Made by a program: the position numbers and the translations under genes
The notes under the pieces: generated by a model
What the model was told of the DNA's origin: nothing
Databases searched by the model: none
Seen by the model: the letters and a program-made list of their open reading frames with translations, nothing else
DNA from: a bacterium
GTDB lineage: Bacteria > UBA10199 > 2-02-FULL-44-16 > JAAZCA01
Assembly (NCBI GenBank): GCA_021810905.1
Contig: JAJZQH010000012.1
Span: forward strand, 72,001-136,000
DNA: 64,000 nt
Reading direction: 5' to 3'
In this document: positions 1 through 64,000 of the stretch, one piece after another
How positions within the stretch are numbered: the stretch's first letter is position 1
How the letters are laid out: every line of letters starts with the position of its first letter

Positions 1-851
<851 letters not shown>

Positions 852-970
852 TCAATGAGTTACACCACACAGCAGGATCGTTTTCGAAAAAGACGCGGAA
901 CCCTAGCATCGCCCCGCCCAAATGGCAAGCCCGCGTTCTTAAAGGGCAATCCAATTTCGGAGCGATTGAA

Positions 971-999
971 GCAACTTCGCCCATACTGCCTGCCGATAA
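971..999 (+). promoter_or_regulatory. Sigma-28-like promoter motif, 13-base spacer
   Basis: GCAACTTC at 971-978 and a perfect GCCGATAA at 992-999 lie directly before the ATG at 1007. The spacer is 13 bases, against 11 in most other copies in this window. The -10-like element ends only 7 bases before the start codon, so transcription would begin at or next to the ATG and the message would be leaderless. Confidence 0.55.
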
Positions 1000-1006
1000 A
1001 CATGAC

Positions 1007-1966
1007 ATGAGCGCTCGCACAATTAACCTCGCTAAGGCTCGCGAACTGACCGAGTCTGAGCGGAATTTTCTAAAGCAAAATACAGGCCGCGACTACACCG
1101 CTGTAGTGCCTGGCACTCCGGGCGATGGCCGCGTGGGGCTTGTTGGCGCGGATGCGGTGGACCTTATCGAGATTGAACCGGCAAAACAGGTCGATGCAGG
1201 TGTGGTCGACGAATTTCTGCAGCTGGTTGGGATTGCGGAGGCAGATACCCCTCAGCGCACGGCCCTGCTCTCGCATACCGATATGAACGGTCAAAAGCCG
1301 GAGAGAAGACTGCGGATGGGGCCTTCACTCGAGCGATTTTTTGCAGAACATGATGCTCAACGCGGCAGCCAGATAGAAGTAATCCCGCGCGACGAGCCGG
1401 CTCCGGAACAGGCAAAACGCCTTGAGGCCTTCAAAAACCTTGCGTCTTCGATGACGCCTGAGATGAGCGAACGGATCCTTACTGCAGACTTTCGCCACAT
1501 ATCGCCTTTCGTATTCGGCTATACGCAGGAAAAGATCCAGTATCTGCGCCTGGGACGCGTCGATCTCTGCGAGGAAACCGGTTATCATGAAACCGCCCAT
1601 CTGCTCACCGCTTATCTGGAGGAGAAGGACCCGTCATTCCGTCGAGAGTGGGATGCGATAGCCGGCGATACATATATAAGAGGCTGTTATGGTTATAATG
1701 ACCATCCCTACGAAGATGAGGGTGCGCTGCTTGCTGCGGGCCTGATCTCCGGATACGGCGCGGAGGATTACCATGAGGACATCTCCGAACTGGTGAGCGC
1801 CGTATATACCGAGCCTTACCGCGTGAAGGCTGCTATGGCATATTCTCCGATATTTCGGCAGAAGATCGATTTCCTGTACAATCACCATTATTTTCGTGAA
1901 GACCACTACCAGTACCTCACCGACAACGGCCCTTATCCTGAAGTTCGTCAGCCGGATTGCGCATAA
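1007..1966 (+). CDS. Orphan protein with HExxH zinc-peptidase motif
   Basis: I do not recognise this 319-residue protein as a named family. Near residue 195 it carries YHETAHLL, a HExxH signature typical of zinc metallopeptidases. The later EDISELVSAVYTEP segment offers a glutamate that could be the third ligand of a gluzincin-type site. There is no signal peptide or membrane segment. The first 140 residues are polar and without recognised motifs. It is transcribed divergently from alaS and convergently with recA, so it breaks the usual recA-alaS arrangement and looks like an insertion. The sigma-28-like motif lies just upstream with no room for a ribosome-binding site. Peptidase activity is inferred from the motif alone. 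Confidence 0.72.
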   Translation: MSARTINLAKARELTESERNFLKQNTGRDYTAVVPGTPGDGRVGLVGADAVDLIEIEPAKQVDAGVVDEFLQLVGIAEADTPQRTALLSHTDMNGQKPERRLRMGPSLERFFAEHDAQRGSQIEVIPRDEPAPEQAKRLEAFKNLASSMTPEMSERILTADFRHISPFVFGYTQEKIQYLRLGRVDLCEETGYHETAHLLTAYLEEKDPSFRREWDAIAGDTYIRGCYGYNDHPYEDEGALLAAGLISGYGAEDYHEDISELVSAVYTEPYRVKAAMAYSPIFRQKIDFLYNHHYFREDHYQYLTDNGPYPEVRQPDCA

Positions 1967-1998
1967 AAAAAAAACCCGCTGCATTAGGTTGCAGCGGG
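1965..1998 (-). terminator. Rho-independent terminator of the recA operon
   Basis: A 9-bp perfect stem (CCCGCTGCA with TGCAGCGGG, six-base loop) is followed on the minus strand by a run of ten T residues. It lies about 30 bases after the recA stop codon and overlaps the last bases of the convergent orphan gene. Confidence 0.85.
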
Positions 1999-2027
1999 CC
2001 CGTCATCTCACTTCATTTTTGATAAAT

Positions 2028-3125
2028 TCACTTCGCCGGTTTTTCCTTTGTCTCCACCTTTGCATCCGCCTTCGGCGCCTCATTTGCTGGAGCCTTTTCT
2101 GCGACGGTGTTCCTAACGATCCCGTGTTTTTCGAGCACGGCCTTCTCGAGCCGCGACATCATCTTCGGGTTATCCTTGAGATAGAGGCGCGCGTTGTCGC
2201 GGCCCTGGCCGATTCGCTCCTCACCGCAGGTGTACCACGCCCCGCTCTTCTCGATGAGGCCCATGTCGGTCGCCAGATCGAGCACGTCGCCCTCGCGCGA
2301 CACTCCCTCGCCGTAGAGGATGTCGAACTCCGCCTGACGGAACGGAGGTGCGACCTTGTTCTTCACCACCTTCACGCGCGTGCGCGAACCGATAATCTCC
2401 TCTCCGTTCTTGATCGGGGAGACGCGGCGGATATCGAGCCTCACCGTGGAGTAGAACTTGAGCGCGTTGCCGCCCGTCGTCGTCTCGGGGTTGCCGAACA
2501 TCACGCCTATCTTCATGCGGATCTGGTTGATGAAAACCACGAGGGTCTGCGATTTGGAGATCGTGGCCGTGAGCTTTCTTAGCGCCTGGCTCATGAGCCT
2601 CGCCTGCGCGCCCATCTGCGCGTCGCCCATCTCGCCCTCGAGCTCCGCGCGCGGAACGAGCGCTGCGACCGAATCCACGACGAGCACGCCCACCGCGGCG
2701 GAGCGCACGAGCATGTCGGCGATCTCAAGCGCCTGCTCGCCCGAATCAGGCTGGCTGATGAGCAGGTCTTCGGTGCGCACGCCCAGCTTGCGGGCGTAGT
2801 CCACGTCGAGCGCGTGCTCGGCGTCGATGTATGCCGCGATGACGCCCTGTTTCTGCCCCTGGGCCACGACCTGCAGGGCGAGCGTCGTCTTTCCGGAAGA
2901 TTCCGGTCCGAATATTTCGACTACCCTACCGCGCGGCAACCCCCCGACTCCAAGGGCTATGTCGAGAGAGATCGAGCCGGTGGAGACCGCATCGATCCCC
3001 GCAACCAGGGGCTGGTCTTTGCCTAGGCGCATGATCGAACCCTTGCCGAACTGCTTTTCGATCGATGCGACAGCAAGGCCGATGGCCTTCTCGCGATTTT
3101 CCGTGCCGGGCATGTTGTTGCTCAT
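2028..3125 (-). CDS. recA: Recombinase RecA
   Basis: RecA is the ATP-dependent strand-exchange protein of homologous recombination and the co-protease of the SOS response. The 365-residue product shows the Walker A motif GPESSGKTT, the DSVAALVP segment and the [21 protein letters not shown] region that contains loop L2. The C-terminal tail after about residue 335 is rich in Lys, Ala and Glu. The frame is open further upstream, but the ATG at 3125 is preceded by AAGGAG at good spacing and starts the conserved region, so I chose it. It is the last gene of a pgpA-cinA-thpR-recA run, 34 bp after thpR, and ends in a strong terminator. I saw no obvious LexA box immediately upstream. Confidence 0.98.
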
Positions 3126-3159
3126 GGGGAACTCCTTTTCGTGTGATGGTTTCAATTTG

Positions 3160-3735
3160 TCATTTGCCGCCGAGCGGAAAAGTCCGCAGGGCGGTGTAGA
3201 TCGGCCCATCTTTCGTCAACTCGCTCTTGTAGAGAGTCAGTGCGTTTACATCGACCTCTCCGAATTCATACTCGGCCATCTTCTCCACCATATGAACGAG
3301 CGCATCGCAGTTCCTGAGAGGAGAACGGGCGCGGCCAAGGGTGAGATGCAGCCTCAATCTGCGCGGGTCGTGCGGCAACCCGAGTTCCTCGAATGCGTGC
3401 TCGAGCTTGGCGTGCAACGATATCACGGATTCGGTTTCACCGGCGAGCCCCGCCCAAAGCACGCGAGGATACCGCCAGTTCGGAAAGACTCCGACGCCGT
3501 GGCCCACCAGATGAACGGGCGCCTGATGCAGGACCTCGCGTTCAATCACCTGAGAGAGCTTACCGGTGAGCAGATCCTCCTCGACATCTCCGAAAAAACG
3601 AATCGTGCAATGCATGCGTTCAGGCTTCACCCACTTGACATCGCGCGCCTTCTGCGAAAGCAGGCCGATGACCGAGCCGAGCTCGGCCTTCATCTTCGGC
3701 GGTATGTCGAATGCGAGGAAAGAACGTATCTTCAT
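3160..3735 (-). CDS. thpR: RNA 2',3'-cyclic phosphodiesterase (2H family)
   Basis: This is a 191-residue member of the 2H phosphoesterase superfamily, which hydrolyses RNA 2',3'-cyclic phosphates; older literature calls it 2'-5' RNA ligase. Both catalytic HxTx motifs are present: HCTI near residue 43 and HLTL near residue 129. The length is normal for the family. It lies between cinA and recA on the same strand, the common order in Deltaproteobacteria. The ATG at 3735 starts the usual [12 protein letters not shown] sequence. A quasi-palindromic repeat region of about 200 bp separates it from cinA, so co-transcription with cinA would have to read through a potential hairpin. Confidence 0.94.
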
Positions 3736-3750
3736 ATGAAAGTGTTTACT

Positions 3751-3948
3751 ACAAGTGGTACGTTAGTACTTTGGTACGTTGGTACAAAATCTGATATAGT
3801 CCAAGTTTACAATTAAACGTACTAACGTACTAACGTACTAACGTACTAACGTACTAACGTACTAACGTACTAACGTACTAACGTACTAACGTACTAACGT
3901 ACTAACGTACTAACGTACTAACGTACTAACGTACTAACGTACCACTTG
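3751..3948. repeat. 8-bp tandem array with inverted flanks
   Basis: Fifteen perfect copies of ACGTACTA run from 3817 to 3936. The two ends of the region form an 18-bp perfect inverted repeat: CAAGTGGTACGTTAGTAC at 3752-3769, and its complement at 3931-3948. The left arm holds only degenerate copies of the unit and the right arm holds the long array. The array enters the 3' end of cinA, whose last codons and stop are made of repeat sequence. No spacers are present, so this is not a CRISPR array. Confidence 0.95.
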
Positions 3949-5182
3949 CATTCATTTTCAAGATATTCCTTCTCACCATATCCAATGCAGTCCAGGCGAC
4001 GATCTGCTTGAACCAGATGCGATCGCGCGAAAAGCAGTGAGACGTCACTTGCGTATTATCGGGCGTCGCAACCGCTATATGCACTGTACCGACGGGCTTT
4101 GCGTCAGTGCCGCCTGACGGACCCGCGATGCCTGTCACGCCGATACCTATTGATGCGCCGCTTATGCGCCGGACCCCTTCCGCCATCGCGGATGCTGTTT
4201 CTTTTGACACGGCTCCGTGCTCACGGACGATTTCTTCCGGAACGCCAAGCATCTCAATCTTGGAGCGGTTGCTATAGGTAACCAGCCCGCGCTCGAACCA
4301 CGTGCTGGCGCCGGGAACGTCGGTGATGAGAGAGGCGATGAGCCCGCCGGTGCACGACTCGGCAACGGCCAGCGTCAAGCCGCGGCTCTTGAGTTGATCA
4401 CCCAGCACCGCAGCGAGAGTGGTCGTGCCCTCCGCATAGACCACATCACTGAGCCGCTCGCGAATTGCCGCTGCGGCTCTATCCACTGACGCCTTCGCCT
4501 TCTCGGCGTCGCAATCTCGCGCAATGAGTTTGAGCAGGATCTCTGGAAAAAATACGCGGAACGAGAGCCTGGCACCCGCGAGGTCAACGCCCTGGAGTTT
4601 CTCGTCGATAGACGCCTCGGGAATTCCGAAGCAGCGGAGCACCTTCTCGGCATAGGCCGTGGCCGCGCGTTCCTTGAGCCAGGGAATAATGGAATCGTCG
4701 AAGATCTGATATAGCTCCTTGGGCACGCCCGGGAGGAAGAAGAACGTTGCGCCGCCAAGTTCCGACCTTATGCCCGGTGCGGTGCCAACCTTGTTCTGCA
4801 GTACGACGCCGCCCTTTGGGACTAGCGCCTGTTTGTCGTTGGAGGAAGACATCGGCCTGCCGACGCGCCCGAAGAACTCGCGGATCTCCGCGAGCACCTC
4901 TTCATGGAGGACTAGTTCGACGCCAAACGCCCTTGCCGCAGCTTCCACCGTCATATCGTCCGCCGTGGGGCCTAAGCCCCCGGTGACGATCACGCACTCT
5001 GCGCGCCGCGCGGCAGCGGTCAGCGCATCGCCGATCGCGTCGAAATCATCGCCCACGGATTCGTGCCGCACGATCTCGTGCCCCATGGGCGCGCACTTTG
5101 CCGCGATCCATGAGGTGTTGGTGTCGACGATGATCCCCTGCATCACTTCGTCGCCAGTTGTAATGATCTCGATCTTCACCAC
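3926..5182 (-). CDS. cinA: CinA family protein (nicotinamide mononucleotide deamidase)
   Basis: The 418-residue product has the full two-domain CinA layout. The N-terminal MoaB/MogA-like domain begins IEIITTGDEVMQGIIVDTN and includes TGGLGPTADD. The C-terminal PncC-type amidase domain starts near residue 265 with AVAESCTGGLIASLI and contains GVTGIAGPSGGT. The family works in pyridine nucleotide salvage (NMN deamidation, ADP-ribose pyrophosphatase). It overlaps pgpA by 7 bp, so the two are probably translationally coupled. The last seven residues (ASGTLVR) and the TAG stop come from the adjoining 8-bp repeat array, so the natural C-terminus has been replaced or extended by repeat DNA. Confidence 0.95.
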   Translation of the reverse strand: MVKIEIITTGDEVMQGIIVDTNTSWIAAKCAPMGHEIVRHESVGDDFDAIGDALTAAARRAECVIVTGGLGPTADDMTVEAAARAFGVELVLHEEVLAEIREFFGRVGRPMSSSNDKQALVPKGGVVLQNKVGTAPGIRSELGGATFFFLPGVPKELYQIFDDSIIPWLKERAATAYAEKVLRCFGIPEASIDEKLQGVDLAGARLSFRVFFPEILLKLIARDCDAEKAKASVDRAAAAIRERLSDVVYAEGTTTLAAVLGDQLKSRGLTLAVAESCTGGLIASLITDVPGASTWFERGLVTYSNRSKIEMLGVPEEIVREHGAVSKETASAMAEGVRRISGASIGIGVTGIAGPSGGTDAKPVGTVHIAVATPDNTQVTSHCFSRDRIWFKQIVAWTALDMVRRNILKMNASGTLVR

Positions 5183-5649
5183 TTCACTCCCAACGACGGC
5201 AGAAGTATCTCGAATAAAATCAGCGCTATACTTGCGTACACGCCGGCTCCCACGTCATCGAGCACTACTCCGCGGCCGTCGGAGAAACGCCGCTCGATCC
5301 AGCGGATCGGCGGCGGCTTGGTGATATCGAAGATGCGGAAGAGGATGAAGCCCGTGACCGCAGCGGCGAACGAAGGCGTGTGGAAGGCCATGGTCACAAG
5401 ATAGCCCGCGATCTCGTCGATCACTATCTGCGGCGGATCGACCTCTTCGAACTGCTCCTGGGCGCGAGTTGAAACCCAGATCGCAAATATAATGAAGGCG
5501 ATGGTGGTGGCCGCATATGCCGCCGGAGGCAACGTGCGGATGAGCCAATAGAAGCCCACACCCACGACAGTGCCCCACGTACCGGGCGCCAGCGGGATGT
5601 AGCCAACATAACAACCAGTCGCAAAAAAGGAGATAAAGCGATTCATCAT
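5176..5649 (-). CDS. pgpA: Phosphatidylglycerophosphatase A
   Basis: PgpA dephosphorylates phosphatidylglycerophosphate at the inner membrane during phospholipid synthesis. The 157-residue product has the typical start FATGCYVGYIPLAPGTWGT and several hydrophobic segments. It contains the VIDEIAGYLV motif and the IFDITKPPPIRWIE motif that define the family. The open frame extends to 5697, but the added residues come from a heptad repeat. The ATG at 5649, with AAAAGG about five bases upstream, gives the normal family length; an ATG at 5646 is equally possible. The 3' end overlaps cinA. Confidence 0.94.
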   Translation of the reverse strand: MMNRFISFFATGCYVGYIPLAPGTWGTVVGVGFYWLIRTLPPAAYAATTIAFIIFAIWVSTRAQEQFEEVDPPQIVIDEIAGYLVTMAFHTPSFAAAVTGFILFRIFDITKPPPIRWIERRFSDGRGVVLDDVGAGVYASIALILFEILLPSLGVKW

Positions 5650-5678
5650 TCGTACCTTTTCAAATATGAAGCGTTTTC

Positions 5679-5768
5679 CAGGGGAAACATGAGGCATGAA
5701 AATTCAAAACCTGTTTTCATCACGGTTCCTGCCTCATGCTTCCTGTTTCATGTTTCCTGCTTCAGGAT
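5679..5768. repeat. Heptad repeat, inverted arms, upstream of pgpA
   Basis: The right arm (about 5727-5768) reads as consecutive heptamers TTCCTGC, CTCATGC, TTCCTGT, TTCATGT, TTCCTGC and TTCAGGA. The left arm (5679-5700) is the approximate complement of the same units. It lies directly upstream of pgpA and creates the spurious N-terminal extension of that reading frame. Confidence 0.8.
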
Positions 5769-5981
5769 GTCTCAGTGCCCTAGCATCCGCGGTTCCAAAT
5801 GACAATGGGTCAATGCATATGCCGTGCCGGGAAAAAATCTTTCAATATCAAGGGACGCTGAACATCAGCTGCACGAAAACGCAGCAGCAACTTCGGCAAT
5901 TGGGCACCAAGTCGCGTTCACTTATCAAGGATTTTGTCGGCTCGAGTTACAAAGGCGGGGGATCTGCATATCGTCAGAAAG

Positions 5982-6046
5982 GTGCCAGGCAGAAAGGTGC
6001 GCTGGTGCCAGGTACATTTTTGCCGCCGAAAGTCGGTGCCAGGCAC
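5982..6046. repeat. REP-like cluster near the first RAYT gene
   Basis: Three copies or variants of GTGCCAGGCAC occur at 5982-5991, 6005-6015 and 6036-6046. They fill part of a gene-free interval (5770-6246) between pgpA and the RAYT gene. I see no coding region in that interval. Confidence 0.75.
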
Positions 6047-6246
6047 ATTTTGAGACAGGGCGTGATCTTGAGGCGGAAACCGGCATTTTCCCATCCATGC
6101 GTCAATCTCAGACGCCCTAAAAAAAAGATATGTTCTCCGATTTCTCATCAGCCTGAAAGCCTATGATGACCGTTTTTCTTTTTCCTGGATAGATTCTGGA
6201 TAGATTACAGACTGCTCCATCGATCCTGAGGCAGGACAATATTTCT

Positions 6247-6891
6247 TCACTTCAAATACCTAGCCTTCATCCGCTCCATGAAATCTGCTGACCCGTAAAA
6301 TAGTTTCCGCAGTCCGTTCCTGATCGCCTCGATCTCCTCATCGTCCATCGGCTGATCCACCATCATCACGAACTGTTCCTCCCGCTCCCTTCTATCCTTT
6401 CCCAGCAGCAGGTATACGCTGTCTTCCGTAACCGTGAACTCCACCTTCTTCCCTCGTGCGTAAAACTCAAATGTGCTGAATCGCTCGTCCTCAGACGCCC
6501 TCCTGCACAATCCAGCACGCACTCCGTTGTTATAGATATAAAATACACATTTGTCCGCGTATTCATCATTATTGACTAAGGTTGCATGGTATCTTCCGCC
6601 CCAAAGATGACCGGTCACTCCCCGCTTCTTATTGTAGCGCTTCGCTATCTGGTTGTTTATGTACCACATGATTTCGCTGATGTTCGAAGAGGGCGTCTGC
6701 AGCTTCATGTGGTAGTGATTGTCCATCATCTTGAAATGCTGGATTTGAACGTCAAATCTCTTTGTCGCGTCCACTAGCACCCCTATGATGATCTTGTACG
6801 TCGGCTTCTTGAGCACAAAGACCTTGCCGTTGGTCCTCGTTGATACGTGGTAGGGATACTCATTCTGAAGGATGCGAGCATGCCTTGGCAT
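6247..6891 (-). CDS. REP-associated tyrosine transposase (RAYT), copy 1
   Basis: This 214-residue protein belongs to the Y1/HUH single-strand transposases, which nick and join DNA at REP hairpins. The HUH metal-binding motif appears as DNHYHMKLQ near residue 60. The likely catalytic tyrosine lies in INNQIAKRYNKKRG near residue 85, followed by GHLWGGRYHATLV. The ATG at 6891 is chosen because MPRHARILQNEYPYH is the typical family start. That start lies inside a GCATGCC/GGCATGC inverted repeat. GTGCCTGGCAC units flank the gene on both sides (5982-6046 and 7044-7115). It is a close paralogue of the gene at 34778, and both C-terminal halves share long identical stretches. Confidence 0.9.
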   Translation of the reverse strand: MPRHARILQNEYPYHVSTRTNGKVFVLKKPTYKIIIGVLVDATKRFDVQIQHFKMMDNHYHMKLQTPSSNISEIMWYINNQIAKRYNKKRGVTGHLWGGRYHATLVNNDEYADKCVFYIYNNGVRAGLCRRASEDERFSTFEFYARGKKVEFTVTEDSVYLLLGKDRREREEQFVMMVDQPMDDEEIEAIRNGLRKLFYGSADFMERMKARYLK

Positions 6892-7043
6892 GCATCTCAA
6901 CAAAAGCAATTTTTGGGCCAACAAAATCCTCTTTCATATCAACGAACATCAGACCGCAGGTGCTGTGATTCTGTGCACCTCTGCAGCATTTTCGGCACCT
7001 CGCTCTCACCTGGCCGGCACCTTTTCGCACGGTTCCTGAATCC

Positions 7044-7115
7044 GTGCCTGGCACCGGTTTGGCACCGGTTTGCCGATTTGGTTTTGTTGAGACTTGTCTC
7101 AAAGTTGCCTGGCAC
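7044..7115. repeat. REP-like cluster upstream of RAYT copy 1
   Basis: GTGCCTGGCAC occurs at 7044-7054 and TTGCCTGGCAC at 7105-7115, with partial copies (GGCACC) between. They lie in the gene-free interval 6892-7330, together with the promoter motif of the next gene. Confidence 0.75.
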
Positions 7116-7221
7116 CGAAATTATTGACGAAAATCCGAAAAAAAGTTCAACAATCCTTGCTGAACAACCTCTTGAAAACTCTGCAATTTTTTTATTTAAC
7201 GGATTTGTTAAGTTGCCGAGC

Positions 7222-7249
7222 GCAACTTCGTCATCGAAAGAGCCGATAA
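7222..7249 (+). promoter_or_regulatory. Sigma-28-like promoter motif, 12-base spacer
   Basis: GCAACTTC at 7222-7229 and a perfect GCCGATAA at 7242-7249 are separated by 12 bases, about 80 bases before the ATG at 7331. The upstream half is also one arm of a 7-bp inverted repeat (AAGTTGC, five bases, GCAACTT). Confidence 0.6.
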
Positions 7250-7330
7250 TCATAATGGCTCCTGGAAGCGCGAAGGGAATACCTGCACTTTGTCTTGATA
7301 TCATATTGAGAGCTTCCGGAAGGAGAGAGT

Positions 7331-8650
7331 ATGGTGGACGCAACGATGCGAAATTTCGTGGACCGCCACGATATCCACCCTGGAAACGGCACACCTGAAC
7401 AGATCGACGCCGAAGCGATCGATCAGTCGTTCATCGACGACTTCAGGGCTGCTGCCTTACAGGATGCCTCGCCCGATACGGACGCATTTATCCTGATCCC
7501 TTCGAACCCCTGGTTCCTCGCTCCTCTCCACGTGGCAGCCCGTTCCGTTTCCAAGCATATGAACCTTGCGGCAACCGCGCGATTCGTCGATCGTCTCTAT
7601 TCCCATTGTCCGGAGGCGTCCGATTCCGTGCTCTGCCGCGAGCGCCCGCAAAGCCTGCTTCCCGCGACGCCGGTTATCCGGACCGCCTACGCCGGCAGGG
7701 TTCGCGCGGAGATCGCCTTTATTTCCGACTTTGACCCCGCCGCAGGCAAGACGCTTCGTGTGATGTTCGAGAAGGGAAAGATCAAAGTGGCGAACTGGAA
7801 TTATCCCGCGCCGGCTCTCGTCGATCCGAGGGAGCCGGAGACAATTGTGCTCATGCAACGGCTGTTCACCTCGGACGCGGATGGATACCCTGAGAAAGAC
7901 TCTCAGTCGAACGACCTCTCCCCCGGTTCTCAGATGCACGGCTCATCATGGGGAATAACGCGCGTCCAGAGGAGCCGGGAGGCAGGATCCGGAAAGGACA
8001 CCACCCTCGCCGAAACGCTGGTGCACGAATACCGGCATATCAGGCAATTCGATCCGACCGATCCGTCGAACGCTTCGCCAATCGATGCCGAGCACACCAT
8101 ATACTGCGGCGTGAGCTATGAGGACTATAGCTTTGTCGCTGAGCAGTTCCAGAAGATGCCGGTTCTGGATCGCTTCTTGATTCCTTATCTGCCGGAGCTC
8201 TTGAATCTGTCGACGTACTCTCTCCGTCCGAAGAAGTACTTCCACGAAGCGATCTTATGCGCGAATGCCAATGTCACGCAGAATTATCCAGATCTGGACC
8301 CAAAAGCGCCGGAGCGATTTCGCGGCTATTATTTCGACCTCACCGTCTTCCGCGATCTGAGCGCCAGGATGCTGGTGGGTATTTCCGCTCTGGACGGCAA
8401 GGCTCCACCCGCCGTTGGCGGCATGACGGAACAGGCCGTCAAAGAGGCTGCGGTAAAGGAAGGACTTCACCAACTTTACCAAAACGCCTTCGAACAGACC
8501 GAGGCGGAGGCGGTCGCTTCGGGAGGAATATTCGTCATGGCTGTCGAGGAAAATGAACGGCGACAGAAGATTGACGCGTTACTTGCAACGATCGGCATCG
8601 CATCCTATTTCATGCCGCTGCTCATCGCGCCGGACGATGTTGGTAAGTGA
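7331..8650 (+). CDS. Orphan protein with HExxH zinc-peptidase motif
   Basis: This 439-residue protein is of a family I do not recognise. Near residue 233 it has TLVHEYRHIRQFD, a HExxH motif in an alpha-helical context, which suggests a zincin-type metallopeptidase. A later AEAVASGG stretch could hold a third ligand, but this is unsure. There is no signal peptide. The first 50 residues are rich in Asp, Ala and Glu. A GGAAGGAGAG ribosome-binding site precedes the ATG. It stands alone between a RAYT gene and radA, flanked by REP units, and has the sigma-28-like motif upstream. It shows no evident similarity to the HETAH protein at 1007 outside the motif. Confidence 0.75.
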   Translation: MVDATMRNFVDRHDIHPGNGTPEQIDAEAIDQSFIDDFRAAALQDASPDTDAFILIPSNPWFLAPLHVAARSVSKHMNLAATARFVDRLYSHCPEASDSVLCRERPQSLLPATPVIRTAYAGRVRAEIAFISDFDPAAGKTLRVMFEKGKIKVANWNYPAPALVDPREPETIVLMQRLFTSDADGYPEKDSQSNDLSPGSQMHGSSWGITRVQRSREAGSGKDTTLAETLVHEYRHIRQFDPTDPSNASPIDAEHTIYCGVSYEDYSFVAEQFQKMPVLDRFLIPYLPELLNLSTYSLRPKKYFHEAILCANANVTQNYPDLDPKAPERFRGYYFDLTVFRDLSARMLVGISALDGKAPPAVGGMTEQAVKEAAVKEGLHQLYQNAFEQTEAEAVASGGIFVMAVEENERRQKIDALLATIGIASYFMPLLIAPDDVGK

Positions 8651-8680
8651 CCGGTGCGCTACATCTTCGGCACCGGAAAT

Positions 8681-8691
8681 GTGCCAGGCAC
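8681..8691. repeat. Single REP-like unit
   Basis: A perfect GTGCCAGGCAC lies in the short gap between the orphan peptidase-like gene and radA. Confidence 0.7.
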
Positions 8692-8790
8692 ATTTTGATG
8701 GAGCATCAAGCCCCGCTCACTTATCAATCTTTCTTTTCGATGGAGCTCAAACCAGTTGAATTGCCATCGCCGCGCTGATAGAGCGGGTGC

Positions 8791-10140
8791 ATGGCCAAGG
8801 CACGCACTATCTTCTCCTGTCAGAACTGCGGGGCGCAGTCGCCGCGATGGATCGGCCGGTGTCCCGAATGCTCGCAGTGGAATACTTACGCGGAAGAGAT
8901 CGAGGCCGTCGAGGCCAGGCGCGACACCGCACCTGGCTCGAACTCGGTTGCAATCCCTCTCACCGAGATAGCGGCTGACGAAGGGCATCACGTGCCGACC
9001 GGCATCGCGGAACTCGATCGCGTGCTCGGAGGCGGCACCATACCGGGAGGCGTGGCGCTCATCGGCGGGGATCCCGGCATCGGCAAATCCACGATCATCA
9101 TGCAGGCGCTTGCGCGCGTCGCCGGCTCCGGCCAAAACGCGCTCTACGTCTCCGGCGAAGAGAGCGCCTCGCAGATAAAGCTGCGCGCGGAGCGTATGGG
9201 AATCTCCGATGCGCGGTTCGCGGTTCTGACTGAAAACTGCGTGGAGCGCATCATCGAGCAGATCCGCGACACAAAACCCGCCGTCGTTGCAATCGACTCT
9301 ATACAGACGATGTACACCAACGACCTGCAGTCCGCGCCTGGCACCATCGGACAGGTGCGCGAATCCGCGGCAAAGATTCTTGCGCACGCAAAGAAGAGCA
9401 ACACCGCATCGTTCCTCGTGGGGCACGTCACAAAAGACGGGGCGATTGCAGGGCCAAAGGTGCTTGAGCACATGGTGGACACCGTGCTCTACTTCGAGGG
9501 CGAGCGCGGTCATTCCTTCCGCATCCTCCGCACCATGAAGAATCGCTTCGGCTCCACCAACGAGATCGGCGTCTTTGAGATGACCGGCCACGGGCTCAAG
9601 GAGGTCTCCGATCCATCCGGCATATTCCTCGCCGAGAAGTCAAAGTCAGCGGCGGGCTCTGTAGTAGCTGCATCGCTCGAGGGTTCCAGGCCGCTCCTGC
9701 TCGAAGTGCAGGCACTCGTCTCCTCCTCCGGGTTCGGCACGCCGCGCCGGACCGCGATCGGTATCGACGCCGGCAGGCTCGCCCTGCTCATCGCGGTGCT
9801 GGAGAAGATCGAGGGGCTCGAGCTGCGCGATCAGGACGTATTCTTGAACGTGGCCGGCGGCGTGAAGATAACCGAGCCCTCGGCAGATCTCGCGGTCGTA
9901 GCTGCCATAGACTCCAGCTTCCGCAATAAGCCCGTTGATCACGAGACCGTCGTCATAGGAGAAGTCGGTCTCGCCGGCGAGATCCGCGCGGTGATGGGCG
10001 CGGACATGCGCATCAAAGAAGCGGAAAAGATGGGCTTCCGCAAAGTCATCATCCCCAAATCCAACCTCAAGGGGAAGTTCTCCACTAAGATTGAAGTCTT
10101 CGGCGCAGCAACGGTAACCGAATGCCTGCGCATGCTGTGA
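8791..10140 (+). CDS. radA: DNA repair protein RadA
   Basis: RadA is a RecA-like branch-migration ATPase that processes recombination intermediates. The 449-residue product shows its three signatures. The N-terminal zinc finger is CQNCG then CPEC (residues 10-32). The ATPase has Walker A GGDPGIGKST near residue 97 and the RadA-specific KNRFG near residue 250. The C-terminal Lon-protease-like domain ends in VIIPKSNLKGK. Length and layout are normal. It stands alone between accessory genes. A CCTGGCACC sequence inside the gene (around 9337) fits the coding sequence and need not be a REP insertion. Confidence 0.97.
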   Translation: MAKARTIFSCQNCGAQSPRWIGRCPECSQWNTYAEEIEAVEARRDTAPGSNSVAIPLTEIAADEGHHVPTGIAELDRVLGGGTIPGGVALIGGDPGIGKSTIIMQALARVAGSGQNALYVSGEESASQIKLRAERMGISDARFAVLTENCVERIIEQIRDTKPAVVAIDSIQTMYTNDLQSAPGTIGQVRESAAKILAHAKKSNTASFLVGHVTKDGAIAGPKVLEHMVDTVLYFEGERGHSFRILRTMKNRFGSTNEIGVFEMTGHGLKEVSDPSGIFLAEKSKSAAGSVVAASLEGSRPLLLEVQALVSSSGFGTPRRTAIGIDAGRLALLIAVLEKIEGLELRDQDVFLNVAGGVKITEPSADLAVVAAIDSSFRNKPVDHETVVIGEVGLAGEIRAVMGADMRIKEAEKMGFRKVIIPKSNLKGKFSTKIEVFGAATVTECLRML

Positions 10141-10184
10141 ACTTCACGATTGCGAAGTGGCTCTCAGCAGGCGCAGACTAGGTT

Positions 10185-10350
10185 CCACAGAGTACGCGTG
10201 GGCTCCGTGCCACGAAGAACGCGAGCTTCCCGCCCTCCCGGCGAACGAATCGACACCGAATCTAACTCTGCTCTTGCAGCTAACGATGGAGCACAATCCA
10301 CCGCGGTCCAGTTCGTTCGGCGGGAGGTCGGAAACCTCGCTTGCTACGTG
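10185..10350. repeat. Inverted-repeat element, copy 1
   Basis: The left arm around 10200-10260 (GCTCCGTGCCACGAAG, then CCCGCCCTCCCGGCGAACGA) matches the complement of the right arm around 10307-10350 (GTTCGTTCGGCGGGAGG, then GCTACGTGCC). The segment at 10239-10260 recurs almost unchanged, inverted, at 19021-19042. Together with 10351-10512, where I see no gene, it fills the space after radA. Confidence 0.65.
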
Positions 10351-10512
10351 CCATTCCGCAAATGTTCAGAGAAAAGAAAGGACGAAAACCACGCTCACTG
10401 CGTTCCACTGCGCAGATTATTTAGAAAGGCAGAAGGGGGCCGGGCTCAAAGAAGGAAGAGCAAGAGGGCAAACGCTCGTTGGGGGGTACTGGGCTAAAAA
10501 CGTCGTTGTCCC

Positions 10513-11016
10513 TTACAGAGCCATACCAACGGCAGCCAATACGTATCCACCGACGTCCAGAAGACCTGAGCTATGGCTCGAGAGGCCCAGTTTCCCAAAA
10601 GCGCCGAGCAGTACAAAGGGTGAGGTTCGATCTTCCAAGGGAGGCAATAGGAATAGCCGACCTCCAACCATCAGGCCGCCCCCACCGAAATAGCTCTCGT
10701 CATGGCCGCCCTCGGCGTAGAGTCGCGTGTTGAACTGGAAACGTTCAAACGTCAGCGGACTCGTTAGCATGAGCCGTGCGGCAGTTCGCGAGCCGTCGGG
10801 GGCCGTCAGAATCTGCATGCCACCGCCGATCCTACGGTTTTCTTCGTGCGTACAGATGTCCATGTCCCTCATGCCAATGTCGTCGCAAGAGACATTTTCT
10901 TCTTTGTGTAGGTAGTACCCAAAATCGATCTCGCCGCCAACTGTGGTCCGAAGGGAACGAGACCAGTCGAGGACCGGCGAAAGGGACAAGGATGTGAGTT
11001 TTTGGTTGTCAGACAT
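10513..11016 (-). CDS. Orphan protein, possible beta-strand-rich
   Basis: I do not recognise this 167-residue product. The frame opens further upstream, but the ATG at 11016 has GAGGAGC at ideal spacing and starts MSDNQKLTSLSLSPVLDWSR. The sequence has many short alternating polar/hydrophobic stretches, such as FQFNTRLYAEGGHDESYFGG, and a glycine-rich centre. That would fit a beta-sheet or small barrel fold, but there is no signal peptide. Two copies of an inverted-repeat element flank the gene (10185-10350 and 11150-11340), as if it arrived as a cassette. A sigma-28-like motif lies upstream. Confidence 0.6.
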   Translation of the reverse strand: MSDNQKLTSLSLSPVLDWSRSLRTTVGGEIDFGYYLHKEENVSCDDIGMRDMDICTHEENRRIGGGMQILTAPDGSRTAARLMLTSPLTFERFQFNTRLYAEGGHDESYFGGGGLMVGGRLFLLPPLEDRTSPFVLLGAFGKLGLSSHSSGLLDVGGYVLAAVGMAL

Positions 11017-11056
11017 GGAATGCTCCTCGTTGGTTGTGAAAATGGTTCTATTATTA

Positions 11057-11083
11057 TTATCGGTCGATATAAGAAATGGTTGC
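11057..11083 (-). promoter_or_regulatory. Sigma-28-like promoter motif
   Basis: On the minus strand GCAACCAT, 11 bases, then ACCGATAA lie about 40 bases before the ATG at 11016. Seven of eight -10 positions match GCCGATAA. Confidence 0.55.
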
Positions 11084-11149
11084 GTGTTAAATTCACCCAA
11101 ATCCGACAGCAGCTGAAAGGTTTCATTGGTTAACAGCCTGCGGAGTAGT

Positions 11150-11340
11150 ACGCAGCAAGCGCGGATTCCGTCCTCCCGCCGAATGATCTGGAACGCACAG
11201 GCAAGTGTTCCAACGTTAGCCTTATGATTCGGACAATTTTCCGTGTCGGCTCATTCGCCGGGAGGGCGGGAGCCGCGCGTCCTTCGTGGCACGAAGTCCG
11301 CGTAGTCTGTGGCAGAGAGCTCGCTCAGGCACGGAACCCG
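11150..11340. repeat. Inverted-repeat element, copy 2
   Basis: The arms around 11160-11200 (GATTCCGTCCTCCCGCCGAA) and 11240-11330 (CATTCGCCGGGAGGGCGGGA, then CCTTCGTGGCACGAAG) belong to the family seen at 10185 and 18909. From here to 11573 I see no gene. The interval also holds a GGGGCCCCGGGTCC stretch near 11379. Confidence 0.6.
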
Positions 11341-11573
11341 CGCTCATTCATTGGCACGTAGCCCGCCGGGGTCCTGGGGCCCCGGGTCCTGGCTGGGGTG
11401 GGGAGTCGCGAGCCAGGGCACCTCATCCGTCGTTGCTCCGTCTTACTAATTCAGTTTTGTAATCAACTGGTTATACGCTAGTTTTTTCGGGGACAATTGG
11501 CCGCGATCTTGCATTACTTTCTCCCGGGTACGCATTGAGTTTGATCCATCTATTATCATCACGGGGTGAGAAC

Positions 11574-12119
11574 ATGGCCGTCATTAAACCTCAAAAACAG
11601 CAGGTGCAGGGCGTAGGCGACTCGATCGGTGCGCGCCGCGAGTTCGTCAGGACAAACCATGGAAGCACCCCGTCTCTACAGCCGGCAAAACAACAGCCCC
11701 TCGACAAGTTCCTGGGCTCGGGTAAAAAACCCCAAAATCTTGAAGATTTTGCAGTCGGCTCCGACTCCTTTAAGAACGCCAGAGTTCCCTATAGTATTGG
11801 AGCACCACATAAACGTCCACAGCACCATTATGTGGAAACAGGCCTTGCCCAGCGCATCAACTCCGACACAAAGCGCCCTTCCGACTCAGCCATGTTGAAT
11901 TTCCTCAACCGGGTAATCGATATGCCGACCAAGGATGTCAGGGCCACGGCACCGGCGGGAAGGCCCGCAATACCGGCAAGGCCGATTCAGGCGACGAAAC
12001 CTGCCCAGCCAACAAAGCCTGCGCAACCCGTAAGTCCGCAGGCAGCCCCCACTGCCAGGCCTGCAAATCAGCTCATAAGGACCCGAGTAGCCCCCAACGC
12101 AGCACCTGTCCGCAAATAG
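11574..12119 (+). CDS. Orphan protein with Pro/Ala-rich C-terminus
   Basis: This 181-residue protein is basic and unrecognised. The start at 11574 is preferred to the ATG at 11535 because GGGGTGAG precedes it. Residues 1-115 are polar. The last 60 residues are low-complexity, with repeated KPAQP and RPA motifs, and are probably disordered. No signal peptide or membrane segment is visible. Unlike most orphans in the window I find no clear sigma-28-like motif in front of it. Function unknown. Confidence 0.5.
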   Translation: MAVIKPQKQQVQGVGDSIGARREFVRTNHGSTPSLQPAKQQPLDKFLGSGKKPQNLEDFAVGSDSFKNARVPYSIGAPHKRPQHHYVETGLAQRINSDTKRPSDSAMLNFLNRVIDMPTKDVRATAPAGRPAIPARPIQATKPAQPTKPAQPVSPQAAPTARPANQLIRTRVAPNAAPVRK

Positions 12120-12187
12120 CCTGAAACCCGACTATCCCCAGATATTTCCTTGCAATGCAGATGAGCGCATGCTAGGCCGCTTCGTCC

Positions 12188-12312
12188 TTTGAAAGCCGCC
12201 CGCGGCAAGCTGCGGGGTATCACCGGTAGCATCTCCGATCACCCTCACCCTTCCCTCTCCCCTCAAGGGAGAGGGTGGTGGAAACCCCGCAGCAAGCTGC
12301 GGGGTATCATCA
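12188..12312. repeat. Hairpin repeats before rpmE
   Basis: Two copies of a CCCGCRG-CAAG-CTGCGGG hairpin followed by GTATCA occur near 12190 and 12282. Between them lies CCCTCTCCCCTCAAGGGAGAGGG, an inverted repeat around 12253-12275. They look like dispersed intergenic palindromes. Being close to the rpmE start, they could affect its 5' leader. Confidence 0.6.
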
Positions 12313-12330
12313 GATTGAAAGGAGTACGAA

Positions 12331-12564
12331 ATGAAGGAAGGAATCCACCCCAAGATCGACGACATCACCATCCGTTGCACGTGCGGTGCAGAGATCAAGA
12401 CGAGCTCCACACTGTGCAAGGACTTCACCATCGAGCTCTGCTCGCACTGCCACCCCTTCTTCACGGGCAAGCAGCGCCTCGTAGATTCCACCGGCCGCGT
12501 GGAGCGCTTCCAGAAGCGCCTCGAAAAATCGCAGGCCGCGAAAAAAGCCGGCGCTCAGCAGTAG
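12331..12564 (+). CDS. rpmE: Ribosomal protein bL31
   Basis: This 77-residue protein of the large ribosomal subunit starts MKEGIHPKIDDITIRCTCG and has the zinc-binding cysteines CTCG and CSHC, so it is the C+ type. The extended Lys/Ala/Gln tail EKSQAAKKAGAQQ is a common variation. A strong AAAGGAG precedes the ATG. It lies just upstream of prfA, as in many Deltaproteobacteria, but a hairpin and a heptad repeat now separate the two genes. Confidence 0.97.
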   Translation: MKEGIHPKIDDITIRCTCGAEIKTSSTLCKDFTIELCSHCHPFFTGKQRLVDSTGRVERFQKRLEKSQAAKKAGAQQ

Positions 12565-12586
12565 CTTTGCATGACGATTTTTTCAG

Positions 12587-12614
12587 TGCCCATGGGCCAT
12601 AAGGCCTGTGGGCA
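12587..12614 (+). terminator. Hairpin after rpmE, possible weak terminator
   Basis: TGCCCA at 12587 pairs with TGGGCA at 12609, and inner GGCC pairs extend the stem. No T tract follows, so termination is uncertain. Confidence 0.35.
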
Positions 12615-12632
12615 TTGTTGTACATGAAGACA

Positions 12633-12727
12633 GTGGATCGTGGTTCGGGATTCGTGGATCGTAAAATCGCCCGATTACTTGAGGCCTTTACGAATCACGA
12701 TACACGAACCACGAATCACGAGAGACG
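12633..12727. repeat. Heptad repeat with core, upstream of prfA
   Basis: The left arm heptamers are GTGGATC, GTGGTTC, GGGATTC and GTGGATC. The right arm heptamers are ACGAATC, ACGATAC, ACGAACC, ACGAATC and ACGAGAG. The core at 12664-12694 contains CGCCCGATTACTTGAGGCC. The same core recurs at 13821 (inverted) and 17280. It lies immediately before the prfA start. Confidence 0.9.
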
Positions 12728-12732
12728 AAATC

Positions 12733-13803
12733 ATGTTCACCAAACTCCAAGAGGTCGAAAATAGGTTTGAAGAGCTGACAGAGCAGCTCTCCGATCCCGC
12801 CGTGCTCGCGGACCAGCAGCGCTTTGCAAAGGTCGCAAAGGAGCGCTCAGATCTCGTAGAACTTATCGAAACGTTCAGGCAGCACCGCCGGGCAACCGAA
12901 GCCCTCGCCGGGAATAAAGAGATAATCGCTCACGAATCGGATCAGGACCTGCGTGAGATGGCGCGCGCGGAGATCCCCTCCATCGAGGCTGAAATCGAAG
13001 TCCTTGAAAAAAAACTGCGCGTCCTGCTCTTGCCAAAGGACCCCAACGACGACAAAAACATCCTGCTGGAAATCCGCGCCGGCACCGGCGGCGAGGAGGC
13101 GGCGCTCTTTGCGGCGGATCTCTTCCGCATGTACGGCCGCTTTGCAGAAGTTAAGGGCTGGAAGGTGGAGGTGCTGGAGCAGAACGCCACGGGGCTCGGC
13201 GGATTCAAGGAAGTCATCGCCCTCATCTCGGGCGAGCGCGTCTACAGCGAGCTAAAATACGAAAGCGGCGTACACAGGGTGCAGCGCGTGCCGGCCACCG
13301 AGGCATCGGGCCGCATACACACCTCCGCGGTGACGGTCGCGGTCCTGCCCGAGGCTGAGGACATCGACATCCAGATCGAGGAGAAAGACCTGCGCATCGA
13401 CGTATTCCGCGCGTCGGGTCCCGGCGGCCAAGGAGTGAACCGCACCGATTCCGCGGTCCGCATCACGCACCTGCCCACGGGGCTTGCGGTCGCGTGTCAG
13501 GACGAACGGAGCCAGCACAAGAACAAGGCGCGCGCGATGAAGATATTGAAATCGCGCCTGCTCGACATGGAACAGCAGAAGCAGGCCGATGAACGGACCG
13601 CCACGCGCCGCTCCATGGTTGGCTCGGGCGATCGCTCCGAAAAGATACGCACCTACAATTTTCCGCAGAATCGCATGACAGATCACAGGATCGGGCTCTC
13701 CATTCACAATCTGTCGGCTGTGATGGACGGCCACCTTGAAGAGATGGTATCTGCGCTTCGCACGCATTTTCAGGCAGAGGCCTTGAAAGGCAGTGATTCG
13801 TGA
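12733..13803 (+). CDS. prfA: Peptide chain release factor 1
   Basis: RF1 recognises UAA and UAG stop codons and triggers peptide release on the ribosome. The 356-residue product contains the catalytic GGQ loop (SGPGGQGVNRTDSA near residue 230) and a normal N-terminal coiled domain. The frame extends upstream to 12640 only through repeat DNA. The ATG at 12733 starts the conserved MFTKLQEV and is used here. The last residues (SDS) and the TGA stop are supplied by the heptad repeat that follows, so the natural 3' end has been captured by repeat sequence. It precedes prmC, the methylase that modifies its GGQ glutamine. Confidence 0.96.
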   Translation: MFTKLQEVENRFEELTEQLSDPAVLADQQRFAKVAKERSDLVELIETFRQHRRATEALAGNKEIIAHESDQDLREMARAEIPSIEAEIEVLEKKLRVLLLPKDPNDDKNILLEIRAGTGGEEAALFAADLFRMYGRFAEVKGWKVEVLEQNATGLGGFKEVIALISGERVYSELKYESGVHRVQRVPATEASGRIHTSAVTVAVLPEAEDIDIQIEEKDLRIDVFRASGPGGQGVNRTDSAVRITHLPTGLAVACQDERSQHKNKARAMKILKSRLLDMEQQKQADERTATRRSMVGSGDRSEKIRTYNFPQNRMTDHRIGLSIHNLSAVMDGHLEEMVSALRTHFQAEALKGSDS

Positions 13804-13891
13804 TTCGTGGATCGTGATTCGTAAAGACCTCAAGTAATCGGGCGATTTGACGAGTCACGAAACACGAGTCACGAAACACGAGTCACGAACC
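13793..13891. repeat. Heptad repeat with inverted core between prfA and prmC
   Basis: The left arm is GTGATTC, GTGATTC, GTGGATC and GTGATTC. The right arm is ACGAGTC, ACGAAAC, ACGAGTC, ACGAAAC, ACGAGTC and ACGAACC. The core at 13822-13848 is the reverse complement of the core at 12664, with one mismatch over about 26 bases. The prfA stop codon lies in the left arm. Confidence 0.9.
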
Positions 13892-13895
13892 GCCA

Positions 13896-14753
13896 ATGCG
13901 CATCATAGACGCACTCACAGATGCTGAGCACCGACTCGCACAGAGCGGTATCGATACGCCGCGACTTGATGCGGAGGTATTGCTCGCGCACATCCTGGGC
14001 TGCGATCGCGCGCAGCTTCATATATCGCGGAACGACTCGTTGAAACCTGATGACATGGACCGCTTCAGCATTGCCATCGAGCGGCGCGCCGCACGAAGCC
14101 CGGTAGCCTATATCACGGGCGAAAAGGAATTCTGGTCTCTCACGATGCGCGTAACGCCGGCGGTGCTCATCCCAAGGCCTGAGACGGAGACTGTCGTAGA
14201 ACAGACCCTGCGAGTAGTCGGAGATCTCAACCGCAAGCTTCGCATCCTGGACATATGCGTGGGCAGCGGCTGCATTGCCGCGGCACTTGCCAGCGAGCTC
14301 CCGAACGCGACGATAATCGCCGCCGACAACTCGGCTGCAGCGATCGAGGTCGCCCGTGAAAACCTCGCGTTCGCGGGAGATCGCATAACGCTCCTCTGCG
14401 GCGATCTCTTCGAGCCGCTGCAGGCGATGCAGGCCGGATTCGACGTCGTCACCGCAAACCCTCCATACATAGCAGAAGAGGATTACGCGGCGCTTGCCCC
14501 CGAAATAGCGGAGTACGAACCGCGCCAGGCGCTCCTGGCCGGCAAAAGCGGTCTTGATTTTATCGCGCGCATAATCGAGGATGCGCCCAGATTCCTGAAA
14601 CCGGGCGGATGGCTTGTCATGGAGGTAGGCAGCACGCAGGCGCCGGAATGCAAGACGCTGGCAATCGGTTCCGACTGTTATGACACCATCTCGACGGCAA
14701 AGGATCTGGCGGGCATCGAACGAGTTGTAGTGCTCAGAAAAAATCTGTACTAA
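13896..14753 (+). CDS. prmC: Release factor glutamine methyltransferase
   Basis: PrmC uses S-adenosylmethionine to methylate the GGQ glutamine of release factors. The 285-residue product has the SAM-binding [15 protein letters not shown] motif near residue 120 and the catalytic NPPYIAEED motif near residue 190, preceded by a typical helical N-terminal substrate domain. It follows prfA, its substrate gene, with only the heptad repeat between. No strong ribosome-binding site is visible before the ATG because the repeat arm ends four bases upstream. Confidence 0.95.
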
Positions 14754-14773
14754 CGCGCGGCTCACTTCACTAT

Positions 14774-16030
14774 ATGGAAAAACTCGTCATTCAAGGCGGC
14801 AGACCTGTCCACGGCACGGTCAAAGTCAGCGGCTCCAAAAACGCCGCGCTCCCGATCATAGCATCTTCCCTGCTTGCGGCAGGGAGCCACACTCTCCACA
14901 ACATCCCTCGACTCAGAGACATAGGTACGATGGTGCGCCTCATGGAGCACATCGGTGCCGAGGCCGAGTGGGGAGATTCGCTCACCATCCGCACAAATCG
15001 CTTCAGCGCGATTGAAGCGCCATACGACCTGGTGAAGACCATGCGCGCCTCGGTGCTCGTGCTCGGCCCCCTCGTCGGACAACTGCGGCGCGCCCGCGTC
15101 TCCCTGCCCGGAGGATGCGCCATCGGAGCCAGGCCCATCGACATGCATCTGAAGGCGCTGGAGGCGATGGGCGCCAAGATCGAACTCAAGGAAGGATACG
15201 TCGAGGTCTTCGCAAGGCACCTTCACGGCGCGGATATAACTTTCAATCGCGTGACCGTTACGGGAACTGAAAATATCATGATGGCCGCAGTGCTGGCGGA
15301 CGGTACCACGACTATCCACAACGCCGCCCGCGAACCTGAAGTCGTGGATCTCGCGGACCACCTCGTCGCGATGGGGGCAGTCGTAGAGGGAGCGGGCGGA
15401 GACCGCATCGTCATCCATGGCGTGGACGAACTCACACCAAAGCCGCACACGGTCATATCCGACCGCATCGAGGCAGGCACCATGCTCATGGCAGCCGGCA
15501 TCACAGGCGGAGAGCTCTCCATTGAGAATTTTCCAGCCGCCATGCTGGAGACGCTCGTCACGAGGCTCAAAGACGCGGGTATGTCCATCACGGTCGAAGG
15601 AAACGTCGCCCATGCGCGCGGCGGCGGCAGGCCCAGGGGCATCAACGTCGCGACCGCGCCCCACCCTGGCTTTGCCACAGACCTGCAGGCGCAGTTCATG
15701 GCATACATGTCGATAGCAAATGGAACGAGCATCATCACGGAGACGATCTTCGAAAATCGCTTCATGCACGTCCCTGAACTGATGCGCATGGGGGCGGATA
15801 TCGCAATCGACGGCGGCATCGCCGTGGTAAAGGGAGTTGCGAGCCTCAAGGGCGCACCCGTCATGGCGACCGACCTGCGCGCATCCGCATCGCTGGTGCT
15901 CGCCGGGCTGGCGGCGGAAGGCACCACCGAGCTGCGTCGAATCTATCACCTCGACCGCGGCTACGAACGCATCGAGGCCAAGCTACGGGAGTGCGGCGCG
16001 AGAATCGAACGCCAGGAAGATGCCGAGTGA
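14774..16030 (+). CDS. murA: UDP-N-acetylglucosamine 1-carboxyvinyltransferase
   Basis: MurA catalyses the first committed step of peptidoglycan synthesis, adding enolpyruvate from PEP to UDP-GlcNAc in the cytoplasm. The 418-residue product starts with [20 protein letters not shown], contains [10 protein letters not shown], and keeps the active-site cysteine in [13 protein letters not shown] near residue 117. That cysteine is the fosfomycin target, so the fosfomycin-insensitive Asp variant is not present. The [15 protein letters not shown] end is also typical. It follows prmC by 20 bp, so they are probably co-transcribed. Confidence 0.98.
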
Positions 16031-16109
16031 CCTGCGTCAGTTGACGTATCTTAGCCATTCACATCCGCCGTCCCCTGTGCTAGGATAGCTGAGTTATTCG
16101 GGGGGCAAG

Positions 16110-16868
16110 ATGCTGCTCATTCCTCAGATCTATCTCAAAAACGGCAAGGTGGCATTCCGAGAGGGAACTCGCTCCGCCCTATTCCACGAAGACCCGCTTG
16201 AAACAGCGCGCGCCATGAAGGCGGCGGGCGCCGAACTGATGCACATCACCGACCTCAACGTGCAGCCGGTCGGCGCCTCCCCAAACGTTCCCCACATCAA
16301 AAGAATACACGAAGAGGCGAAGCTTGCCATCTATGTGGACGGCGGTTTCAAAACGCCGAACTCCGTAGAGAACTGCCTCAACGCAGGCGCTGAATTTGTG
16401 GCCCTTGGTTCCATAGCATACCAGCAGCCCGCATTTCTTGAACAACTCTGCAAGACTTTCCCGGGAAAGATCGGCGCTCATATCGACGTCAAGGCAGGGC
16501 ACGTGACGATTCCGGGCTACGCCGTCGTGGCAAACAAGACCGCGTACGATTACGCGACGCGTTTCCTGGAGGACGGCCTGCGCTACATCCTTTATTCGGA
16601 CGTAAAGGCCGACGGGACGATAGGTTCTGAAAATATTTCGAGCATCCTCGATTTCTGCAAAAAGGTTATGGCGCGCATTATCTGCACGTCCGAGGTGGGC
16701 ACGCTCGCGGACGTGGAGAAGATCGTGAAACTGAGTGCGCCGCGGCTCGAAGGGCTGACTTTATCCAAGGCCCTGGACGAGGATCGCATCGACTTGAGAA
16801 GCGCTATCGTCATGGTGAACGATCTCATAATAGCCAACGGCAACGAGTCGACCATAGCGGAATTCTAG
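16110..16868 (+). CDS. HisA/HisF-like TIM-barrel protein lacking the N-terminal catalytic Asp
   Basis: The 252-residue protein is a beta/alpha barrel related to HisA, the phosphoribosylformimino-AICAR isomerase of histidine synthesis. It shows the expected phosphate-binding repeats, for example LAIYVDGGFKT near residue 75 and VKADGTIGSENI near residue 165. HisA and HisF carry a catalytic Asp in the first strand (IPAIDL type). Here the strand reads LLIPQIYLKNGKV, with Tyr in that position. No other his genes are nearby; it sits between murA and a HIT protein, 9 bp before the latter. It may be a divergent isomerase or a barrel with a new substrate. I would not call it hisA. Confidence 0.75.
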   Translation: MLLIPQIYLKNGKVAFREGTRSALFHEDPLETARAMKAAGAELMHITDLNVQPVGASPNVPHIKRIHEEAKLAIYVDGGFKTPNSVENCLNAGAEFVALGSIAYQQPAFLEQLCKTFPGKIGAHIDVKAGHVTIPGYAVVANKTAYDYATRFLEDGLRYILYSDVKADGTIGSENISSILDFCKKVMARIICTSEVGTLADVEKIVKLSAPRLEGLTLSKALDEDRIDLRSAIVMVNDLIIANGNESTIAEF

Positions 16869-16877
16869 GAGGCCGGG

Positions 16878-17222
16878 ATGGCTGAAGAGTGCATCTTCTG
16901 CAAGATCGCAAAAGGTGAAATCCCCGCAGAAAAGGTGATGGACACCGGGGAGCTCATGGCGTTCAAGGATATCAATCCCGTAGCACCTACACATATTCTG
17001 ATAATACCCAAGGAACACATTTCTACGCTCAACGATCTCCCCCCTGAAAAATCCGCACTCGTCGGCGCCATGATGATCGCGGCGCGCGATATAGCCAAAA
17101 AGGCCGGCATTGCGGAGAGCGGTTATCGGGCGATCATCAACTGCAACCGCGGGGCGGGCCAGGAGATATTTCACCTGCACATGCATCTGATCGGCGGGAG
17201 ACCGCTCTCCGCGATGGGATAA
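16878..17222 (+). CDS. HIT-family nucleotide-binding hydrolase (HinT-like)
   Basis: This 114-residue protein is a histidine-triad hydrolase of the HinT type, which cleaves nucleoside phosphoramidates and related AMP conjugates. It starts CIFCKIAKGEIPAEKV and ends with the triad HLHMHLIGGRPLS, as usual for the family. It follows the HisA-like gene by 9 bp with an AGGAGGCC ribosome-binding site. Both genes are probably transcribed together from upstream of 16110. A heptad repeat begins six bases after the stop codon. Confidence 0.94.
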   Translation: MAEECIFCKIAKGEIPAEKVMDTGELMAFKDINPVAPTHILIIPKEHISTLNDLPPEKSALVGAMMIAARDIAKKAGIAESGYRAIINCNRGAGQEIFHLHMHLIGGRPLSAMG

Positions 17223-17227
17223 ATATT

Positions 17228-17337
17228 CGTGAATCACAATTCCGCTCGTGGATCGGGGTTCGTGGATCGTGGATCGTCAAATCGCCCAAGCACTTGAGGC
17301 CGTTACGAACCACGATTCACGCAACACGATCCACGTA
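17228..17337. repeat. Heptad repeat with core between HIT gene and aldehyde dehydrogenase
   Basis: The left arm includes GTGGATC, GGGGTTC, GTGGATC and GTGGATC. The right arm is ACGAACC, ACGATTC, ACGCAAC and ACGATCC. The core at 17279-17310 (AAATCGCCC, six variable bases, CTTGAGGCC, TTACGAA) has the same orientation as at 12664. Confidence 0.88.
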
Positions 17338-17342
17338 ATTCA

Positions 17343-18884
17343 ATGGATGAAATCATCTCAATCAATCCCGCAACGCTGGAGGTTATCGGGCGTACGCCGG
17401 CCACCTCTTCCGCCAAGGTGAAGGAATACGTTGCGGCGGCCAGGGCCGCACAGCCCTCATGGGAACGCCTCGGCTTTCGCGAGCGCGGCATTTATCTCCT
17501 TCGCGCGCGTGAGTACCTCCTCGACAACATCGACGCCATCGCCCACACGATCACCACGGATAACGGCAAACCGCTGGCCGAGGCGCTCACTGCGGAGATC
17601 TACCCGGTGGCGCACCTTCTGCATCATTTCGCCCACGACACCGAACGCGCTCTCAGGGCATATGATCTGCGGATCGGCATCATGCGCATGCTCATGCGCA
17701 GATCGCGGATCACGCACAAACCCCTGGGCGTCGTAGGGATCATCAGCCCCTGGAACTATCCGTTCTCAATCGCTGCAGGCGAAGTCGCAATGGCGCTGGT
17801 ATGCGGTAACGCGGTGCTGCTCAAACCTTCTTCAGCCACTGCGCTCGTTGGCAATGCCATCGAAGAGGTTTTTGCAGCCGCGGATTTTCCACCCGACATC
17901 TTCAGGCACATCCCGGGCGATTCATCCACCGGCCGCGCGCTCATAGAATCAGGAGTCAATAAACTCGCATTCACAGGCAGCGTGGGAGTCGGCAGAGAGG
18001 TGATGCGCGCAGCCTCCGATCACCTCACACCGCTCGTGCTCGAGCTGGGCGGAAAAGATCCGATGATCGTGCGTGCTGACGCGGATCTCGACCAGGCCAC
18101 CAGCGGTGCGGTCTGGGGGGCGTTCACGAACGCGGGCCAGTGCTGCGCGTCCGTGGAACGCTGCTACGTGCACGAATCGATCTTCGACGAATTCGTGGAG
18201 TTCGCGGTGAGAAAGGCGCTCGCACTCAAAGTGGGCAACGGCCTGGACCCGGACGTGGACATCGGTCCGCTCACCACGAGCGCGCAGCTGGAGCACGTGG
18301 AGGCGCACGTGCTCGACGCACGCGCCCGCGGCGCGACAATACACTGCGGCGGCGAACGTCTGCGCGACCGCATGGGCTACTTCTTCCCGCCGACGATCAT
18401 CACGGGCGCGGATCACAGCTTCCCCTGCGTGCGTGATGAAACCTTTGGCCCGCTTCTGCCTATCATCCCTTTCTCCGAGGATCGTCAGGCGATATTGCTC
18501 GCGAACGACAGCGCCTACGGGCTCACGGCTTCGATCTGGACGCGCGATCTGAAGGCGGGGCAACGCATGGCCCGCGAGCTGTCAACAGGCACCGTCACGA
18601 TCAACGACTGCGTATTCACGCATGCCCTGCCGCAGACGCCCTGGGGCGGAGTCAAGAACACGGGCTTCGGCCGTTCGCACGGACATTTCGGGCTTCTGGA
18701 ATTCACTCAGATCCATCACGTTCACACGAACCCGCTGCGCCACAAGGACATCTGGTGGTACAAATACGACATCGCCTTCTACCGCGGATTCGCAGAGCTC
18801 GCCCGCAAACTCACCGGCGGCCTCATCTCACAGGCCAAGGCCCTGCCCGCATTCGCAAAACGCTGGCTCTCGCCAAGGCTGTAG
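17343..18884 (+). CDS. NAD(P)-dependent aldehyde dehydrogenase
   Basis: This 513-residue enzyme belongs to the aldehyde dehydrogenase superfamily and oxidises an aldehyde to an acid with NAD(P). The conserved blocks are ISPWNYPF (cofactor binding, near residue 140), FTGSVGVGREV, the catalytic Glu in LELGGKDP, and the catalytic Cys in NAGQCCAS near residue 265. The C-terminus has a 50-residue extension (HKDIWWYKYDIAFYRGFAE onward) seen in fatty- or aromatic-aldehyde types. The substrate cannot be told from the sequence. The ATG at 17343 lies directly after the heptad repeat and has no clear ribosome-binding site. Confidence 0.93.
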   Translation: MDEIISINPATLEVIGRTPATSSAKVKEYVAAARAAQPSWERLGFRERGIYLLRAREYLLDNIDAIAHTITTDNGKPLAEALTAEIYPVAHLLHHFAHDTERALRAYDLRIGIMRMLMRRSRITHKPLGVVGIISPWNYPFSIAAGEVAMALVCGNAVLLKPSSATALVGNAIEEVFAAADFPPDIFRHIPGDSSTGRALIESGVNKLAFTGSVGVGREVMRAASDHLTPLVLELGGKDPMIVRADADLDQATSGAVWGAFTNAGQCCASVERCYVHESIFDEFVEFAVRKALALKVGNGLDPDVDIGPLTTSAQLEHVEAHVLDARARGATIHCGGERLRDRMGYFFPPTIITGADHSFPCVRDETFGPLLPIIPFSEDRQAILLANDSAYGLTASIWTRDLKAGQRMARELSTGTVTINDCVFTHALPQTPWGGVKNTGFGRSHGHFGLLEFTQIHHVHTNPLRHKDIWWYKYDIAFYRGFAELARKLTGGLISQAKALPAFAKRWLSPRL

Positions 18885-18908
18885 CCATCTCACGCACGCA
18901 AGCTCCCT

Positions 18909-19076
18909 GCCAGTGCGCAGGCTCCGTGCCACAGAGTACGCGAGGGCCCCTCCCTTCCGCCTGGCGAACGGGAACGCGTCGGTCTGATATCCGCTGATAT
19001 GCGCGCATGAGGTTGTTCTCTTCGGTGTCGATTCGTCCCGCCGGAAGGGAGGAGGGACAGCGTATGCTCGGCACAG
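18909..19076. repeat. Inverted-repeat element, copy 3
   Basis: The left arm from about 18923 (CCGTGCCACAGAGTACGC, then CCCCTCCCTTCCG) pairs with the right arm around 19022-19075 (TCGGTGTCGATTCGTCCCGC, then CGGAAGGGAGGAGGG and TATGCTCGGCAC). It lies between two convergent genes and may act as a bidirectional terminator as well as a dispersed element. Confidence 0.65.
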
Positions 19077-19105
19077 ATTTCGCTGGATGCGTGAAGCCCT
19101 GAGTT

Positions 19106-20407
19106 TTACACGCCTTTGAGGATTCGGAGGGTTACCGCTACTATTCCCATGATCGACATGATGAGCAGCGCGCCGTAGAAGACTCGCGTGATCCAGCGCG
19201 TGGGGCCTGGACGCGCGAGGTTGCCCCAGCTCCACCAGGGTATGAATTGATATGGCAGCTCTTCGGGTTCGGCGTCCTTTTCGAAGAAGCCTCCGAAGCC
19301 GCCGCCACCGCCGTGTCGCGCTCTCAAATGCTTCGCCTTTTGCGCGAGCTGCGCGTCCACCGGCAAGCCAAGCGCTTCCGCTGCACGCGCCTCTGCCTGG
19401 CCGCCCATGAACTTGCCCTGCGTGGGCAGCATGGACGCGATGAAGTCGCGGCCTCGCGACGCCGCAAGCGCAAGGTACATCAGCTCCTCGCCGGTGAGTT
19501 TGCCCAGCATCTCCGCCCGCACCGCATCGCCGGGCAGCATCGCCTTCAGCTTTGCGAGCGCTTCGGCGAAGATCGAAAAACGGATGAATTTTTCCACGCG
19601 GCCATCGGTCAGCCGCATGTCGCCGATGAAGATACCCTTCTCGCCGCGGGTAATCACGCCGCGCATGAGGAAATCCTGTATCTCATCGAAGAGCACCTTC
19701 TTCTGCACGGTGCGATCCAGAAAATTCTTGAAGAACGCCTTCCACTCGGCTTCAGTCTTGGGGAGGAAGTGCGGCTTGCCGTCCGCGCTCTCGTGCGCCA
19801 CCTGCCTGCCCTGCTCGAATCGCGCGACCACCATCTTCTCGAACGCGGTGAGCATCTGATCCACGCGCTCTGCGGCGGCCTTCTGCTCGGCGCCGCCTCC
19901 CAGCTTGTCGCGGGCAGCGAGATAATTCGCGTACGCGCGATCCTTTGCCGACACGAGTTTACCATCCTTCATGAGCAGGCTGGAGGCCTCTTCCTTAGCA
20001 GATTTGCCGCCCTCCTTCTTGGCAGCATCCTTGGCCGCATCTTTTACCGCGTCTTTCACCGCTTCCTTCGCGGTCTCCTTAGCCGCCTTCTCCGCAGGTT
20101 CGCCCTGGAACTGGTCGCGGCGATCGTCGATGACGCGATCCTTGCCCGGCAGCCTGAACTGCTGAAAGGCCATGACCGCGTCGAGTTTTTTTACGAGGTT
20201 CTGGAAGAAAGGGAGCTGCTGGGCGAGCTCGAACGGATGCTGCTTCACCACCTCCTGGAACTGCATCTCCGCCTGCTGGATCTGTTCGGCAGGCGCGCCC
20301 TGATGCACCAGATCCATCCATTTCTGGAGGCTATCCCGGACTGAAACGTTCTGCGCGGCCGGGCTCACCGAAGATTTATCGTCCTGTGGCATACCTGCTG
20401 CTAACAC
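19106..20407 (-). CDS. Orphan C-tail-anchored protein with Lys/Ala helix
   Basis: This 433-residue protein is of no family I know. The GTG at 20407 is chosen because GGAGGT lies eight bases before it; a further ATG is at 20392. Residues 105-140 form a charged Ala/Lys repeat (AKEAVKDAVKDAAKDAAKK), probably a long helix. Residues 150-330 look alpha-helical and contain RGVITRGEKGIFIGDMRLTD. A glycine-rich linker (GGGGGFGGFF) leads to one C-terminal membrane helix (FYGALLIMSIMGIVAVTL). The bulk is therefore probably cytoplasmic and tail-anchored. Two candidate promoters lie upstream, one sigma-70 type and one sigma-28-like. Confidence 0.65.
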   Translation of the reverse strand: MLAAGMPQDDKSSVSPAAQNVSVRDSLQKWMDLVHQGAPAEQIQQAEMQFQEVVKQHPFELAQQLPFFQNLVKKLDAVMAFQQFRLPGKDRVIDDRRDQFQGEPAEKAAKETAKEAVKDAVKDAAKDAAKKEGGKSAKEEASSLLMKDGKLVSAKDRAYANYLAARDKLGGGAEQKAAAERVDQMLTAFEKMVVARFEQGRQVAHESADGKPHFLPKTEAEWKAFFKNFLDRTVQKKVLFDEIQDFLMRGVITRGEKGIFIGDMRLTDGRVEKFIRFSIFAEALAKLKAMLPGDAVRAEMLGKLTGEELMYLALAASRGRDFIASMLPTQGKFMGGQAEARAAEALGLPVDAQLAQKAKHLRARHGGGGGFGGFFEKDAEPEELPYQFIPWWSWGNLARPGPTRWITRVFYGALLIMSIMGIVAVTLRILKGV

Positions 20408-20432
20408 GTTGATTTACCTCCGCTTTTTCTTA

Positions 20433-20460
20433 ATTATAGCGGATTTGACGCAAAGGACAA
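20433..20460 (-). promoter_or_regulatory. Sigma-70-type promoter
   Basis: On the minus strand TTGTCC, 16 bases, then TATAAT lie about 25 bases before the GTG start at 20407. Confidence 0.6.
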
Positions 20461-20479
20461 CACTTATCCCTTCATTATA

Positions 20480-20508
20480 TTATCGTCAGGGAGTGACCCG
20501 AAAGTTGC
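20480..20508 (-). promoter_or_regulatory. Sigma-28-like promoter motif, 13-base spacer
   Basis: On the minus strand GCAACTTT, 13 bases, then GACGATAA. The spacer equals that of the motif at 971. It is a weaker example because a good sigma-70 site lies nearer the gene. Confidence 0.4.
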
Positions 20509-20571
20509 TGGCAATAGGAATAAAAATCCGACCGTCTTATCGACTGCCCCATGATAACAAACAAGCTGCGC

Positions 20572-20868
20572 CTATGGAGCCTCACCAGGCACGTCCGGAG
20601 CCTCCGCCATCGGAGCGACATCTTCCTGCTGCATCATGCGGTCGTCCATCTCAATGTTTTTTTCCAATGCCAGCTGCGCCATCTGCTGCTCGCGCTCCTC
20701 TTCGAGGCGCAACTGCTGATCTTCCTGCTGAATGAGCTTGTCGTCAGGGTCGAGGATATCCGCCACGACATCCTGCGGCTCCTGTGACACAGACGCTTGC
20801 TGGGAACTCCCTCCGCAACCGGCTATCAGGAAAAGCGATAAGGTCGATATCAGTATAAGGATGTTCAT
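20572..20868 (-). CDS. Small lipoprotein with charged coiled region
   Basis: The 98-residue precursor has a short signal sequence ending in the lipobox LIAGC, so Cys-18 should be lipidated. The mature part is acidic and rich in Gln and Glu. Residues 45-75 (QQEDQQLRLEEEREQQMAQL) should form a helix or coiled coil. It starts 15 bp after the end of the giant lipoprotein gene and is probably in the same operon, so it may assist or anchor that protein at the outer membrane. That link is inference. Function unknown. Confidence 0.75.
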   Translation of the reverse strand: MNILILISTLSLFLIAGCGGSSQQASVSQEPQDVVADILDPDDKLIQQEDQQLRLEEEREQQMAQLALEKNIEMDDRMMQQEDVAPMAEAPDVPGEAP

Positions 20869-20883
20869 TCTGACCCTCCATTC

Positions 20884-23800
20884 TCAAGCTGGTTTTTTCC
20901 ACTGACCCGAAGACAGGACGTTGCCTGAGGCATCGAGCTTTTCCCAATCATAGCTCATCAGGACGCCTGTGGAATCGTAGACAAAATTTCGATATCTCAT
21001 TTTATACAAGAGGATATCAAGGGCGCCGTAGTTCTCCCGATCGTACTGCGTCACTCGGTTCTTCTCGTCATAAAGATAGTTCGAGTTGCGATAGCCACCC
21101 GAGATGGCGCCAGCGGAATCGTAACTCGTATATCTGAGCACTGACGTATGTCCGGAGCTGTCGAACTCGTACTGATACAGATTCAAGAGCTGGCCGGCTG
21201 GACCGTAATTCGAGAGCTCATAGGAGTTCACCTTTCCTTCCGGCCCATAGGAATAATTGCGGACTTCGACCCTGCTGACAACATTCCCCGATGCGTCATA
21301 ATTCTCCCGATCGTACTGCGTTGTACGGTTTTTCTCATCGTAGAGATAGTTCGAGTATCGGTAGCCACCAGAGGGGTTGCCAGCCGAATCGTAACTCGTA
21401 AAGGTGATCGCTGACGTACGTCCGGAGCTATTGAACTCATACTGATACCGATTCAGGAGCTGACCGGCGGGCCCGTAATTCGAGAGCTCATAAGAGCTCA
21501 CCTTTCCTTCTGGCCCGTACGAATAATTGCGGACCTCGCTCTTGCTGACGAGATTGCCCGAGGCGTCGAAATTCTCCCGATCGTATTGCGTTGCCCGGTT
21601 TTTCTCATCATAGAGATAGTTCGAATACCGATAACCGCCGGTGCTGTTGCCTGCGGCATCGTAAGTCGTCAATCTCATGGATGACACGCGTCCGGAGCTG
21701 TCGAACTCGTACTGATACAGATTCAAAAGCTGGCCGGCGGACCCGTAATTCGAGAGCTCATAAGAGCTCACCTTTCCTTCTGGCCCGTACGAATAATTGC
21801 GGACCTCGCTCTTGCTGACGAGATTGCCCGAGCCGTCGAAATTCTCTCGATCGTATTGCGTTGCCCGGTTTTTCTCATCGTAGAGATAGTTCGAGTAACG
21901 ATAACCGCCGGTGCTATTGCCTGCGGAATCATACGTCGTATACCCGAGCACCGTCCTGCGCCCCGCGTCGTCAAACTCGTACTCATACCGATTCACGAGA
22001 TTGCCGTCGGAACCGAAGTTCGAAAGCTCATAGGAGCTCACCTTGCCCTGCGGCCCATAGGTGTAGTTGCGGACTTCGACCCGAGCGGTAAGACTGTCGG
22101 AAGCGTCGAAATCATCCCGGTCGTACTGCAACGTGCGGCCCTGGTCGTCATAAAGATAATTGGAGTACAGACGCCGTGAGGTCTGAAGTCCGTTTGCATC
22201 GTAAGAGACCGCTTCGTTCGTGAGCACGGCTCCCTTCTCGTTGAAGGTGTACGTTGTCCTGGTCACCAGCTTGTTGTTCGCATCGTAATCATACCGCACA
22301 TAGCCCTGCGTCTTGCCGCTGCTGTAATACTGATAGTCGCGATACTCGAAGCGCCGAACGAGATTTCCGGCAGCGTCATAATCCGCGCGATCATACTGCA
22401 TCACGCGGCCCAGCTCGTCATACGCATAATTCGAATACTCATAGGACTGCGTTACAGCGCCGTTCGAATCATACGTCGTAGAGACGTTTCCGGTGACCTT
22501 TCCCTTCTCGTTGTACGTATATTCGAGCTGTCGCTGCAGCGCACCGGAGCCGTTGTAGTCGCGCCTCTTGTATCCTGAGACGACGCCATTTGCGTAATAA
22601 GTGTAATCGAAATATTCATACTTGATGGTGACGTTCCCCGCGCCGTCGGAGATCGTCAGCCAGTACCCAGTGTACCTGTTGGAATCGGCATACGTGAACT
22701 GCTCGTAGCTGTACGTTGAAGTCACGTTTCCCGAAGCGCCATAGTTCGTGAGCGTATATCCCAGACTCCTGCCCTTCTCGTCGTAGGTATAATCGTCGTA
22801 GACAATGGAACGCGTTATGTTGCCACCTGCATCGTAGTAGACGACCTTGTAGTAGATAGTGCGGCCGCTCGCGTCTTTGAGCCTGACGTTCGAATCTGAG
22901 TTATCGCCGACTCCATCCTTGTCGGCATCCTGTGATTCATTCGGATCGAGCGGGAAGGCATCGGAGCTATCCGGCACACCGTCATCGTCGTCGTCATCGT
23001 CTTCGTTGTTGCCGATGCCATCCTTGTCCGTATCGAGATACTCGGAAGGATCGAGCGGAAAGGCGTCGACGCCGTCAAGATGGCCGTCGAGATCGGTGTC
23101 GGCCACGTTCGGTTTCGTTCCATACGCGATCTCGTCGCGGTTGTTCATTCCATCGGCATCGAGGTCGGCATCGCCATCAAGATAAGTGATGACCACGTCA
23201 CCATTGGATGTTGCACCCGCGCCATTCGCGACGCTCACTTGATACGCCCCGGCAGCAAGCCTCGGCAGATTGCCTTCTATATAGGTACTGTCCGCAACAA
23301 GGCTGTTTTGCAGCATCTGCCCGCCGATAGTCACAACGGCATCCGAGGTGAATCCGGATCCGAAGACGGTTACAACCCTGTTGTCCTCATTGGCCAGTGC
23401 GTAATCGTTCTGGAGATGCGAAACATGCGGGACGCTGCCGCTCGCGACCACGCTTACATCAACGAGGTTCGTGAGCAGACGCGACGGGTAGATCATGAGG
23501 CGCAGCTGATAATGTCCCTCTGGAACAGCCGTCTTGAGCTGGGCGACGAGCTCGGTATCCGACCAGGACGTATAATTGAACGGCCGATAAAGTCCCACGC
23601 CCAGGATGAGATCAATCGTGCCTGGCAAAGATTCTCCCATATTCCCAAATCCCCTGCCCCTGATCGTGACAGTCTCGCCAGGGGTAAGAACGCGCGGAGA
23701 TATCGAGTCGATCTTCGGAGAGAGGCCGGCATACTGATCGGCATTCGCGCTCCTGCCCGAGGGTTCCGGCTGATAGATGCTCTCATTATTGGTGACGGAC

Positions 23801-26800
23801 ATCGGGTATGCTCCGGCAAGCTCGTCCAGCATAACCGTTGCTATAGTAGTACTGTCGACGGGCTGACCGAGGAACACGATATTCTCAATGCTCGATGTGT
23901 CTTTATTCGGCGAAGAGATGCCCAGATCAAAGTATCCAGAGCCCTTGCCGATCATGTCGATGCGATAATCGCTCCCCACGCCCGCATTGGCGATGGAGAC
24001 GACTTCCACCTCCTCGGAGCCGCCCTTGAGGACGTGATAGTCCACCTCCGGGATATCGTCGTTGAAGGTCCCGAACGGTCCAACGCCCGAACGCCTGCCC
24101 GATGCATCCGTGACCAGTGAGTCCACAGGGCAAGCGAGTTCGACGACCGTATGATTCGTCTCGGTCGGAGTCAGATAGTCAGCATAATAGACCGGAATGA
24201 ACGCTGAGTAGCTCTGTATGGTAGCTCCCTGTCCCTTAATGACCTTGCTCAACATCTGCTTGCTCTCATTGAGATCTCCGCCGCTTGCGGCATTGAGATT
24301 CACGTTGCGATGCAGGCTCAGGTGGAGATGATTTGGCCAAGTCTTCAATCCTCCGGTTCCACCGACCTGACCGATCTTCTCTCCGACCTCAACGTATTTT
24401 CCGATAGCCGGTTGCGGATTGTCTTTGTCCCAGGCCTGCAGATGCGCGTATCGGAGAGTAAAGTTCGAATCGATATCGGACTGAATGATGACCTCATTGC
24501 CAAAACCGTCGTATGCCCCGCTGAACACCACGACGCCAGAAAAGCCGGCCAGCGCATCCGAGCCAGCATCGGCGTCGTCGGCTACGTTCCAATCCAGCGA
24601 GTCAAAGTCTCCTTTGACGTGATACTGGCTCACGCAATTCTTTGGATATTTTTTCATGAGACAATACAGGTGATCCGTCTTGGCCTGCGAGCTGTCCCAG
24701 GTGAATCCATCGTCTCCACTGCACGGTTCGCCGTCGGCATCTGAAGACTCGCCATTCGCGCACTTCCCCTCGACCGTGTACCATTCGAGATCGGTCTGCA
24801 TCGGCGAGAAGATCCTCGTGTTGGAACCCGTTGGATCCAACTTGAAGTTGGCCGGATAACCCGCTATCTGGCCGTTGTTATAGCGAAGCCTGAGGTCGAT
24901 CTTCGTCGTCTGCTCTATATTGCTTCCGTTCAACCCGACGTACCATTTGCCTGCCTTGGCATTGTAAATCGTAACGGATTCGAGCGAGCCCTCGAGGTAT
25001 GGCGCAACGAGCACCGGATTTGTTTCGTCCAGTTCCGGGTCCTTGTCGGTCGCCGTCACCAGATCGGCGAGTTTCTTGACGTCATCCTGCGTGACCTCCG
25101 AACCCTGTTTCAGATAGAGATCGACGTCTGTTTTCTTCGAATTTTTTCCGACCCCGGCTATCTGCACGGTCAGCACGTCGACGTCCTCATTGAGCGTAAA
25201 GGAATAATTGAGCAGATCGTCCTGCTTGACCTCGATATCCCTGCAACCCTTGTTATTGCGCAATTCCTTTCTCGCGCAATAATCCCTGGCATCGCCGCTC
25301 ACGCCCGATTCTGAAATATCGAAGAATTTCGTCTCGGAATCCGCACTGCATACGATGAACGGCAGCACGGCAAAGACGCAGGCATTGAGCTTGTATTCAT
25401 ACGATCCGTTCGCAAGCGACGCGACAGTTGCAGATGTTCCGCCAACCAGGGTCGACGTATCCCTGGCATCGCCGCTCTTTTTTGATTTGAGCATATAGAA
25501 TGTAGCGCCCTGACTCGCGTTCCAGGAAATAGTCACGGAGTTACCCGAGACCGTATGGTTCATACCGGTCACCACGGCGGGTTTGTTGCTCTCCGCGGCT
25601 ATTGAAAAACCGACCTTGTCTGACGAAAGGCCGTCATTGCTATTGAGGACGACTCGAACTTCATATGACCCGGGCGCAAAAAGATGCGTCCAGCTCAGCG
25701 TATTGTCGGCCGTTGACATGGGACCGATCGAATCGGAGTAATTCCAGGTCGGCGATGAATATTCTTTCCACGCCACGATATATCCCTGGATGTGTTGATC
25801 CACCGGATTCTGCTGCCACCGCACCGTCACATTGCGCCCTTCCGACTGCGCGACTCCTATCTGGCATACGACTCCAGCAACCTTCGTCAATGGCGATGAA
25901 CTGCTTCCGGTCGAGGACTCGCACAGGCCGTTGCTGACGTCGCTCGTAATATCGGCGTAAACGTCACCGCCTGTCCATTTATGGATTTTACCTCCTGCAT
26001 CGACGAGATCCGCGAGATAGTACGGCGTGTTGTTATTGTCATAGATGATGGTTGGGAATGTCGAGATATCCTGCGGCGATGAAATATCGCTTATCTTGGT
26101 CATATACGGATCGACGGAGGTATTGGTATAGAGGTCTCCCGATATATAATCATAAATGTCGCCCACGTACCCGTAGGCGCCATCCGAACCGCCCGTGCCG
26201 TTATACCAGGCGATCGGATAGTACCAGTTCTCGACAATCCTCTTGTCGAGATCGCATTCGGAGGTGACCCCGGCGATATTGGTGGCCCAGCGGTCGTTTA
26301 ATTTTTCCACGGCCTTTTCAATGTTGGTCTTCCAGCTCCCCGAGACCGCCTGCGCACGCGTGGCGTCAGAGAATTCGATGTTGTCCCTGTCCGAGACGTC
26401 ACCGCTGACGGGAATTGTGATCTGCATGATCCCGATTCCGATGCTCTTGATGCTCGAGCAGGTGGCGTCGGTGTCGTAGCCGTACTTCGCATCGCCTTTG
26501 GCATAGGCAAAATCAAAAGTGCCGCCGCAGTAAGTCTGAGAGCCATCGGCGTCCCAATATTGACGCCAGCCGGATTCCTTAAAGGCGATTGCCTTGAGGA
26601 TGACAGGCGGAATATCATGAATCGCGGCGATATTCAGGATCTCGTCGCTGATCTCTTTGTAGGTCGGGTTGTCGGTGTCAACCGTCTGTATGCCATCGGG
26701 CGGAGTGGTCGGATTATTGACTGAAATCATCGCCCATATTTTGCTGGTAGACCATGAATTGTCCGCTGCGCGAATTTGAATGATTTCATTGGCAGGTCCG

Positions 26801-29640
26801 ACAAATTCCCAGTCTTCCTGATACGTCCCGGCATTGGCCGGCGCCTTCATGCTGATGGAGAAGGTATAATTGCTCCCGACCGGCACTGTTCCTGAAACAG
26901 GCAGCGACGATATGGAGCTGAGTATGGCCGATGACTTTCTTCTGAGTTGAAAACTGCTGTCCCATGCGGATGTGCCGTTATTTTTTATTGTCCAGGTTTT
27001 TACAAAACCCGTTCCGGGCGAAAACTTCGTGCCGTCGGAAACGGTCTCGCTCACCCACTGCGCGGAATAGCTCGTCACCACATTGACCTTTGCCCAGATC
27101 GTGCTGCTCTGGCTCACGGGTATCGTGGTTCCGGATGCGTTGACCAGCTTCCAGTGATCCTCGAGATTCGTTCCGGATGCCGGCGCCTGCATGACCACAT
27201 CAAAAACGTACTGCGCGCCAGGCGCCACGCTGGTCGACAGATGGACATTCGCGGTATTCTTGCTCAACGTGCCGCTGACGTGGACGAACTGATACGAGGT
27301 CGTCCAGGTGCTGGCGCCGTTATTCTTGATGATCCATCGTTTGGTGAAGTTCTGATAGGGACTCAGCTGATAGCCGTCGCCATAGGTCTCGCTCACGAAC
27401 TGTGCGGAATCCGCGGGCTGAACGGAATTGATCTGGACATACACTTGCGTGCCGAATGCAGTGCTCGCTGCGTTCTTCATCTGCCAGTATCCGGTATAGG
27501 AACCGGCTGTCGCAGGCGCGGTCATCGCCACGCTCACATCATACGTTGCGTTTGGAGCTACTGATGAACCGATGTTCACGCACGACGGTGCGCCCATCTG
27601 CGCGCCGCTCACAAAGCAGAACCTGTAGCTCGTCGTCCACGTCGTACCGCCGGTGTTTTTGAGACGCCATGTCTTGGTGAATGACTGCCCTGCCGTGACC
27701 TGAGTACCGTCCGGTATGGTGACATCGGAGACAAAGCCTGCATCGTCCTGCGGGGCGACCGACGTTATCTGCACGTAGACCTGGGTGCCGAACGACGTGC
27801 TCGAAGCGTTCTTCATCTGCCAGTAACCGGTATAGGAACCTGCGGTCGTGGGTGCGACCATCGGTACGCTCACGTCATACGTCGCATTTGGAGCTACTGA
27901 TGAACCGATGTTCACGCACGACGCCGCGCCCATCTGCGCGCCGCTCACAAAGCAGAACCTGTAACTGGTCGTCCACGTCGTGCCTCCCGTGTTCTTGATA
28001 CGCCACGTCTTGGTGAATGACTGCCCTGCAGTGACCTGCGTGCCGTCAGGTATCGTGACGTCTGTCACAAAGACAGCATTATCCTGCGGAGCGACCGACG
28101 TTATCCTCACGTATACCTGTGTGCCGAACGACGTACTCGAAGCATTCTTCATCTGCCAGTAACCGGTATAGGAACCTGCGGTCGAGGGTGCGACCATCGG
28201 CACGCTCACGTCATACGTTGCATTTGGAGCTACTGATGAACCGATGTTCACGCACGACGCCGCGCCCATCTGCGAGCCGCTCACAAAGCAGAACCTGTAA
28301 CTCGTCGTCCACGTCGTGCCGCCGGTGTTTTTGATACGCCACGTCTTGGTGAATGACTGCCCTGCAGTAACCTGCGTGCCGTCCGGTATCGTCACATCGG
28401 AAACGAACGTGGCATTATCCTGCGGGGCGACCGACGTTATCTGCACGTAGACCTGGGTGCCGAACGACGTACTCGATGCATTCTTCATCTGCCAGTAACC
28501 GGTATAGGAACCCGCGGTCGAAGGTGCGACCATCGGCACGCTCACGTCATACGTTGCATTCGGCGCCACTGATGAACCGATGTTCACGCACGACGGCCCG
28601 CTCATCTGCGAGCCGCTCACGAAGCAGAATTTGTAGCTCGTCGTCCACGTCGTGCCGCCGGTGTTTTTGATACGCCACGTCTTGGTGAATGACTGCCCCG
28701 CGGTGACCTGAGTCCCGTCAGGAATGGTGACATCGGAAACAAACGAGGAATTATCCTGTGGGGCCACGGAAGTGATCTGCACGTACACCTGAGTGCCGAA
28801 CGCCGTGCCCGATGCGTTCTTCATCTTCCAGTAGCCGGTATAGGAACCTGCGGTCGAGGGTGCGATCATCGGCACGCTCACGTCATACGTTGCGTTGGGC
28901 GCAACGGATGAACCGATGTTCACGCACGACGGCCCGCTCATCTGCGAGCCGCTCACGAAGCAGAACTTGTAGCTCGTCGTCCACGTCGAGCCGCCGGTGT
29001 TCTTGAGACGCCACGTCTTGGTGAACGACTGGCCCGCGGTGATCTGAGTCCCGTCCGGTATCGTGACATCGGAAACAAACGAGGAATTATCCTGTGGGGC
29101 CACGGAAGTGATCTGCACGTACACCTGAGTGCCGAACGCCACGCTCGACGCGTTCTTCATCTTCCAGTAACCTGTATAAGAGCCGGCGGTCGTTGGCGCT
29201 GCCATCCCCACGCTCACGTCATACGTGGCATTCGGCGCCACGGACGAACCGATGTTCACGCACGACGGCGCACTCATCTGCGAGCCGCTCACGAAGCAGA
29301 ACTTGTAGCTCGTCGTCCACGTCGTTGTGCCCGAGTTTTTGAGCCGCCAGGTTTTGGTGAACGACTGCCCCGCCGTAATCTGCGTGCCGTCCGGAATCGT
29401 GACGTCGGAGACAAAGGCGGCGTTATCAACGCCTGTAGCCTTTGATAACGCGTCGGACGATTCGGCCGACCCCTCTTCTGAGGGCAGCGCCTGATCATTG
29501 GTATCCGGAGTAGTCTGCTGAGATTGTTGAACCGAAGGAGATGGTTCAGGTTGAGAGGAGCTGCCGCAGGCAGTTGTTATCAACATCATTGCAACCAGGA
29601 TCATGAGGTTGATGGTCCTGATAAAATGAGATGACTTCAT
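20884..29640 (-). CDS. Giant multidomain lipoprotein with two peptidoglycan-hydrolase domains and YD repeats
   Basis: The 2918-residue product starts MKSSHFIRTINLMILV and has a lipobox TTAC with the Cys at about residue 25. The start at 29640 has GGGGGAG before it. Domain order, approximate: six near-identical 112-residue NBR1-type Ig-like repeats (75-745), each with KTWRLKN or a variant and GTQVYVQI; two divergent copies (to about 960); an SLT-type transglycosylase domain with KESGW and GIGIMQITIP (980-1190); fibronectin-III-like segments; an M23/LytM-like endopeptidase domain with YHVKGDFDSLD and NHLHLSLH (1670-1790); two IPT/TIG domains with RGRGFGN and FGSGFTSD (1970-2150); calcium-binding thrombospondin type-3 repeats DTDKDGIGNNEDDDDDDDG (2150-2250); and YD-type repeats to the end. 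It is probably anchored in the outer membrane and acts on the cell wall. Confidence 0.88.
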   Translation of the reverse strand: MKSSHFIRTINLMILVAMMLITTACGSSSQPEPSPSVQQSQQTTPDTNDQALPSEEGSAESSDALSKATGVDNAAFVSDVTIPDGTQITAGQSFTKTWRLKNSGTTTWTTSYKFCFVSGSQMSAPSCVNIGSSVAPNATYDVSVGMAAPTTAGSYTGYWKMKNASSVAFGTQVYVQITSVAPQDNSSFVSDVTIPDGTQITAGQSFTKTWRLKNTGGSTWTTSYKFCFVSGSQMSGPSCVNIGSSVAPNATYDVSVPMIAPSTAGSYTGYWKMKNASGTAFGTQVYVQITSVAPQDNSSFVSDVTIPDGTQVTAGQSFTKTWRIKNTGGTTWTTSYKFCFVSGSQMSGPSCVNIGSSVAPNATYDVSVPMVAPSTAGSYTGYWQMKNASSTSFGTQVYVQITSVAPQDNATFVSDVTIPDGTQVTAGQSFTKTWRIKNTGGTTWTTSYRFCFVSGSQMGAASCVNIGSSVAPNATYDVSVPMVAPSTAGSYTGYWQMKNASSTSFGTQVYVRITSVAPQDNAVFVTDVTIPDGTQVTAGQSFTKTWRIKNTGGTTWTTSYRFCFVSGAQMGAASCVNIGSSVAPNATYDVSVPMVAPTTAGSYTGYWQMKNASSTSFGTQVYVQITSVAPQDDAGFVSDVTIPDGTQVTAGQSFTKTWRLKNTGGTTWTTSYRFCFVSGAQMGAPSCVNIGSSVAPNATYDVSVAMTAPATAGSYTGYWQMKNAASTAFGTQVYVQINSVQPADSAQFVSETYGDGYQLSPYQNFTKRWIIKNNGASTWTTSYQFVHVSGTLSKNTANVHLSTSVAPGAQYVFDVVMQAPASGTNLEDHWKLVNASGTTIPVSQSSTIWAKVNVVTSYSAQWVSETVSDGTKFSPGTGFVKTWTIKNNGTSAWDSSFQLRRKSSAILSSISSLPVSGTVPVGSNYTFSISMKAPANAGTYQEDWEFVGPANEIIQIRAADNSWSTSKIWAMISVNNPTTPPDGIQTVDTDNPTYKEISDEILNIAAIHDIPPVILKAIAFKESGWRQYWDADGSQTYCGGTFDFAYAKGDAKYGYDTDATCSSIKSIGIGIMQITIPVSGDVSDRDNIEFSDATRAQAVSGSWKTNIEKAVEKLNDRWATNIAGVTSECDLDKRIVENWYYPIAWYNGTGGSDGAYGYVGDIYDYISGDLYTNTSVDPYMTKISDISSPQDISTFPTIIYDNNNTPYYLADLVDAGGKIHKWTGGDVYADITSDVSNGLCESSTGSSSSPLTKVAGVVCQIGVAQSEGRNVTVRWQQNPVDQHIQGYIVAWKEYSSPTWNYSDSIGPMSTADNTLSWTHLFAPGSYEVRVVLNSNDGLSSDKVGFSIAAESNKPAVVTGMNHTVSGNSVTISWNASQGATFYMLKSKKSGDARDTSTLVGGTSATVASLANGSYEYKLNACVFAVLPFIVCSADSETKFFDISESGVSGDARDYCARKELRNNKGCRDIEVKQDDLLNYSFTLNEDVDVLTVQIAGVGKNSKKTDVDLYLKQGSEVTQDDVKKLADLVTATDKDPELDETNPVLVAPYLEGSLESVTIYNAKAGKWYVGLNGSNIEQTTKIDLRLRYNNGQIAGYPANFKLDPTGSNTRIFSPMQTDLEWYTVEGKCANGESSDADGEPCSGDDGFTWDSSQAKTDHLYCLMKKYPKNCVSQYHVKGDFDSLDWNVADDADAGSDALAGFSGVVVFSGAYDGFGNEVIIQSDIDSNFTLRYAHLQAWDKDNPQPAIGKYVEVGEKIGQVGGTGGLKTWPNHLHLSLHRNVNLNAASGGDLNESKQMLSKVIKGQGATIQSYSAFIPVYYADYLTPTETNHTVVELACPVDSLVTDASGRRSGVGPFGTFNDDIPEVDYHVLKGGSEEVEVVSIANAGVGSDYRIDMIGKGSGYFDLGISSPNKDTSSIENIVFLGQPVDSTTIATVMLDELAGAYPMSVTNNESIYQPEPSGRSANADQYAGLSPKIDSISPRVLTPGETVTIRGRGFGNMGESLPGTIDLILGVGLYRPFNYTSWSDTELVAQLKTAVPEGHYQLRLMIYPSRLLTNLVDVSVVASGSVPHVSHLQNDYALANEDNRVVTVFGSGFTSDAVVTIGGQMLQNSLVADSTYIEGNLPRLAAGAYQVSVANGAGATSNGDVVITYLDGDADLDADGMNNRDEIAYGTKPNVADTDLDGHLDGVDAFPLDPSEYLDTDKDGIGNNEDDDDDDDGVPDSSDAFPLDPNESQDADKDGVGDNSDSNVRLKDASGRTIYYKVVYYDAGGNITRSIVYDDYTYDEKGRSLGYTLTNYGASGNVTSTYSYEQFTYADSNRYTGYWLTISDGAGNVTIKYEYFDYTYYANGVVSGYKRRDYNGSGALQRQLEYTYNEKGKVTGNVSTTYDSNGAVTQSYEYSNYAYDELGRVMQYDRADYDAAGNLVRRFEYRDYQYYSSGKTQGYVRYDYDANNKLVTRTTYTFNEKGAVLTNEAVSYDANGLQTSRRLYSNYLYDDQGRTLQYDRDDFDASDSLTARVEVRNYTYGPQGKVSSYELSNFGSDGNLVNRYEYEFDDAGRRTVLGYTTYDSAGNSTGGYRYSNYLYDEKNRATQYDRENFDGSGNLVSKSEVRNYSYGPEGKVSSYELSNYGSAGQLLNLYQYEFDSSGRVSSMRLTTYDAAGNSTGGYRYSNYLYDEKNRATQYDRENFDASGNLVSKSEVRNYSYGPEGKVSSYELSNYGPAGQLLNRYQYEFNSSGRTSAITFTSYDSAGNPSGGYRYSNYLYDEKNRTTQYDRENYDASGNVVSRVEVRNYSYGPEGKVNSYELSNYGPAGQLLNLYQYEFDSSGHTSVLRYTSYDSAGAISGGYRNSNYLYDEKNRVTQYDRENYGALDILLYKMRYRNFVYDSTGVLMSYDWEKLDASGNVLSSGQWKKPA
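21031..22380. repeat. 270-bp tandem repeats in the YD region
   Basis: A landmark close to ATTCTCCCGATCGTACTGCG recurs at 21031, 21301, 21571, 21841 and 22111, exactly 270 bp apart. Each unit encodes 90 residues containing YLYDEKNR, QYDRENFD, VRNYSYGPEGKVSSYELSNY and YQYEFD. The central three units are nearly identical, which suggests recent duplication or gene conversion. Confidence 0.92.
27405..29421. repeat. Six 336-bp tandem repeats (NBR1-like Ig units)
   Basis: The 112-residue unit (FVSDVTIPDGTQ, FCFVSGSQM, CVNIGSSVAPNATYDVSV, GSYTGYW) repeats six times with few substitutions. At the DNA level, landmarks such as CGCCACGTCTTGGTGAA recur every 336 bp. Two cysteines per unit (FCFVSG and SCVNIG) could form a disulfide in each Ig-like domain. 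Confidence 0.93.
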
Positions 29641-29837
29641 AGCTCCCCCCAAGGTTGTCTCAAGGTTCGATTTGAATAAGATGAATGAATTTATTGCTGG
29701 AAGGGTGATTGAACTGATGTGTATCGACGGGATCTGAAATAATCCGACGAATCATGCCGCGGACAGGGGCACAATTAACGCAGCATGTCAACCTTTATTT
29801 CACCTGACGGCGCCCGGCGCCTTTTTGTAGGGCTTAT

Positions 29838-30683
29838 TCATCGCTCTCCCTGTTTTTCCGTAAAAAGTTCCAGGGAATCCACCTGCCAGACATAGAAGCT
29901 CTGCTCAGTTGCGCCATCGGAGAGCACAATTCTTATATGCCCGTCGTAGAGATCGAAATGCGAATCAAAGGTCTCGTGCGCCTCGGCGATGCGTCCCGTC
30001 ATATGATATCGAGCGCCGGTATCTTCGTCATGCCATCGTACGCGCATCTGCAGGCCGTCCCGCTGCCACTCGCGAAACCGCGCGAGCGCAAGCATGTTGA
30101 TCTCTTTGGGACCGGCGTAGTGCACCTCGATGCGACGGCTCTTTGCCGCGATCTTCTCCGCAAACGTCGCAAGGGGCCAGCCCTCGCGCTTTCCCACGGC
30201 CCTCACCCACGCGTCGTAGGCGCCGCTTTGCATCGAGATGAGAATTTTCGAGATGTGGTTCTCCGACTTCCACACCCTCAGCTCTGATCTGAAGGCTCCG
30301 ATGCCCTCGAAGATGGCCCGCACCGCGGCCTCGTGGCCGAGCAGGCAGAGCCCGTCTCCGTATGCGATGGAGACGGAATCGTTTCCCGGTTTGTTGGCCG
30401 ACCAGAGCGCGCCCCTGACCTCATCGCCCAGGTGCAGATTCAGCGGACCGCCAAGCCGCGACATCCTCGGCGCCTCATCGAGATCAGATGCAACCGAGAT
30501 CATCTCCGAGACGAGGCCCATCACCACCCCCTGCTCGCCGTCGAGGAGCGGTATCTGCTGGTTCGCCGCAGCGGTCCCCCCGTCATCGCCGATGACGGAC
30601 ACGTCGAGCGACGAATCGTCCGCGGATTCATAAACAAAAGTTGAATGCGATATGCTTGACGTTTCGATTGCCGACACAATCAC
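29838..30683 (-). CDS. Orphan protein, third gene of the 31418 operon
   Basis: This protein of about 281 residues is unrecognised. The GTG at 30683 overlaps the stop codon of the preceding gene (GTGA) and has GGAGG upstream, so the two are translationally coupled; a second GTG lies six bases on. The N-terminus is polar and acidic (YESADDSSLDVSVIGDDGG). The rest is a mixed alpha/beta sequence ending YVWQVDSLELFTEKQGER. No signal peptide, membrane helix or catalytic motif is evident. As the last gene after the pseudokinase-like gene it may be its partner, but no function can be assigned. Confidence 0.6.
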   Translation of the reverse strand: MIVSAIETSSISHSTFVYESADDSSLDVSVIGDDGGTAAANQQIPLLDGEQGVVMGLVSEMISVASDLDEAPRMSRLGGPLNLHLGDEVRGALWSANKPGNDSVSIAYGDGLCLLGHEAAVRAIFEGIGAFRSELRVWKSENHISKILISMQSGAYDAWVRAVGKREGWPLATFAEKIAAKSRRIEVHYAGPKEINMLALARFREWQRDGLQMRVRWHDEDTGARYHMTGRIAEAHETFDSHFDLYDGHIRIVLSDGATEQSFYVWQVDSLELFTEKQGER

Positions 30684-31381
30684 CCGAGCCTCCCCAGCAA
30701 CGCCTGTTTTATTCGCAGGGCCAGGTCTTCCTCCCACATCAAGCTGCTGTTGGAAACGACGGGACGTGCTCCGCCGAGCTGCGAAACGAGGATCGTCCGA
30801 TCCCGCGTGATGCGATCATAGTGCGCCAGCGTCACCGTCAACTTGAGATGAGCGTCAGCGTTTCCAAATGTGAAGGGGCATGTGCCGGAAATGACGGACC
30901 CTTTCCCGATCCATTGATCGCGGAATTGATCCTCACCTGTTTTGACGAAGCGTCCCCCGACACTCCCCTCGTGAAAGCGGAGCGATCCAACAAAACCTTC
31001 GTAGCTCTGAAATACTCCGATGCCCGGACTGCCGCAGTAAGGATTGCCATGGGCGAGCACGGACTCGACAAAGGCCCTCGCGTCTATGATCACATGAGCG
31101 AAGGCAGCCTCGAGCGCGCCGAAGACCGGGGCAAAATCCATAGCGAAATGCCCGTGACCGATCTGCGGCGCCTCCCATGTGATGCAGGTTTCAAGGTGCG
31201 CCCTCTCAAGCCTCGCATCCGCAAGCTCGCCAGGATTTTCATGAGCAAATCCATCGATCGCGATCTCATCGAGGTCCGCTTCGCCATCGGTGGAGCAGGA
31301 ATCTTCTTCTCCGGCAACGCCCGTAATCGGAGACGTGGTATACGACGTGACGTTTATGATCAAACCGGGCTGAGACATCAT
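30680..31381 (-). CDS. Orphan protein, second gene of the 31418 operon
   Basis: This 233-residue protein is unrecognised. The ATG at 31381 has CGGAGG five bases upstream; the next codon is also ATG. It begins MMSQPGLIINVTSYTTSPIT, followed by an acidic stretch (GEEDSCSTDGEADLDEIAID). The middle is mixed, with HGHFAMDFAPVFGALEAAF. It starts 36 bp after the pseudokinase-like gene and its stop overlaps the next start. The gap holds no complete sigma-28-like motif, so it probably depends on the promoter at 32762. Confidence 0.6.
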   Translation of the reverse strand: MMSQPGLIINVTSYTTSPITGVAGEEDSCSTDGEADLDEIAIDGFAHENPGELADARLERAHLETCITWEAPQIGHGHFAMDFAPVFGALEAAFAHVIIDARAFVESVLAHGNPYCGSPGIGVFQSYEGFVGSLRFHEGSVGGRFVKTGEDQFRDQWIGKGSVISGTCPFTFGNADAHLKLTVTLAHYDRITRDRTILVSQLGGARPVVSNSSLMWEEDLALRIKQALLGRLG

Positions 31382-31417
31382 GTTCCTCCGTACGCTTATC
31401 CGGCGCTTACCATAAGC

Positions 31418-32728
31418 TCAGCGCAGGCTGGCAGCTATCAGACGCGCTACGTCTCTCACGGCGTGTTTCTCATGACCAGAGGCCCAGGACAAGAGAGGGA
31501 TACTCTCCGCACTCCCCTCGCGCAACGCGAAGATGAACTCCGGAAGACATAAAAGCCCAGATGTATCCGATCGTTCATGGCCGAAGTAACCTTTGCTGAA
31601 GTGGCCAACGAGATATGATGCGATTCTGGACGGGCGACGGAAGTCGCCATTCTCACAAAAACAGACGGCGATATCCCTGGCGATCTTGCCCAGGTCCAGG
31701 AGGACGTAACCGAACCTCTGTTCCGGCGTCATGCTGGACAACTCCTCGGCGGTTTCGAGGTCGCAGATCAAGACCCTGTGTCCGTGATTATAGAGCACGC
31801 TGAAATTCTCAAGATGCGGATATTTGTGTACCAGACCTCGCTGATGCATTGAAAAGATTGCGCGTCCCATCCCCTCAAAGATCGCCGCGAGCGTCCCGGA
31901 CCGATCTTCTTCCGATATTCCCCACCTGAGGCATCTTATGGATGTCTGCAAATACCCGCTGAAGACCCTCATTTCGTTTCGAACCCTTGATCCATATATA
32001 ATGAACCCGATTTTTTCCTCAGACTGCGCGCCGAAGCGCAGGCCTCTATAATATCCGTAGCAAATCACTGCATCAGTCAGTCGAAACCCGAGCCTTTTGG
32101 CTGCCGCTATTTCTCGCAACAGATCCCTCTCGCCGCACGCCCCCTCAGGAGCGAACGTGGGGATGTCAAGATACGCCTCTCCGCCGGCGGAGATCTCCAT
32201 CGGATACTGAACGCACCCACGCCCAAGATGTGGCATCAACACCATGTCTGAATTCAATCGAGGAGATATGCCTTTACAGCGAAGCCTAACTATCTCCTCT
32301 CCATCGTGCTTGAATGTTTTGGAGAGAAGGAAATCGGTACTGCGTCCCCTGATGATTCCTGTTGAGGTTATGATGCGATGCAATCTTTGCCGATCGCATG
32401 CGCTCAGCTGATTATAAAGTGGAGTAAACTGAACGAAAACAGTTCTGCGGTTTATCGCACTAAATACGTATGAATCGACGGGCCTGCCGCACATCGTTTG
32501 TCCCTGCGTAATCTCGGCAAAAGAATCCCCGATCTCGTTCGAACTCTTTCCAGGATTTCTTACGACGCCGATATTCGATGCATCCTGTTCTTCACAGGTT
32601 AACGCTGCCTCCGCAGGAATTTCGGCTGCCTCATCAACAGGCGCGCCCGCGTCCTGCGCCGCGCGCATGAGCGGATCGGAAAGAACAGCAGTCATAAATC
32701 CTGACGAACCGAGTAACACTGACATCAT
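31418..32728 (-). CDS. Protein-kinase-like fold with degenerate catalytic loop
   Basis: The 436-residue protein has a kinase-like C-terminal lobe. The segment MHQRGLVHKYPHLENFSVL near residue 308 aligns with the HxDxxxxN catalytic loop of protein kinases and aminoglycoside phosphotransferases, but the catalytic Asp is Tyr (HKYPHLEN). ICDLETAEEL about 15 residues later matches the metal-binding DFG-type motif and keeps its Asp. No glycine-rich loop is obvious in the N-terminal half. It could be a pseudokinase or a kinase with an altered mechanism. The N-terminus (GSSGFMTAVLSDPLMRAAQD) resembles that of other orphans here. The ribosome-binding site is TGGAG, with tandem ATGs. It is the first of three genes. 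Confidence 0.6.
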   Translation of the reverse strand: MMSVLLGSSGFMTAVLSDPLMRAAQDAGAPVDEAAEIPAEAALTCEEQDASNIGVVRNPGKSSNEIGDSFAEITQGQTMCGRPVDSYVFSAINRRTVFVQFTPLYNQLSACDRQRLHRIITSTGIIRGRSTDFLLSKTFKHDGEEIVRLRCKGISPRLNSDMVLMPHLGRGCVQYPMEISAGGEAYLDIPTFAPEGACGERDLLREIAAAKRLGFRLTDAVICYGYYRGLRFGAQSEEKIGFIIYGSRVRNEMRVFSGYLQTSIRCLRWGISEEDRSGTLAAIFEGMGRAIFSMHQRGLVHKYPHLENFSVLYNHGHRVLICDLETAEELSSMTPEQRFGYVLLDLGKIARDIAVCFCENGDFRRPSRIASYLVGHFSKGYFGHERSDTSGLLCLPEFIFALREGSAESIPLLSWASGHEKHAVRDVARLIAASLR

Positions 32729-32761
32729 CGATCTCCAGAGAGTGGTTCGCTCAACGCCTCT

Positions 32762-32788
32762 TTATCGTATAGAACCAGGGAAAGTTGC
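32762..32788 (-). promoter_or_regulatory. Sigma-28-like promoter motif
   Basis: On the minus strand GCAACTTT, 11 bases, then TACGATAA lie about 34 bases before the start at 32728. It is back-to-back with the similar motif at 32845. Confidence 0.6.
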
Positions 32789-32844
32789 TAAAATTCAACG
32801 GGTCTGGCACATTTGTATTGAGCAGCAACAAATCAAAAAAACAA

Positions 32845-32871
32845 GCAACTCCCGCGGAAAGCGGCCGATAA
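32845..32871 (+). promoter_or_regulatory. Sigma-28-like promoter motif
   Basis: GCAACTCC, 11 bases, then a perfect GCCGATAA lie about 26 bases before the ATG at 32897. A TATAAT overlaps just downstream and could be a sigma-70 -10 element. Confidence 0.65.
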
Positions 32872-32896
32872 TTATAATGAACCAAAGGAAACCTCG

Positions 32897-33445
32897 ATGA
32901 CAGCGCCGGTATGTGATGCAGGCATGGCAAAGCGCAAGGCAATCCCGGACGTGGACGGGGACGGCCTGGCCGACGAACTCGTCACCTTCGACGGTTCCCG
33001 AATAATTGACACGATCGGGCCGGATTGTTTTTACAGGCTCATTGGCCAGGATTCCTATTGCCCTGCCGATGGATATTCCAATGATGACGGAATGAAATTC
33101 CTCAAGCTCACGAGCGGAAAGACGCTCTCGCAGCTGACAAGCCTTACAGATGACCACGGCCGCACGTTCAGCCGGGGGCAAAAAGTGGCCTTACACTATG
33201 TAGGCTATCCGTCGATAAACGGAGTCATAGAAAGATTCTCCGACAGTTTCATATCCATCGATGAGGGGACGCTCTTCATGACTGGCTTCGAAGCAGACGT
33301 GAAGCTGGATGATGGAACGATCGAAAAAAATATTCCGCTGGAACTGATCGCACACAATGACGCAGTGTCTCGAATGGAACGTGGGCTTACGGAACTCTAC
33401 TGGGACTGGCGTTTAAAGGCTGAAAATTTCCTGTACAATCTGTAA
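32897..33445 (+). CDS. Orphan protein with EF-hand-like DxDGDG motif (paralogue 1)
   Basis: This 182-residue protein is a clear paralogue of the one at 37598. Both begin with about 15 residues and then PDVDGDGLADEL or PDLDGDGLPEQL, a calcium-binding loop of EF-hand or dockerin type. Both continue with GQDSYCPA or GEDSYCPA, LTSGKT or LSSGKT, and KLDDG, and end in RGLTELYW or RGLSEFYW. A RASP-type beta core is possible, but I cannot name a family. There is no signal peptide. It converges on the gene at 33495, and the same pair arrangement is seen at 37598-38340, so the two-gene module has been duplicated. Confidence 0.7.
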   Translation: MTAPVCDAGMAKRKAIPDVDGDGLADELVTFDGSRIIDTIGPDCFYRLIGQDSYCPADGYSNDDGMKFLKLTSGKTLSQLTSLTDDHGRTFSRGQKVALHYVGYPSINGVIERFSDSFISIDEGTLFMTGFEADVKLDDGTIEKNIPLELIAHNDAVSRMERGLTELYWDWRLKAENFLYNL

Positions 33446-33494
33446 TCGAAAGGTGCCGGGCACCGGAGGTTCAAGGAAACGCTGAACTGCCCGC

Positions 33495-34442
33495 CTATTT
33501 CTCTTCATGCAAGTCATCCGAGCCATGCGGTCTATTCGGGTCGAGATCGATCTCGAGCAGGCGTAGCTGACTCTCAGGGATCTTCCAGCCGACGGGACGC
33601 TCATAGAGCGCAAGTTCGGTTTTCTTCCCGTCACCATCCTCGAGCACGTAGATCTCCAGGAACTGCCCGTTTGCAATCCCCTCCGGCACGGATATGCCGG
33701 AATTCTCAAACACGGCCCGATCCATTAGGCAGTTATAGAGCTTAGTCTCGTCTTTATCCCGCACGCCGTACAGGATGACGACCTCCTGTTCACCAATATC
33801 CTCTATTTTTCCCGGATGCCATGCGAGTAGCGCAGGGTTTCCGATCAAATCCTTGCGAAGATGTGGCCCAATCCAGCACTCATCGAATGGAACGCTAAGT
33901 GGGAAGACGCATCCCCCCAATCGTTCAGCCTCTTCCATGTGCTGCAATTCGCTCCAGAGTTGATTCAACTCGATGTTGTTGGAGAGTCCCTGTGGCTGGA
34001 TCGCCTCCAGGACCTCACGAGCCTCCGAGTGCGCGCCGTTGTCGAGGAAGGCACGCGCCACGCCTTCGTGCAGGCTGTATGCACCCTGAGCATCCACCCT
34101 TGCAGTCGCAGCGCGCCATTGGTGCATCCCATCCGCATGCATGCCGCGCGCAAGCAGGGCCTGTATATACCGAAGCGCACAGGCCGCACTGGCGGGCTCT
34201 GTTTCCGCGGCACGGGCGAGCCGGTCCAGCTCCTGCGCAGGAGACTCCGCCGCGTTCAAGCCTTCCACGGTCGAGGCGTTTTCATAGCGATCAGCAGGAG
34301 CCGGAATGGTGCAGCCATCAGCCTCGGCAGCGGACGGTTCGTCAGCGAGCAGATCGCCATCAGCCGCAGTATCCTCTTCATCGATCGATGCGAGAGCAGA
34401 ACCCATCACACCGAGCGGATTGCCATTGTTCACTGAGCTCAT
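33495..34442 (-). CDS. Orphan protein with helical-repeat-like region
   Basis: The 315-residue protein has a low-complexity acidic start (SIDEEDTAADGDLLADEPSA). A helical stretch follows, resembling tetratricopeptide-type repeats (ACALRYIQALLARGMHADGM, then AYSLHEGVARAFLDNGAHSE). The C-terminal domain ends LRLLEIDLDPNRPHGSDDLH. That last part reappears as a fragment at 38216-38340, next to the paralogous neighbour. It faces the EF-hand-like gene with a 49-bp gap. A sigma-28-like motif lies 60 bases upstream. The function is unknown; a protein-protein interaction role fits the helical repeats. Confidence 0.65.
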   Translation of the reverse strand: MSSVNNGNPLGVMGSALASIDEEDTAADGDLLADEPSAAEADGCTIPAPADRYENASTVEGLNAAESPAQELDRLARAAETEPASAACALRYIQALLARGMHADGMHQWRAATARVDAQGAYSLHEGVARAFLDNGAHSEAREVLEAIQPQGLSNNIELNQLWSELQHMEEAERLGGCVFPLSVPFDECWIGPHLRKDLIGNPALLAWHPGKIEDIGEQEVVILYGVRDKDETKLYNCLMDRAVFENSGISVPEGIANGQFLEIYVLEDGDGKKTELALYERPVGWKIPESQLRLLEIDLDPNRPHGSDDLHEEK

Positions 34443-34502
34443 ATGTCCTCCTTGAAAGTATGATGACCGGGAAACGCAACAAACACGTCACCCGTAGCAC
34501 TA

Positions 34503-34529
34503 TTTTCGGCACACTGTCCATAGAGTTGC
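34503..34529 (-). promoter_or_regulatory. Sigma-28-like promoter motif
   Basis: On the minus strand GCAACTCT, 11 bases, then GCCGAAAA lie about 60 bases before the ATG at 34442. Confidence 0.55.
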
Positions 34530-34572
34530 GCGGTTTTTTGCCCGATTGAATTCACGACAGACGGATCCATGC

Positions 34573-34660
34573 GTGCCTGGCACCGTCGCACGGGTACGGG
34601 CGCAGAGCCTCCATCCAATGTTCAGCGTCTATATCAAAATGGTACGCCGGTGCCAGGCAC
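34573..34660. repeat. REP-like pair upstream of RAYT copy 2
   Basis: Perfect units GTGCCTGGCAC (34573-34583) and GTGCCAGGCAC (34650-34660) lie about 65 bp apart, the typical layout of REP doublets, 120 bp before the second RAYT gene. Confidence 0.8.
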
Positions 34661-34747
34661 GCAGGCACGCTGCCGAAAATACTACAGTGCTGCACAGAAA
34701 CGCAGCAGCCTGGTCATTGCTCTCCTTGATATTTAAGGAGATTTTTC

Positions 34748-34763
34748 TGGCCCGCTTCTTGCT
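34748..34763 (+). promoter_or_regulatory. Possible sigma-54-type promoter
   Basis: TGGCCCGCTTCTTGCT has the GG and GC dinucleotides ten bases apart, as in -24/-12 promoters. It ends 14 bases before the RAYT start. Chance occurrence cannot be excluded. Confidence 0.3.
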
Positions 34764-34777
34764 TATGCTATCAGCGC

Positions 34778-35428
34778 ATGGGCAGACCCTTTCGTATATT
34801 GCAAAATGAGTATCCCTACCACGTCACCACCAGGACCAATGGCAGGGTCTTTGTCTTCAAGAAATGGACGTACAAGCTCATCATCAAGGTCCTGGTCGAA
34901 GTCACGAAACGCTTTGACGTACAAATTCACCACTTCAAGATGATGACCAATCACTATCACCTTACGCTCAAGACTCCATCAGCCAACATCAGCGAGATAC
35001 TGTGGTTTATCAACAACCAGATCGCTAAGCGATATAACCGGAGGATGGGGGTCACAGGACATCTGTGGGGAGAGCGGTTCCATTCGACGATCATCGAGAA
35101 TGCCCTGCATGCGCTGAGGTGCGTGATTTATCTCTATACGAACGGGGTGAGAGCGGGAATGTGCAGCCGTGCGTCGGAGGATGAGCAACTGAGCACGTTT
35201 GAGTTTTATGCGCGTGGGAAGAAGGTGGAGTTTATTGTAACTGAGGACGACGTGTATTTGATGTTGGGCAATAATCGGAAGGAACGGCAGGAGGCGTTTG
35301 TGCAGATGGTGGATCAGCCGATGGATGATGAGGAGATCAAGGCGATCCGCAGCGGTCTTCGGAAGTTGTTTTACGGGTCAGCGGATTTCGTCGAACGAAT
35401 GAAGGCGAGGTATGTGAGCAGGGCATAG
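34778..35428 (+). CDS. REP-associated tyrosine transposase (RAYT), copy 2
   Basis: This 216-residue paralogue of the gene at 6247 keeps the HUH motif (TNHYHLTLKT near residue 53) and the tyrosine in NNQIAKRYNRRMG near residue 80. GHLWGERFHSTII follows. The C-terminal part (ASEDEQLSTFEFYARGKKVE) is almost identical to copy 1, so both are young or under shared constraint. REP doublets precede and a REP unit follows it (35644). RAYTs are thought to mobilise or maintain REP sequences rather than move themselves. It lies between the two copies of a duplicated gene pair. Confidence 0.9.
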   Translation: MGRPFRILQNEYPYHVTTRTNGRVFVFKKWTYKLIIKVLVEVTKRFDVQIHHFKMMTNHYHLTLKTPSANISEILWFINNQIAKRYNRRMGVTGHLWGERFHSTIIENALHALRCVIYLYTNGVRAGMCSRASEDEQLSTFEFYARGKKVEFIVTEDDVYLMLGNNRKERQEAFVQMVDQPMDDEEIKAIRSGLRKLFYGSADFVERMKARYVSRA

Positions 35429-35643
35429 AGAAGAGCGAGTTTCAATTATATCCGGCCATGTAGAGGTCTGTCCGACGCCACGAATCACGCGAAGAAAATC
35501 ACTTCAGTGAACAATCTTACAATGCGATGACAGCTCGCAGCGTACCAGGCTGACTGATCGATCGCCCTGAGGACGAAAAAGCGTCTCCCAGGATGCAGGG
35601 GGAAAACGCCATCGTGTCGGTCAAAGCCATACCGAGAACAATC

Positions 35644-35654
35644 GTGCCTGGCAC
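35644..35654. repeat. Single REP-like unit
   Basis: A perfect GTGCCTGGCAC lies 34 bases before the promoter motif of the methyltransferase-like gene. Confidence 0.7.
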
Positions 35655-35687
35655 TATTATCGTGACACTACGTGGCCCGAATATCCC

Positions 35688-35714
35688 GCAACTTTTTTTC
35701 ATTCCTGCCGATAA
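35688..35714 (+). promoter_or_regulatory. Sigma-28-like promoter motif
   Basis: GCAACTTT at 35688-35695, 11 bases, then a perfect GCCGATAA at 35707-35714, about 48 bases before the ATG at 35763. This is the best match in the window to the shared consensus. Confidence 0.7.
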
Positions 35715-35762
35715 TGATAGGGTGCAGCTGAAGAGAGGCAAACGCACAACGCTGAGTATCTT

Positions 35763-37064
35763 ATGACGATCGAACCGGTCACTTTCGGAACTCTCTCCCC
35801 GACTGCCGCTCTGGCGCTGGATGATGGCGCAACAGGGGAAACGATCGGGCCTGCTGACGACGCCTCCATGTCCGCCTCCGATCCGGCGGCTTCATCGGGT
35901 GATGGGGCCGCCGCGATGGAATTCCCGCCGTGGATTCAGGAAAACACCGAACTGAGAGATAAGATGGTTCGAGGGTTCTCCCTCGCCCGGGATCACTTTA
36001 CGGCGGATCAGCTCGCGGTTGCCAGAAAATACGATCTCCTCGGAATCTATCGGCATCTCTATCATGGCAGAGGTGCCGACGAACTCGTTCCGCGGCTGCA
36101 TTACGACACCGCGCAGATCATGGTTTATCAAGGTATCGCAATGAGATGTGCGGCGCGCAGCGTTCTGTCGATTGGAGCGGGGAGGTGGTACGAGAACCTG
36201 GGGATGAGGCTCGCGCTCGCGGGCCTCTCGAGGGCGATCGGATTCGATTTCGTGAGTTGGAAGGTGAATGACGCGAGGGTCAATCTGGAGGAGTTCAGAC
36301 GTGCACTTGGAGACGATCCCGAAGGATCGATACATCAGGTCCACGAAGGCGACGGACGCCGTATGATGCAGCCGGGATTTGTCGAAGGGCTTGCGGATGA
36401 CGAATCTTCCCTTGAGACCTTTGATCTGGTGACGTGGGTCCATCCCTACACGAAGCAATGGGTCATGGGTGAGGATGAGGACCAAACCACCAATCGCACG
36501 GACCTTACCAGGATGCACGAACTCCTGCGGGGAGCCGCAGGGCGGATTTCCGAAAACGGCTCCATGCTCATCGTCTTCGATGAGAATACGTGGAACCCCG
36601 AACGCTATGCAGCGCTCTTCCAGATGATGAGGTGCGCGGGTTTTGATCAGCGATTCGGCCTGCCGACCCTCTATGGGGAAGTCGGCTTTAAGAATCCTCT
36701 TGGAGATTGGCTGGAGTTCGACATGCCTTTTGGCATGAGTGCATTGGGTAACCGCGACATCATTTTCAGTGGCGGTAAAGAGGCGCTCGAAACCTTTGAG
36801 CGGATGCTCACCAATCTGCGAAAGATTGGAAAACGGCTTGAATTCAGCGATGAAGCGACTCTCTTCTTTCTCGTTTCCAAGTGCGCGCAGGGCGAGCGCA
36901 ACCTGTTGCTCGAGGCGCTGGCACTCGAAGGCGCGAATGCCCAGGAGGGCCTTTCCGAACTCATCTGGAGGAACTCGACGCGCGCCGGAGGTTCAGCGGA
37001 ATTCGTGGGGCCGCTTGCGGCATTTCTCGAGAATCGACACGGTCCTAACCCCGATCGTTCGTGA
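35763..37064 (+). CDS. Methyltransferase-fold orphan protein
   Basis: The 433-residue protein has a class I SAM-methyltransferase-like core. ARSVLSIGAGRWYENLGM near residue 131 resembles motif I. AIGFDFVSWKVND follows with an acidic residue after strand 2. ETFDLVTWVHPY near residue 218 resembles motif IV. The first 50 residues are low-complexity and acidic (ALDDGATGETIGPADDASMS). No signal peptide is seen. The gene stands alone in the accessory island, with only a weak ribosome-binding site. The substrate is unknown, and the methyltransferase assignment rests on the fold-like motifs only. Confidence 0.6.
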   Translation: MTIEPVTFGTLSPTAALALDDGATGETIGPADDASMSASDPAASSGDGAAAMEFPPWIQENTELRDKMVRGFSLARDHFTADQLAVARKYDLLGIYRHLYHGRGADELVPRLHYDTAQIMVYQGIAMRCAARSVLSIGAGRWYENLGMRLALAGLSRAIGFDFVSWKVNDARVNLEEFRRALGDDPEGSIHQVHEGDGRRMMQPGFVEGLADDESSLETFDLVTWVHPYTKQWVMGEDEDQTTNRTDLTRMHELLRGAAGRISENGSMLIVFDENTWNPERYAALFQMMRCAGFDQRFGLPTLYGEVGFKNPLGDWLEFDMPFGMSALGNRDIIFSGGKEALETFERMLTNLRKIGKRLEFSDEATLFFLVSKCAQGERNLLLEALALEGANAQEGLSELIWRNSTRAGGSAEFVGPLAAFLENRHGPNPDRS

Positions 37065-37110
37065 ACAAACTCCGTTGAGACGAGAGACACGTCTCCAGGG
37101 GGCATCACGC

Positions 37111-37441
37111 GTGCCTGGCACCTTTATCCCTTTTATCCCTTTAAAAATGTGTCGGCCGGTAAATGCACGGACGACAGCATCCGCTGCATTTTCTTCCACG
37201 ATCGTATCTGTTTCGAGTGTATTGCTGGATGGGAAGCCCGGCATGACGTGATCACGCGATCATCATGCCTGGCACTGCAATCCCACGTCTTCACCCTATC
37301 CATGATTGTGACGCATCGTCAAGAGAGACTTCTTTCCGGCAAGATTCTAAAAAGACCTGTCCCCTGCAACGTGCGTCTCTGAAAAACGTGCCTGACATAT
37401 CGTGCCTGTACCGTCGCGTCCGGAACGTTCGTGCCTGGCAC
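37111..37441. repeat. REP-like cluster
   Basis: Units occur at 37111-37121, 37265-37275 (ATGCCTGGCAC) and 37431-37441, with degenerate copies near 37388 and 37402. The interval 37065-37597 holds no gene that I can support apart from these repeats and the next promoter motif. Confidence 0.75.
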
Positions 37442-37547
37442 CGCCCCGGCACTGAGGTCAGGTTCTTCTCATGCGCGAATCTGAGACGTCTATCAGCAGG
37501 GGCTGAAAATACTTGCGAGCATTCTTCACATGAGGGAAAGATATCAC

Positions 37548-37574
37548 GCAACTCTGCGGAAGAACGGACGAGAA
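37548..37574 (+). promoter_or_regulatory. Sigma-28-like promoter motif, weak
   Basis: GCAACTCT, 11 bases, then GACGAGAA (six of eight -10 positions) lie about 23 bases before the ATG at 37598. It is in the same relative position as at the paralogue 32897. Confidence 0.45.
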
Positions 37575-37597
37575 TAAGCCGGGGGCACGGAGGAAAG

Positions 37598-38173
37598 ATG
37601 GCGAATCCGAGATGCGATGCAATCAAACTGGAGCCCAGGGAGGTGCCGGACCTGGATGGCGACGGACTGCCGGAGCAACTTTTCATCTATCAAGTTCCGC
37701 AGACCGCAGCCCATTCGTTCGACGTGGACTGTTTCAAGTACAAGGTCATGGGTGAGGATTCCTATTGCCCGGCAGAATCGCTGACAACCCTTCTTGATGA
37801 TGATGGTTTCCCCTCTCTGCTCTCCTTCCTCAGGCTTTCAAGCGGAAAGACGTTCGAGCAGATGAAAGAGGCCGCCGACGCCGACGGCCGAAAATTTCAC
37901 GTCGGACAAAGTGTGGCGTATTGGAACTTCTTCTTCAGGTCGCCGTTGACGGGTGTCATCGATCAGTTCCACGCCGACGTCATGGCTCAGCCAGACGGTA
38001 CGGTCAAGTCAGACTTCCATGCAGACATGAAACTGGATGACGGAAGAGTAGTGATGTGGGTTCCCCTGAAAGATCTCACGCCCAATGACACGTGGTCGCA
38101 GATGAAACGAGGGCTCAGCGAATTCTATTGGGGTGCGCGCGGCAAGATCGATATCTTCCTCGTCAACCACTGA
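37598..38173 (+). CDS. Orphan protein with EF-hand-like DxDGDG motif (paralogue 2)
   Basis: This 191-residue paralogue of the protein at 32897 shares the PDLDGDG loop, GEDSYCPAE, LSSGKT, KLDDGRV and the end RGLSEFYW. The ATG at 37598 follows CGGAGGAAAG and aligns with the paralogue's start; the longer open frame upstream is not used. Immediately downstream, in convergent orientation, lies a remnant of the gene that faces paralogue 1. The conserved loop suggests calcium binding, which is inference. Confidence 0.7.
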   Translation: MANPRCDAIKLEPREVPDLDGDGLPEQLFIYQVPQTAAHSFDVDCFKYKVMGEDSYCPAESLTTLLDDDGFPSLLSFLRLSSGKTFEQMKEAADADGRKFHVGQSVAYWNFFFRSPLTGVIDQFHADVMAQPDGTVKSDFHADMKLDDGRVVMWVPLKDLTPNDTWSQMKRGLSEFYWGARGKIDIFLVNH

Positions 38174-38215
38174 ATCGACTATCGCCTGCAGCGTTCAGAT
38201 CGGCAATCACGTCGC

Positions 38216-38340
38216 CTATTTCACTCCTTTCGAGCCAGGCAGTCTCGCCGGATCGAGCTCGAGCAGGCGAACCATGTGCTCGGGGAACTTCATGGGCACG
38301 GGAGGTTCATGGAGGGCGACTTCACCACCGTGCCCGGCAC
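38216..38340 (-). pseudogene. C-terminal remnant of a 33495-type gene
   Basis: The minus strand reads GGEVALHEPPVPMKFPEHMV then RLLELDPARLPGSKGVK and a stop. This aligns with KTELALYERPVGWKIPESQL then RLLEIDLDPNRPHG at the C-terminus of the 33495 protein. Similarity ends at a REP-like GTGCCCGGCAC (38330-38340), and the rest of the gene is missing. The gap to the neighbouring paralogue is 42 bp, against 49 bp in the intact pair. Confidence 0.75.
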
Positions 38341-38408
38341 CGTCGCGTTGCACACCCCCTCGCCTGGCTCCTTGACTCACTCCCTTCAAACCCCTAGAAC
38401 GCCCAACA

Positions 38409-41400
38409 ATGGCAGCCGGGATTAGCGACATCATCGAGGCGATCAAGGGCGCGCATGGCCCTGTAGCCGTGGACGGGCTGCACGGTTGTGCACGTGGGCT
38501 TTTGCTTGCGTGCCTGGCACGCGCGATGCGCGGGTCCGCGATCCTCGCTATCACCTCCACCGAGGAGCGCGCGCAGGAGCTGGTGGACGACTGCGCGCTC
38601 TTTCTCCACCCCGACGACCGCCCCCGACTCGCTCTCTTTCCCGAAAGCTCCGTGCTCCCTTTCTCGCGCCTCTCTCCGGAACCCGAGGACTGGGCGGACC
38701 GCATCCGCGCGCTCTACGAACTCGCGCACAGCCGCCCCCTCATCGTCGTCGCGTCGGTCGCGGCGGCCATGCGCCGGCTCCCGCCCATGTCGTTCATCGC
38801 AAACGGCGGCCGCACCATCCATAAGAAGGAATCCATCGATCCGCAGGAGCTCTGTTCGTGGCTCTCAGATTACGGCTACGAAGACGTGGGGCTCGTAGAG
38901 GACGAAGGATCGTACGCCCGCCGCGGCGGCATCGTGGACCTCTGGCCGCCGACCGCGGAACTACCGGTGCGCATAGAGCTGGAGGACGACCGTATCGTCT
39001 CCATGCGCGCCTTTGACCCTGCCAACCAGCGCTCGCGCCACGATGTAAACGAAGTGCTGCTCATACCCGTGCGCGACCTCCCGTTCGACTCGGCATCGCG
39101 CGCAAAGGCCGCACACAGGATCCGCGAGCGTTCGGACGAATCTAACCTCACGGCGCACGAGCGCCGGGCGATCATCGAGGCGATACACGAAGGCATCGCG
39201 GTCTCGGGCATCGAGACGCTCATGCCGCTCTTCCACGACTCCACCTCCACCCTCTTCGACTACCTCTCTTCCGACGCGCTCGCGTTCGTCGACGAGGCGA
39301 CCGATGCGGAGGCCGCCGCAAACGTGCACGAAAAGGAAGTTGCGGAGATGTATCGCGACACGCAGAGCCCCGAGCGCGTGGTGAAGCCGGAAGAGATCGT
39401 TATGCCGCCCGCGGAGCTGTGGGACGGGCTCAGCCGCATGCGCGGTGCGCGGCTCAATGCCCTGCCTCTTGAAGGAGATCAGACTCCGTCGATCAGAGCC
39501 GCCACGCAGAGCAACGCGGATCTGCACGTCTTGCTCAAACCGCAGGCAAAGGGCGAGGACATCCTCAACCCGCTCATCGATCTCATCCGAAGGCTTTTGG
39601 AATCAAACTCGCGCGTCTGCCTCAACTGCCACACGGAAGTGCAGGCTTTGAGGCTCACGGATCTCTTCCACACGCACGGGCTGGAGGTGGTAAAGTTCGA
39701 CGCGCCGTTTGAAACGCTCTCAGAGATGAAAGGCGCTGCGCTGCGCCTCATCATGGGCCGCCTCTCCGCCGGCTTCCGCTGGGAGGCTGAGAAGCTCGCC
39801 GTGATAACGGACGCTGAGATCTTCGGCGGCAAAGCTCCGCGCAAGGCCCCTCCCGCCCGCCCAATGGAGCCGTTCACCTCGTTCGCCGAACTCGCCGATG
39901 GAGACTTTCTCGTGCACGAGCTGCACGGCATAGGCCGCTATCGCGGGCTCGCGCACCTCGCTATCGACGGGAATGCCGGCGATTTTCTGCTCCTCGAATA
40001 CCTGGGAGGCGACAAGCTCTATCTCCCGGTCTATCGCATGAACCTCGTGGGCCGCTACATAGGCTCGAGCGACGCACCTCCGTTCATCGACAAGCTCGGC
40101 GGAACGCGCTGGGCAGCCGTGCAGAAGAAGGCGACGCAGGCGATAAGGATTCTCGCCAAGGAGTTGATCGAGATCTACGCCGCGCGCGAGGTCTATCCCG
40201 GAGTTCCGATACCCGACGCTGGAGCCGCGTACGAGGAGTTCGCCGCGGCATTCCCTTACGATGAGACTCCGGATCAGGAGCGCTCGATAGACGACGTGAT
40301 GCGCGATCTCGCGAGCGAACGGCCGATGGACAGGCTCATCTGCGGCGACGTGGGCTACGGAAAGACCGAGGTGGCGATGCGCGCCGCGTTCCGCGCGGCC
40401 CTCGCGGGTCAACAGGTAGCCGTGCTCGTGCCCACGACGGTGCTCGCGTTCCAGCACTACGAATCGTTCAACAGGCGCTTTGCCGGGCAGCCAATAGAAA
40501 TAGAGATGATCTCGCGCTTTCGGAGCGGCTCGCAGCAGAAGGATATTATCGAGCGGCTCAAGAAGGGGGGCGTCGACATCGTCATCGGCACGCACAGGCT
40601 GTTGCAAAAGGACATCGCGTTCAAAAACCTGGGGCTGCTCATCATCGACGAGGAGCACCGATTCGGTGTCAGGCACAAGGAGCGGATCAAGAAGTTGCGC
40701 ACGCAAGTGCACGTCATCGCCATGTCGGCGACCCCGATCCCGCGCACTCTCAACATGTCGCTATCCGGCATCCGGGACATCAGCATCATCAACACACCGC
40801 CAGCAAACCGCCAGAGCATCGCAACGTACGTGGCGCCGTTCGACGAGGGCGTGGTGCGGCAGGCGATCCTGCGCGAGATAGCGCGCGGCGGCCAGGTCTT
40901 CTTCGTGCACAACCGGGTGGAGACGATCGAATCGATGCGCTCTCGGCTCGCGCGCGCGGTGCCGGAGGCGCGCATCGTCGTGGGCCACGGCCAGCTCCAC
41001 GAACACGAACTCGAGCGCGTGATGATGGAGTTTCTGGAAAAGCGCGCGGACATCCTTTTGTGCACCACCATCATCGAGTCGGGGCTCGACATACCGAACG
41101 CGAACACGATCATCATCAACCGCGCAGATACGTTCGGGCTCGCGCAGCTCTATCAGCTGCGCGGCCGCGTAGGGCGATCGAACGTGCGCGCGTCTGCGTA
41201 TCTGCTCACTCCGCCGGACGGAGAGATGACGCCTCTTGCGAAGAAGAGGCTCACGGTGCTCAAGCGCTTCACCGAACTCGGTTCAGGCTTCCAGATAGCT
41301 ATGCACGATCTGGAGTTCCGCGGCTCAGGCAGCATCCTGGGCAGCGCGCAGTCCGGCCACATCGCCGCGCTCGGTTACGAGCTCTACACGAAGCTGCTCG

Positions 41401-41894
41401 ACAGGGCCGTCAGAAAGCTCACTGGCAAGAAGGTCGAGGAGGAAATCGACCCGGAGCTCAACCTCAAGGTCGCGGCCTTTCTGCCGGAAACCTACATATC
41501 CGACCCTGGAACGCGCATCGATATCTACAAGAGGCTCTCATCCCGCGACTCCTCCGAGGAAATCGAAGCCCTTGGGGAGGAGCTCGCGGACAGATTCGGC
41601 CCTCTCCCCGCGGAGGCCGAAAATCTGCTGGGCGTAATGGAGGTAAAGATCCTGGCGCGCAGGCTCCGCATGCGCCAGGTGCTCTTTGACGGCTCCGTTC
41701 TCTCCTGCCAGCTCGACGCAAGCACCCCGCTCTCGACTGAGGCGATCCTCTCCCTGGCCGCAAAAGAACCCGGCCGCTTCCGCATCGTCCCCCCCGATCG
41801 CCTGATCATCAAGGCCCCGGCCCCCGCTGGCGGCGCGGCCGCGATTCTGGCCGCCAAAAACTCCTTGAGTGCGCTCTCCGCGTGTGTTAGCTGA
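38409..41894 (+). CDS. mfd: Transcription-repair coupling factor
   Basis: Mfd removes RNA polymerase stalled at DNA lesions and recruits UvrA. The 1161-residue product has the UvrB-homology domain (SYARRGGIVDLWPP), the RNA-polymerase-interacting domain beginning GDFLVHELHGIGRYRGL near residue 500, and the helicase core. Core motifs are GDVGYGKTEVAMRAA, IIDEEHRFGVRHKE, MSATPIPRTLNMSL and QLRGRVGRSN. The length is normal. The downstream gene starts 25 bp after the stop. A GTGCCTGGCAC at 38510 lies in the coding sequence as CLARA. mfd and uvrA (49280) act in the same repair pathway. Confidence 0.98.
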   Translation: MAAGISDIIEAIKGAHGPVAVDGLHGCARGLLLACLARAMRGSAILAITSTEERAQELVDDCALFLHPDDRPRLALFPESSVLPFSRLSPEPEDWADRIRALYELAHSRPLIVVASVAAAMRRLPPMSFIANGGRTIHKKESIDPQELCSWLSDYGYEDVGLVEDEGSYARRGGIVDLWPPTAELPVRIELEDDRIVSMRAFDPANQRSRHDVNEVLLIPVRDLPFDSASRAKAAHRIRERSDESNLTAHERRAIIEAIHEGIAVSGIETLMPLFHDSTSTLFDYLSSDALAFVDEATDAEAAANVHEKEVAEMYRDTQSPERVVKPEEIVMPPAELWDGLSRMRGARLNALPLEGDQTPSIRAATQSNADLHVLLKPQAKGEDILNPLIDLIRRLLESNSRVCLNCHTEVQALRLTDLFHTHGLEVVKFDAPFETLSEMKGAALRLIMGRLSAGFRWEAEKLAVITDAEIFGGKAPRKAPPARPMEPFTSFAELADGDFLVHELHGIGRYRGLAHLAIDGNAGDFLLLEYLGGDKLYLPVYRMNLVGRYIGSSDAPPFIDKLGGTRWAAVQKKATQAIRILAKELIEIYAAREVYPGVPIPDAGAAYEEFAAAFPYDETPDQERSIDDVMRDLASERPMDRLICGDVGYGKTEVAMRAAFRAALAGQQVAVLVPTTVLAFQHYESFNRRFAGQPIEIEMISRFRSGSQQKDIIERLKKGGVDIVIGTHRLLQKDIAFKNLGLLIIDEEHRFGVRHKERIKKLRTQVHVIAMSATPIPRTLNMSLSGIRDISIINTPPANRQSIATYVAPFDEGVVRQAILREIARGGQVFFVHNRVETIESMRSRLARAVPEARIVVGHGQLHEHELERVMMEFLEKRADILLCTTIIESGLDIPNANTIIINRADTFGLAQLYQLRGRVGRSNVRASAYLLTPPDGEMTPLAKKRLTVLKRFTELGSGFQIAMHDLEFRGSGSILGSAQSGHIAALGYELYTKLLDRAVRKLTGKKVEEEIDPELNLKVAAFLPETYISDPGTRIDIYKRLSSRDSSEEIEALGEELADRFGPLPAEAENLLGVMEVKILARRLRMRQVLFDGSVLSCQLDASTPLSTEAILSLAAKEPGRFRIVPPDRLIIKAPAPAGGAAAILAAKNSLSALSACVS

Positions 41895-41919
41895 CCAAAA
41901 CTCATCACGCGAGGACCAA

Positions 41920-42846
41920 ATGCGCAGATTACTCGGCGTTGCCCTGCTGGTATTGACTCTCACGGCCTGCTCCCGGCAGAGCGGCATCGTCGTGGCCACT
42001 GTCGACGGATCGAAGATCACTGCGCAGGACCTGCTGGACGAAATGAAGATAGAGAGCGGCTCCTACGATACCGCCATCCTGGATTCCAAGGTAAACTTTG
42101 AGGAGTTCCGCCGTCAGGCGCTGGAGCGGCTCGTCCAGGAAGCGATCCTGATCGATGAGGCGAAACGGCTGCGCGTTGCCGCCAGCGACGAAGAACTTGC
42201 CGCCGCACCGGAAATGCAGACCGACGCGGTCGATGCGGACAAGGCCCTTGCAGAACGCGGCATCTCGCCCGAGCGATGGCGCGATTTACAGCGGCGCAGG
42301 CTCTTGATCGTAAAGCTCATCGAGCAGGAGGTTCTCTCGCAGATCCCGATCTCCGATGAGCGCGTGGCCCAATACTACAAAGAACACATCAGCGAATTCC
42401 GCGAGAACGCGCAGTTCCACGCGCGGCAGATCCTCGTGGACACGCGCGAGCTGGCGGAGCGAATCCACTCGCGCGTCGTAAAGGGCGAAGATTTCGCGGC
42501 TCTCGCGCAGCAGTTCTCGGTGAGCCCGGACGCAAAACGCGGCGGCGATCTCGGCTATTTCGACGCGCAGTCCTATCCTGAGGTATTTTCACAGGTCTGC
42601 CAGGGGCTATCCGTAGGACAGGTGAGCCAGGTAACAGCCACTCCGTACGGCTATCAGATCTTCCAGCTTCTGGACCGCCGTCCTGCGCGCCAGCGCCCGC
42701 TTGCCGAGGCGGCTCCCTCGATCAAGCGGATGCTGCAGGAAGAAAAAGTGGAATCCGCATATCAGCCGTGGCTCGACGGCCTTAAAAAAAAGGCGAGGGT
42801 CACGATAAACGAAAAGGCCCTCGAGGAGGTAAAGCTTGAAGGATAA
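41920..42846 (+). CDS. Peptidylprolyl isomerase lipoprotein (PpiC/PrsA-like)
   Basis: The 308-residue precursor begins MRRLLGVALLVLTLTACSRQ, with lipobox LTAC, so it is a lipoprotein of the cell envelope. The first domain (VDGSKITAQDLLDEM onward) is a SurA/PrsA-type helical chaperone region. A parvulin domain follows near residues 180-275, with HARQILVDTRELAERI, GGDLGYF and YGYQIFQL. It helps fold exported proteins. The ATG at 41920 follows GAGGACC and gives a proper signal sequence; the longer open frame is ignored. It overlaps the next gene by 11 bp. Confidence 0.92.
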   Translation: MRRLLGVALLVLTLTACSRQSGIVVATVDGSKITAQDLLDEMKIESGSYDTAILDSKVNFEEFRRQALERLVQEAILIDEAKRLRVAASDEELAAAPEMQTDAVDADKALAERGISPERWRDLQRRRLLIVKLIEQEVLSQIPISDERVAQYYKEHISEFRENAQFHARQILVDTRELAERIHSRVVKGEDFAALAQQFSVSPDAKRGGDLGYFDAQSYPEVFSQVCQGLSVGQVSQVTATPYGYQIFQLLDRRPARQRPLAEAAPSIKRMLQEEKVESAYQPWLDGLKKKARVTINEKALEEVKLEG

Positions 42847-43810
42847 GTCTCGTTCCATAGTCAGGTGCATCGCCGCGTCTGCATCCGCGTGCATTTTCAC
42901 GTTGTCCGCGCTCGTTCCGTGCATCGCGCGCGCGGAGGTCGTGGATCGCATCGTCGCGGTAGTCAACAACGACGTCATCACCGAAGTGCAGCTCAACAGG
43001 GCGCTGGCCGCGCGCAGCAAAAACGGCGACAAGAACCAGCCGGCTCCAATGGCGCGCCAGGATATACTCGACCGTCTGATAAACGACAGGCTGATCAATC
43101 AGCTCATGTCCTCCGCCAAGATCGAAGTGACCGAGGACGACCTCGCCAATGCAATAGCGAACGTGCTGAAGCAGAACGGCATGACCATCGAACAGCTGCG
43201 CTCGGAGGTAGCATCAAAGGGGATGAGCTACGAGGACTATAAAAAAGAAGTGGAACTCGAGATCAGGCGCATCAAGTTCATCAACCAGATGATCGGGCCG
43301 AAGGTGAAGATAACGGACCAGGATCTGCGTGATTACTACCAGCGCAATCAGGACCGCTTCCGCGGCAGCGTTCGCGCGCACATAGCGCAGATATTCCTCC
43401 CGTTCGAGGGCCTCAAGTCCGAGGCGGAAGCGGAGCAGCTCAAGCAGACGGCGCTCTCCATCGTCTCGAAGGGACGCAAAGGCGGTAATTTCGCCGAACT
43501 GGCCAGGACCTACTCAAAGGGGCCGAATTCCAGCGAAGGCGGCGACCTGGGAATGGTGAGTTTGAAAGATCTGCCTCAACCGGTGGCCGACACGATACGC
43601 AACCTGAGGGTGGGGGACGTATCCAATCCGATACTCACGGAAAACGGTCTTGTGATCGTGAAGCTCATCTCCCTGCCGGAACTCTCCGCATCGGATTTCG
43701 ACGGGCTTCGCGATAGGATCTACTCGGCGCTTTATGACGAGCGAATCCAGGAGACAATGAATTCGTATCTGGAGAAGGAACGGCAGAAGGCATTTGTTGA
43801 AATCCGATAA
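42836..43810 (+). CDS. SurA-like periplasmic chaperone/isomerase
   Basis: The 324-residue precursor starts with TTG at 42836, supported by GAGGAGGT five bases upstream and by overlap with the previous gene. A signal peptide ends near CIARAEV. The mature protein has the SurA N-terminal domain (VVDRIVAVVNNDVITEVQLN and QDILDRLINDRLINQL) and one parvulin domain (VRAHIAQIFLPFEG, GGDLGMV, ENGLVIVKL). E. coli SurA has two parvulin domains; one is common in Deltaproteobacteria. It probably assists outer-membrane protein folding together with the PpiC lipoprotein. Confidence 0.9.
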   Translation: MKDKSRSIVRCIAASASACIFTLSALVPCIARAEVVDRIVAVVNNDVITEVQLNRALAARSKNGDKNQPAPMARQDILDRLINDRLINQLMSSAKIEVTEDDLANAIANVLKQNGMTIEQLRSEVASKGMSYEDYKKEVELEIRRIKFINQMIGPKVKITDQDLRDYYQRNQDRFRGSVRAHIAQIFLPFEGLKSEAEAEQLKQTALSIVSKGRKGGNFAELARTYSKGPNSSEGGDLGMVSLKDLPQPVADTIRNLRVGDVSNPILTENGLVIVKLISLPELSASDFDGLRDRIYSALYDERIQETMNSYLEKERQKAFVEIR

Positions 43811-43814
43811 TACC

Positions 43815-44825
43815 ATGAAAAACATCATCGGCGTCACAATGGGAGATCCCAAGGGGATCGGCCCCGAGATCGTAGCCAAGTCATGGCTTGCCATGAGTGA
43901 AACAGAGCGGGCGCAATTCCGCATATACGGGGACAGAAACGCCATAGATGCCGCCGCGCAGCTTGCAAACGGTGAGATCGATCCCAAGGCGATGGTGATA
44001 ACGTCGAGCACCGCCGGACACATGGGCTCGATACCGGATATCGAGGCCGCGCGCATGGCGCTATCGGCGATAAACGCCGCGGTCGACGACATCAAAGCCG
44101 GCAGGATCAAGGCGCTGGTTACGGCCCCGGTCAACAAACATCGTATGCAATCGGTTCATCGCGGTTTCACCGGCCACACCGATTACCTGGCGCAGCTCTC
44201 CCGCGCGCAAGACGTAGTGATGATGTTTTTTGCAGAGGGGCGACACGATACCGGCTCCGGATGTTCGTTTATAAAACAGCTCTGCATCTCGCTCGTGACC
44301 ATGCACATCCCTTTAAAGACGGTGGCGAAGGCCGTCACAAAGGAACGGGTGGTGGTAACTATATCGCGCACGTACGAGGCCCTCTGCCGGCACTTCGCGT
44401 GCCCGGAACCCCGCATTGCGGTGCTCTCGCTGAATCCCCATGCAGGCGAAAACGGCTCGATCGGCAGGGAGGAAGAGAAGATCATCGAACCCGCAATTCA
44501 GGCAGCCAGGAAGCGCGGCATCAATTGCATAGGCCCCCTGCCGGCCGACGGCATATTCAACAGGCTGGCGGAGTTCGACTATGACGGGGTCGTAGCCATG
44601 TATCACGATCAGGGGTTGCTTCCAGCGAAGCTGATCTGTCAGGGAAGGTGCGTCAACATCACCCTGGGTCTTCCGTATATTCGCACGTCTCCGGGGCACG
44701 GCACCGCGGAAGATATCGCGTGGCTGGGCCGGGCCGATCCGCAAAACATGCTGGCCACCCTGACGCTCACGAGGCGACTCGTGGGCTGGACGATTGAAGA
44801 TAGTGGGCAGCAAATCGTGCGTTAG
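43815..44825 (+). CDS. pdxA: 4-hydroxythreonine-4-phosphate dehydrogenase
   Basis: PdxA oxidises 4-phosphohydroxy-L-threonine in the pyridoxal phosphate pathway. The 336-residue product has IIGVTMGDPKGIGPEIVAKS at the start. Substrate and metal residues lie in HRGFTGHTDYLA, LNPHAGENG and MYHDQGLLPAK, as in the family. The ATG at 43815 gives the conserved start. The final residues (QQIVR) and the TAG stop come from the octamer repeat that follows, so the original end may have been altered. It follows the SurA-like gene by 4 bp, the common PpiC-SurA-PdxA order. Confidence 0.96.
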   Translation: MKNIIGVTMGDPKGIGPEIVAKSWLAMSETERAQFRIYGDRNAIDAAAQLANGEIDPKAMVITSSTAGHMGSIPDIEAARMALSAINAAVDDIKAGRIKALVTAPVNKHRMQSVHRGFTGHTDYLAQLSRAQDVVMMFFAEGRHDTGSGCSFIKQLCISLVTMHIPLKTVAKAVTKERVVVTISRTYEALCRHFACPEPRIAVLSLNPHAGENGSIGREEEKIIEPAIQAARKRGINCIGPLPADGIFNRLAEFDYDGVVAMYHDQGLLPAKLICQGRCVNITLGLPYIRTSPGHGTAEDIAWLGRADPQNMLATLTLTRRLVGWTIEDSGQQIVR

Positions 44826-44936
44826 TGCGCTCGTACTCTCGTGCGATCGTTAAACCTATCCAAGGTGTTACGAACGCACGGTCGGACGATCGGACGGTCG
44901 CACTATTATCGCACGAGCGCACGAATCGCGAATGGA
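44812..44936. repeat. Octamer repeat, inverted arms, between pdxA and phosphohexomutase
   Basis: The left arm octamers are ATCGTGCG, TTAGTGCG, CTCGTACT, CTCGTGCG and ATCGTTAA. The right arm holds ACGAACGC, ACGGTCGG, ACGATCGG, ACGGTCGC and ACGAGCGC. The core ACCTATCCAAGGTGTT lies at 44853-44868. The left arm supplies the pdxA stop, and the right arm ends just before the next ribosome-binding region. Confidence 0.85.
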
Positions 44937-44948
44937 GTTCGAGAGATT

Positions 44949-46355
44949 ATGGTTATCAAGTTCGGCACTGACGGATGGCGCGCTGTCGTTGACCGCGACT
45001 TCATACCGGAAAATATCGGAAAGGTGATCCAGGCGTTTGCCGACGTATATCCGACGATGCCTGAGGCAGGCAGGCCGGTCGCGATAGGATACGATCGCCG
45101 CAACCGCTCGCCTGAAGCCGCGCAGCAAATCGCTTCCGTGCTCCTGGGCAACGGAATTACCACCGTACTCTTTAATGCATTCTGCCCCACGCCGGCCGTC
45201 GCCTGGTACGTGAAGACAAAGGGCTGCGCGGCAGGCATCATGGTCACGGCAAGCCACAATCCTCCATCGTGGAACGGAATCAAATTCAAGGAGAGTTACG
45301 GCGGCGCCGCTTCTTCCGAATATCTGAAGCCCATAGAGGATCGCATCGTCGCCAACGACAAGTCAGGACGCAAGCCGAAGATGGCAGGTCACGCGGGACA
45401 TCCGCAATTCTCGGAGTTCGATCCGCTCGGCGAATACCTCGACGCCATCAATAAATTCGTCGACACCGACAGGATCAAGTCATCAAGCGTCAAGAGAGTG
45501 CTGGTCGATCCCCTGTACGGCTCGGGCTCCGGCTACTTTCCGAAACTTCTGGGCGACATGGTCACGGAGATCCACAATGGCGCGGATCCAAACTTCGGCG
45601 GCCTCAATCCGGAGCCGATACCCCCGAACGCAAACGAGCTGATGGAGCGCGTCGCAGCCGGCGGGTTTTCGTGCGGTCTGCTCACCGACGGAGATGGCGA
45701 CCGCGCAGGCGCCGTAGATGAGTTCGGCAAGTTCGTAACCACGCACGAGGTTTTCTCTCTCCTTCTCCGTCACGCCGTCGAAAACAAAGGCTGGAGAGGC
45801 AAGGTCGTCAAATCGATCTCAACGACCATGATGATCAACCGCATCGGCCGAAAGTACGGCCTTGAGGTTATCACGACGCCGGTCGGCTTCAAATACATAA
45901 GCCCTGCGATGAAAGAGCCTGGCGTGCTCGTGGGCGGCGAGGAGTCGGGAGGGTTCGGCTTCCCCCGCCACATACCCGAGCGCGACGGAGTGCTCTCGGA
46001 CATGCTCATCCTCGAGCTGATGGCCGTCACTGGAAAAAGCCTCTCCACGCTCGTCCGCGAACTGCAGGAGGAGTTCGGACCTTCGTTCTATCGCAGGATC
46101 GATAACCACCTCTCGGCCGAGGAGATCCTTCGCGTCAGGGAGAAGATGAAATCGCTGGATATCAAATCGCTCGCCGGACGAAGGGTCGTGAAGCACGACA
46201 AGTTGGACGGCCACCATTTCCTTCTCGACGACGATTCCTGGCTCCTCTTCCGGGCATCCGGCACCGAGCCCCTGATCCGCCTGTATGCCGAGGCGCCCAC
46301 GGCGGAGCAGGTAGACAAGATGCTCGACGAGGGAAAGCGACAGGTAGGCCTGTAG
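44949..46355 (+). CDS. Phosphoglucomutase/phosphomannomutase family protein
   Basis: The 468-residue alpha-D-phosphohexomutase interconverts hexose 1- and 6-phosphates. It shows all family sites: KFGTDGWRAVV at the start, the phosphoserine loop MVTASHNPPSWNG near residue 100, the metal loop LTDGDGDRAGA near residue 245, the sugar loop GGEESGGFGF and the phosphate-binding FRASGTEPLIRLY. The length is typical. The ATG at 44949 is chosen because the upstream open frame consists of repeat DNA. Substrate preference (glucose or mannose) cannot be told. Confidence 0.95.
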   Translation: MVIKFGTDGWRAVVDRDFIPENIGKVIQAFADVYPTMPEAGRPVAIGYDRRNRSPEAAQQIASVLLGNGITTVLFNAFCPTPAVAWYVKTKGCAAGIMVTASHNPPSWNGIKFKESYGGAASSEYLKPIEDRIVANDKSGRKPKMAGHAGHPQFSEFDPLGEYLDAINKFVDTDRIKSSSVKRVLVDPLYGSGSGYFPKLLGDMVTEIHNGADPNFGGLNPEPIPPNANELMERVAAGGFSCGLLTDGDGDRAGAVDEFGKFVTTHEVFSLLLRHAVENKGWRGKVVKSISTTMMINRIGRKYGLEVITTPVGFKYISPAMKEPGVLVGGEESGGFGFPRHIPERDGVLSDMLILELMAVTGKSLSTLVRELQEEFGPSFYRRIDNHLSAEEILRVREKMKSLDIKSLAGRRVVKHDKLDGHHFLLDDDSWLLFRASGTEPLIRLYAEAPTAEQVDKMLDEGKRQVGL

Positions 46356-46385
46356 GGCCGCTTTCAAAAAACCTGAAAAATATCC

Positions 46386-46412
46386 GCAACTTTTTTCCCA
46401 TACAGCCGATAT
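46386..46412 (+). promoter_or_regulatory. Sigma-28-like promoter motif
   Basis: GCAACTTT at 46386, 11 bases, then GCCGATAT lie about 47 bases before the ATG at 46460. It would drive the three-gene AAA-like operon. Confidence 0.65.
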
Positions 46413-46459
46413 ACTGCGGGACGACGAGTCCAGTTTTCAAACTATTTCATGAGGAACTG

Positions 46460-47410
46460 ATGTTTGAAACTCTCTGCACAGACGCGATACTCAATGCATG
46501 CGCTATGGCGCCTTCCTCCGCATCGATCATTTCAGAGGATGAGGTGATTGCGGATGAAACCCTTTGCCCTGAGATGCCTGAAGCGCAAAGCGATACCTTT
46601 GCAACCACTAGCGCGTCCCTTCATACGACGACCTCCTCTCATTACAGCTCTGCGATCATACAGCGAAAAGAGAACCCGACGGGCGGAGCAAAGGATATTT
46701 CGCCGGCCGCTTCCTGGGCATTACCTACCGCATTTATTGCAGTAGGCATACGCAGACTTCTTAATTCGACGTGGAACTGGCTGATCAGGAGGTTCTCGAA
46801 AAAACCGGCGATGTTAAGCGAGCGCGCGTACGCCTCGCTGCGGCCGCCATCGCTTCTCCCCGCCTCCAATGCCAAGGCGTCCAATCCGGCAAACGGAAAA
46901 AATCCACGATCGCACTCAAAAAAAAGACCTGTGATGGACGAGGCGCGTGCGCAGTGGCACGCAGTGGCGAAAAAAGAGACCCGTACCTTGATGTTTCGCG
47001 TAAACGGAAAGTCAGACAGCACGAAGGCCGCGCTCGTAATAGGCAGCATGCTCTATATGAAGGATTCAGAACCTGAATGCGTGCCGCTACAGTTCAGGAA
47101 AGCGCCACACCTTTTCCTCAGCTGCCAGGAACTTCTGCATCCCGGCCGAATCCTGCAGACTTTTTCCGAGCGCATGGAGGAAACCGCGCGAAACATCGTA
47201 GAGATAATGGACAAAGCCCGAGTCGGCCCGGCCATGCTTGTGCTGACCGAGATAGACCTTCTCTCGGGCGACGAGAGGACACAGCCCGTCATCCAGGCCC
47301 TGACCTCCGCGCTGGCTGATGAGGATATTCGAAAAAATCTTCTGTTCCTGCTGAGCGCCACTAAGCCTGGCTGGAAACTCGCCGACCTCAATAATGGGGA
47401 ACATTTATGA
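46460..47410 (+). CDS. Degenerate AAA-like orphan protein, paralogue 1
   Basis: This 316-residue protein is the first of three tandem paralogues. The N-terminus (MFETLCTDAILNACAMAPSS) is followed by an acidic, low-complexity region. A hydrophobic or amphipathic segment comes next (ALPTAFIAVGIRRLLNSTWN, about 94-113), then a C-terminal domain from about 155. That domain resembles a ClpA/B-type AAA module. It has VNGKSDSTKAAL where a Walker A would sit, FLSCQELLH, SERMEETARNIVEIM and a Walker-B-like PAMLVLTEIDLL, then LLFLLSATKPGW. The P-loop lacks the GxxGxGK pattern, so ATP hydrolysis is doubtful. The stop overlaps the next ATG. Confidence 0.6.
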   Translation: MFETLCTDAILNACAMAPSSASIISEDEVIADETLCPEMPEAQSDTFATTSASLHTTTSSHYSSAIIQRKENPTGGAKDISPAASWALPTAFIAVGIRRLLNSTWNWLIRRFSKKPAMLSERAYASLRPPSLLPASNAKASNPANGKNPRSHSKKRPVMDEARAQWHAVAKKETRTLMFRVNGKSDSTKAALVIGSMLYMKDSEPECVPLQFRKAPHLFLSCQELLHPGRILQTFSERMEETARNIVEIMDKARVGPAMLVLTEIDLLSGDERTQPVIQALTSALADEDIRKNLLFLLSATKPGWKLADLNNGEHL

Positions 47411-48312
47411 CGGGAAGCAACTTCGTCAATGCCTCTTACGGCGGATGCATGACCGCGACGCCTTCCTGCGCGGCATCTTCAGATTGGGAGGTCGCCGATG
47501 CGCGGGAGAACGAAACGGCCGATGGCGAAACCGAATGCAACGCCGAAGTCGCAGCTGAATGCGCGCTTCACGACGACGCATCGGCCGCCTATTCGTTGAT
47601 ACCCCCTCTACCATTCGTCATAGGGCTTTTCGGCATGCTGAAAGTTGCATGGAGGTGGTTTACCGGCGCCAGGCCCAAAATGCAGCACGCGCAGGACGAT
47701 TCAAGATTGGCGCCAGCGCTTCCGCCTGCCGATAAAACTCACGCAAATTGCGGTAAGCCATCACAGGCCGTTTCCCGCGGCTCGCGCGCGCAGCTGGTGC
47801 CAGGCACCATCGGAAGGGACTCTGGCGAATACGCGCGCACCTGCTGGAATGAAGTCGGCGAGAACAGGCTGCGCGTGATGATCTTCAGGGGCGAGAATGA
47901 GCAGGATTCAATAAGAAGCGGGCTCATCACGGCGTCGATGATCTATTTCATGGAACACGAAAAAGATGTCGTACCCCCCGAATTCCGTGATGCACCCCAC
48001 TGTCTCATCGACTGCGAACAGTTGCTCCATCCCTCTCTCCCGCAGGCCTCGATCGCCCGCGGAATCGTGGCAGCCGCTCAACGCATCGACGAAATCATGC
48101 AGACGGCGGCGAAGAGATCGGCGGTCCTCGTGCTCAACGGCGCCGACCTCCTCAGCCGCAGCGGAATCGCCGCGCCGATAAACGGAATCATCGCCAATGC
48201 CTTGAAACGCAACGAAGTCCATCTGAACCTCCTACGCATCGCTACGGTCACGACGCCCGGCTGGGAATTTTGTGACCTGAGTTCCGCTCACAAGGAAAAC
48301 GGCATGAACTGA
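47407..48312 (+). CDS. Degenerate AAA-like orphan protein, paralogue 2
   Basis: This 301-residue protein has the same layout as its neighbours: a short leader (NFVNASYGGCMTATPSCAAS), an acidic region (ARENETADGETECNAEVA), a hydrophobic segment (LIPPLPFVIGLFGMLKVAWR, about 58-78), and a C-terminal domain with CLIDCEQLLHPS, RIDEIMQTAAKRSAVLVLNG and ATVTTPGWEF. The Walker-B-like segment reads SAVLVLNGADLL and has lost the acidic pair. No P-loop is visible (FRGENEQDSIRSGL at that place). It starts inside the stop codon of the first paralogue (ATGA), so the two are coupled. A GTGCCAGGCAC at 47797 is read in frame as VPGT, in the linker. Confidence 0.6.
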   Translation: MTGSNFVNASYGGCMTATPSCAASSDWEVADARENETADGETECNAEVAAECALHDDASAAYSLIPPLPFVIGLFGMLKVAWRWFTGARPKMQHAQDDSRLAPALPPADKTHANCGKPSQAVSRGSRAQLVPGTIGRDSGEYARTCWNEVGENRLRVMIFRGENEQDSIRSGLITASMIYFMEHEKDVVPPEFRDAPHCLIDCEQLLHPSLPQASIARGIVAAAQRIDEIMQTAAKRSAVLVLNGADLLSRSGIAAPINGIIANALKRNEVHLNLLRIATVTTPGWEFCDLSSAHKENGMN

Positions 48313-48336
48313 AATGGTCAACGACAGGAGATAATC

Positions 48337-49236
48337 ATGTTCGAAACACAATTCATGAACGCCTCTCTCAATGGATGGATGACGGCAATGCCCGCATCGG
48401 CGTTGAATGCATGCGACGATGCGATCGGCGGAGAAGAACTCGCGTCCTCCGAGACCTCAAGCGGGGTCGCCGGCTCCGACGCATTTGTCGCATGTCCACG
48501 GGACGCAGCGAATTTCAACGTCGGCTCGGATGTCTTTTCCGTTCAGCAAAACAAATCCGACACTGCGGAATTGATCTCGGTCCCGGATCAGCCCATCCAT
48601 GGCGCGCCCGTCAACGATCCGCTCGCCGCATGGATGGTCCTTCCGTCATTTTTCACGCTGGTTCGCGAGCTCGTGAAGGCCGCATGGCAGGAGATATGGA
48701 CGACTGTCCCAAAGGATCGGGTTCCTTCAGATAAAACCACTGGGCCTGGAGCGGATTTACAGGCTCCCCTTCTCCCGCCATCAGCACTTGTAAGAGAGGC
48801 GCAAGCACTATGGAGAGATATCGGGGCGACAAGTTCGCATGCGTTGGTGTACATCGGCGGTTCCCGTCTGGAGAGCGGAAATCCCGCGCGCCTCGTTGAA
48901 ACGATGCTGCAACTGGCGGCCATGCGCGACGACAGCGTCCCTGAAAAATACCGGGGCACGCCGTCTTGTCTGATCAGGGGACGGAGAGATTTCGGTCCCG
49001 ATAATTATCTTACCTTGATCAATGCGCGCGCATCGTCTGCCTGCTGGCAAATCGATAAAATAATTCGGGAGGCAGCGCATCGCCCGGCAATCCTCGCGAT
49101 CACGGAAGCGGATTTCATCGAGCCCGACGGGCCGACTGCGCCGTTGCATAATAAACTCAACAGCCTTCTTTCCACGCCGCCGAGCAGGGGCAACCTGCTC
49201 ATAATCACGACGGATACGCCGCGGCCCAAGCTCTGA
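48337..49236 (+). CDS. Degenerate AAA-like orphan protein, paralogue 3
   Basis: This 299-residue protein is the last of the three paralogues, 24 bp after the second, with CAGGAG upstream. The leader ([20 protein letters not shown]) combines features of both others. An acidic linker and a hydrophobic segment ([20 protein letters not shown], about 95-115) follow. The C-terminal domain shows [34 protein letters not shown] and a Walker-B-like [12 protein letters not shown], then LLIITTDTP. The putative P-loop region ([16 protein letters not shown]) is degenerate. Three diverged copies in a row suggest a hetero-oligomer or diversified effectors. Function unknown. Confidence 0.6.
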
Positions 49237-49279
49237 TTCCAATTGCAAAAGACGTTCGCCGCCTGTAGACCCTCCCGCC

Positions 49280-52201
49280 ATGCCACAGGGTGATATCATC
49301 GTCCGCGGCGCGCGGATGCACAACCTCAAGAACATCGACGTGGAGATCCCGCGCGGCAAACTCGTTGTCGTGACCGGGCTCTCCGGCTCAGGCAAGTCGT
49401 CGCTGGCCTTTGATACGATCTACGCCGAGGGGCAGCGCCGCTATATCGAATCGCTCTCCGCATACGCGCGGCAGTTCCTGGGCCAGATGGAAAAGCCGGA
49501 CGTGGATTCCATCGAGGGTTTATCTCCCGCCATCTCCATCGAACAGCGCAACGCGTCCCGCAACCCCCGCTCCACGGTGGGCACGTCGACGGAGATCTAC
49601 GATTATCTGCGCCTGTTATTCGCTCGCGCCGGAACTCCGCACTGTCCCAAGTGCAAACGGCCTATCGCGGGGCAGACCGTCTCGCAGATGGTCGACCGCA
49701 TACTCGCGCTCCCGCAGGGCACGCGCATTGCGGTGCTTGCGCCCATAGCATCCGGACGCAAGGGCGAGTTTGCAAAGGAGATGGAAAAACTCGCTCGAGC
49801 AGGCTTCGTGCGCGCGCGCGTGGACGGCGAGATCGTAGAGCTCGCGTCGCCGCCTAAACTGGATAAGAAAAAAAAGCACGACATCGATCTGATGGTCGAT
49901 CGCCTCGCGGTGAAAAAAGAGATATCGTCGCGACTGGCGGATTCTCTGGAGACTGCGCTCAAGCACGGCGATGGAATCGTGAAGGTCCTGACGTCCGGAA
50001 CTCGGGATTCGGAACTCGGAACTCGGACCGCTACAACCAAGTCCCGGTCGCCGAATCCCGAGTCCCGAGTCCCGGGTCCCGAAGAGATTTTATTCTCCGA
50101 AAAGCACGCATGCCCGCACTGCGGCGTTTCCATCCCGGAAATCACGCCGCAGCTCTTCAGCTTCAACAGCCCCAGGGGCGCGTGCACGGATTGCGACGGG
50201 CTCGGCGTGCGCCGCTATTTCGATCCGGATCTGATGGTGCCCAACCGCGCTCTCTCGCTGCGCGAGGGCGCGATAGCTCCGTGGCAGAAAAAAAACGCTA
50301 CCGATTATATCGAGCTCTGCCTCGCCATCGCAAAACACTACGGCGCGGACATCTATACGCCCTTCGACGAACTTCCGGAGAATGTGCAGCGCGCAATCCT
50401 CTACGGCTCAGGCGATGAAGAGATACGTTTTTCATACGACGTGGGCGGAGGGAAAAAGCGCATCGTCAAGACGCCGTTCGAAGGCGTCATACCCAACCTC
50501 GAACGACGCTGGCGCGAGACCCAGTCGGATTGGGTGCGCGAAGACATAGAGCGCTTCATGAATCTGCGGCCGTGCCCTTCGTGCAAAGGCGCGAGGCTGA
50601 GAGCGGAGGCTCTCAACGTGACTGTGGGGGAGAAAAATATCGCCGAGATATGCTCCCTCTCGATAGACGATACGCTCAAATTCGTGCGCTCGCTTTCGCT
50701 TTCGAAAAAACAGGCGGCGATCGCGGGGAGGATCATCAAGGAGATCTCCGAGCGCCTCACGTTCCTCATCGACGTGGGCCTCAACTACCTCTCGCTCGAC
50801 CGCGCCAGCGGCACGCTCGCAGGCGGCGAGGACCAGCGCATCCGGCTCGCCACGCAGATCGGCTCCGCGCTCACGGGCGTGCTCTACGTGCTGGACGAGC
50901 CGTCGATAGGCCTGCACCAGCGCGACAACCACAGGCTCATCACCACGCTCAAGCGGCTCCGGGATCTTGGCAACACGGTTCTGGTCGTCGAACACGACCG
51001 CGACATGATGCTCGCGTCGGACCACATAATCGACCTCGGCCCGGGAGCCGGCGTGGGCGGAGGCCATATCGTGGCCACCGGTTCGCCTGCATATATAATG
51101 AAGAAGCAAGGCACGCTCACCGGAGATTATCTCTCCGGCCGCCGTTCGATTGAAAAGCCCGCGCGCCGCAGGCCGGCCGAGGAGGGTTGGATTGAGCTCA
51201 AGGGCGCCGCGGAACACAACCTCAAGGATGTGGACGCAGCGTTTCCGCTCGGCTGCCTCACCGTGGTCACCGGAGTTTCCGGCTCCGGGAAATCCACGCT
51301 CATAAACGAGACCCTGCTCGCGGGGCTGAAACAGCGCATCGATCGCTCCAAGGAGGCCGCAGGAAAGGTTCGCGAGATATCGGGCTGGGAGCGCATCTCA
51401 AAGGTCATCAGCATCGACCAGACGCCCATAGGCCGCACGCCGCGCTCCAATCCCGCCACCTACACCGGCGTATTCACGCATATCCGCGAGCTGATGAGCG
51501 AACTGCCCGAGGCTCGCGCGCGCGGCTACACGCCGAGCCGCTTCTCATTCAACGTGAAGGGAGGCCGCTGCGAAGCGTGCGAGGGAGACGGAATCATTCG
51601 GATAGAAATGCACTTCCTGCCTGACGTCTACGTGGAGTGCGAGGTTTGCGAGGGTCTGCGTTTCAACCGCGAGACGCTCGAGATCCAGTACAAGGGCGCT
51701 TCGATCGCAGACATACTCAAGATGACGGTCGCCGAGGCTCATCGCTTCTTCGAAAACGTCCCGCCCATAAGGCACAAGCTCGAGACGCTGGTGGAAGTGG
51801 GTCTGGAGTATATCGAGCTCGGGCAGTCTGCCACTACCCTCTCCGGCGGAGAGGCTCAGCGAATAAAGCTCTCGCGTGAGCTTGCAAAGCGGCCGAGGCT
51901 TCTTCAGGAAGAGGGCGTGGGCGGGCACACGCTCTACATACTGGACGAACCGACCACGGGTCTTCACTTCGACGACGTTCACAAGCTGCTCGGCGTGCTC
52001 GACCGGCTGGTTGAAGCAGGCAATACTGCGATTATCATCGAGCATAATCTTGACGTGATCAAATTTGCCGATTACTGTATCGACCTCGGTCCTGAAGGGG
52101 GAGACGCCGGCGGAAGGATAGTTGCAGTCGGCACGCCTGAAGAGATAGCAAAGAACACGAAATCGCACACGGGACGGTATCTCAAAGAAGTGTTGGAGTG
52201 A
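49280..52201 (+). CDS. uvrA: Excinuclease ABC subunit A
   Basis: UvrA is the damage-recognition ATPase of nucleotide excision repair. The 973-residue product has both ABC modules: Walker [15 protein letters not shown] and [13 protein letters not shown], and signature motifs [12 protein letters not shown] (first, usually LSGGE) and [12 protein letters not shown] (second). The zinc modules include CPHCG and CEACEGDG. Residues about 239-268 ([12 protein letters not shown] and on) are encoded by a heptad repeat inserted in frame, just before the [19 protein letters not shown] zinc module. In ordinary UvrA this place is a variable loop. The frame is intact, so the protein is probably functional. 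Confidence 0.97.
49994..50083. repeat. Heptad repeat with inverted arms inside uvrA
   Basis: The left arm contains ACTCGGG, ATTCGGA, ACTCGGA and ACTCGGA. The right arm contains ATCCCGA, GTCCCGA, GTCCCGG and GTCCCGA. The arms flank about 25 bases of core (CTACAACCAAGTCCCGG). The whole is about 90 bp, a multiple of three, and is translated in frame. Confidence 0.9.
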
Positions 52202-52235
52202 ACGCCCCTTTCTTATTCCCACGGAGGAGCATCTC

Positions 52236-53315
52236 ATGAAACATAGCGCGCGCCTTTTCTTCATCCTCGCAGCCATCCTGGCTGTTCCGTCCATCGCAAC
52301 TTCGGCCGTACCTACGGCGAAGAAAGATAAGGCAGCCGAGCCTGCGGCTGAGGTATCTTCAGCGCCACATCAGTACAATTCCGACGCCTCGCTCTCATTC
52401 GGAATGCCGATCTCAATAACGGTTGTTGCGACTTCTTCAAATGAAGGTGCTGCTCGTTCGGCGCTCTCCTCGGCGGTGGGACGCGCCCTCTCCTTTGACC
52501 GCGAATTCTTCTCCGAGGGCGGCGCGGAATCGCAGATTAACGCACTCCAGCACGGGCAGTCGTTAACGCTCTCGCAGGATGGGTTCGACTTCATCTCCCG
52601 CTCCGTCAAACTCGCCACTCTCACGGGCGGGTGGTTCGACATAACGACTCCGTCGCAGAAGAACATGTTCCAGAAGAAGGACTGGCGGAGGGTCTCGCTC
52701 GACGAAAACGCGAAGACGATCTCCTTCAAGAGCGACGGCATGGCCGTGGATCTCAAGAAGATCGCGCCCGGTTTTGTTGCCGATATCGTGATGGACGAAC
52801 TCGCTAAGCAGGGCTTCACAAATGCCATGGTCGAGGTGGGTCCCGTGCACCGCAACTCCGGCCGCGACATCTTCACCCCGTGGAACATTCAGATCGGCTT
52901 TGGCGAGAAAAACGGCGACGGCAACGCGTACCGCGCCTACCGCTACAACATCTCCAACGTGGCCGCTGCAACAGTTTCTCCTGACGGGCTCGGCAAGGGG
53001 TTGGTCGATCCGCTCAGCAAGAAGCCGGTGGCCGACAATTCCATACGCAGCATAACTATACTCGCGGCTGATGCGATGACTGCAACCGCATTCGCGCTTG
53101 CGGCGTATACGGTGGGGCCCAAGTTCGGGCTGCAATACGTTGAGGCGCACCCTGAGACGCGCGGCATCATGGTAGACATGGGTGGCAACCTGCTCGCGTC
53201 GCGCGGGCTCAACGTCGTCGCCGCGCCGGAGCGCGAGGACGCCCCGCAGGCATCGGCCGCCGGAGGACCCAATGACCTTCGCCAGAGGGAGCGTGAAGAA
53301 AATGCCGAGAAATAA
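52236..53315 (+). CDS. ApbE-like protein with degenerate flavin-transfer motifs, copy 1
   Basis: The 359-residue precursor has a signal peptide (MKHSARLFFILAAILAVPSI, cleaved near ATSA). The mature protein follows the ApbE fold (FAD:protein FMN transferase) with FDREFFSEGGAESQINAL, DGFDFISRSVKLATLTGGWF and VDPLSKKPV, and the late DAMTATAFALAAYTVGP motif. The usual IAKGY/FAVD loop reads IAPGFVADI, with the lysine replaced by proline, and the usual GGE/GGD after VEVG is VGPVHRN. Flavin transfer may therefore be lost or altered. It follows uvrA by 34 bp and overlaps a second ApbE-like gene. Confidence 0.75.
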   Translation: MKHSARLFFILAAILAVPSIATSAVPTAKKDKAAEPAAEVSSAPHQYNSDASLSFGMPISITVVATSSNEGAARSALSSAVGRALSFDREFFSEGGAESQINALQHGQSLTLSQDGFDFISRSVKLATLTGGWFDITTPSQKNMFQKKDWRRVSLDENAKTISFKSDGMAVDLKKIAPGFVADIVMDELAKQGFTNAMVEVGPVHRNSGRDIFTPWNIQIGFGEKNGDGNAYRAYRYNISNVAAATVSPDGLGKGLVDPLSKKPVADNSIRSITILAADAMTATAFALAAYTVGPKFGLQYVEAHPETRGIMVDMGGNLLASRGLNVVAAPEREDAPQASAAGGPNDLRQREREENAEK

Positions 53316-54213
53316 TCGTTTCCGCGCCGCACTCCTGTTAATCGCAATCGCTTCGTTTCTCATCCCGGCCGCGTCGTACGCGCAGGGAGGAATCAGGCAA
53401 TTTCAGCGACAAGTCATGATCGGCGGCCGCATACCCGCGGCCATTCTCATCATCGGTTTCGAAAAAGATGCTGGCGCCATAGAAAAGCTGATGGATATCG
53501 TTTCCCAGAAGGCGAATGAAACCTTTGGACGCCTCGATGGAAATAATCCGGGCAGCGAGGTCGCACGGATCAACGCGGCCGCGGGGCAGAGTGCCGTACA
53601 GGCGTCCGAAGACGTGGTCGAGGCGTTCAAGACCGCGCAGCAATTATCGAAGTGGACGGACGGCGCGTTCGACGTGATCTACGGCGGGAGCGGCCACTAT
53701 AAAGACGTCTCCATCGGAGGCAACTCCGTTCAGCTCAAGAACGCGGGCATGCAGGCGCGCTTCGACGACATGATCGACGGGTTTCTCGCCGAGCTCATGA
53801 TCCGCTATATCTTCGCTTCCAGCATGCAGAACGCGATGGTCAAGGTTGGCAACACATTCCGCGGTATCGGCCAGAACGTGATGGGGCCGTGGAAGATCCA
53901 GGTGCAGGACGACGAAGGCACGTACGCGCATCACGCGCTCAACCTCTCCGTATCCAACACCGGCATCGCGACCGTGAGCGCTAATCAGTATCGCTCGCAG
54001 CAGCTCATCGACCCGCGCTCAAACAGCGCGGTGGCGCAGCCGTGCCGAGGCGTGACTCTCGTGATGAACGACGCCGCACTCGCGCAGGGTGTCGCGCACG
54101 CCGTGTTTCTGCTCGGGCCTGACGAGGGGCTGAAGCTCCTGGCAAAGCTCGGCAAGGCCAAGGCACTCATAGTGGACAACAACGGCAAGTTCATCCGAAG
54201 CCCGGGGTTTTAA
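53302..54213 (+). CDS. ApbE-like protein with degenerate motifs, copy 2
   Basis: The 303-residue precursor has a signal peptide (ALLLIAIASFLIPAASYA) followed by QGGIRQF. The middle resembles ApbE: ANETFGRLDGNNPGSEVARI, VVEAFKTAQQLSKWTDGAFD, and LIDPRSNSAVAQPCRGVTLV near the end. The catalytic loop is further eroded (FDDMIDGFLAELMIRYIF). Its start overlaps the preceding gene by 14 bp, which argues for co-translation. The two proteins may form a periplasmic pair that has diverged from FMN transferases, perhaps scaffolding proteins. That is inference. Confidence 0.7.
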   Translation: MPRNNRFRAALLLIAIASFLIPAASYAQGGIRQFQRQVMIGGRIPAAILIIGFEKDAGAIEKLMDIVSQKANETFGRLDGNNPGSEVARINAAAGQSAVQASEDVVEAFKTAQQLSKWTDGAFDVIYGGSGHYKDVSIGGNSVQLKNAGMQARFDDMIDGFLAELMIRYIFASSMQNAMVKVGNTFRGIGQNVMGPWKIQVQDDEGTYAHHALNLSVSNTGIATVSANQYRSQQLIDPRSNSAVAQPCRGVTLVMNDAALAQGVAHAVFLLGPDEGLKLLAKLGKAKALIVDNNGKFIRSPGF

Positions 54214-54306
54214 AGGCCGTCGTTCGTCGTTAGTCGTTCGTGAATCGTAACGGCCTGGGTGTGATTGCGAGGAGCCCTGAGTCCGTCGAAGAGCGACGAA
54301 GCAATC
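54213..54306. repeat. Partial heptad repeat next to a CATTGCGAG-type palindrome
   Basis: CGTCGTT, CGTCGTT, AGTCGTT and CGTGAAT form a left arm ending in CGTAACGGCC, which is the inverted end of the core found at 17280. No right arm is seen. Directly after it GATTGCGAGGAG (54262) pairs with GAAGCAATCC (54297), a different dispersed palindrome. Confidence 0.65.
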
Positions 54307-54368
54307 CCCTTCCATCGCAGATTATTCACTCGAAGAACTCAGAATATCTCTTCACAAATTCTCTCCCC

Positions 54369-55007
54369 CTACGGCTTCACGGCGTCTACAATCCGGCCGC
54401 GCAGGTCTCGAAAGAAGAGTTTCACTTTCTCCATATCGAGCGGTTTGACCATGCGCGGAAGCACCGCAATCGATTCCGCGTCCGCAATAACGCGAGCCCA
54501 ACTGAAGGGTTCGATGCCGGCGTCCTTGTTCCCTGCGAGCGATAACAGATCCAGGATATCGTATTTTTCGTTTTTCATGATGAAGTACAGATCGACGTAA
54601 TCCTTTGGATCGAGCCTGCCGTAGATCGCCAGCACCTTGTTCACCGCGATATTCTTCGGAGTATCCACCATGATGCCGTCGATAAGCTGCGGGCTGCCTA
54701 CGCGGAAATCCACGTCGCGCACGAGATCGAGCTGAAGCTCCTTCTCAACGCGAAAACGGCGGAAGGTTGAGGAGCTGCGCTCCATCTTGAGCGACAGGCC
54801 TGCATCGCGTATGCCGTCGCGGACGATGCGGTCCATTGATTCAATCCCGGCGCTATGCGTGAAGAGATCCAGATCATCGGAATACCGATGCTCAAGATGG
54901 AAGGCAGACAGCGCTGTCCCTCCGGTGAGGTAGAAATGCCGACGTATCTCCTTGTCGGCAAAAAGGAGTTTAAGCACTCTTTGCTGCAGGTCGGTGAGAA
55001 TTTTCAT
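54369..55007 (-). CDS. AbiEii/AbiGii-type nucleotidyltransferase toxin
   Basis: The 212-residue protein is a minimal-nucleotidyltransferase-fold toxin of the AbiE type. The diagnostic motif GGTALSAFHLEHRYSDDLDL lies near residues 28-47, and RVEKELQLDLV with the PKNIAVNKVLAIYGRLDPKD segment follows. Such toxins modify cellular targets (for AbiEii and relatives, NTP transfer, in some cases to tRNA) and are held in check by a co-encoded antitoxin. The ATG at 55007 has GGGAGG before it; the longer frame contains a dispersed palindrome. The antitoxin gene lies upstream and overlaps by 38 bp. Confidence 0.85.
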   Translation of the reverse strand: MKILTDLQQRVLKLLFADKEIRRHFYLTGGTALSAFHLEHRYSDDLDLFTHSAGIESMDRIVRDGIRDAGLSLKMERSSSTFRRFRVEKELQLDLVRDVDFRVGSPQLIDGIMVDTPKNIAVNKVLAIYGRLDPKDYVDLYFIMKNEKYDILDLLSLAGNKDAGIEPFSWARVIADAESIAVLPRMVKPLDMEKVKLFFRDLRGRIVDAVKP

Positions 55008-55455
55008 CAGGCCCTCCCTGCCTGCCGGCAGGCAGGCTCTTCCAGCGCCGGATCGCATATTCCCAATGTTCCCTTATCTTTGATGGAAGCCTTAACATCG
55101 GAAGATCACGCTCGATCTGTGCTGGCGTGAGATACTGGAAGACCTCGCCCAGCTTCGCGTGTTCCAGAATCCGCGCCACGAGCCAGAGCCGCTGTTTCAC
55201 AGGACCCGCCAGGACCTCCCTCACCTGACCCTCGCTCATATCGTAGTCCCACAGAAACGACGGGCGTTCCCGTTGCTCTTCCCGTAGGATCGGCCTGAGG
55301 GGGATGCTTCCGCTCTTTGCCATGAAGTCGAGGATCGCAATGCGTGCCAGCGCCGAGAAGCTCCCGATAGCGGGGTTCTCCTCCAGATACCGATCGAGGA
55401 GTTGCTGCTCCTGACGGGAGAAACGCACGGTCTTGAGTTCGCCCTTGTTCTTCAT
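54970..55455 (-). CDS. Putative antitoxin of the AbiE-type pair
   Basis: The 161-residue protein precedes and overlaps the toxin gene. The N-terminal part (VRFSRQEQQLLDRYLEENPA) resembles a ribbon-helix-helix DNA-binding region, unlike the winged-helix domain of classical AbiEi. The rest is helical (REVLAGPVKQRLWLVARILE). A perfect 25-bp palindrome lies just upstream, fitting autoregulation. The ATG at 55455 is preferred over 55473, which lies in the palindrome. TATAAT lies two bases before this ATG, too close for an ordinary leader. The C-terminal tail (SLPAGRQGG) is encoded by a dispersed CCTGCCGGCAGG palindrome. Confidence 0.75.
   Translation of the reverse strand: MKNKGELKTVRFSRQEQQLLDRYLEENPAIGSFSALARIAILDFMAKSGSIPLRPILREEQRERPSFLWDYDMSEGQVREVLAGPVKQRLWLVARILEHAKLGEVFQYLTPAQIERDLPMLRLPSKIREHWEYAIRRWKSLPAGRQGGPDENSHRPAAKSA
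55017..55036. repeat. 20-bp perfect palindrome in the toxin-antitoxin overlap
   Basis: CCTGCCTGCCGGCAGGCAGG is fully palindromic. It encodes LPAGRQ in the antitoxin C-terminus and lies just before the toxin ribosome-binding site, so it may form a hairpin controlling toxin translation. It resembles a dispersed palindrome seen in other genomes. Confidence 0.7.
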
Positions 55456-55460
55456 GATTA

Positions 55461-55485
55461 TATTGTAATACATTGTATTACAATA
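55461..55485 (-). promoter_or_regulatory. Palindromic operator of the toxin-antitoxin operon
   Basis: TATTGTAATACA, one base, then TGTATTACAATA form a perfect 12-bp inverted repeat immediately upstream of the antitoxin start. It is probably the antitoxin-binding site. Confidence 0.75.
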
Positions 55486-55562
55486 ATCAACGGCTTTAAA
55501 AACCCGCGCCTCCTCGCAAAAATTGAATTCCAGGGCAGATCCTGCTAGAAGGCGCCAGACCC

Positions 55563-56219
55563 ATGTTCACGAGCTATCTCCAGCTCCTCGATAAGATCGA
55601 CCGCTTTGCCGCGAGGCTGCGTGCGAAGTATCCACGGGCATTCGCCTGCAGGCCTAGGTGCGCGGACTGCTGCGTGGCGGGGATACGAATCTGGCGGGTG
55701 GAGTACGATAACATCGCTGCAAGCAATGCAAGCAACGCGAGAAACGCAAGCAACGTAAACCTGGTCGAGAACGAACGCACGATCGCACCAGCGCACCAGC
55801 ACACGCTGTCACGAATGCACCAACGCACGAAGTTGCGAACGCACGATCGCACGAACGCACGATCGCACCGCTGTCCTCTCCTCGATACTGAAGGTCGCTG
55901 CACGATCTACGGCGCGAGGCCGGTGGTCTGCAGGCTGTGGGGGTTGCCGCAGCTGCTCTCGGAGTGTCATTGCGAGCCTGCCGAAGGCGGGCGTGGCAAT
56001 CCCCGTGAGTCAGAGGGATTGCTTCGGTACCCTCGCAATGACACGAACGTTCTTACCTGTTGCGAGCAAAACTTCGTGCAGGGCGTATCGCTCTCCGAAC
56101 TGCCGCCCTCCGATACGATCAATCAACAGACCGTGCTCACAACCCTCGCCGCCATCAATCACGTCTATTGCTGGGCCATCGGAACGGACCCTGAGGAGAG
56201 GCTCCCGCTTGCCCGTTGA
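55563..56219 (+). CDS. YkgJ-like cysteine-cluster protein with repeat-encoded insertions
   Basis: The 218-residue protein is of the YkgJ/UPF0153 type, with a CxxxCxxCC cluster (ACRPRCADCCVAG near residue 29) and a later CPLLDTEGRCTIYGARPVVC block that together bind zinc or an iron-sulfur cluster. Two stretches are foreign to the family. Residues 52-100 come from 9- and 8-bp tandem repeats (SNASNARNASN, then RTHDRTNARSHR). Residues 137-160 come from a CATTGCGAG-type palindrome (CHCEPAEGGRGNPR). The conserved blocks lie on either side of both insertions and remain in frame. Confidence 0.8.
   Translation: MFTSYLQLLDKIDRFAARLRAKYPRAFACRPRCADCCVAGIRIWRVEYDNIAASNASNARNASNVNLVENERTIAPAHQHTLSRMHQRTKLRTHDRTNARSHRCPLLDTEGRCTIYGARPVVCRLWGLPQLLSECHCEPAEGGRGNPRESEGLLRYPRNDTNVLTCCEQNFVQGVSLSELPPSDTINQQTVLTTLAAINHVYCWAIGTDPEERLPLAR
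55713..55870. repeat. 9-bp then 8-bp tandem repeats inside the YkgJ-like gene
   Basis: GCAAGCAAT-type nonamers (about 55717-55755) are followed by octamers such as AACGCACG, ATCGCACG and ATCGCACC (about 55773-55868). The arms are direct, not inverted. Octamers resemble those at 44870-44930. Confidence 0.85.
55964..56044. repeat. CATTGCGAG palindrome inside the YkgJ-like gene
   Basis: GTGTCATTGCGAG (55964-55976) and CTCGCAATGACAC (56032-56044) form a 13-bp perfect inverted repeat. The 55 bases between contain GGCAATCC and GGATTGC. It belongs to a palindrome family found between genes of many bacteria, here translated in frame. Confidence 0.85.
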
Positions 56220-56253
56220 CCGCCCCTGCGATCGTTTATTTCAAAAATATTTA

Positions 56254-56280
56254 GCAACTTAGCGAAAGGCCGTCCGATAA
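56254..56280 (+). promoter_or_regulatory. Sigma-28-like promoter motif
   Basis: GCAACTTA, 11 bases, then TCCGATAA lie about 31 bases before the ATG at 56312. GGAGGGAG follows it. Confidence 0.6.
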
Positions 56281-56311
56281 GGAGGGAGACACCACGCATT
56301 AGGAGACTTCC

Positions 56312-57444
56312 ATGTCGATCGAAAGTACAGGCACACTGGCGACCCTGCCGATTTCCTATTACAACAATGAAGTGGAACTCGCCGTAACGACGGATGGAGC
56401 TGAGGTGGATCCGGATTCCGACGTCGTTCAGTTTGAACAGGGAACCACGCCATTTGATTCAACCGATGACGTCAAGTATGCCGCCATCGCGAAGGTGACT
56501 CCTTCCGGATCGCTGCGCATCACCGGTCGCTATTCCGCCCCTGAGCCCGGCATACGATCTTCAGATCTCTTCCTTGCCGCGGGAGGATCGCTAATTTCGA
56601 GCAATCTCAACACGTCGTCGTCCACTACAACGGGGATATCCCCGGCACTCCGATCGATCATATAGCTCAGATCCTCACCGGCATCCGCTGCTATCTCGGC
56701 TATCCTGCCACGGATGGTATTCTGGAGGCAGAGAATGGAATTCGCAGGATATCGCTCGTATTGAACGCAGCTGCGGCACTCGTCTGGCAGGAGCGCTTTG
56801 CGCCGCACGTGAAAAAACTGGAGGACCTGTGGCTCGTCAGTGAATGCATCACGAACATCGCTCATGTAACGTATGAGACGCGTTGGGAGGGGGAACAGCA
56901 AGACACGGCAGGGGTCGTGGCCATGATGCGTTTCAGCAATTTTGGCGGCGAGCGCCTGCTAAAACGAATCGCGGATTTCGTCCGCGCGGAGAATCCGGAA
57001 AGAAGCCAAGAGGAAATCCGGCTGATCTCCGAGGCAACGTATGCGCTGCATCTCCGAACAGATACCGTCAAAGAACTTCAAGCGAAAAAGTGGACCAGAA
57101 GTACAAAAAATGGAATCAACGCCCTTATCAGAAATCACCATCCGGTTCAGAACGCCGCTCCGACGACACCTTCGACGTCCGGTGAGGCCGTAGCGCTGGC
57201 GCAAAAACTCCGCGAACTGACGATTCCCGAATTCACGGCGCTCGATACCTTGCGCCAGATCCGGGTCGCTGCCCGCATGATCCAGGAACGTAACGAAGAC
57301 GCCGAAAGTCTGGGCGATTTAAGGTCGTCCTGTCAGGCGCCTCTTTTCGCCATCCGATCCCTACCGATACGCACCTCCGAGCGAGGCGCCCAGCACCTCA
57401 TTCACGGTCGTGCCGTTGATCGTGTATTTCGGACCAGCGCTTAA
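56312..57444 (+). pseudogene. Orphan gene with a frameshift near 56550-56660
   Basis: Two reading frames seem to belong to one gene. The first (56312-56665) starts MSIESTGTLATLPISYYNNE and ends with an out-of-frame tail. The second frame is open from about 56545 and reads QHVVVHYNGDIPGTPIDHIA, then ILTGIRCYLGYPATDGILEA, before the TTG at 56761. It goes on to 57444 through a helical region (RLISEATYALHLRTDTVKEL). The two frames overlap between 56545 and 56665, so one base gained or lost there would restore a protein of about 375 residues. The last 28 codons are antisense to the next gene's end, so the 3' end may be altered too. I know no family for it. A sequencing error is possible. Confidence 0.5.
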
Positions 57445-59163
57445 GTTCGCGCCGGAGAAGATATGGACCGCGCCCTTCCCGGCGTTAGCGCCCATCGCGG
57501 AGATCGCGACATCCGCCCTGCCATCACCGTCGATATCGCCGATGCCGGAGACGCTCCGGCCAAAGGCGTAATTCGCAGCCGCGCCGCTGATAGCAAGCTC
57601 GGCGAGGGTTTTGCCTGCGCCATTCGCATCCATTCCGTAGATCCAGGCCTTGCCCACGCCAGGAACTCCCCCCACGGCGGCAGAAGGCAGTCCCACAACG
57701 ATGTCACTGCGTCCATCTCCGTCCACATCCCCTGCGCCGGAGATGACGATCGAAAGCCCAATCACCCCAGGCAGGTTCTTGAACGCCGCAGCGGCCTTGG
57801 TTTCGTCGAGATTCACCGTTCCCGTCGCCGGGATGATCTTGCCGCTGAAGAGGTCCACATCCCAGGGCTGGACAGTTGTGATCGCCAGATCATCGATGCC
57901 GTCGCCGTCGGCATCGCCGGCTGAGGCAAACGCCTGTCCGAAGAACATCACCGCTGCGCCAGACGAGAAGGCTACTGCAGCGCTGGCGAGTTTTGTATCA
58001 GCGCTCAAGTCTTTGGCCCGGAAGAGATAGACCTTGCCGGATGCAGGATTCGTGACATCGGCCATCAGATCGTCCCTGCCGTCTCCATCGATATCCCGCA
58101 ACCCCGTGACGGCAAAACCAAACCGATCCCCATTGGCGCCGCCGTTGACGATATACAGCGCATCAGCTCCCTTCTTCGTGCCGGCGAGCCCCTTGCCGCT
58201 GAAGACATACGCTGCGCCGGGACGACTGTTGTCCGCGGGCTCGCCCACGATGACGTCATCGTATCCGTCTCCATCCACGTCGTATCCGCCGGAGATAGAC
58301 GTGCCGAATGCACACGCCTGCAGCTGCCTGCCGAACAGGAACGCATCCGCTTCAGTGATCTTCTTTGACACAGGTTGCGCGCCGGACAATTTTGCACCGC
58401 TGAAGAGATAGGCAGCTCCCACGTCGTTAATCAGGACGGAGTCGTAGGTCGGCACGCCGATCAATACGTCGGCGTATCCGTCGGCATCAACGTCGCCTAC
58501 GACGGCGACCTGCGTTCCGGCGGCAAGGACTCCCCCCTGCAGATCGCCCGCAATCGTGGCCATCGGCGCGATCGGATTATTGGCGATAGCGGCCCCGCTG
58601 TAGATATACACAGAGCCTGGATTTCCAGCCGCCGCAACGACAAGATCGGGCGACCCGTCGCCGTTGATGTCGCCGGCGGTCATCGTGGCGAAGGGCTGCT
58701 CCAATGCAGCCATCGCGCTCTTTGCCGCAGACTGCGCAGCCGTGGATATCTGTAGTTTATATGTAGTCTTCGCCAACAACTTCTTTTGCGGCTTGAAAGT
58801 CACAATAGTGTTATCCGCGTTCCACGCAAAGGTGCCAGGCACTTTATTTCCCGCGCCATCCATGAGGGCAGCCGCCCCCTCCACCGATGGCGCATCCATC
58901 GCCTCTGAAAAAGTCATCTTCAGCGAGACGGTCAGCGGAATAGGCTTGGCGGATGGATCCATCTCCTGCCCGTCAAGCCGCACGAGTTTTACGGTTACGG
59001 TCGGCGCAGCCGCCGGTGGATTTGGGACCTGGCTCTCAACATTGCCCTGTCCTTGACCCTGCCCCCCACCGCCGGAACAGCCGAAGTGCGATGACATCAA
59101 TGCGATGGAGAAGATAGCTGCTATCATCGACAACGTACGACCCACTGAAAATATCCTCGACAT
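57361..59163 (-). CDS. FG-GAP/integrin-alpha-like repeat lipoprotein
   Basis: The 600-residue precursor has a signal sequence with lipobox HFGC near residue 29, followed by Gly/Gln-rich GGGGQGQGQGN. Residues 50-145 form a bacterial Ig-like domain of the Big_5 type (SLKMTFSEAMDAPSVEG and WNADNTIVTFKPQKKLLAKT). From about 165 on come seven or so FG-GAP repeats, each with a calcium loop such as DINGDGSPDLVV, DVDADGYADVLIG, DVDGDGYDDVIVG and DIDGDGRADVAIS. These build a beta-propeller at the cell surface. GGAGC precedes the ATG and a sigma-70 promoter lies upstream. A GTGCCAGGCAC at 58832 is read as KVPGTF. Confidence 0.9.
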   Translation of the reverse strand: MSRIFSVGRTLSMIAAIFSIALMSSHFGCSGGGGQGQGQGNVESQVPNPPAAAPTVTVKLVRLDGQEMDPSAKPIPLTVSLKMTFSEAMDAPSVEGAAALMDGAGNKVPGTFAWNADNTIVTFKPQKKLLAKTTYKLQISTAAQSAAKSAMAALEQPFATMTAGDINGDGSPDLVVAAAGNPGSVYIYSGAAIANNPIAPMATIAGDLQGGVLAAGTQVAVVGDVDADGYADVLIGVPTYDSVLINDVGAAYLFSGAKLSGAQPVSKKITEADAFLFGRQLQACAFGTSISGGYDVDGDGYDDVIVGEPADNSRPGAAYVFSGKGLAGTKKGADALYIVNGGANGDRFGFAVTGLRDIDGDGRDDLMADVTNPASGKVYLFRAKDLSADTKLASAAVAFSSGAAVMFFGQAFASAGDADGDGIDDLAITTVQPWDVDLFSGKIIPATGTVNLDETKAAAAFKNLPGVIGLSIVISGAGDVDGDGRSDIVVGLPSAAVGGVPGVGKAWIYGMDANGAGKTLAELAISGAAANYAFGRSVSGIGDIDGDGRADVAISAMGANAGKGAVHIFSGANLSAGPKYTINGTTVNEVLGASLGGAYR

Positions 59164-59204
59164 AATAAGCTCCTCTCTCTCGAGAACCCGATCAATCTGT
59201 TATC

Positions 59205-59232
59205 ATTATAATGGGGTTTTTTGTTCAGACAA
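59205..59232 (-). promoter_or_regulatory. Sigma-70-type promoter of the FG-GAP gene
   Basis: On the minus strand TTGTCT, 16 bases, then TATAAT, about 40 bases before the start at 59163. Confidence 0.65.
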
Positions 59233-59345
59233 ATCTATAATAAAAGAAACTAAAAAACATTTGGTTAATCTTCCAAACCCAGGTCGCCGGCAAATAACCT
59301 ATTAAATATCAACGAACTACCGACATGACGGAGCAAATCGCACTC

Positions 59346-59489
59346 GTGCCTGGCACCAAATCGCACTCGTGGAGGTTCGTGTTCCTCCGTCTGCTGAGGT
59401 TCGTGCCTGGCACTGTTCTTCTGTTCTTCTCCCTCTAAGGCTCGAACGACGGCGGACGCTGCAATCGGGAAACAACGGTTGCCTGGCAC
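59346..59489. repeat. REP-like cluster
   Basis: Units lie at 59346-59356, 59403-59413 and 59479-59489 in the gene-free interval 59233-59571. The first is bordered by direct repeats AAATCGCACTCGTG. I see no gene in this interval. Confidence 0.78.
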
Positions 59490-59571
59490 CTTTTTCCGAT
59501 GGCTTTCGAGACCCCATAAACCTGTTGACGCCCCCTTTTCCCTTTCCTATAGCCGCGCGACGGGAGGAATC

Positions 59572-60522
59572 ATGGCCAAAAAGGGCGGCCTTCTCATAGC
59601 GCTGGGCGGAAACGCGATCTCCAAGCCAGGCCTCAGGGGCACCATCCAGGAGCAGTTCTACTCCACGGTTGAAAGCATGGAGCACGTGGCGGAACTCGTT
59701 ATCAACGGTTTCGACCGCATACTGGTCACACACGGCAACGGGCCGCAGGTCGGCGCGGCCATCCTCCGCAGCGAGATCGCTTCGCGTTCGGTATATCCCC
59801 TTCCAATGGACGTCTGCGGAGCAGACACTCAGGGCGGCATGGGCTATATGATCCAGCAGGTGCTCTGCAACTGCCTGCGCAAACGCGGGGTCAAGCTGCC
59901 GGTGGTCACGGCAATCACGCAAGTGCTCGTGGACGCGCACGATCCCGCGTTCGAGAACCCGTCAAAACCCGTCGGCATGTTCTACTCCGAGCAGGAGGCA
60001 AAGGAGCTCATGGCCGGCCGAAGCTGGACCATGCGCGAGGACGCAGGCCGCGGCTGGCGCCGCGTCGTGCCGTCACCAAAGCCCGTGCGCGTGCTGGAGG
60101 CCGAGCCCATCAAGGTGATGTTCGACAAGGGCTACATCGTGATCTGCGGCGGTGGCGGCGGAATCCCGGTATCTCTCAACCGCCACAATACGTATTACGG
60201 CATCGAGGCCGTGATAGACAAGGACCTCACCAGCGCGCTCATCGCGAATGAGGTAGGCGCCGAAACGCTCGTAATAATGACCGGCGTGGAGTACGCGTAC
60301 ATCGGTTACGGCACGCCAAACCAGCGCGCGCTGACGAACGTAACGGCTGATGAACTCACAACCCACCTGGAACACGGTGAGTTTGCGGATGGCAGCATGA
60401 AGCCAAAAATAAAAGCATGCCTTCAGTTCCTGCAGCACGGCGGCAAAGAGGCGATCATCACCTCCATACCAAAGTGCCTGGCGGCGCTGAGGGGAAAGAC
60501 TGGGACGCATATCAAAGGCTGA
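59572..60522 (+). CDS. arcC: Carbamate kinase
   Basis: The 316-residue amino-acid-kinase-fold enzyme transfers phosphate between carbamoyl phosphate and ADP. It shows LLIALGGNAISKPG at the start, LVTHGNGPQVGAA near residue 47, VICGGGGGIPV and YYGIEAVIDKDLTSALIANE, all typical of carbamate kinase. The ATG at 59572 follows GGGAGGAAT; the longer frame is repeat-derived. No arginine deiminase or ornithine carbamoyltransferase genes are near, so its pathway here is open; purine or agmatine catabolism or carbamoyl phosphate supply are possible. Confidence 0.92.
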   Translation: MAKKGGLLIALGGNAISKPGLRGTIQEQFYSTVESMEHVAELVINGFDRILVTHGNGPQVGAAILRSEIASRSVYPLPMDVCGADTQGGMGYMIQQVLCNCLRKRGVKLPVVTAITQVLVDAHDPAFENPSKPVGMFYSEQEAKELMAGRSWTMREDAGRGWRRVVPSPKPVRVLEAEPIKVMFDKGYIVICGGGGGIPVSLNRHNTYYGIEAVIDKDLTSALIANEVGAETLVIMTGVEYAYIGYGTPNQRALTNVTADELTTHLEHGEFADGSMKPKIKACLQFLQHGGKEAIITSIPKCLAALRGKTGTHIKG

Positions 60523-60530
60523 GCGTTAAA

Positions 60531-60617
60531 CCGTCGTTCGTCGTTCGTCGTTAGTCGATCGTCGTTCGCAAACAGGGAGGGGTAAACGAACGACCAACGA
60601 CGATCGACGAACGACGG
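60531..60617. repeat. Heptad repeat with inverted arms after carbamate kinase
   Basis: The left arm is CGTCGTT, CGTCGTT, CGTCGTT, AGTCGAT and CGTCGTT. The right arm is AACGACC, AACGACG, ATCGACG and AACGACG. The core CAAACAGGGAGGGGTAAACG is short. The ends CCGTCGTTCGTCG and CGACGAACGACGG are perfect complements. Confidence 0.92.
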
Positions 60618-60635
60618 TGTTGAAAGGAGGAGCCA

Positions 60636-60791
60636 ATGCCACGTCTTGACGCACTTGATTTCGAAAACCCGGAGACCTGCCCGAATTGCGGCCAGTTCGT
60701 GGGCGGAGATTCCACATGCCCCAACTGTGGCGCTATTCTCTTCGAGGAAGACGAGCTGAGCCCGTTTGAAGAAGAGAGTGAAGCGGAGTAA
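60636..60791 (+). CDS. Small zinc-ribbon protein
   Basis: This 51-residue gene has AAAGGAGG seven bases before its ATG. The product has two CPNCG knuckles 14 residues apart (ETCPNCGQFVGGDSTCPNCG), so it should bind one zinc ion. The tail is strongly acidic (EEDELSPFEEESEAE). Such stand-alone zinc ribbons often bind nucleic acid or a larger protein, but the role is unknown. It may be expressed with carbamate kinase if transcription passes the heptad hairpin. Confidence 0.8.
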   Translation: MPRLDALDFENPETCPNCGQFVGGDSTCPNCGAILFEEDELSPFEEESEAE

Positions 60792-60861
60792 ACAGCTGAA
60801 AAAATCCTAAAAAATCATTGAACTATACGATACCGCATGGTACGAGCGCACACGTTTTTTT

Positions 60862-60944
60862 GCGAGGGTGGCGGAACGGCAGACGCGCTAGCCTCAGGAG
60901 CTAGTGAGAGCAATCTCATAGGGGTTCAAATCCCCTCCCTCGCA
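60862..60944 (+). tRNA. tRNA-Leu (anticodon CAG)
   Basis: The acceptor stem GCGAGGG pairs with CCCTCGC. The anticodon stem CTAGC/GCTAG encloses the loop CTCAGGA, giving anticodon CAG. A long variable arm (TGAGAGCAATCTCA) marks a class II tRNA, and the T arm contains GGTTCAAATCC. The discriminator is A. The CCA end is not encoded. Confidence 0.95.
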
Positions 60945-61058
60945 CACGAGGTCGTGCAAAGAGAAGGTACCATCTGCCGCGTTGCCCTCGTCGGCCGCCT
61001 CGCATCTGGACCATTCTTTTTGCAGGACAAGAATGGAATTTCAGGGACGCCTTGCAGC

Positions 61059-61114
61059 TTCTATATTCTGGATTCTGACTTCTGTATTCTGACTTCTGGA
61101 TTCTGATTTCTGAC
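61059..61114. repeat. Single-armed heptad array before the PBP1A gene
   Basis: Eight consecutive heptamers of the form TTCTGNN (first one TTCTATA) run up to the PBP1A start codon. No inverted arm is seen. The array takes the place where a ribosome-binding site would be expected. Confidence 0.9.
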
Positions 61115-61118
61115 TCAT

Positions 61119-63755
61119 ATGCACTCACGAATCATAACACGCCTCCTCATGTTCCTGGGCGACAGCCTGCGGCTGATAAAGCTCGTATTGAGCATAGTAG
61201 CGGGCATCATCATATTTTCCACGGTTTCGTTCCTCGCCATCTATTTCTATTTCGCGCGCGATCTCCCAGACATCATGAATCTCGAGGATTACCATCCTCC
61301 GGTCGTCTCGGAAGTCTTTGCCTCAGACGGCTCCAAGATCGGCGAATTCTGGCTCGAATGCCGTTTTTATCTCCCCTTCGACCAGATACCGAAGAGGATT
61401 GCACAGGCATTCGTCGACTCCGAAGATTCCCGCTTCTTCGAGCACAAGGGCGTGGATATGCGTTCCATAGCGCGCGCGTTCGTGGAAAATATGCGCGCCG
61501 GCTCCGTAAAACAGGGCGGCTCAACTATTACCCAGCAGATCACGCGCTCGCTCCTTCTCACGCGCGAACGAACGCTCGACAGAAAGGTGAAGGAAGCCAT
61601 CCTCGCCACCCGGATAGAGCGCTACCTGAACAAAGAACAGATCCTCACCCTCTACCTGAACCAGATCTACCTTGGGAACCGCGCCTACGGAGTCGCGGCT
61701 GCCGCACGCAACTACTTCCACAAACCGCTGGAGGAACTGTCGCTGGGCCAACTCGCCATCATCGCCGGACTGCCCACTGCGCCCACGAACTTCTCGCCCA
61801 TAAATAATCCGCAGGAGGCGCGCAAGAGACAGGAGCACGTGCTGCACCGAATGGTGGATGAAGGACATATCACCGATCAGGAGGCCCGCGACGCCCTCGC
61901 AGAGAAATTCCCGATATTCGTCGCTGGAACGGACCGCGCCTTTGACGACCCGGACGCCGCATGGTTCACGGAACACGTGCGCAGGATAGTAAAGGACAAA
62001 TACGGCGACGACGTGCTCTATCACAAGGGCCTCAAGATCTACACCACGGTCGACATGCCGATGCAGCGCGTGGCCACTCTCGCCATACGCCGCGGAATCG
62101 AAGCGCTGGACCACAGAAAAGGCTGGCGCGGTCCGCTCGAGCGCGTGCCTGTAGATAAGATCGCCGAGCGGGCGCGCGAGATTGCAAAGGAGATCGGTGA
62201 GGAAGGCCCGCAGATCATCCAGTGGCCGCCGGAGGGGCGCGGTCTTGAGACGGTGACAAACGCCGCCCTCTCGCCTGACAAGACGTACAAAGCTATAGTC
62301 ACGGGCTTTGCCGGGACGTCGGCCCAGATCCAGGTCGGAAACATCGCGAGCTCCATTCCTTTAGAAGGATTGAAATGGGCCCACCGCTATTCGGATGATT
62401 GGATGGGCGCGGAAGCCGGAAATTACGTGACAAAGCCACAACAGGGGCTCGCAATAGGAGACGTGGTCCTTGTGAGGCCGCGCACCGACGGACAGTTCGA
62501 TCTGACGCAAGATCCGCAGATCCAGAGCGCGCTTATGGCCGAGGACCCTCACACGGGTTACATCAAGGCGATGGTGGGCGGCTTTGATTTCGAAAAGAGC
62601 GAGTTCAACCGCGCCACGCAGGCCCTTCGTCAGCCAGGCTCGTCGTTCAAGCCGTTCGTTTACGGCGCCGCGCTCGACAAGGGCTACACCTTCAGCACTG
62701 TGCTTCTGGACGAACCCGTCGTCTTCGTGGTCGGCCGCGGCCAGACCTGGGCGCCCAAGAACTACGGCGGCAATTACAACGGCGCGATCACATTCCAGAA
62801 CGCGATCAAATTTTCGAGAAACATCCCGACCGCGAAGATCGTCTACGACATCGGCACGCACTATCTCACCGGCTTTGAGCGCAAGATGGGAATAACGTCG
62901 CCCATCGGCAAATATCTATCCATGGCGCTCGGCGCAAACGGCGTCTATCTGTACGAGATGGTGCAGGCGTATTCGATCTACGACAACTACGGCAAGTTCA
63001 TGCCCGCCACGGCGATAATAAAGATCACCGACTCAAAGGGCGAGGTGATCGAATCGATCGAAAATCCGCTTTCTCCCGGCGAACATCCCGCAACGGCCTC
63101 CATGTCCGAAGCCGGCGAAGAAGCCACGGCCAAGGGCAGCGAGAAGGTCGAAGGCCGCGCCATCTCCGAAAACGAACTCAACACGGAACTCTTCGAGCAG
63201 GGCCGCAAGGCGATCGAACAGGACAAACTGAACCTGACCGATGCGGAGATCAAGACGCTCTACGGCGCCTCAATCCCGCCGGGATATGTGCTGACCCCGC
63301 AGACCGCGTTTCTTGTAGTCAATCTCCTCAAGGGCGTGGTCGAAGGCGGCACAGGAACGCGCGCCAAGGCGATCGGAAAACCGGCGGCAGGCAAGACCGG
63401 CACCACGAACGACGAGACCGACTGCTGGTTCATGGGTTTTGTGCCAGACCTCGTTGCCGGTGTCTGGGTCGGTTATGACGAAATACGCAAGATTGCACAC
63501 AGCGCAACCGGCGGCACGATAGCAGCGCCGATCTGGGTCGACTTCATGAAAAATGCGATAGGCAGCTGGGAACCCAAGGAATTTGCACCGCCTGAGGGTT
63601 TCCCTGTCGAAAAGATGGCCTCCCTCCCAGGCGGCTCTACGGTCGAAGGCTCGCGCGCGAATAATAATATCGCCGGCCCTGCACCGCGGGGAGGCTCCGA
63701 CCGGGCAGGACAGTTCTTTGAAGAGGATTACGAACGAATCCCGTCAGACCTGTGA
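61119..63755 (+). CDS. mrcA: Penicillin-binding protein 1A (class A, bifunctional)
   Basis: This 878-residue enzyme polymerises and cross-links peptidoglycan at the inner membrane. It has an N-terminal membrane anchor (LVLSIVAGIIIFSTVSFLAI). The glycosyltransferase domain carries EDSRFFEHKGVD and GGSTITQQITRSL. The transpeptidase domain has SSFKPF (SxxK) near residue 508 and KTGTTND near residue 758. An OB-like insert lies between. The length fits PBP1A. The ATG at 61119 has no Shine-Dalgarno sequence because a heptad array ends five bases before it; another ATG is at 61149. Resistance or susceptibility cannot be inferred. Confidence 0.95.
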   Translation: MHSRIITRLLMFLGDSLRLIKLVLSIVAGIIIFSTVSFLAIYFYFARDLPDIMNLEDYHPPVVSEVFASDGSKIGEFWLECRFYLPFDQIPKRIAQAFVDSEDSRFFEHKGVDMRSIARAFVENMRAGSVKQGGSTITQQITRSLLLTRERTLDRKVKEAILATRIERYLNKEQILTLYLNQIYLGNRAYGVAAAARNYFHKPLEELSLGQLAIIAGLPTAPTNFSPINNPQEARKRQEHVLHRMVDEGHITDQEARDALAEKFPIFVAGTDRAFDDPDAAWFTEHVRRIVKDKYGDDVLYHKGLKIYTTVDMPMQRVATLAIRRGIEALDHRKGWRGPLERVPVDKIAERAREIAKEIGEEGPQIIQWPPEGRGLETVTNAALSPDKTYKAIVTGFAGTSAQIQVGNIASSIPLEGLKWAHRYSDDWMGAEAGNYVTKPQQGLAIGDVVLVRPRTDGQFDLTQDPQIQSALMAEDPHTGYIKAMVGGFDFEKSEFNRATQALRQPGSSFKPFVYGAALDKGYTFSTVLLDEPVVFVVGRGQTWAPKNYGGNYNGAITFQNAIKFSRNIPTAKIVYDIGTHYLTGFERKMGITSPIGKYLSMALGANGVYLYEMVQAYSIYDNYGKFMPATAIIKITDSKGEVIESIENPLSPGEHPATASMSEAGEEATAKGSEKVEGRAISENELNTELFEQGRKAIEQDKLNLTDAEIKTLYGASIPPGYVLTPQTAFLVVNLLKGVVEGGTGTRAKAIGKPAAGKTGTTNDETDCWFMGFVPDLVAGVWVGYDEIRKIAHSATGGTIAAPIWVDFMKNAIGSWEPKEFAPPEGFPVEKMASLPGGSTVEGSRANNNIAGPAPRGGSDRAGQFFEEDYERIPSDL

Positions 63756-63824
63756 TATTTCGCTATTATTATTAAATCGTTAGCCCTTCCCCTCTCCTTT
63801 AAATTCTCAACAATTTCTGGATGC

Positions 63825-63853
63825 TTCCCCCTTGCCGGCTCCGGTGCTATAAT
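63825..63853 (+). promoter_or_regulatory. Extended -10 promoter
   Basis: TGCTATAAT at 63845-63853 is an extended -10 element. The -35 (TTCCCC at 63825) is weak. It lies 36 bases before the last gene of the window. No gene is seen between 63756 and 63889. Confidence 0.5.
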
Positions 63854-63889
63854 TTTCTTGAAGGGAAGATCAGAACAAAGGAGGTCTTC

Positions 63890-64000
63890 ATGCGTTTTCC
63901 GAAAGTCTTCAAGGGTAATACCGCGCGGAATCAGAGAAAGCAGCATGCGCGGGAGTTGGCAATGAGGGGATGGGATGAGGAGAAAACGGGAACGCACGGG
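63890..64000 (+). CDS. Start of a small basic protein (runs off the window)
   Basis: A near-perfect AAAGGAGGT lies six bases before the ATG at 63890. The visible product begins MRFPKVFKGNTARNQRKQHA and is rich in Arg and Lys. The frame remains open to the window end after 37 codons. It has its own promoter. No family can be assigned from this fragment. Confidence 0.6.
   Translation, partial: MRFPKVFKGNTARNQRKQHARELAMRGWDEEKTGTHG

What the first reader, a model, noticed from the sequence alone, without database searches (positions are those of the whole stretch)
32897..38340. Duplicated convergent gene pair, with one partner reduced to a fragment cut at a REP unit
The EF-hand-like genes at 32897 and 37598 are paralogues, and each faces a convergent gene. 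At the second copy only the last 35 or so codons of the partner remain (38216-38330), and similarity stops at GTGCCCGGCAC. This suggests a REP-associated deletion. Conservation of the pair layout implies the two proteins work together, perhaps as effector and partner or toxin and immunity.
Basis: partly seen in the sequence, partly recalled or inferred. Interest (0 to 1): 0.6.

Follow-up and report, generated by a model that had tools for sequence, protein, structure and literature searches.

The report
Decayed duplicate of an orphan gene pair
In an 18-kb stretch of DNA that this bacterium has gained next to a conserved DNA-repair gene, two neighbouring genes of unknown family were copied long ago and one of the two copies later lost almost all of one gene; this is ordinary gene duplication and decay in a repeat-rich region, and nothing found shows that the two proteins work together.

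Summary
The sequence observation is mostly right. Genes A (32897-33445) and B (37598-38173) are clear paralogues (41% identity). The 3' tail of C (33495-34442, minus strand), which converges on A, recurs behind B (38216 to about 38330-38353): alignment score 75, best of 5000 shuffles 52. No further copy was found in this 2.98-Mb genome, in 45 other genomes of the phylum, or in the genome, viral, phage and plasmid collections scanned. Co-occurrence cannot be tested: one intact and one broken pair are the whole family.

Most informative context: a conserved gene (19106-20407) and mfd lie side by side in 12 relatives but 18 kb apart here, so everything discussed is lineage-specific DNA. It holds a RAYT-like transposase and seven of the genome's 52 GTGCCNGGCAC palindromes (0.09 expected). 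The fragment ends within about 100 bp of mfd, at the insert's edge.

Not supported: 'similarity stops at the REP' (the alignment runs through the palindrome, which overlies C's own codons 8/11 in register); 'EF-hand' (A/B model as a Tudor-like SH3 barrel behind a DxDGDG loop, low confidence); effector/partner or toxin/immunity (separate transcripts, B survives without a full partner, no family match).

Verdict: ordinary duplication and decay of orphan genes.

The parts
20408..38408 (.). Lineage-specific insertion between p19106 and mfd (about 18 kb)
   Evidence: p19106 homologue and mfd are neighbours (usually within 1.5 kb, 2 kb in G007) in 12 other genomes of the phylum and 18,001 bp apart here; GC 0.549 against 0.577 and 0.589 on the two sides
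32897..33445 (+). Gene A, 182 aa orphan; N-terminal DVDGDG loop, C-terminal Tudor-like SH3 barrel predicted
   Evidence: ORF; paralogue of B; model pLDDT 60 overall, 80s in parts of the barrel; Foldseek PWWP/Tudor, best E 0.02
33453..33463 (+). GTGCCGGGCAC palindrome between the convergent A and C stops; terminator-like on the minus strand
33495..34442 (-). Gene C, 315 aa orphan; disordered N-terminus, TPR-like helices 65-175, low-confidence C-terminal strands
   Evidence: ORF; weak TPR_19 E 0.0055; model; Foldseek TPR, best E 0.006, probability 1.00
34573..34660 (.). Inverted pair of REP palindromes upstream of the RAYT-like gene
34778..35428 (+). RAYT-like Y1 (HUH) transposase, NHYHL motif
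   Evidence: PF01797 E 4e-11 above cut-off; NF047646 E 2e-15 but 57 bits, below its cut-off of 80
35644..35654 (+). REP palindrome
35763..37064 (+). Orphan 433 aa protein, methyltransferase-like by eye only; one paralogue elsewhere in the genome (58%)
37111..37121 (+). REP palindrome
37431..37441 (+). REP palindrome
37598..38173 (+). Gene B, 191 aa, paralogue of A
38216..38353 (-). Remnant of a second copy of C: last 31-43 aligned codons plus stop
   Evidence: inner part 38216-38329 is firm, 38330-38353 marginal
38330..38340 (+). GTGCCCGGCAC palindrome at or near the break; followed by the same CGTCGC as the REP at 34573
38409..41894 (+). mfd (transcription-repair coupling factor), conserved right neighbour of the insert
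   Evidence: 57-70% identity to mfd of three relatives of the same family
19106..20407 (-). p19106, conserved left neighbour of the insert
   Evidence: homologues in 37 of 46 genomes of the phylum, own included

Best explanation
An orphan convergent unit (A facing C) sits in an 18-kb lineage-specific insertion between two conserved genes (p19106 and mfd). The unit was duplicated within the insertion long ago; A and B have since drifted to 41% identity. The second copy of C later lost about its first 270 codons at the mfd-side edge of the insertion, leaving only its last 31-43 aligned codons and stop. The region is full of RAYT-type palindromes and carries a RAYT-like transposase, so recombination at such repeats is a plausible but unproven cause of the duplication and the loss. 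A and B are probably small binding proteins (calcium-type loop plus Tudor-like SH3 barrel) and C a TPR adaptor. That they act together is not shown. Shown: paralogy, fragment homology, insertion, REP density. Inferred: order of events, cause, protein roles.
For: Paralogy A/B. Fragment homology. p19106 and mfd neighbours in 12 relatives, 18 kb apart here. No A, B or C relative in the other 45 genomes of the phylum. Seven palindromes in 33446-38408 against 0.09 expected, all intergenic. RAYT-like gene inside. The fragment keeps about 72% DNA identity to C (26 differences in 93 positions) while A and B keep about 58% (224 in 540); this suggests C' stayed a gene for some time after the duplication and was lost later. 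Folds.
Against: Only one genome of this genus is held, so neither the intact second pair nor the deletion event can be seen directly. The fragment shows no third-position excess (9/8/9 differences over 31 codons), so past selection on it cannot be demonstrated. A conserved tail of C would also explain its higher identity. The A model rests on two sequences and one of five models.
Confidence: 0.6

Rival explanations
1. Partial duplication: the copied segment contained all of A but only the last part of C from the start. No second full C ever existed and nothing was deleted.
For: One event instead of two. Fragment length (31-43 codons) and the 42-bp B-to-fragment spacing, close to the 49-bp A-to-C spacing, fit a single copied block.
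Against: A never-functional tail should have decayed more than A/B, yet it is better conserved (about 72% against 58% DNA identity), in frame and with its stop in place.
Confidence: 0.27
2. REP-associated deletion, as the first reader proposed (a specific cause for the loss in the best explanation, not exclusive with it): the second C was cut by recombination or RAYT cleavage at the palindrome at 38330.
For: The palindrome lies at the break; the region has about 80 times the expected density of such palindromes; the 17-mer there matches the REP upstream of the RAYT-like gene with one mismatch; REP clusters are known recombination hot spots (PMC11708052).
Against: The alignment runs through the palindrome to 38353; C itself has 8 of the 11 bases at the homologous codons; the C/G-centred core is rare, 4 of 42. 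Deletion between two REPs would need one inside the C reading frame.
Confidence: 0.3
3. The two proteins are a functional pair (effector and partner, or toxin and immunity) and the layout is conserved for that reason.
For: The two genes are adjacent in one intact and one decayed instance; folds typical of binding modules; type III secretion/flagellar-type genes exist in the genome.
Against: n=2 from a single duplication, so not independent; convergent genes; B persists with only a stub of C'; no TA, immunity, defence or effector family match; no other genome to test co-occurrence.
Confidence: 0.12
4. The fragment's resemblance to C is chance.
For: It is short (31 aligned residues).
Against: Score 75 against a maximum of 52 in 5000 shuffles and 42 for the best unrelated frame; same orientation, same position relative to the paralogue, matching stop.
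Confidence: 0.02

Closest known systems
REP/RAYT systems (REPtrons)
   Same: Short palindromes in many intergenic copies; a Y1/HUH transposase gene with inverted palindromes beside it.
   Different: Few copies (52); no GTAG tag next to the palindrome; RAYT score below NCBIfam's cut-off. The exact 11-mer was not found as a described REP in the papers searched.
REP-mediated tandem duplication (Shyamala et al. 1990, cited in PMC11708052)
   Same: Duplicated block in a REP-rich region.
   Different: Old, diverged, non-tandem copies; REP at the join not demonstrated.
Tudor/PWWP-type SH3-like barrels
   Same: Predicted barrel of A superposes on the PHF19 Tudor domain over 64 columns at 1.7-2.0 A.
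   Different: Foldseek E not below 0.001; no sequence match; low-confidence model; host is a bacterium.
TPR adaptor proteins
   Same: Predicted helical hairpins 65-175 of C match TPR structures.
   Different: Sequence match to TPR models below curated cut-offs; C-terminal part unassigned.

Membership tests
   No EF-hand family at E<=1 in Pfam or NCBIfam; the DxDGDGL loop lacks the hydrophobic residue usual at position 8 and the acidic residue at 12 (sequence)
Toxin-immunity or toxin-antitoxin pair | Recurrent co-occurrence of both genes across genomes | tested here: inconclusive
   Neither family found in any other genome
Toxin-immunity or toxin-antitoxin pair | Co-transcribed, both partners retained | tested here: not met
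   Genes converge; B is intact with only a stub of its partner
Toxin-immunity or toxin-antitoxin pair | Toxicity of one protein, rescue by the other | not testable with these tools
   Needs expression experiments
REPtron (RAYT plus cognate REPs) | HUH/Y1 transposase gene of the RAYT type | tested here: inconclusive
   PF01797 met; NF047646 E 2e-15 but below cut-off
REPtron (RAYT plus cognate REPs) | Intergenic palindromes, many copies, flanking the RAYT gene in inverted orientation | tested here: met
   52 copies against 3 control; 34573+/34650- and 35644+ around the gene; also around the second RAYT at 6247-6924
REPtron (RAYT plus cognate REPs) | GTAG (or CGTC) tetranucleotide tag | tested here: not met
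   No conserved tetranucleotide next to the core in 42 sites
Tudor/PWWP (SH3-like barrel) | Fold | tested here: inconclusive
   Foldseek probability up to 1.00 but E 0.02-0.5 on a low-confidence model

The most novel reading that the evidence does not exclude
The insert is an array of single orphan genes each bracketed by GTGCCNGGCAC palindromes and assembled or shuffled by the resident RAYT-like transposase, i.e. palindrome-bounded gene cassettes, of which the truncated C is one broken joint; A/B and C would be cargo, possibly secreted or binding proteins.
Probability: 0.07. Interest if true: 0.65.

Novelty: new member of a known kind. Interest (0 to 1): 0.24.

Why it matters
As found, it is a clean local example of how orphan genes are gained, duplicated and lost in a repeat-rich insertion beside a housekeeping gene. 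It would matter more if the palindromes could be shown to be the joints at which the genes were moved, since RAYTs are not, to my knowledge, known to move cargo genes. The orphan proteins themselves (Tudor-like barrel, TPR) are unexplored.

Tried and rejected
A/B as relatives of the conserved neighbour p19106: single pairwise BLAST looked suggestive (E 3e-4 for B), but the profile of 29 p19106 sequences gave hhalign probability 1.2% and no HMMER match; rejected. Shared N-terminal tag among the orphan proteins: pairwise shuffles not significant for C, the 31418 and the 35763 proteins. Weak phylum hits to A (G031, G038) and C (G024): a repetitive surface-type protein, and places without convincing coding similarity; not taken as relatives. 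PADLOC hits DrmMII and AbiEi (E 0.004-0.009) treated as noise: partial, and not shared by the paralogue. The palindrome at 38510 inside mfd is ordinary mfd coding sequence (ACLAR here, ASLAR in a relative). DNA comparison of the insert ends with relatives' p19106-mfd spacers found nothing, so the exact insertion points are not known.

Full report
What is there. Two forward genes, A (32897-33445, 182 aa) and B (37598-38173, 191 aa), are paralogues with 41% identity along their whole length (alignment score 322 against a shuffle maximum of 59). A faces C (33495-34442, minus, 315 aa). Behind B, on the minus strand, the last part of a second C remains: a stop codon at 38216-38218 preceded by 31 aligned codons that match the end of C (19 of 31 identical). 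The score of 75 was not approached by 5000 shuffles (maximum 52) nor by any other open frame in the window (next 42). tblastn finds it at E 1e-5 in the window and it is the only other C-like place in the 2.98-Mb genome.

Where the similarity ends. The local alignment does not stop there; it runs through the palindrome to 38353. Read on the minus strand the palindrome is GTGCCGGGCAC, and C has GTGACGGGAAG at exactly the homologous codons, 8 of 11 identical, which about 0.2% of random positions reach. A formal test of extension past the firm block is marginal (protein p=0.03, DNA p=0.25). Against that, the six bases after the palindrome equal those after the REP at 34573, as expected of a true REP copy, although its C/G centre is rare (4 of 42 sites). 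I conclude that the break lies somewhere in 38314-38360 and that a REP as its cause is possible, not shown.

Context. A conserved gene of the phylum, here at 19106-20407 (homologues in 37 of 46 genomes), is a close neighbour of mfd in 12 other genomes, usually within 1.5 kb; here 18,001 bp separate them. The 18 kb are therefore lineage-specific. GC is 0.549 against 0.577 and 0.589 on the two sides. The part 33446-38408 holds seven GTGCCNGGCAC palindromes (0.09 expected from the genome-wide rate of 52, itself 17 times the reversed-pattern control), all in intergenic DNA, and a RAYT-like HUH transposase (34778-35428). The truncated C lies at the mfd-side edge of this insert, its broken end about 50-95 bp from the mfd start.

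Distribution. A, B and C have no relative in the other 45 genomes of the phylum. The A/B family was also not found in the GTDB species genomes scanned, viral contigs, phages (A) or plasmids (B); C was not found in plasmids or viral contigs. The GTDB and viral scans start from short conserved peptides and would miss remote relatives. Pfam, NCBIfam, PHROGs and PADLOC give nothing meaningful for A, B and C. Co-occurrence of the two families thus cannot be tested.

Protein models. A, folded with B as its only companion sequence, gave one usable model of five (pLDDT 60; 80s in some strands): a small barrel and a C-terminal helix. Foldseek's best matches are PWWP and Tudor domains, probability 1.00, target-normalised TM 0.71-0.78 to PHF19 Tudor, but E 0.02 or worse. 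I take 'SH3-like barrel' as a lead. The conserved DxDGDGL near the N-terminus resembles calcium loops in general, not a canonical EF-hand. C models as a disordered N-terminus, TPR-like helices (pLDDT about 80) and a low-confidence end; Foldseek agrees on TPR. The lost part of C' therefore includes the whole TPR region, and the stub can hardly have that function.

Order of events (inference). A and B differ at 224 of 540 aligned positions with a modest third-position excess (71/60/93); C and the stub differ at 26 of 93 (9/8/9). The stub being better preserved than the intact paralogues favours a full second pair that lost C' later, over a partial copy at the outset; the small number of codons keeps the second option alive.

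Working together? The two copies come from one duplication and are not independent evidence. Convergent genes do not share a transcript, B survives without a full partner, and no toxin, immunity or defence family is matched. The functional-pair reading is possible but unsupported.

Noticed in passing
window 6247-6924 (-), palindromes at 5982, 6005, 6036, 7044, 7105: A second RAYT-like gene, visibly similar to the one at 34778, also flanked by oppositely oriented GTGCCTGGCAC palindromes. The palindrome family lacks a GTAG tag; these two genes are the likely cognate RAYTs, since the two other RAYT-like genes of the genome (C9, C3) have none of the listed palindromes close by.
   Followed up: partly
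window 20884-29652 (-): 2922-aa protein with eight NBR1-type Ig-like domains, an M23 peptidase domain and a C-terminal YD-like repeat array, inside the same insert.
   Followed up: no
window 35763-37064 (+) and genome contig C12:23806-24969: Orphan methyltransferase-like protein with a single 58% paralogue elsewhere in the genome and none in 45 other genomes of the phylum.
   Followed up: partly
window 31418-32728 (-): Orphan 436-aa protein with a protein-kinase-like catalytic stretch by eye (HQRGLVHKYPHLENF...ICDLE); only weak Bud32 and LanKC matches.
   Followed up: no
window 1007-1966 (+) and 7331-8650 (+): Two proteins near palindromes with HExxH-type zinc-peptidase motifs; the first weakly matches Peptidase_Mx1. 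A palindrome at 1106 lies inside the first reading frame, adding VPGT.
   Followed up: no
L081 (genome contig C15:194000-213000): Type III secretion/flagellar-type genes: YscJ/FliF, FliG-like, EscN-type ATPase and a TPR protein that might be a chaperone, with palindromes nearby.
   Followed up: no
window 19106-20407 (-): Phylum-wide conserved protein of unknown function divergently adjacent to mfd in 12 genomes; its partnership with mfd is unexplored.
   Followed up: partly
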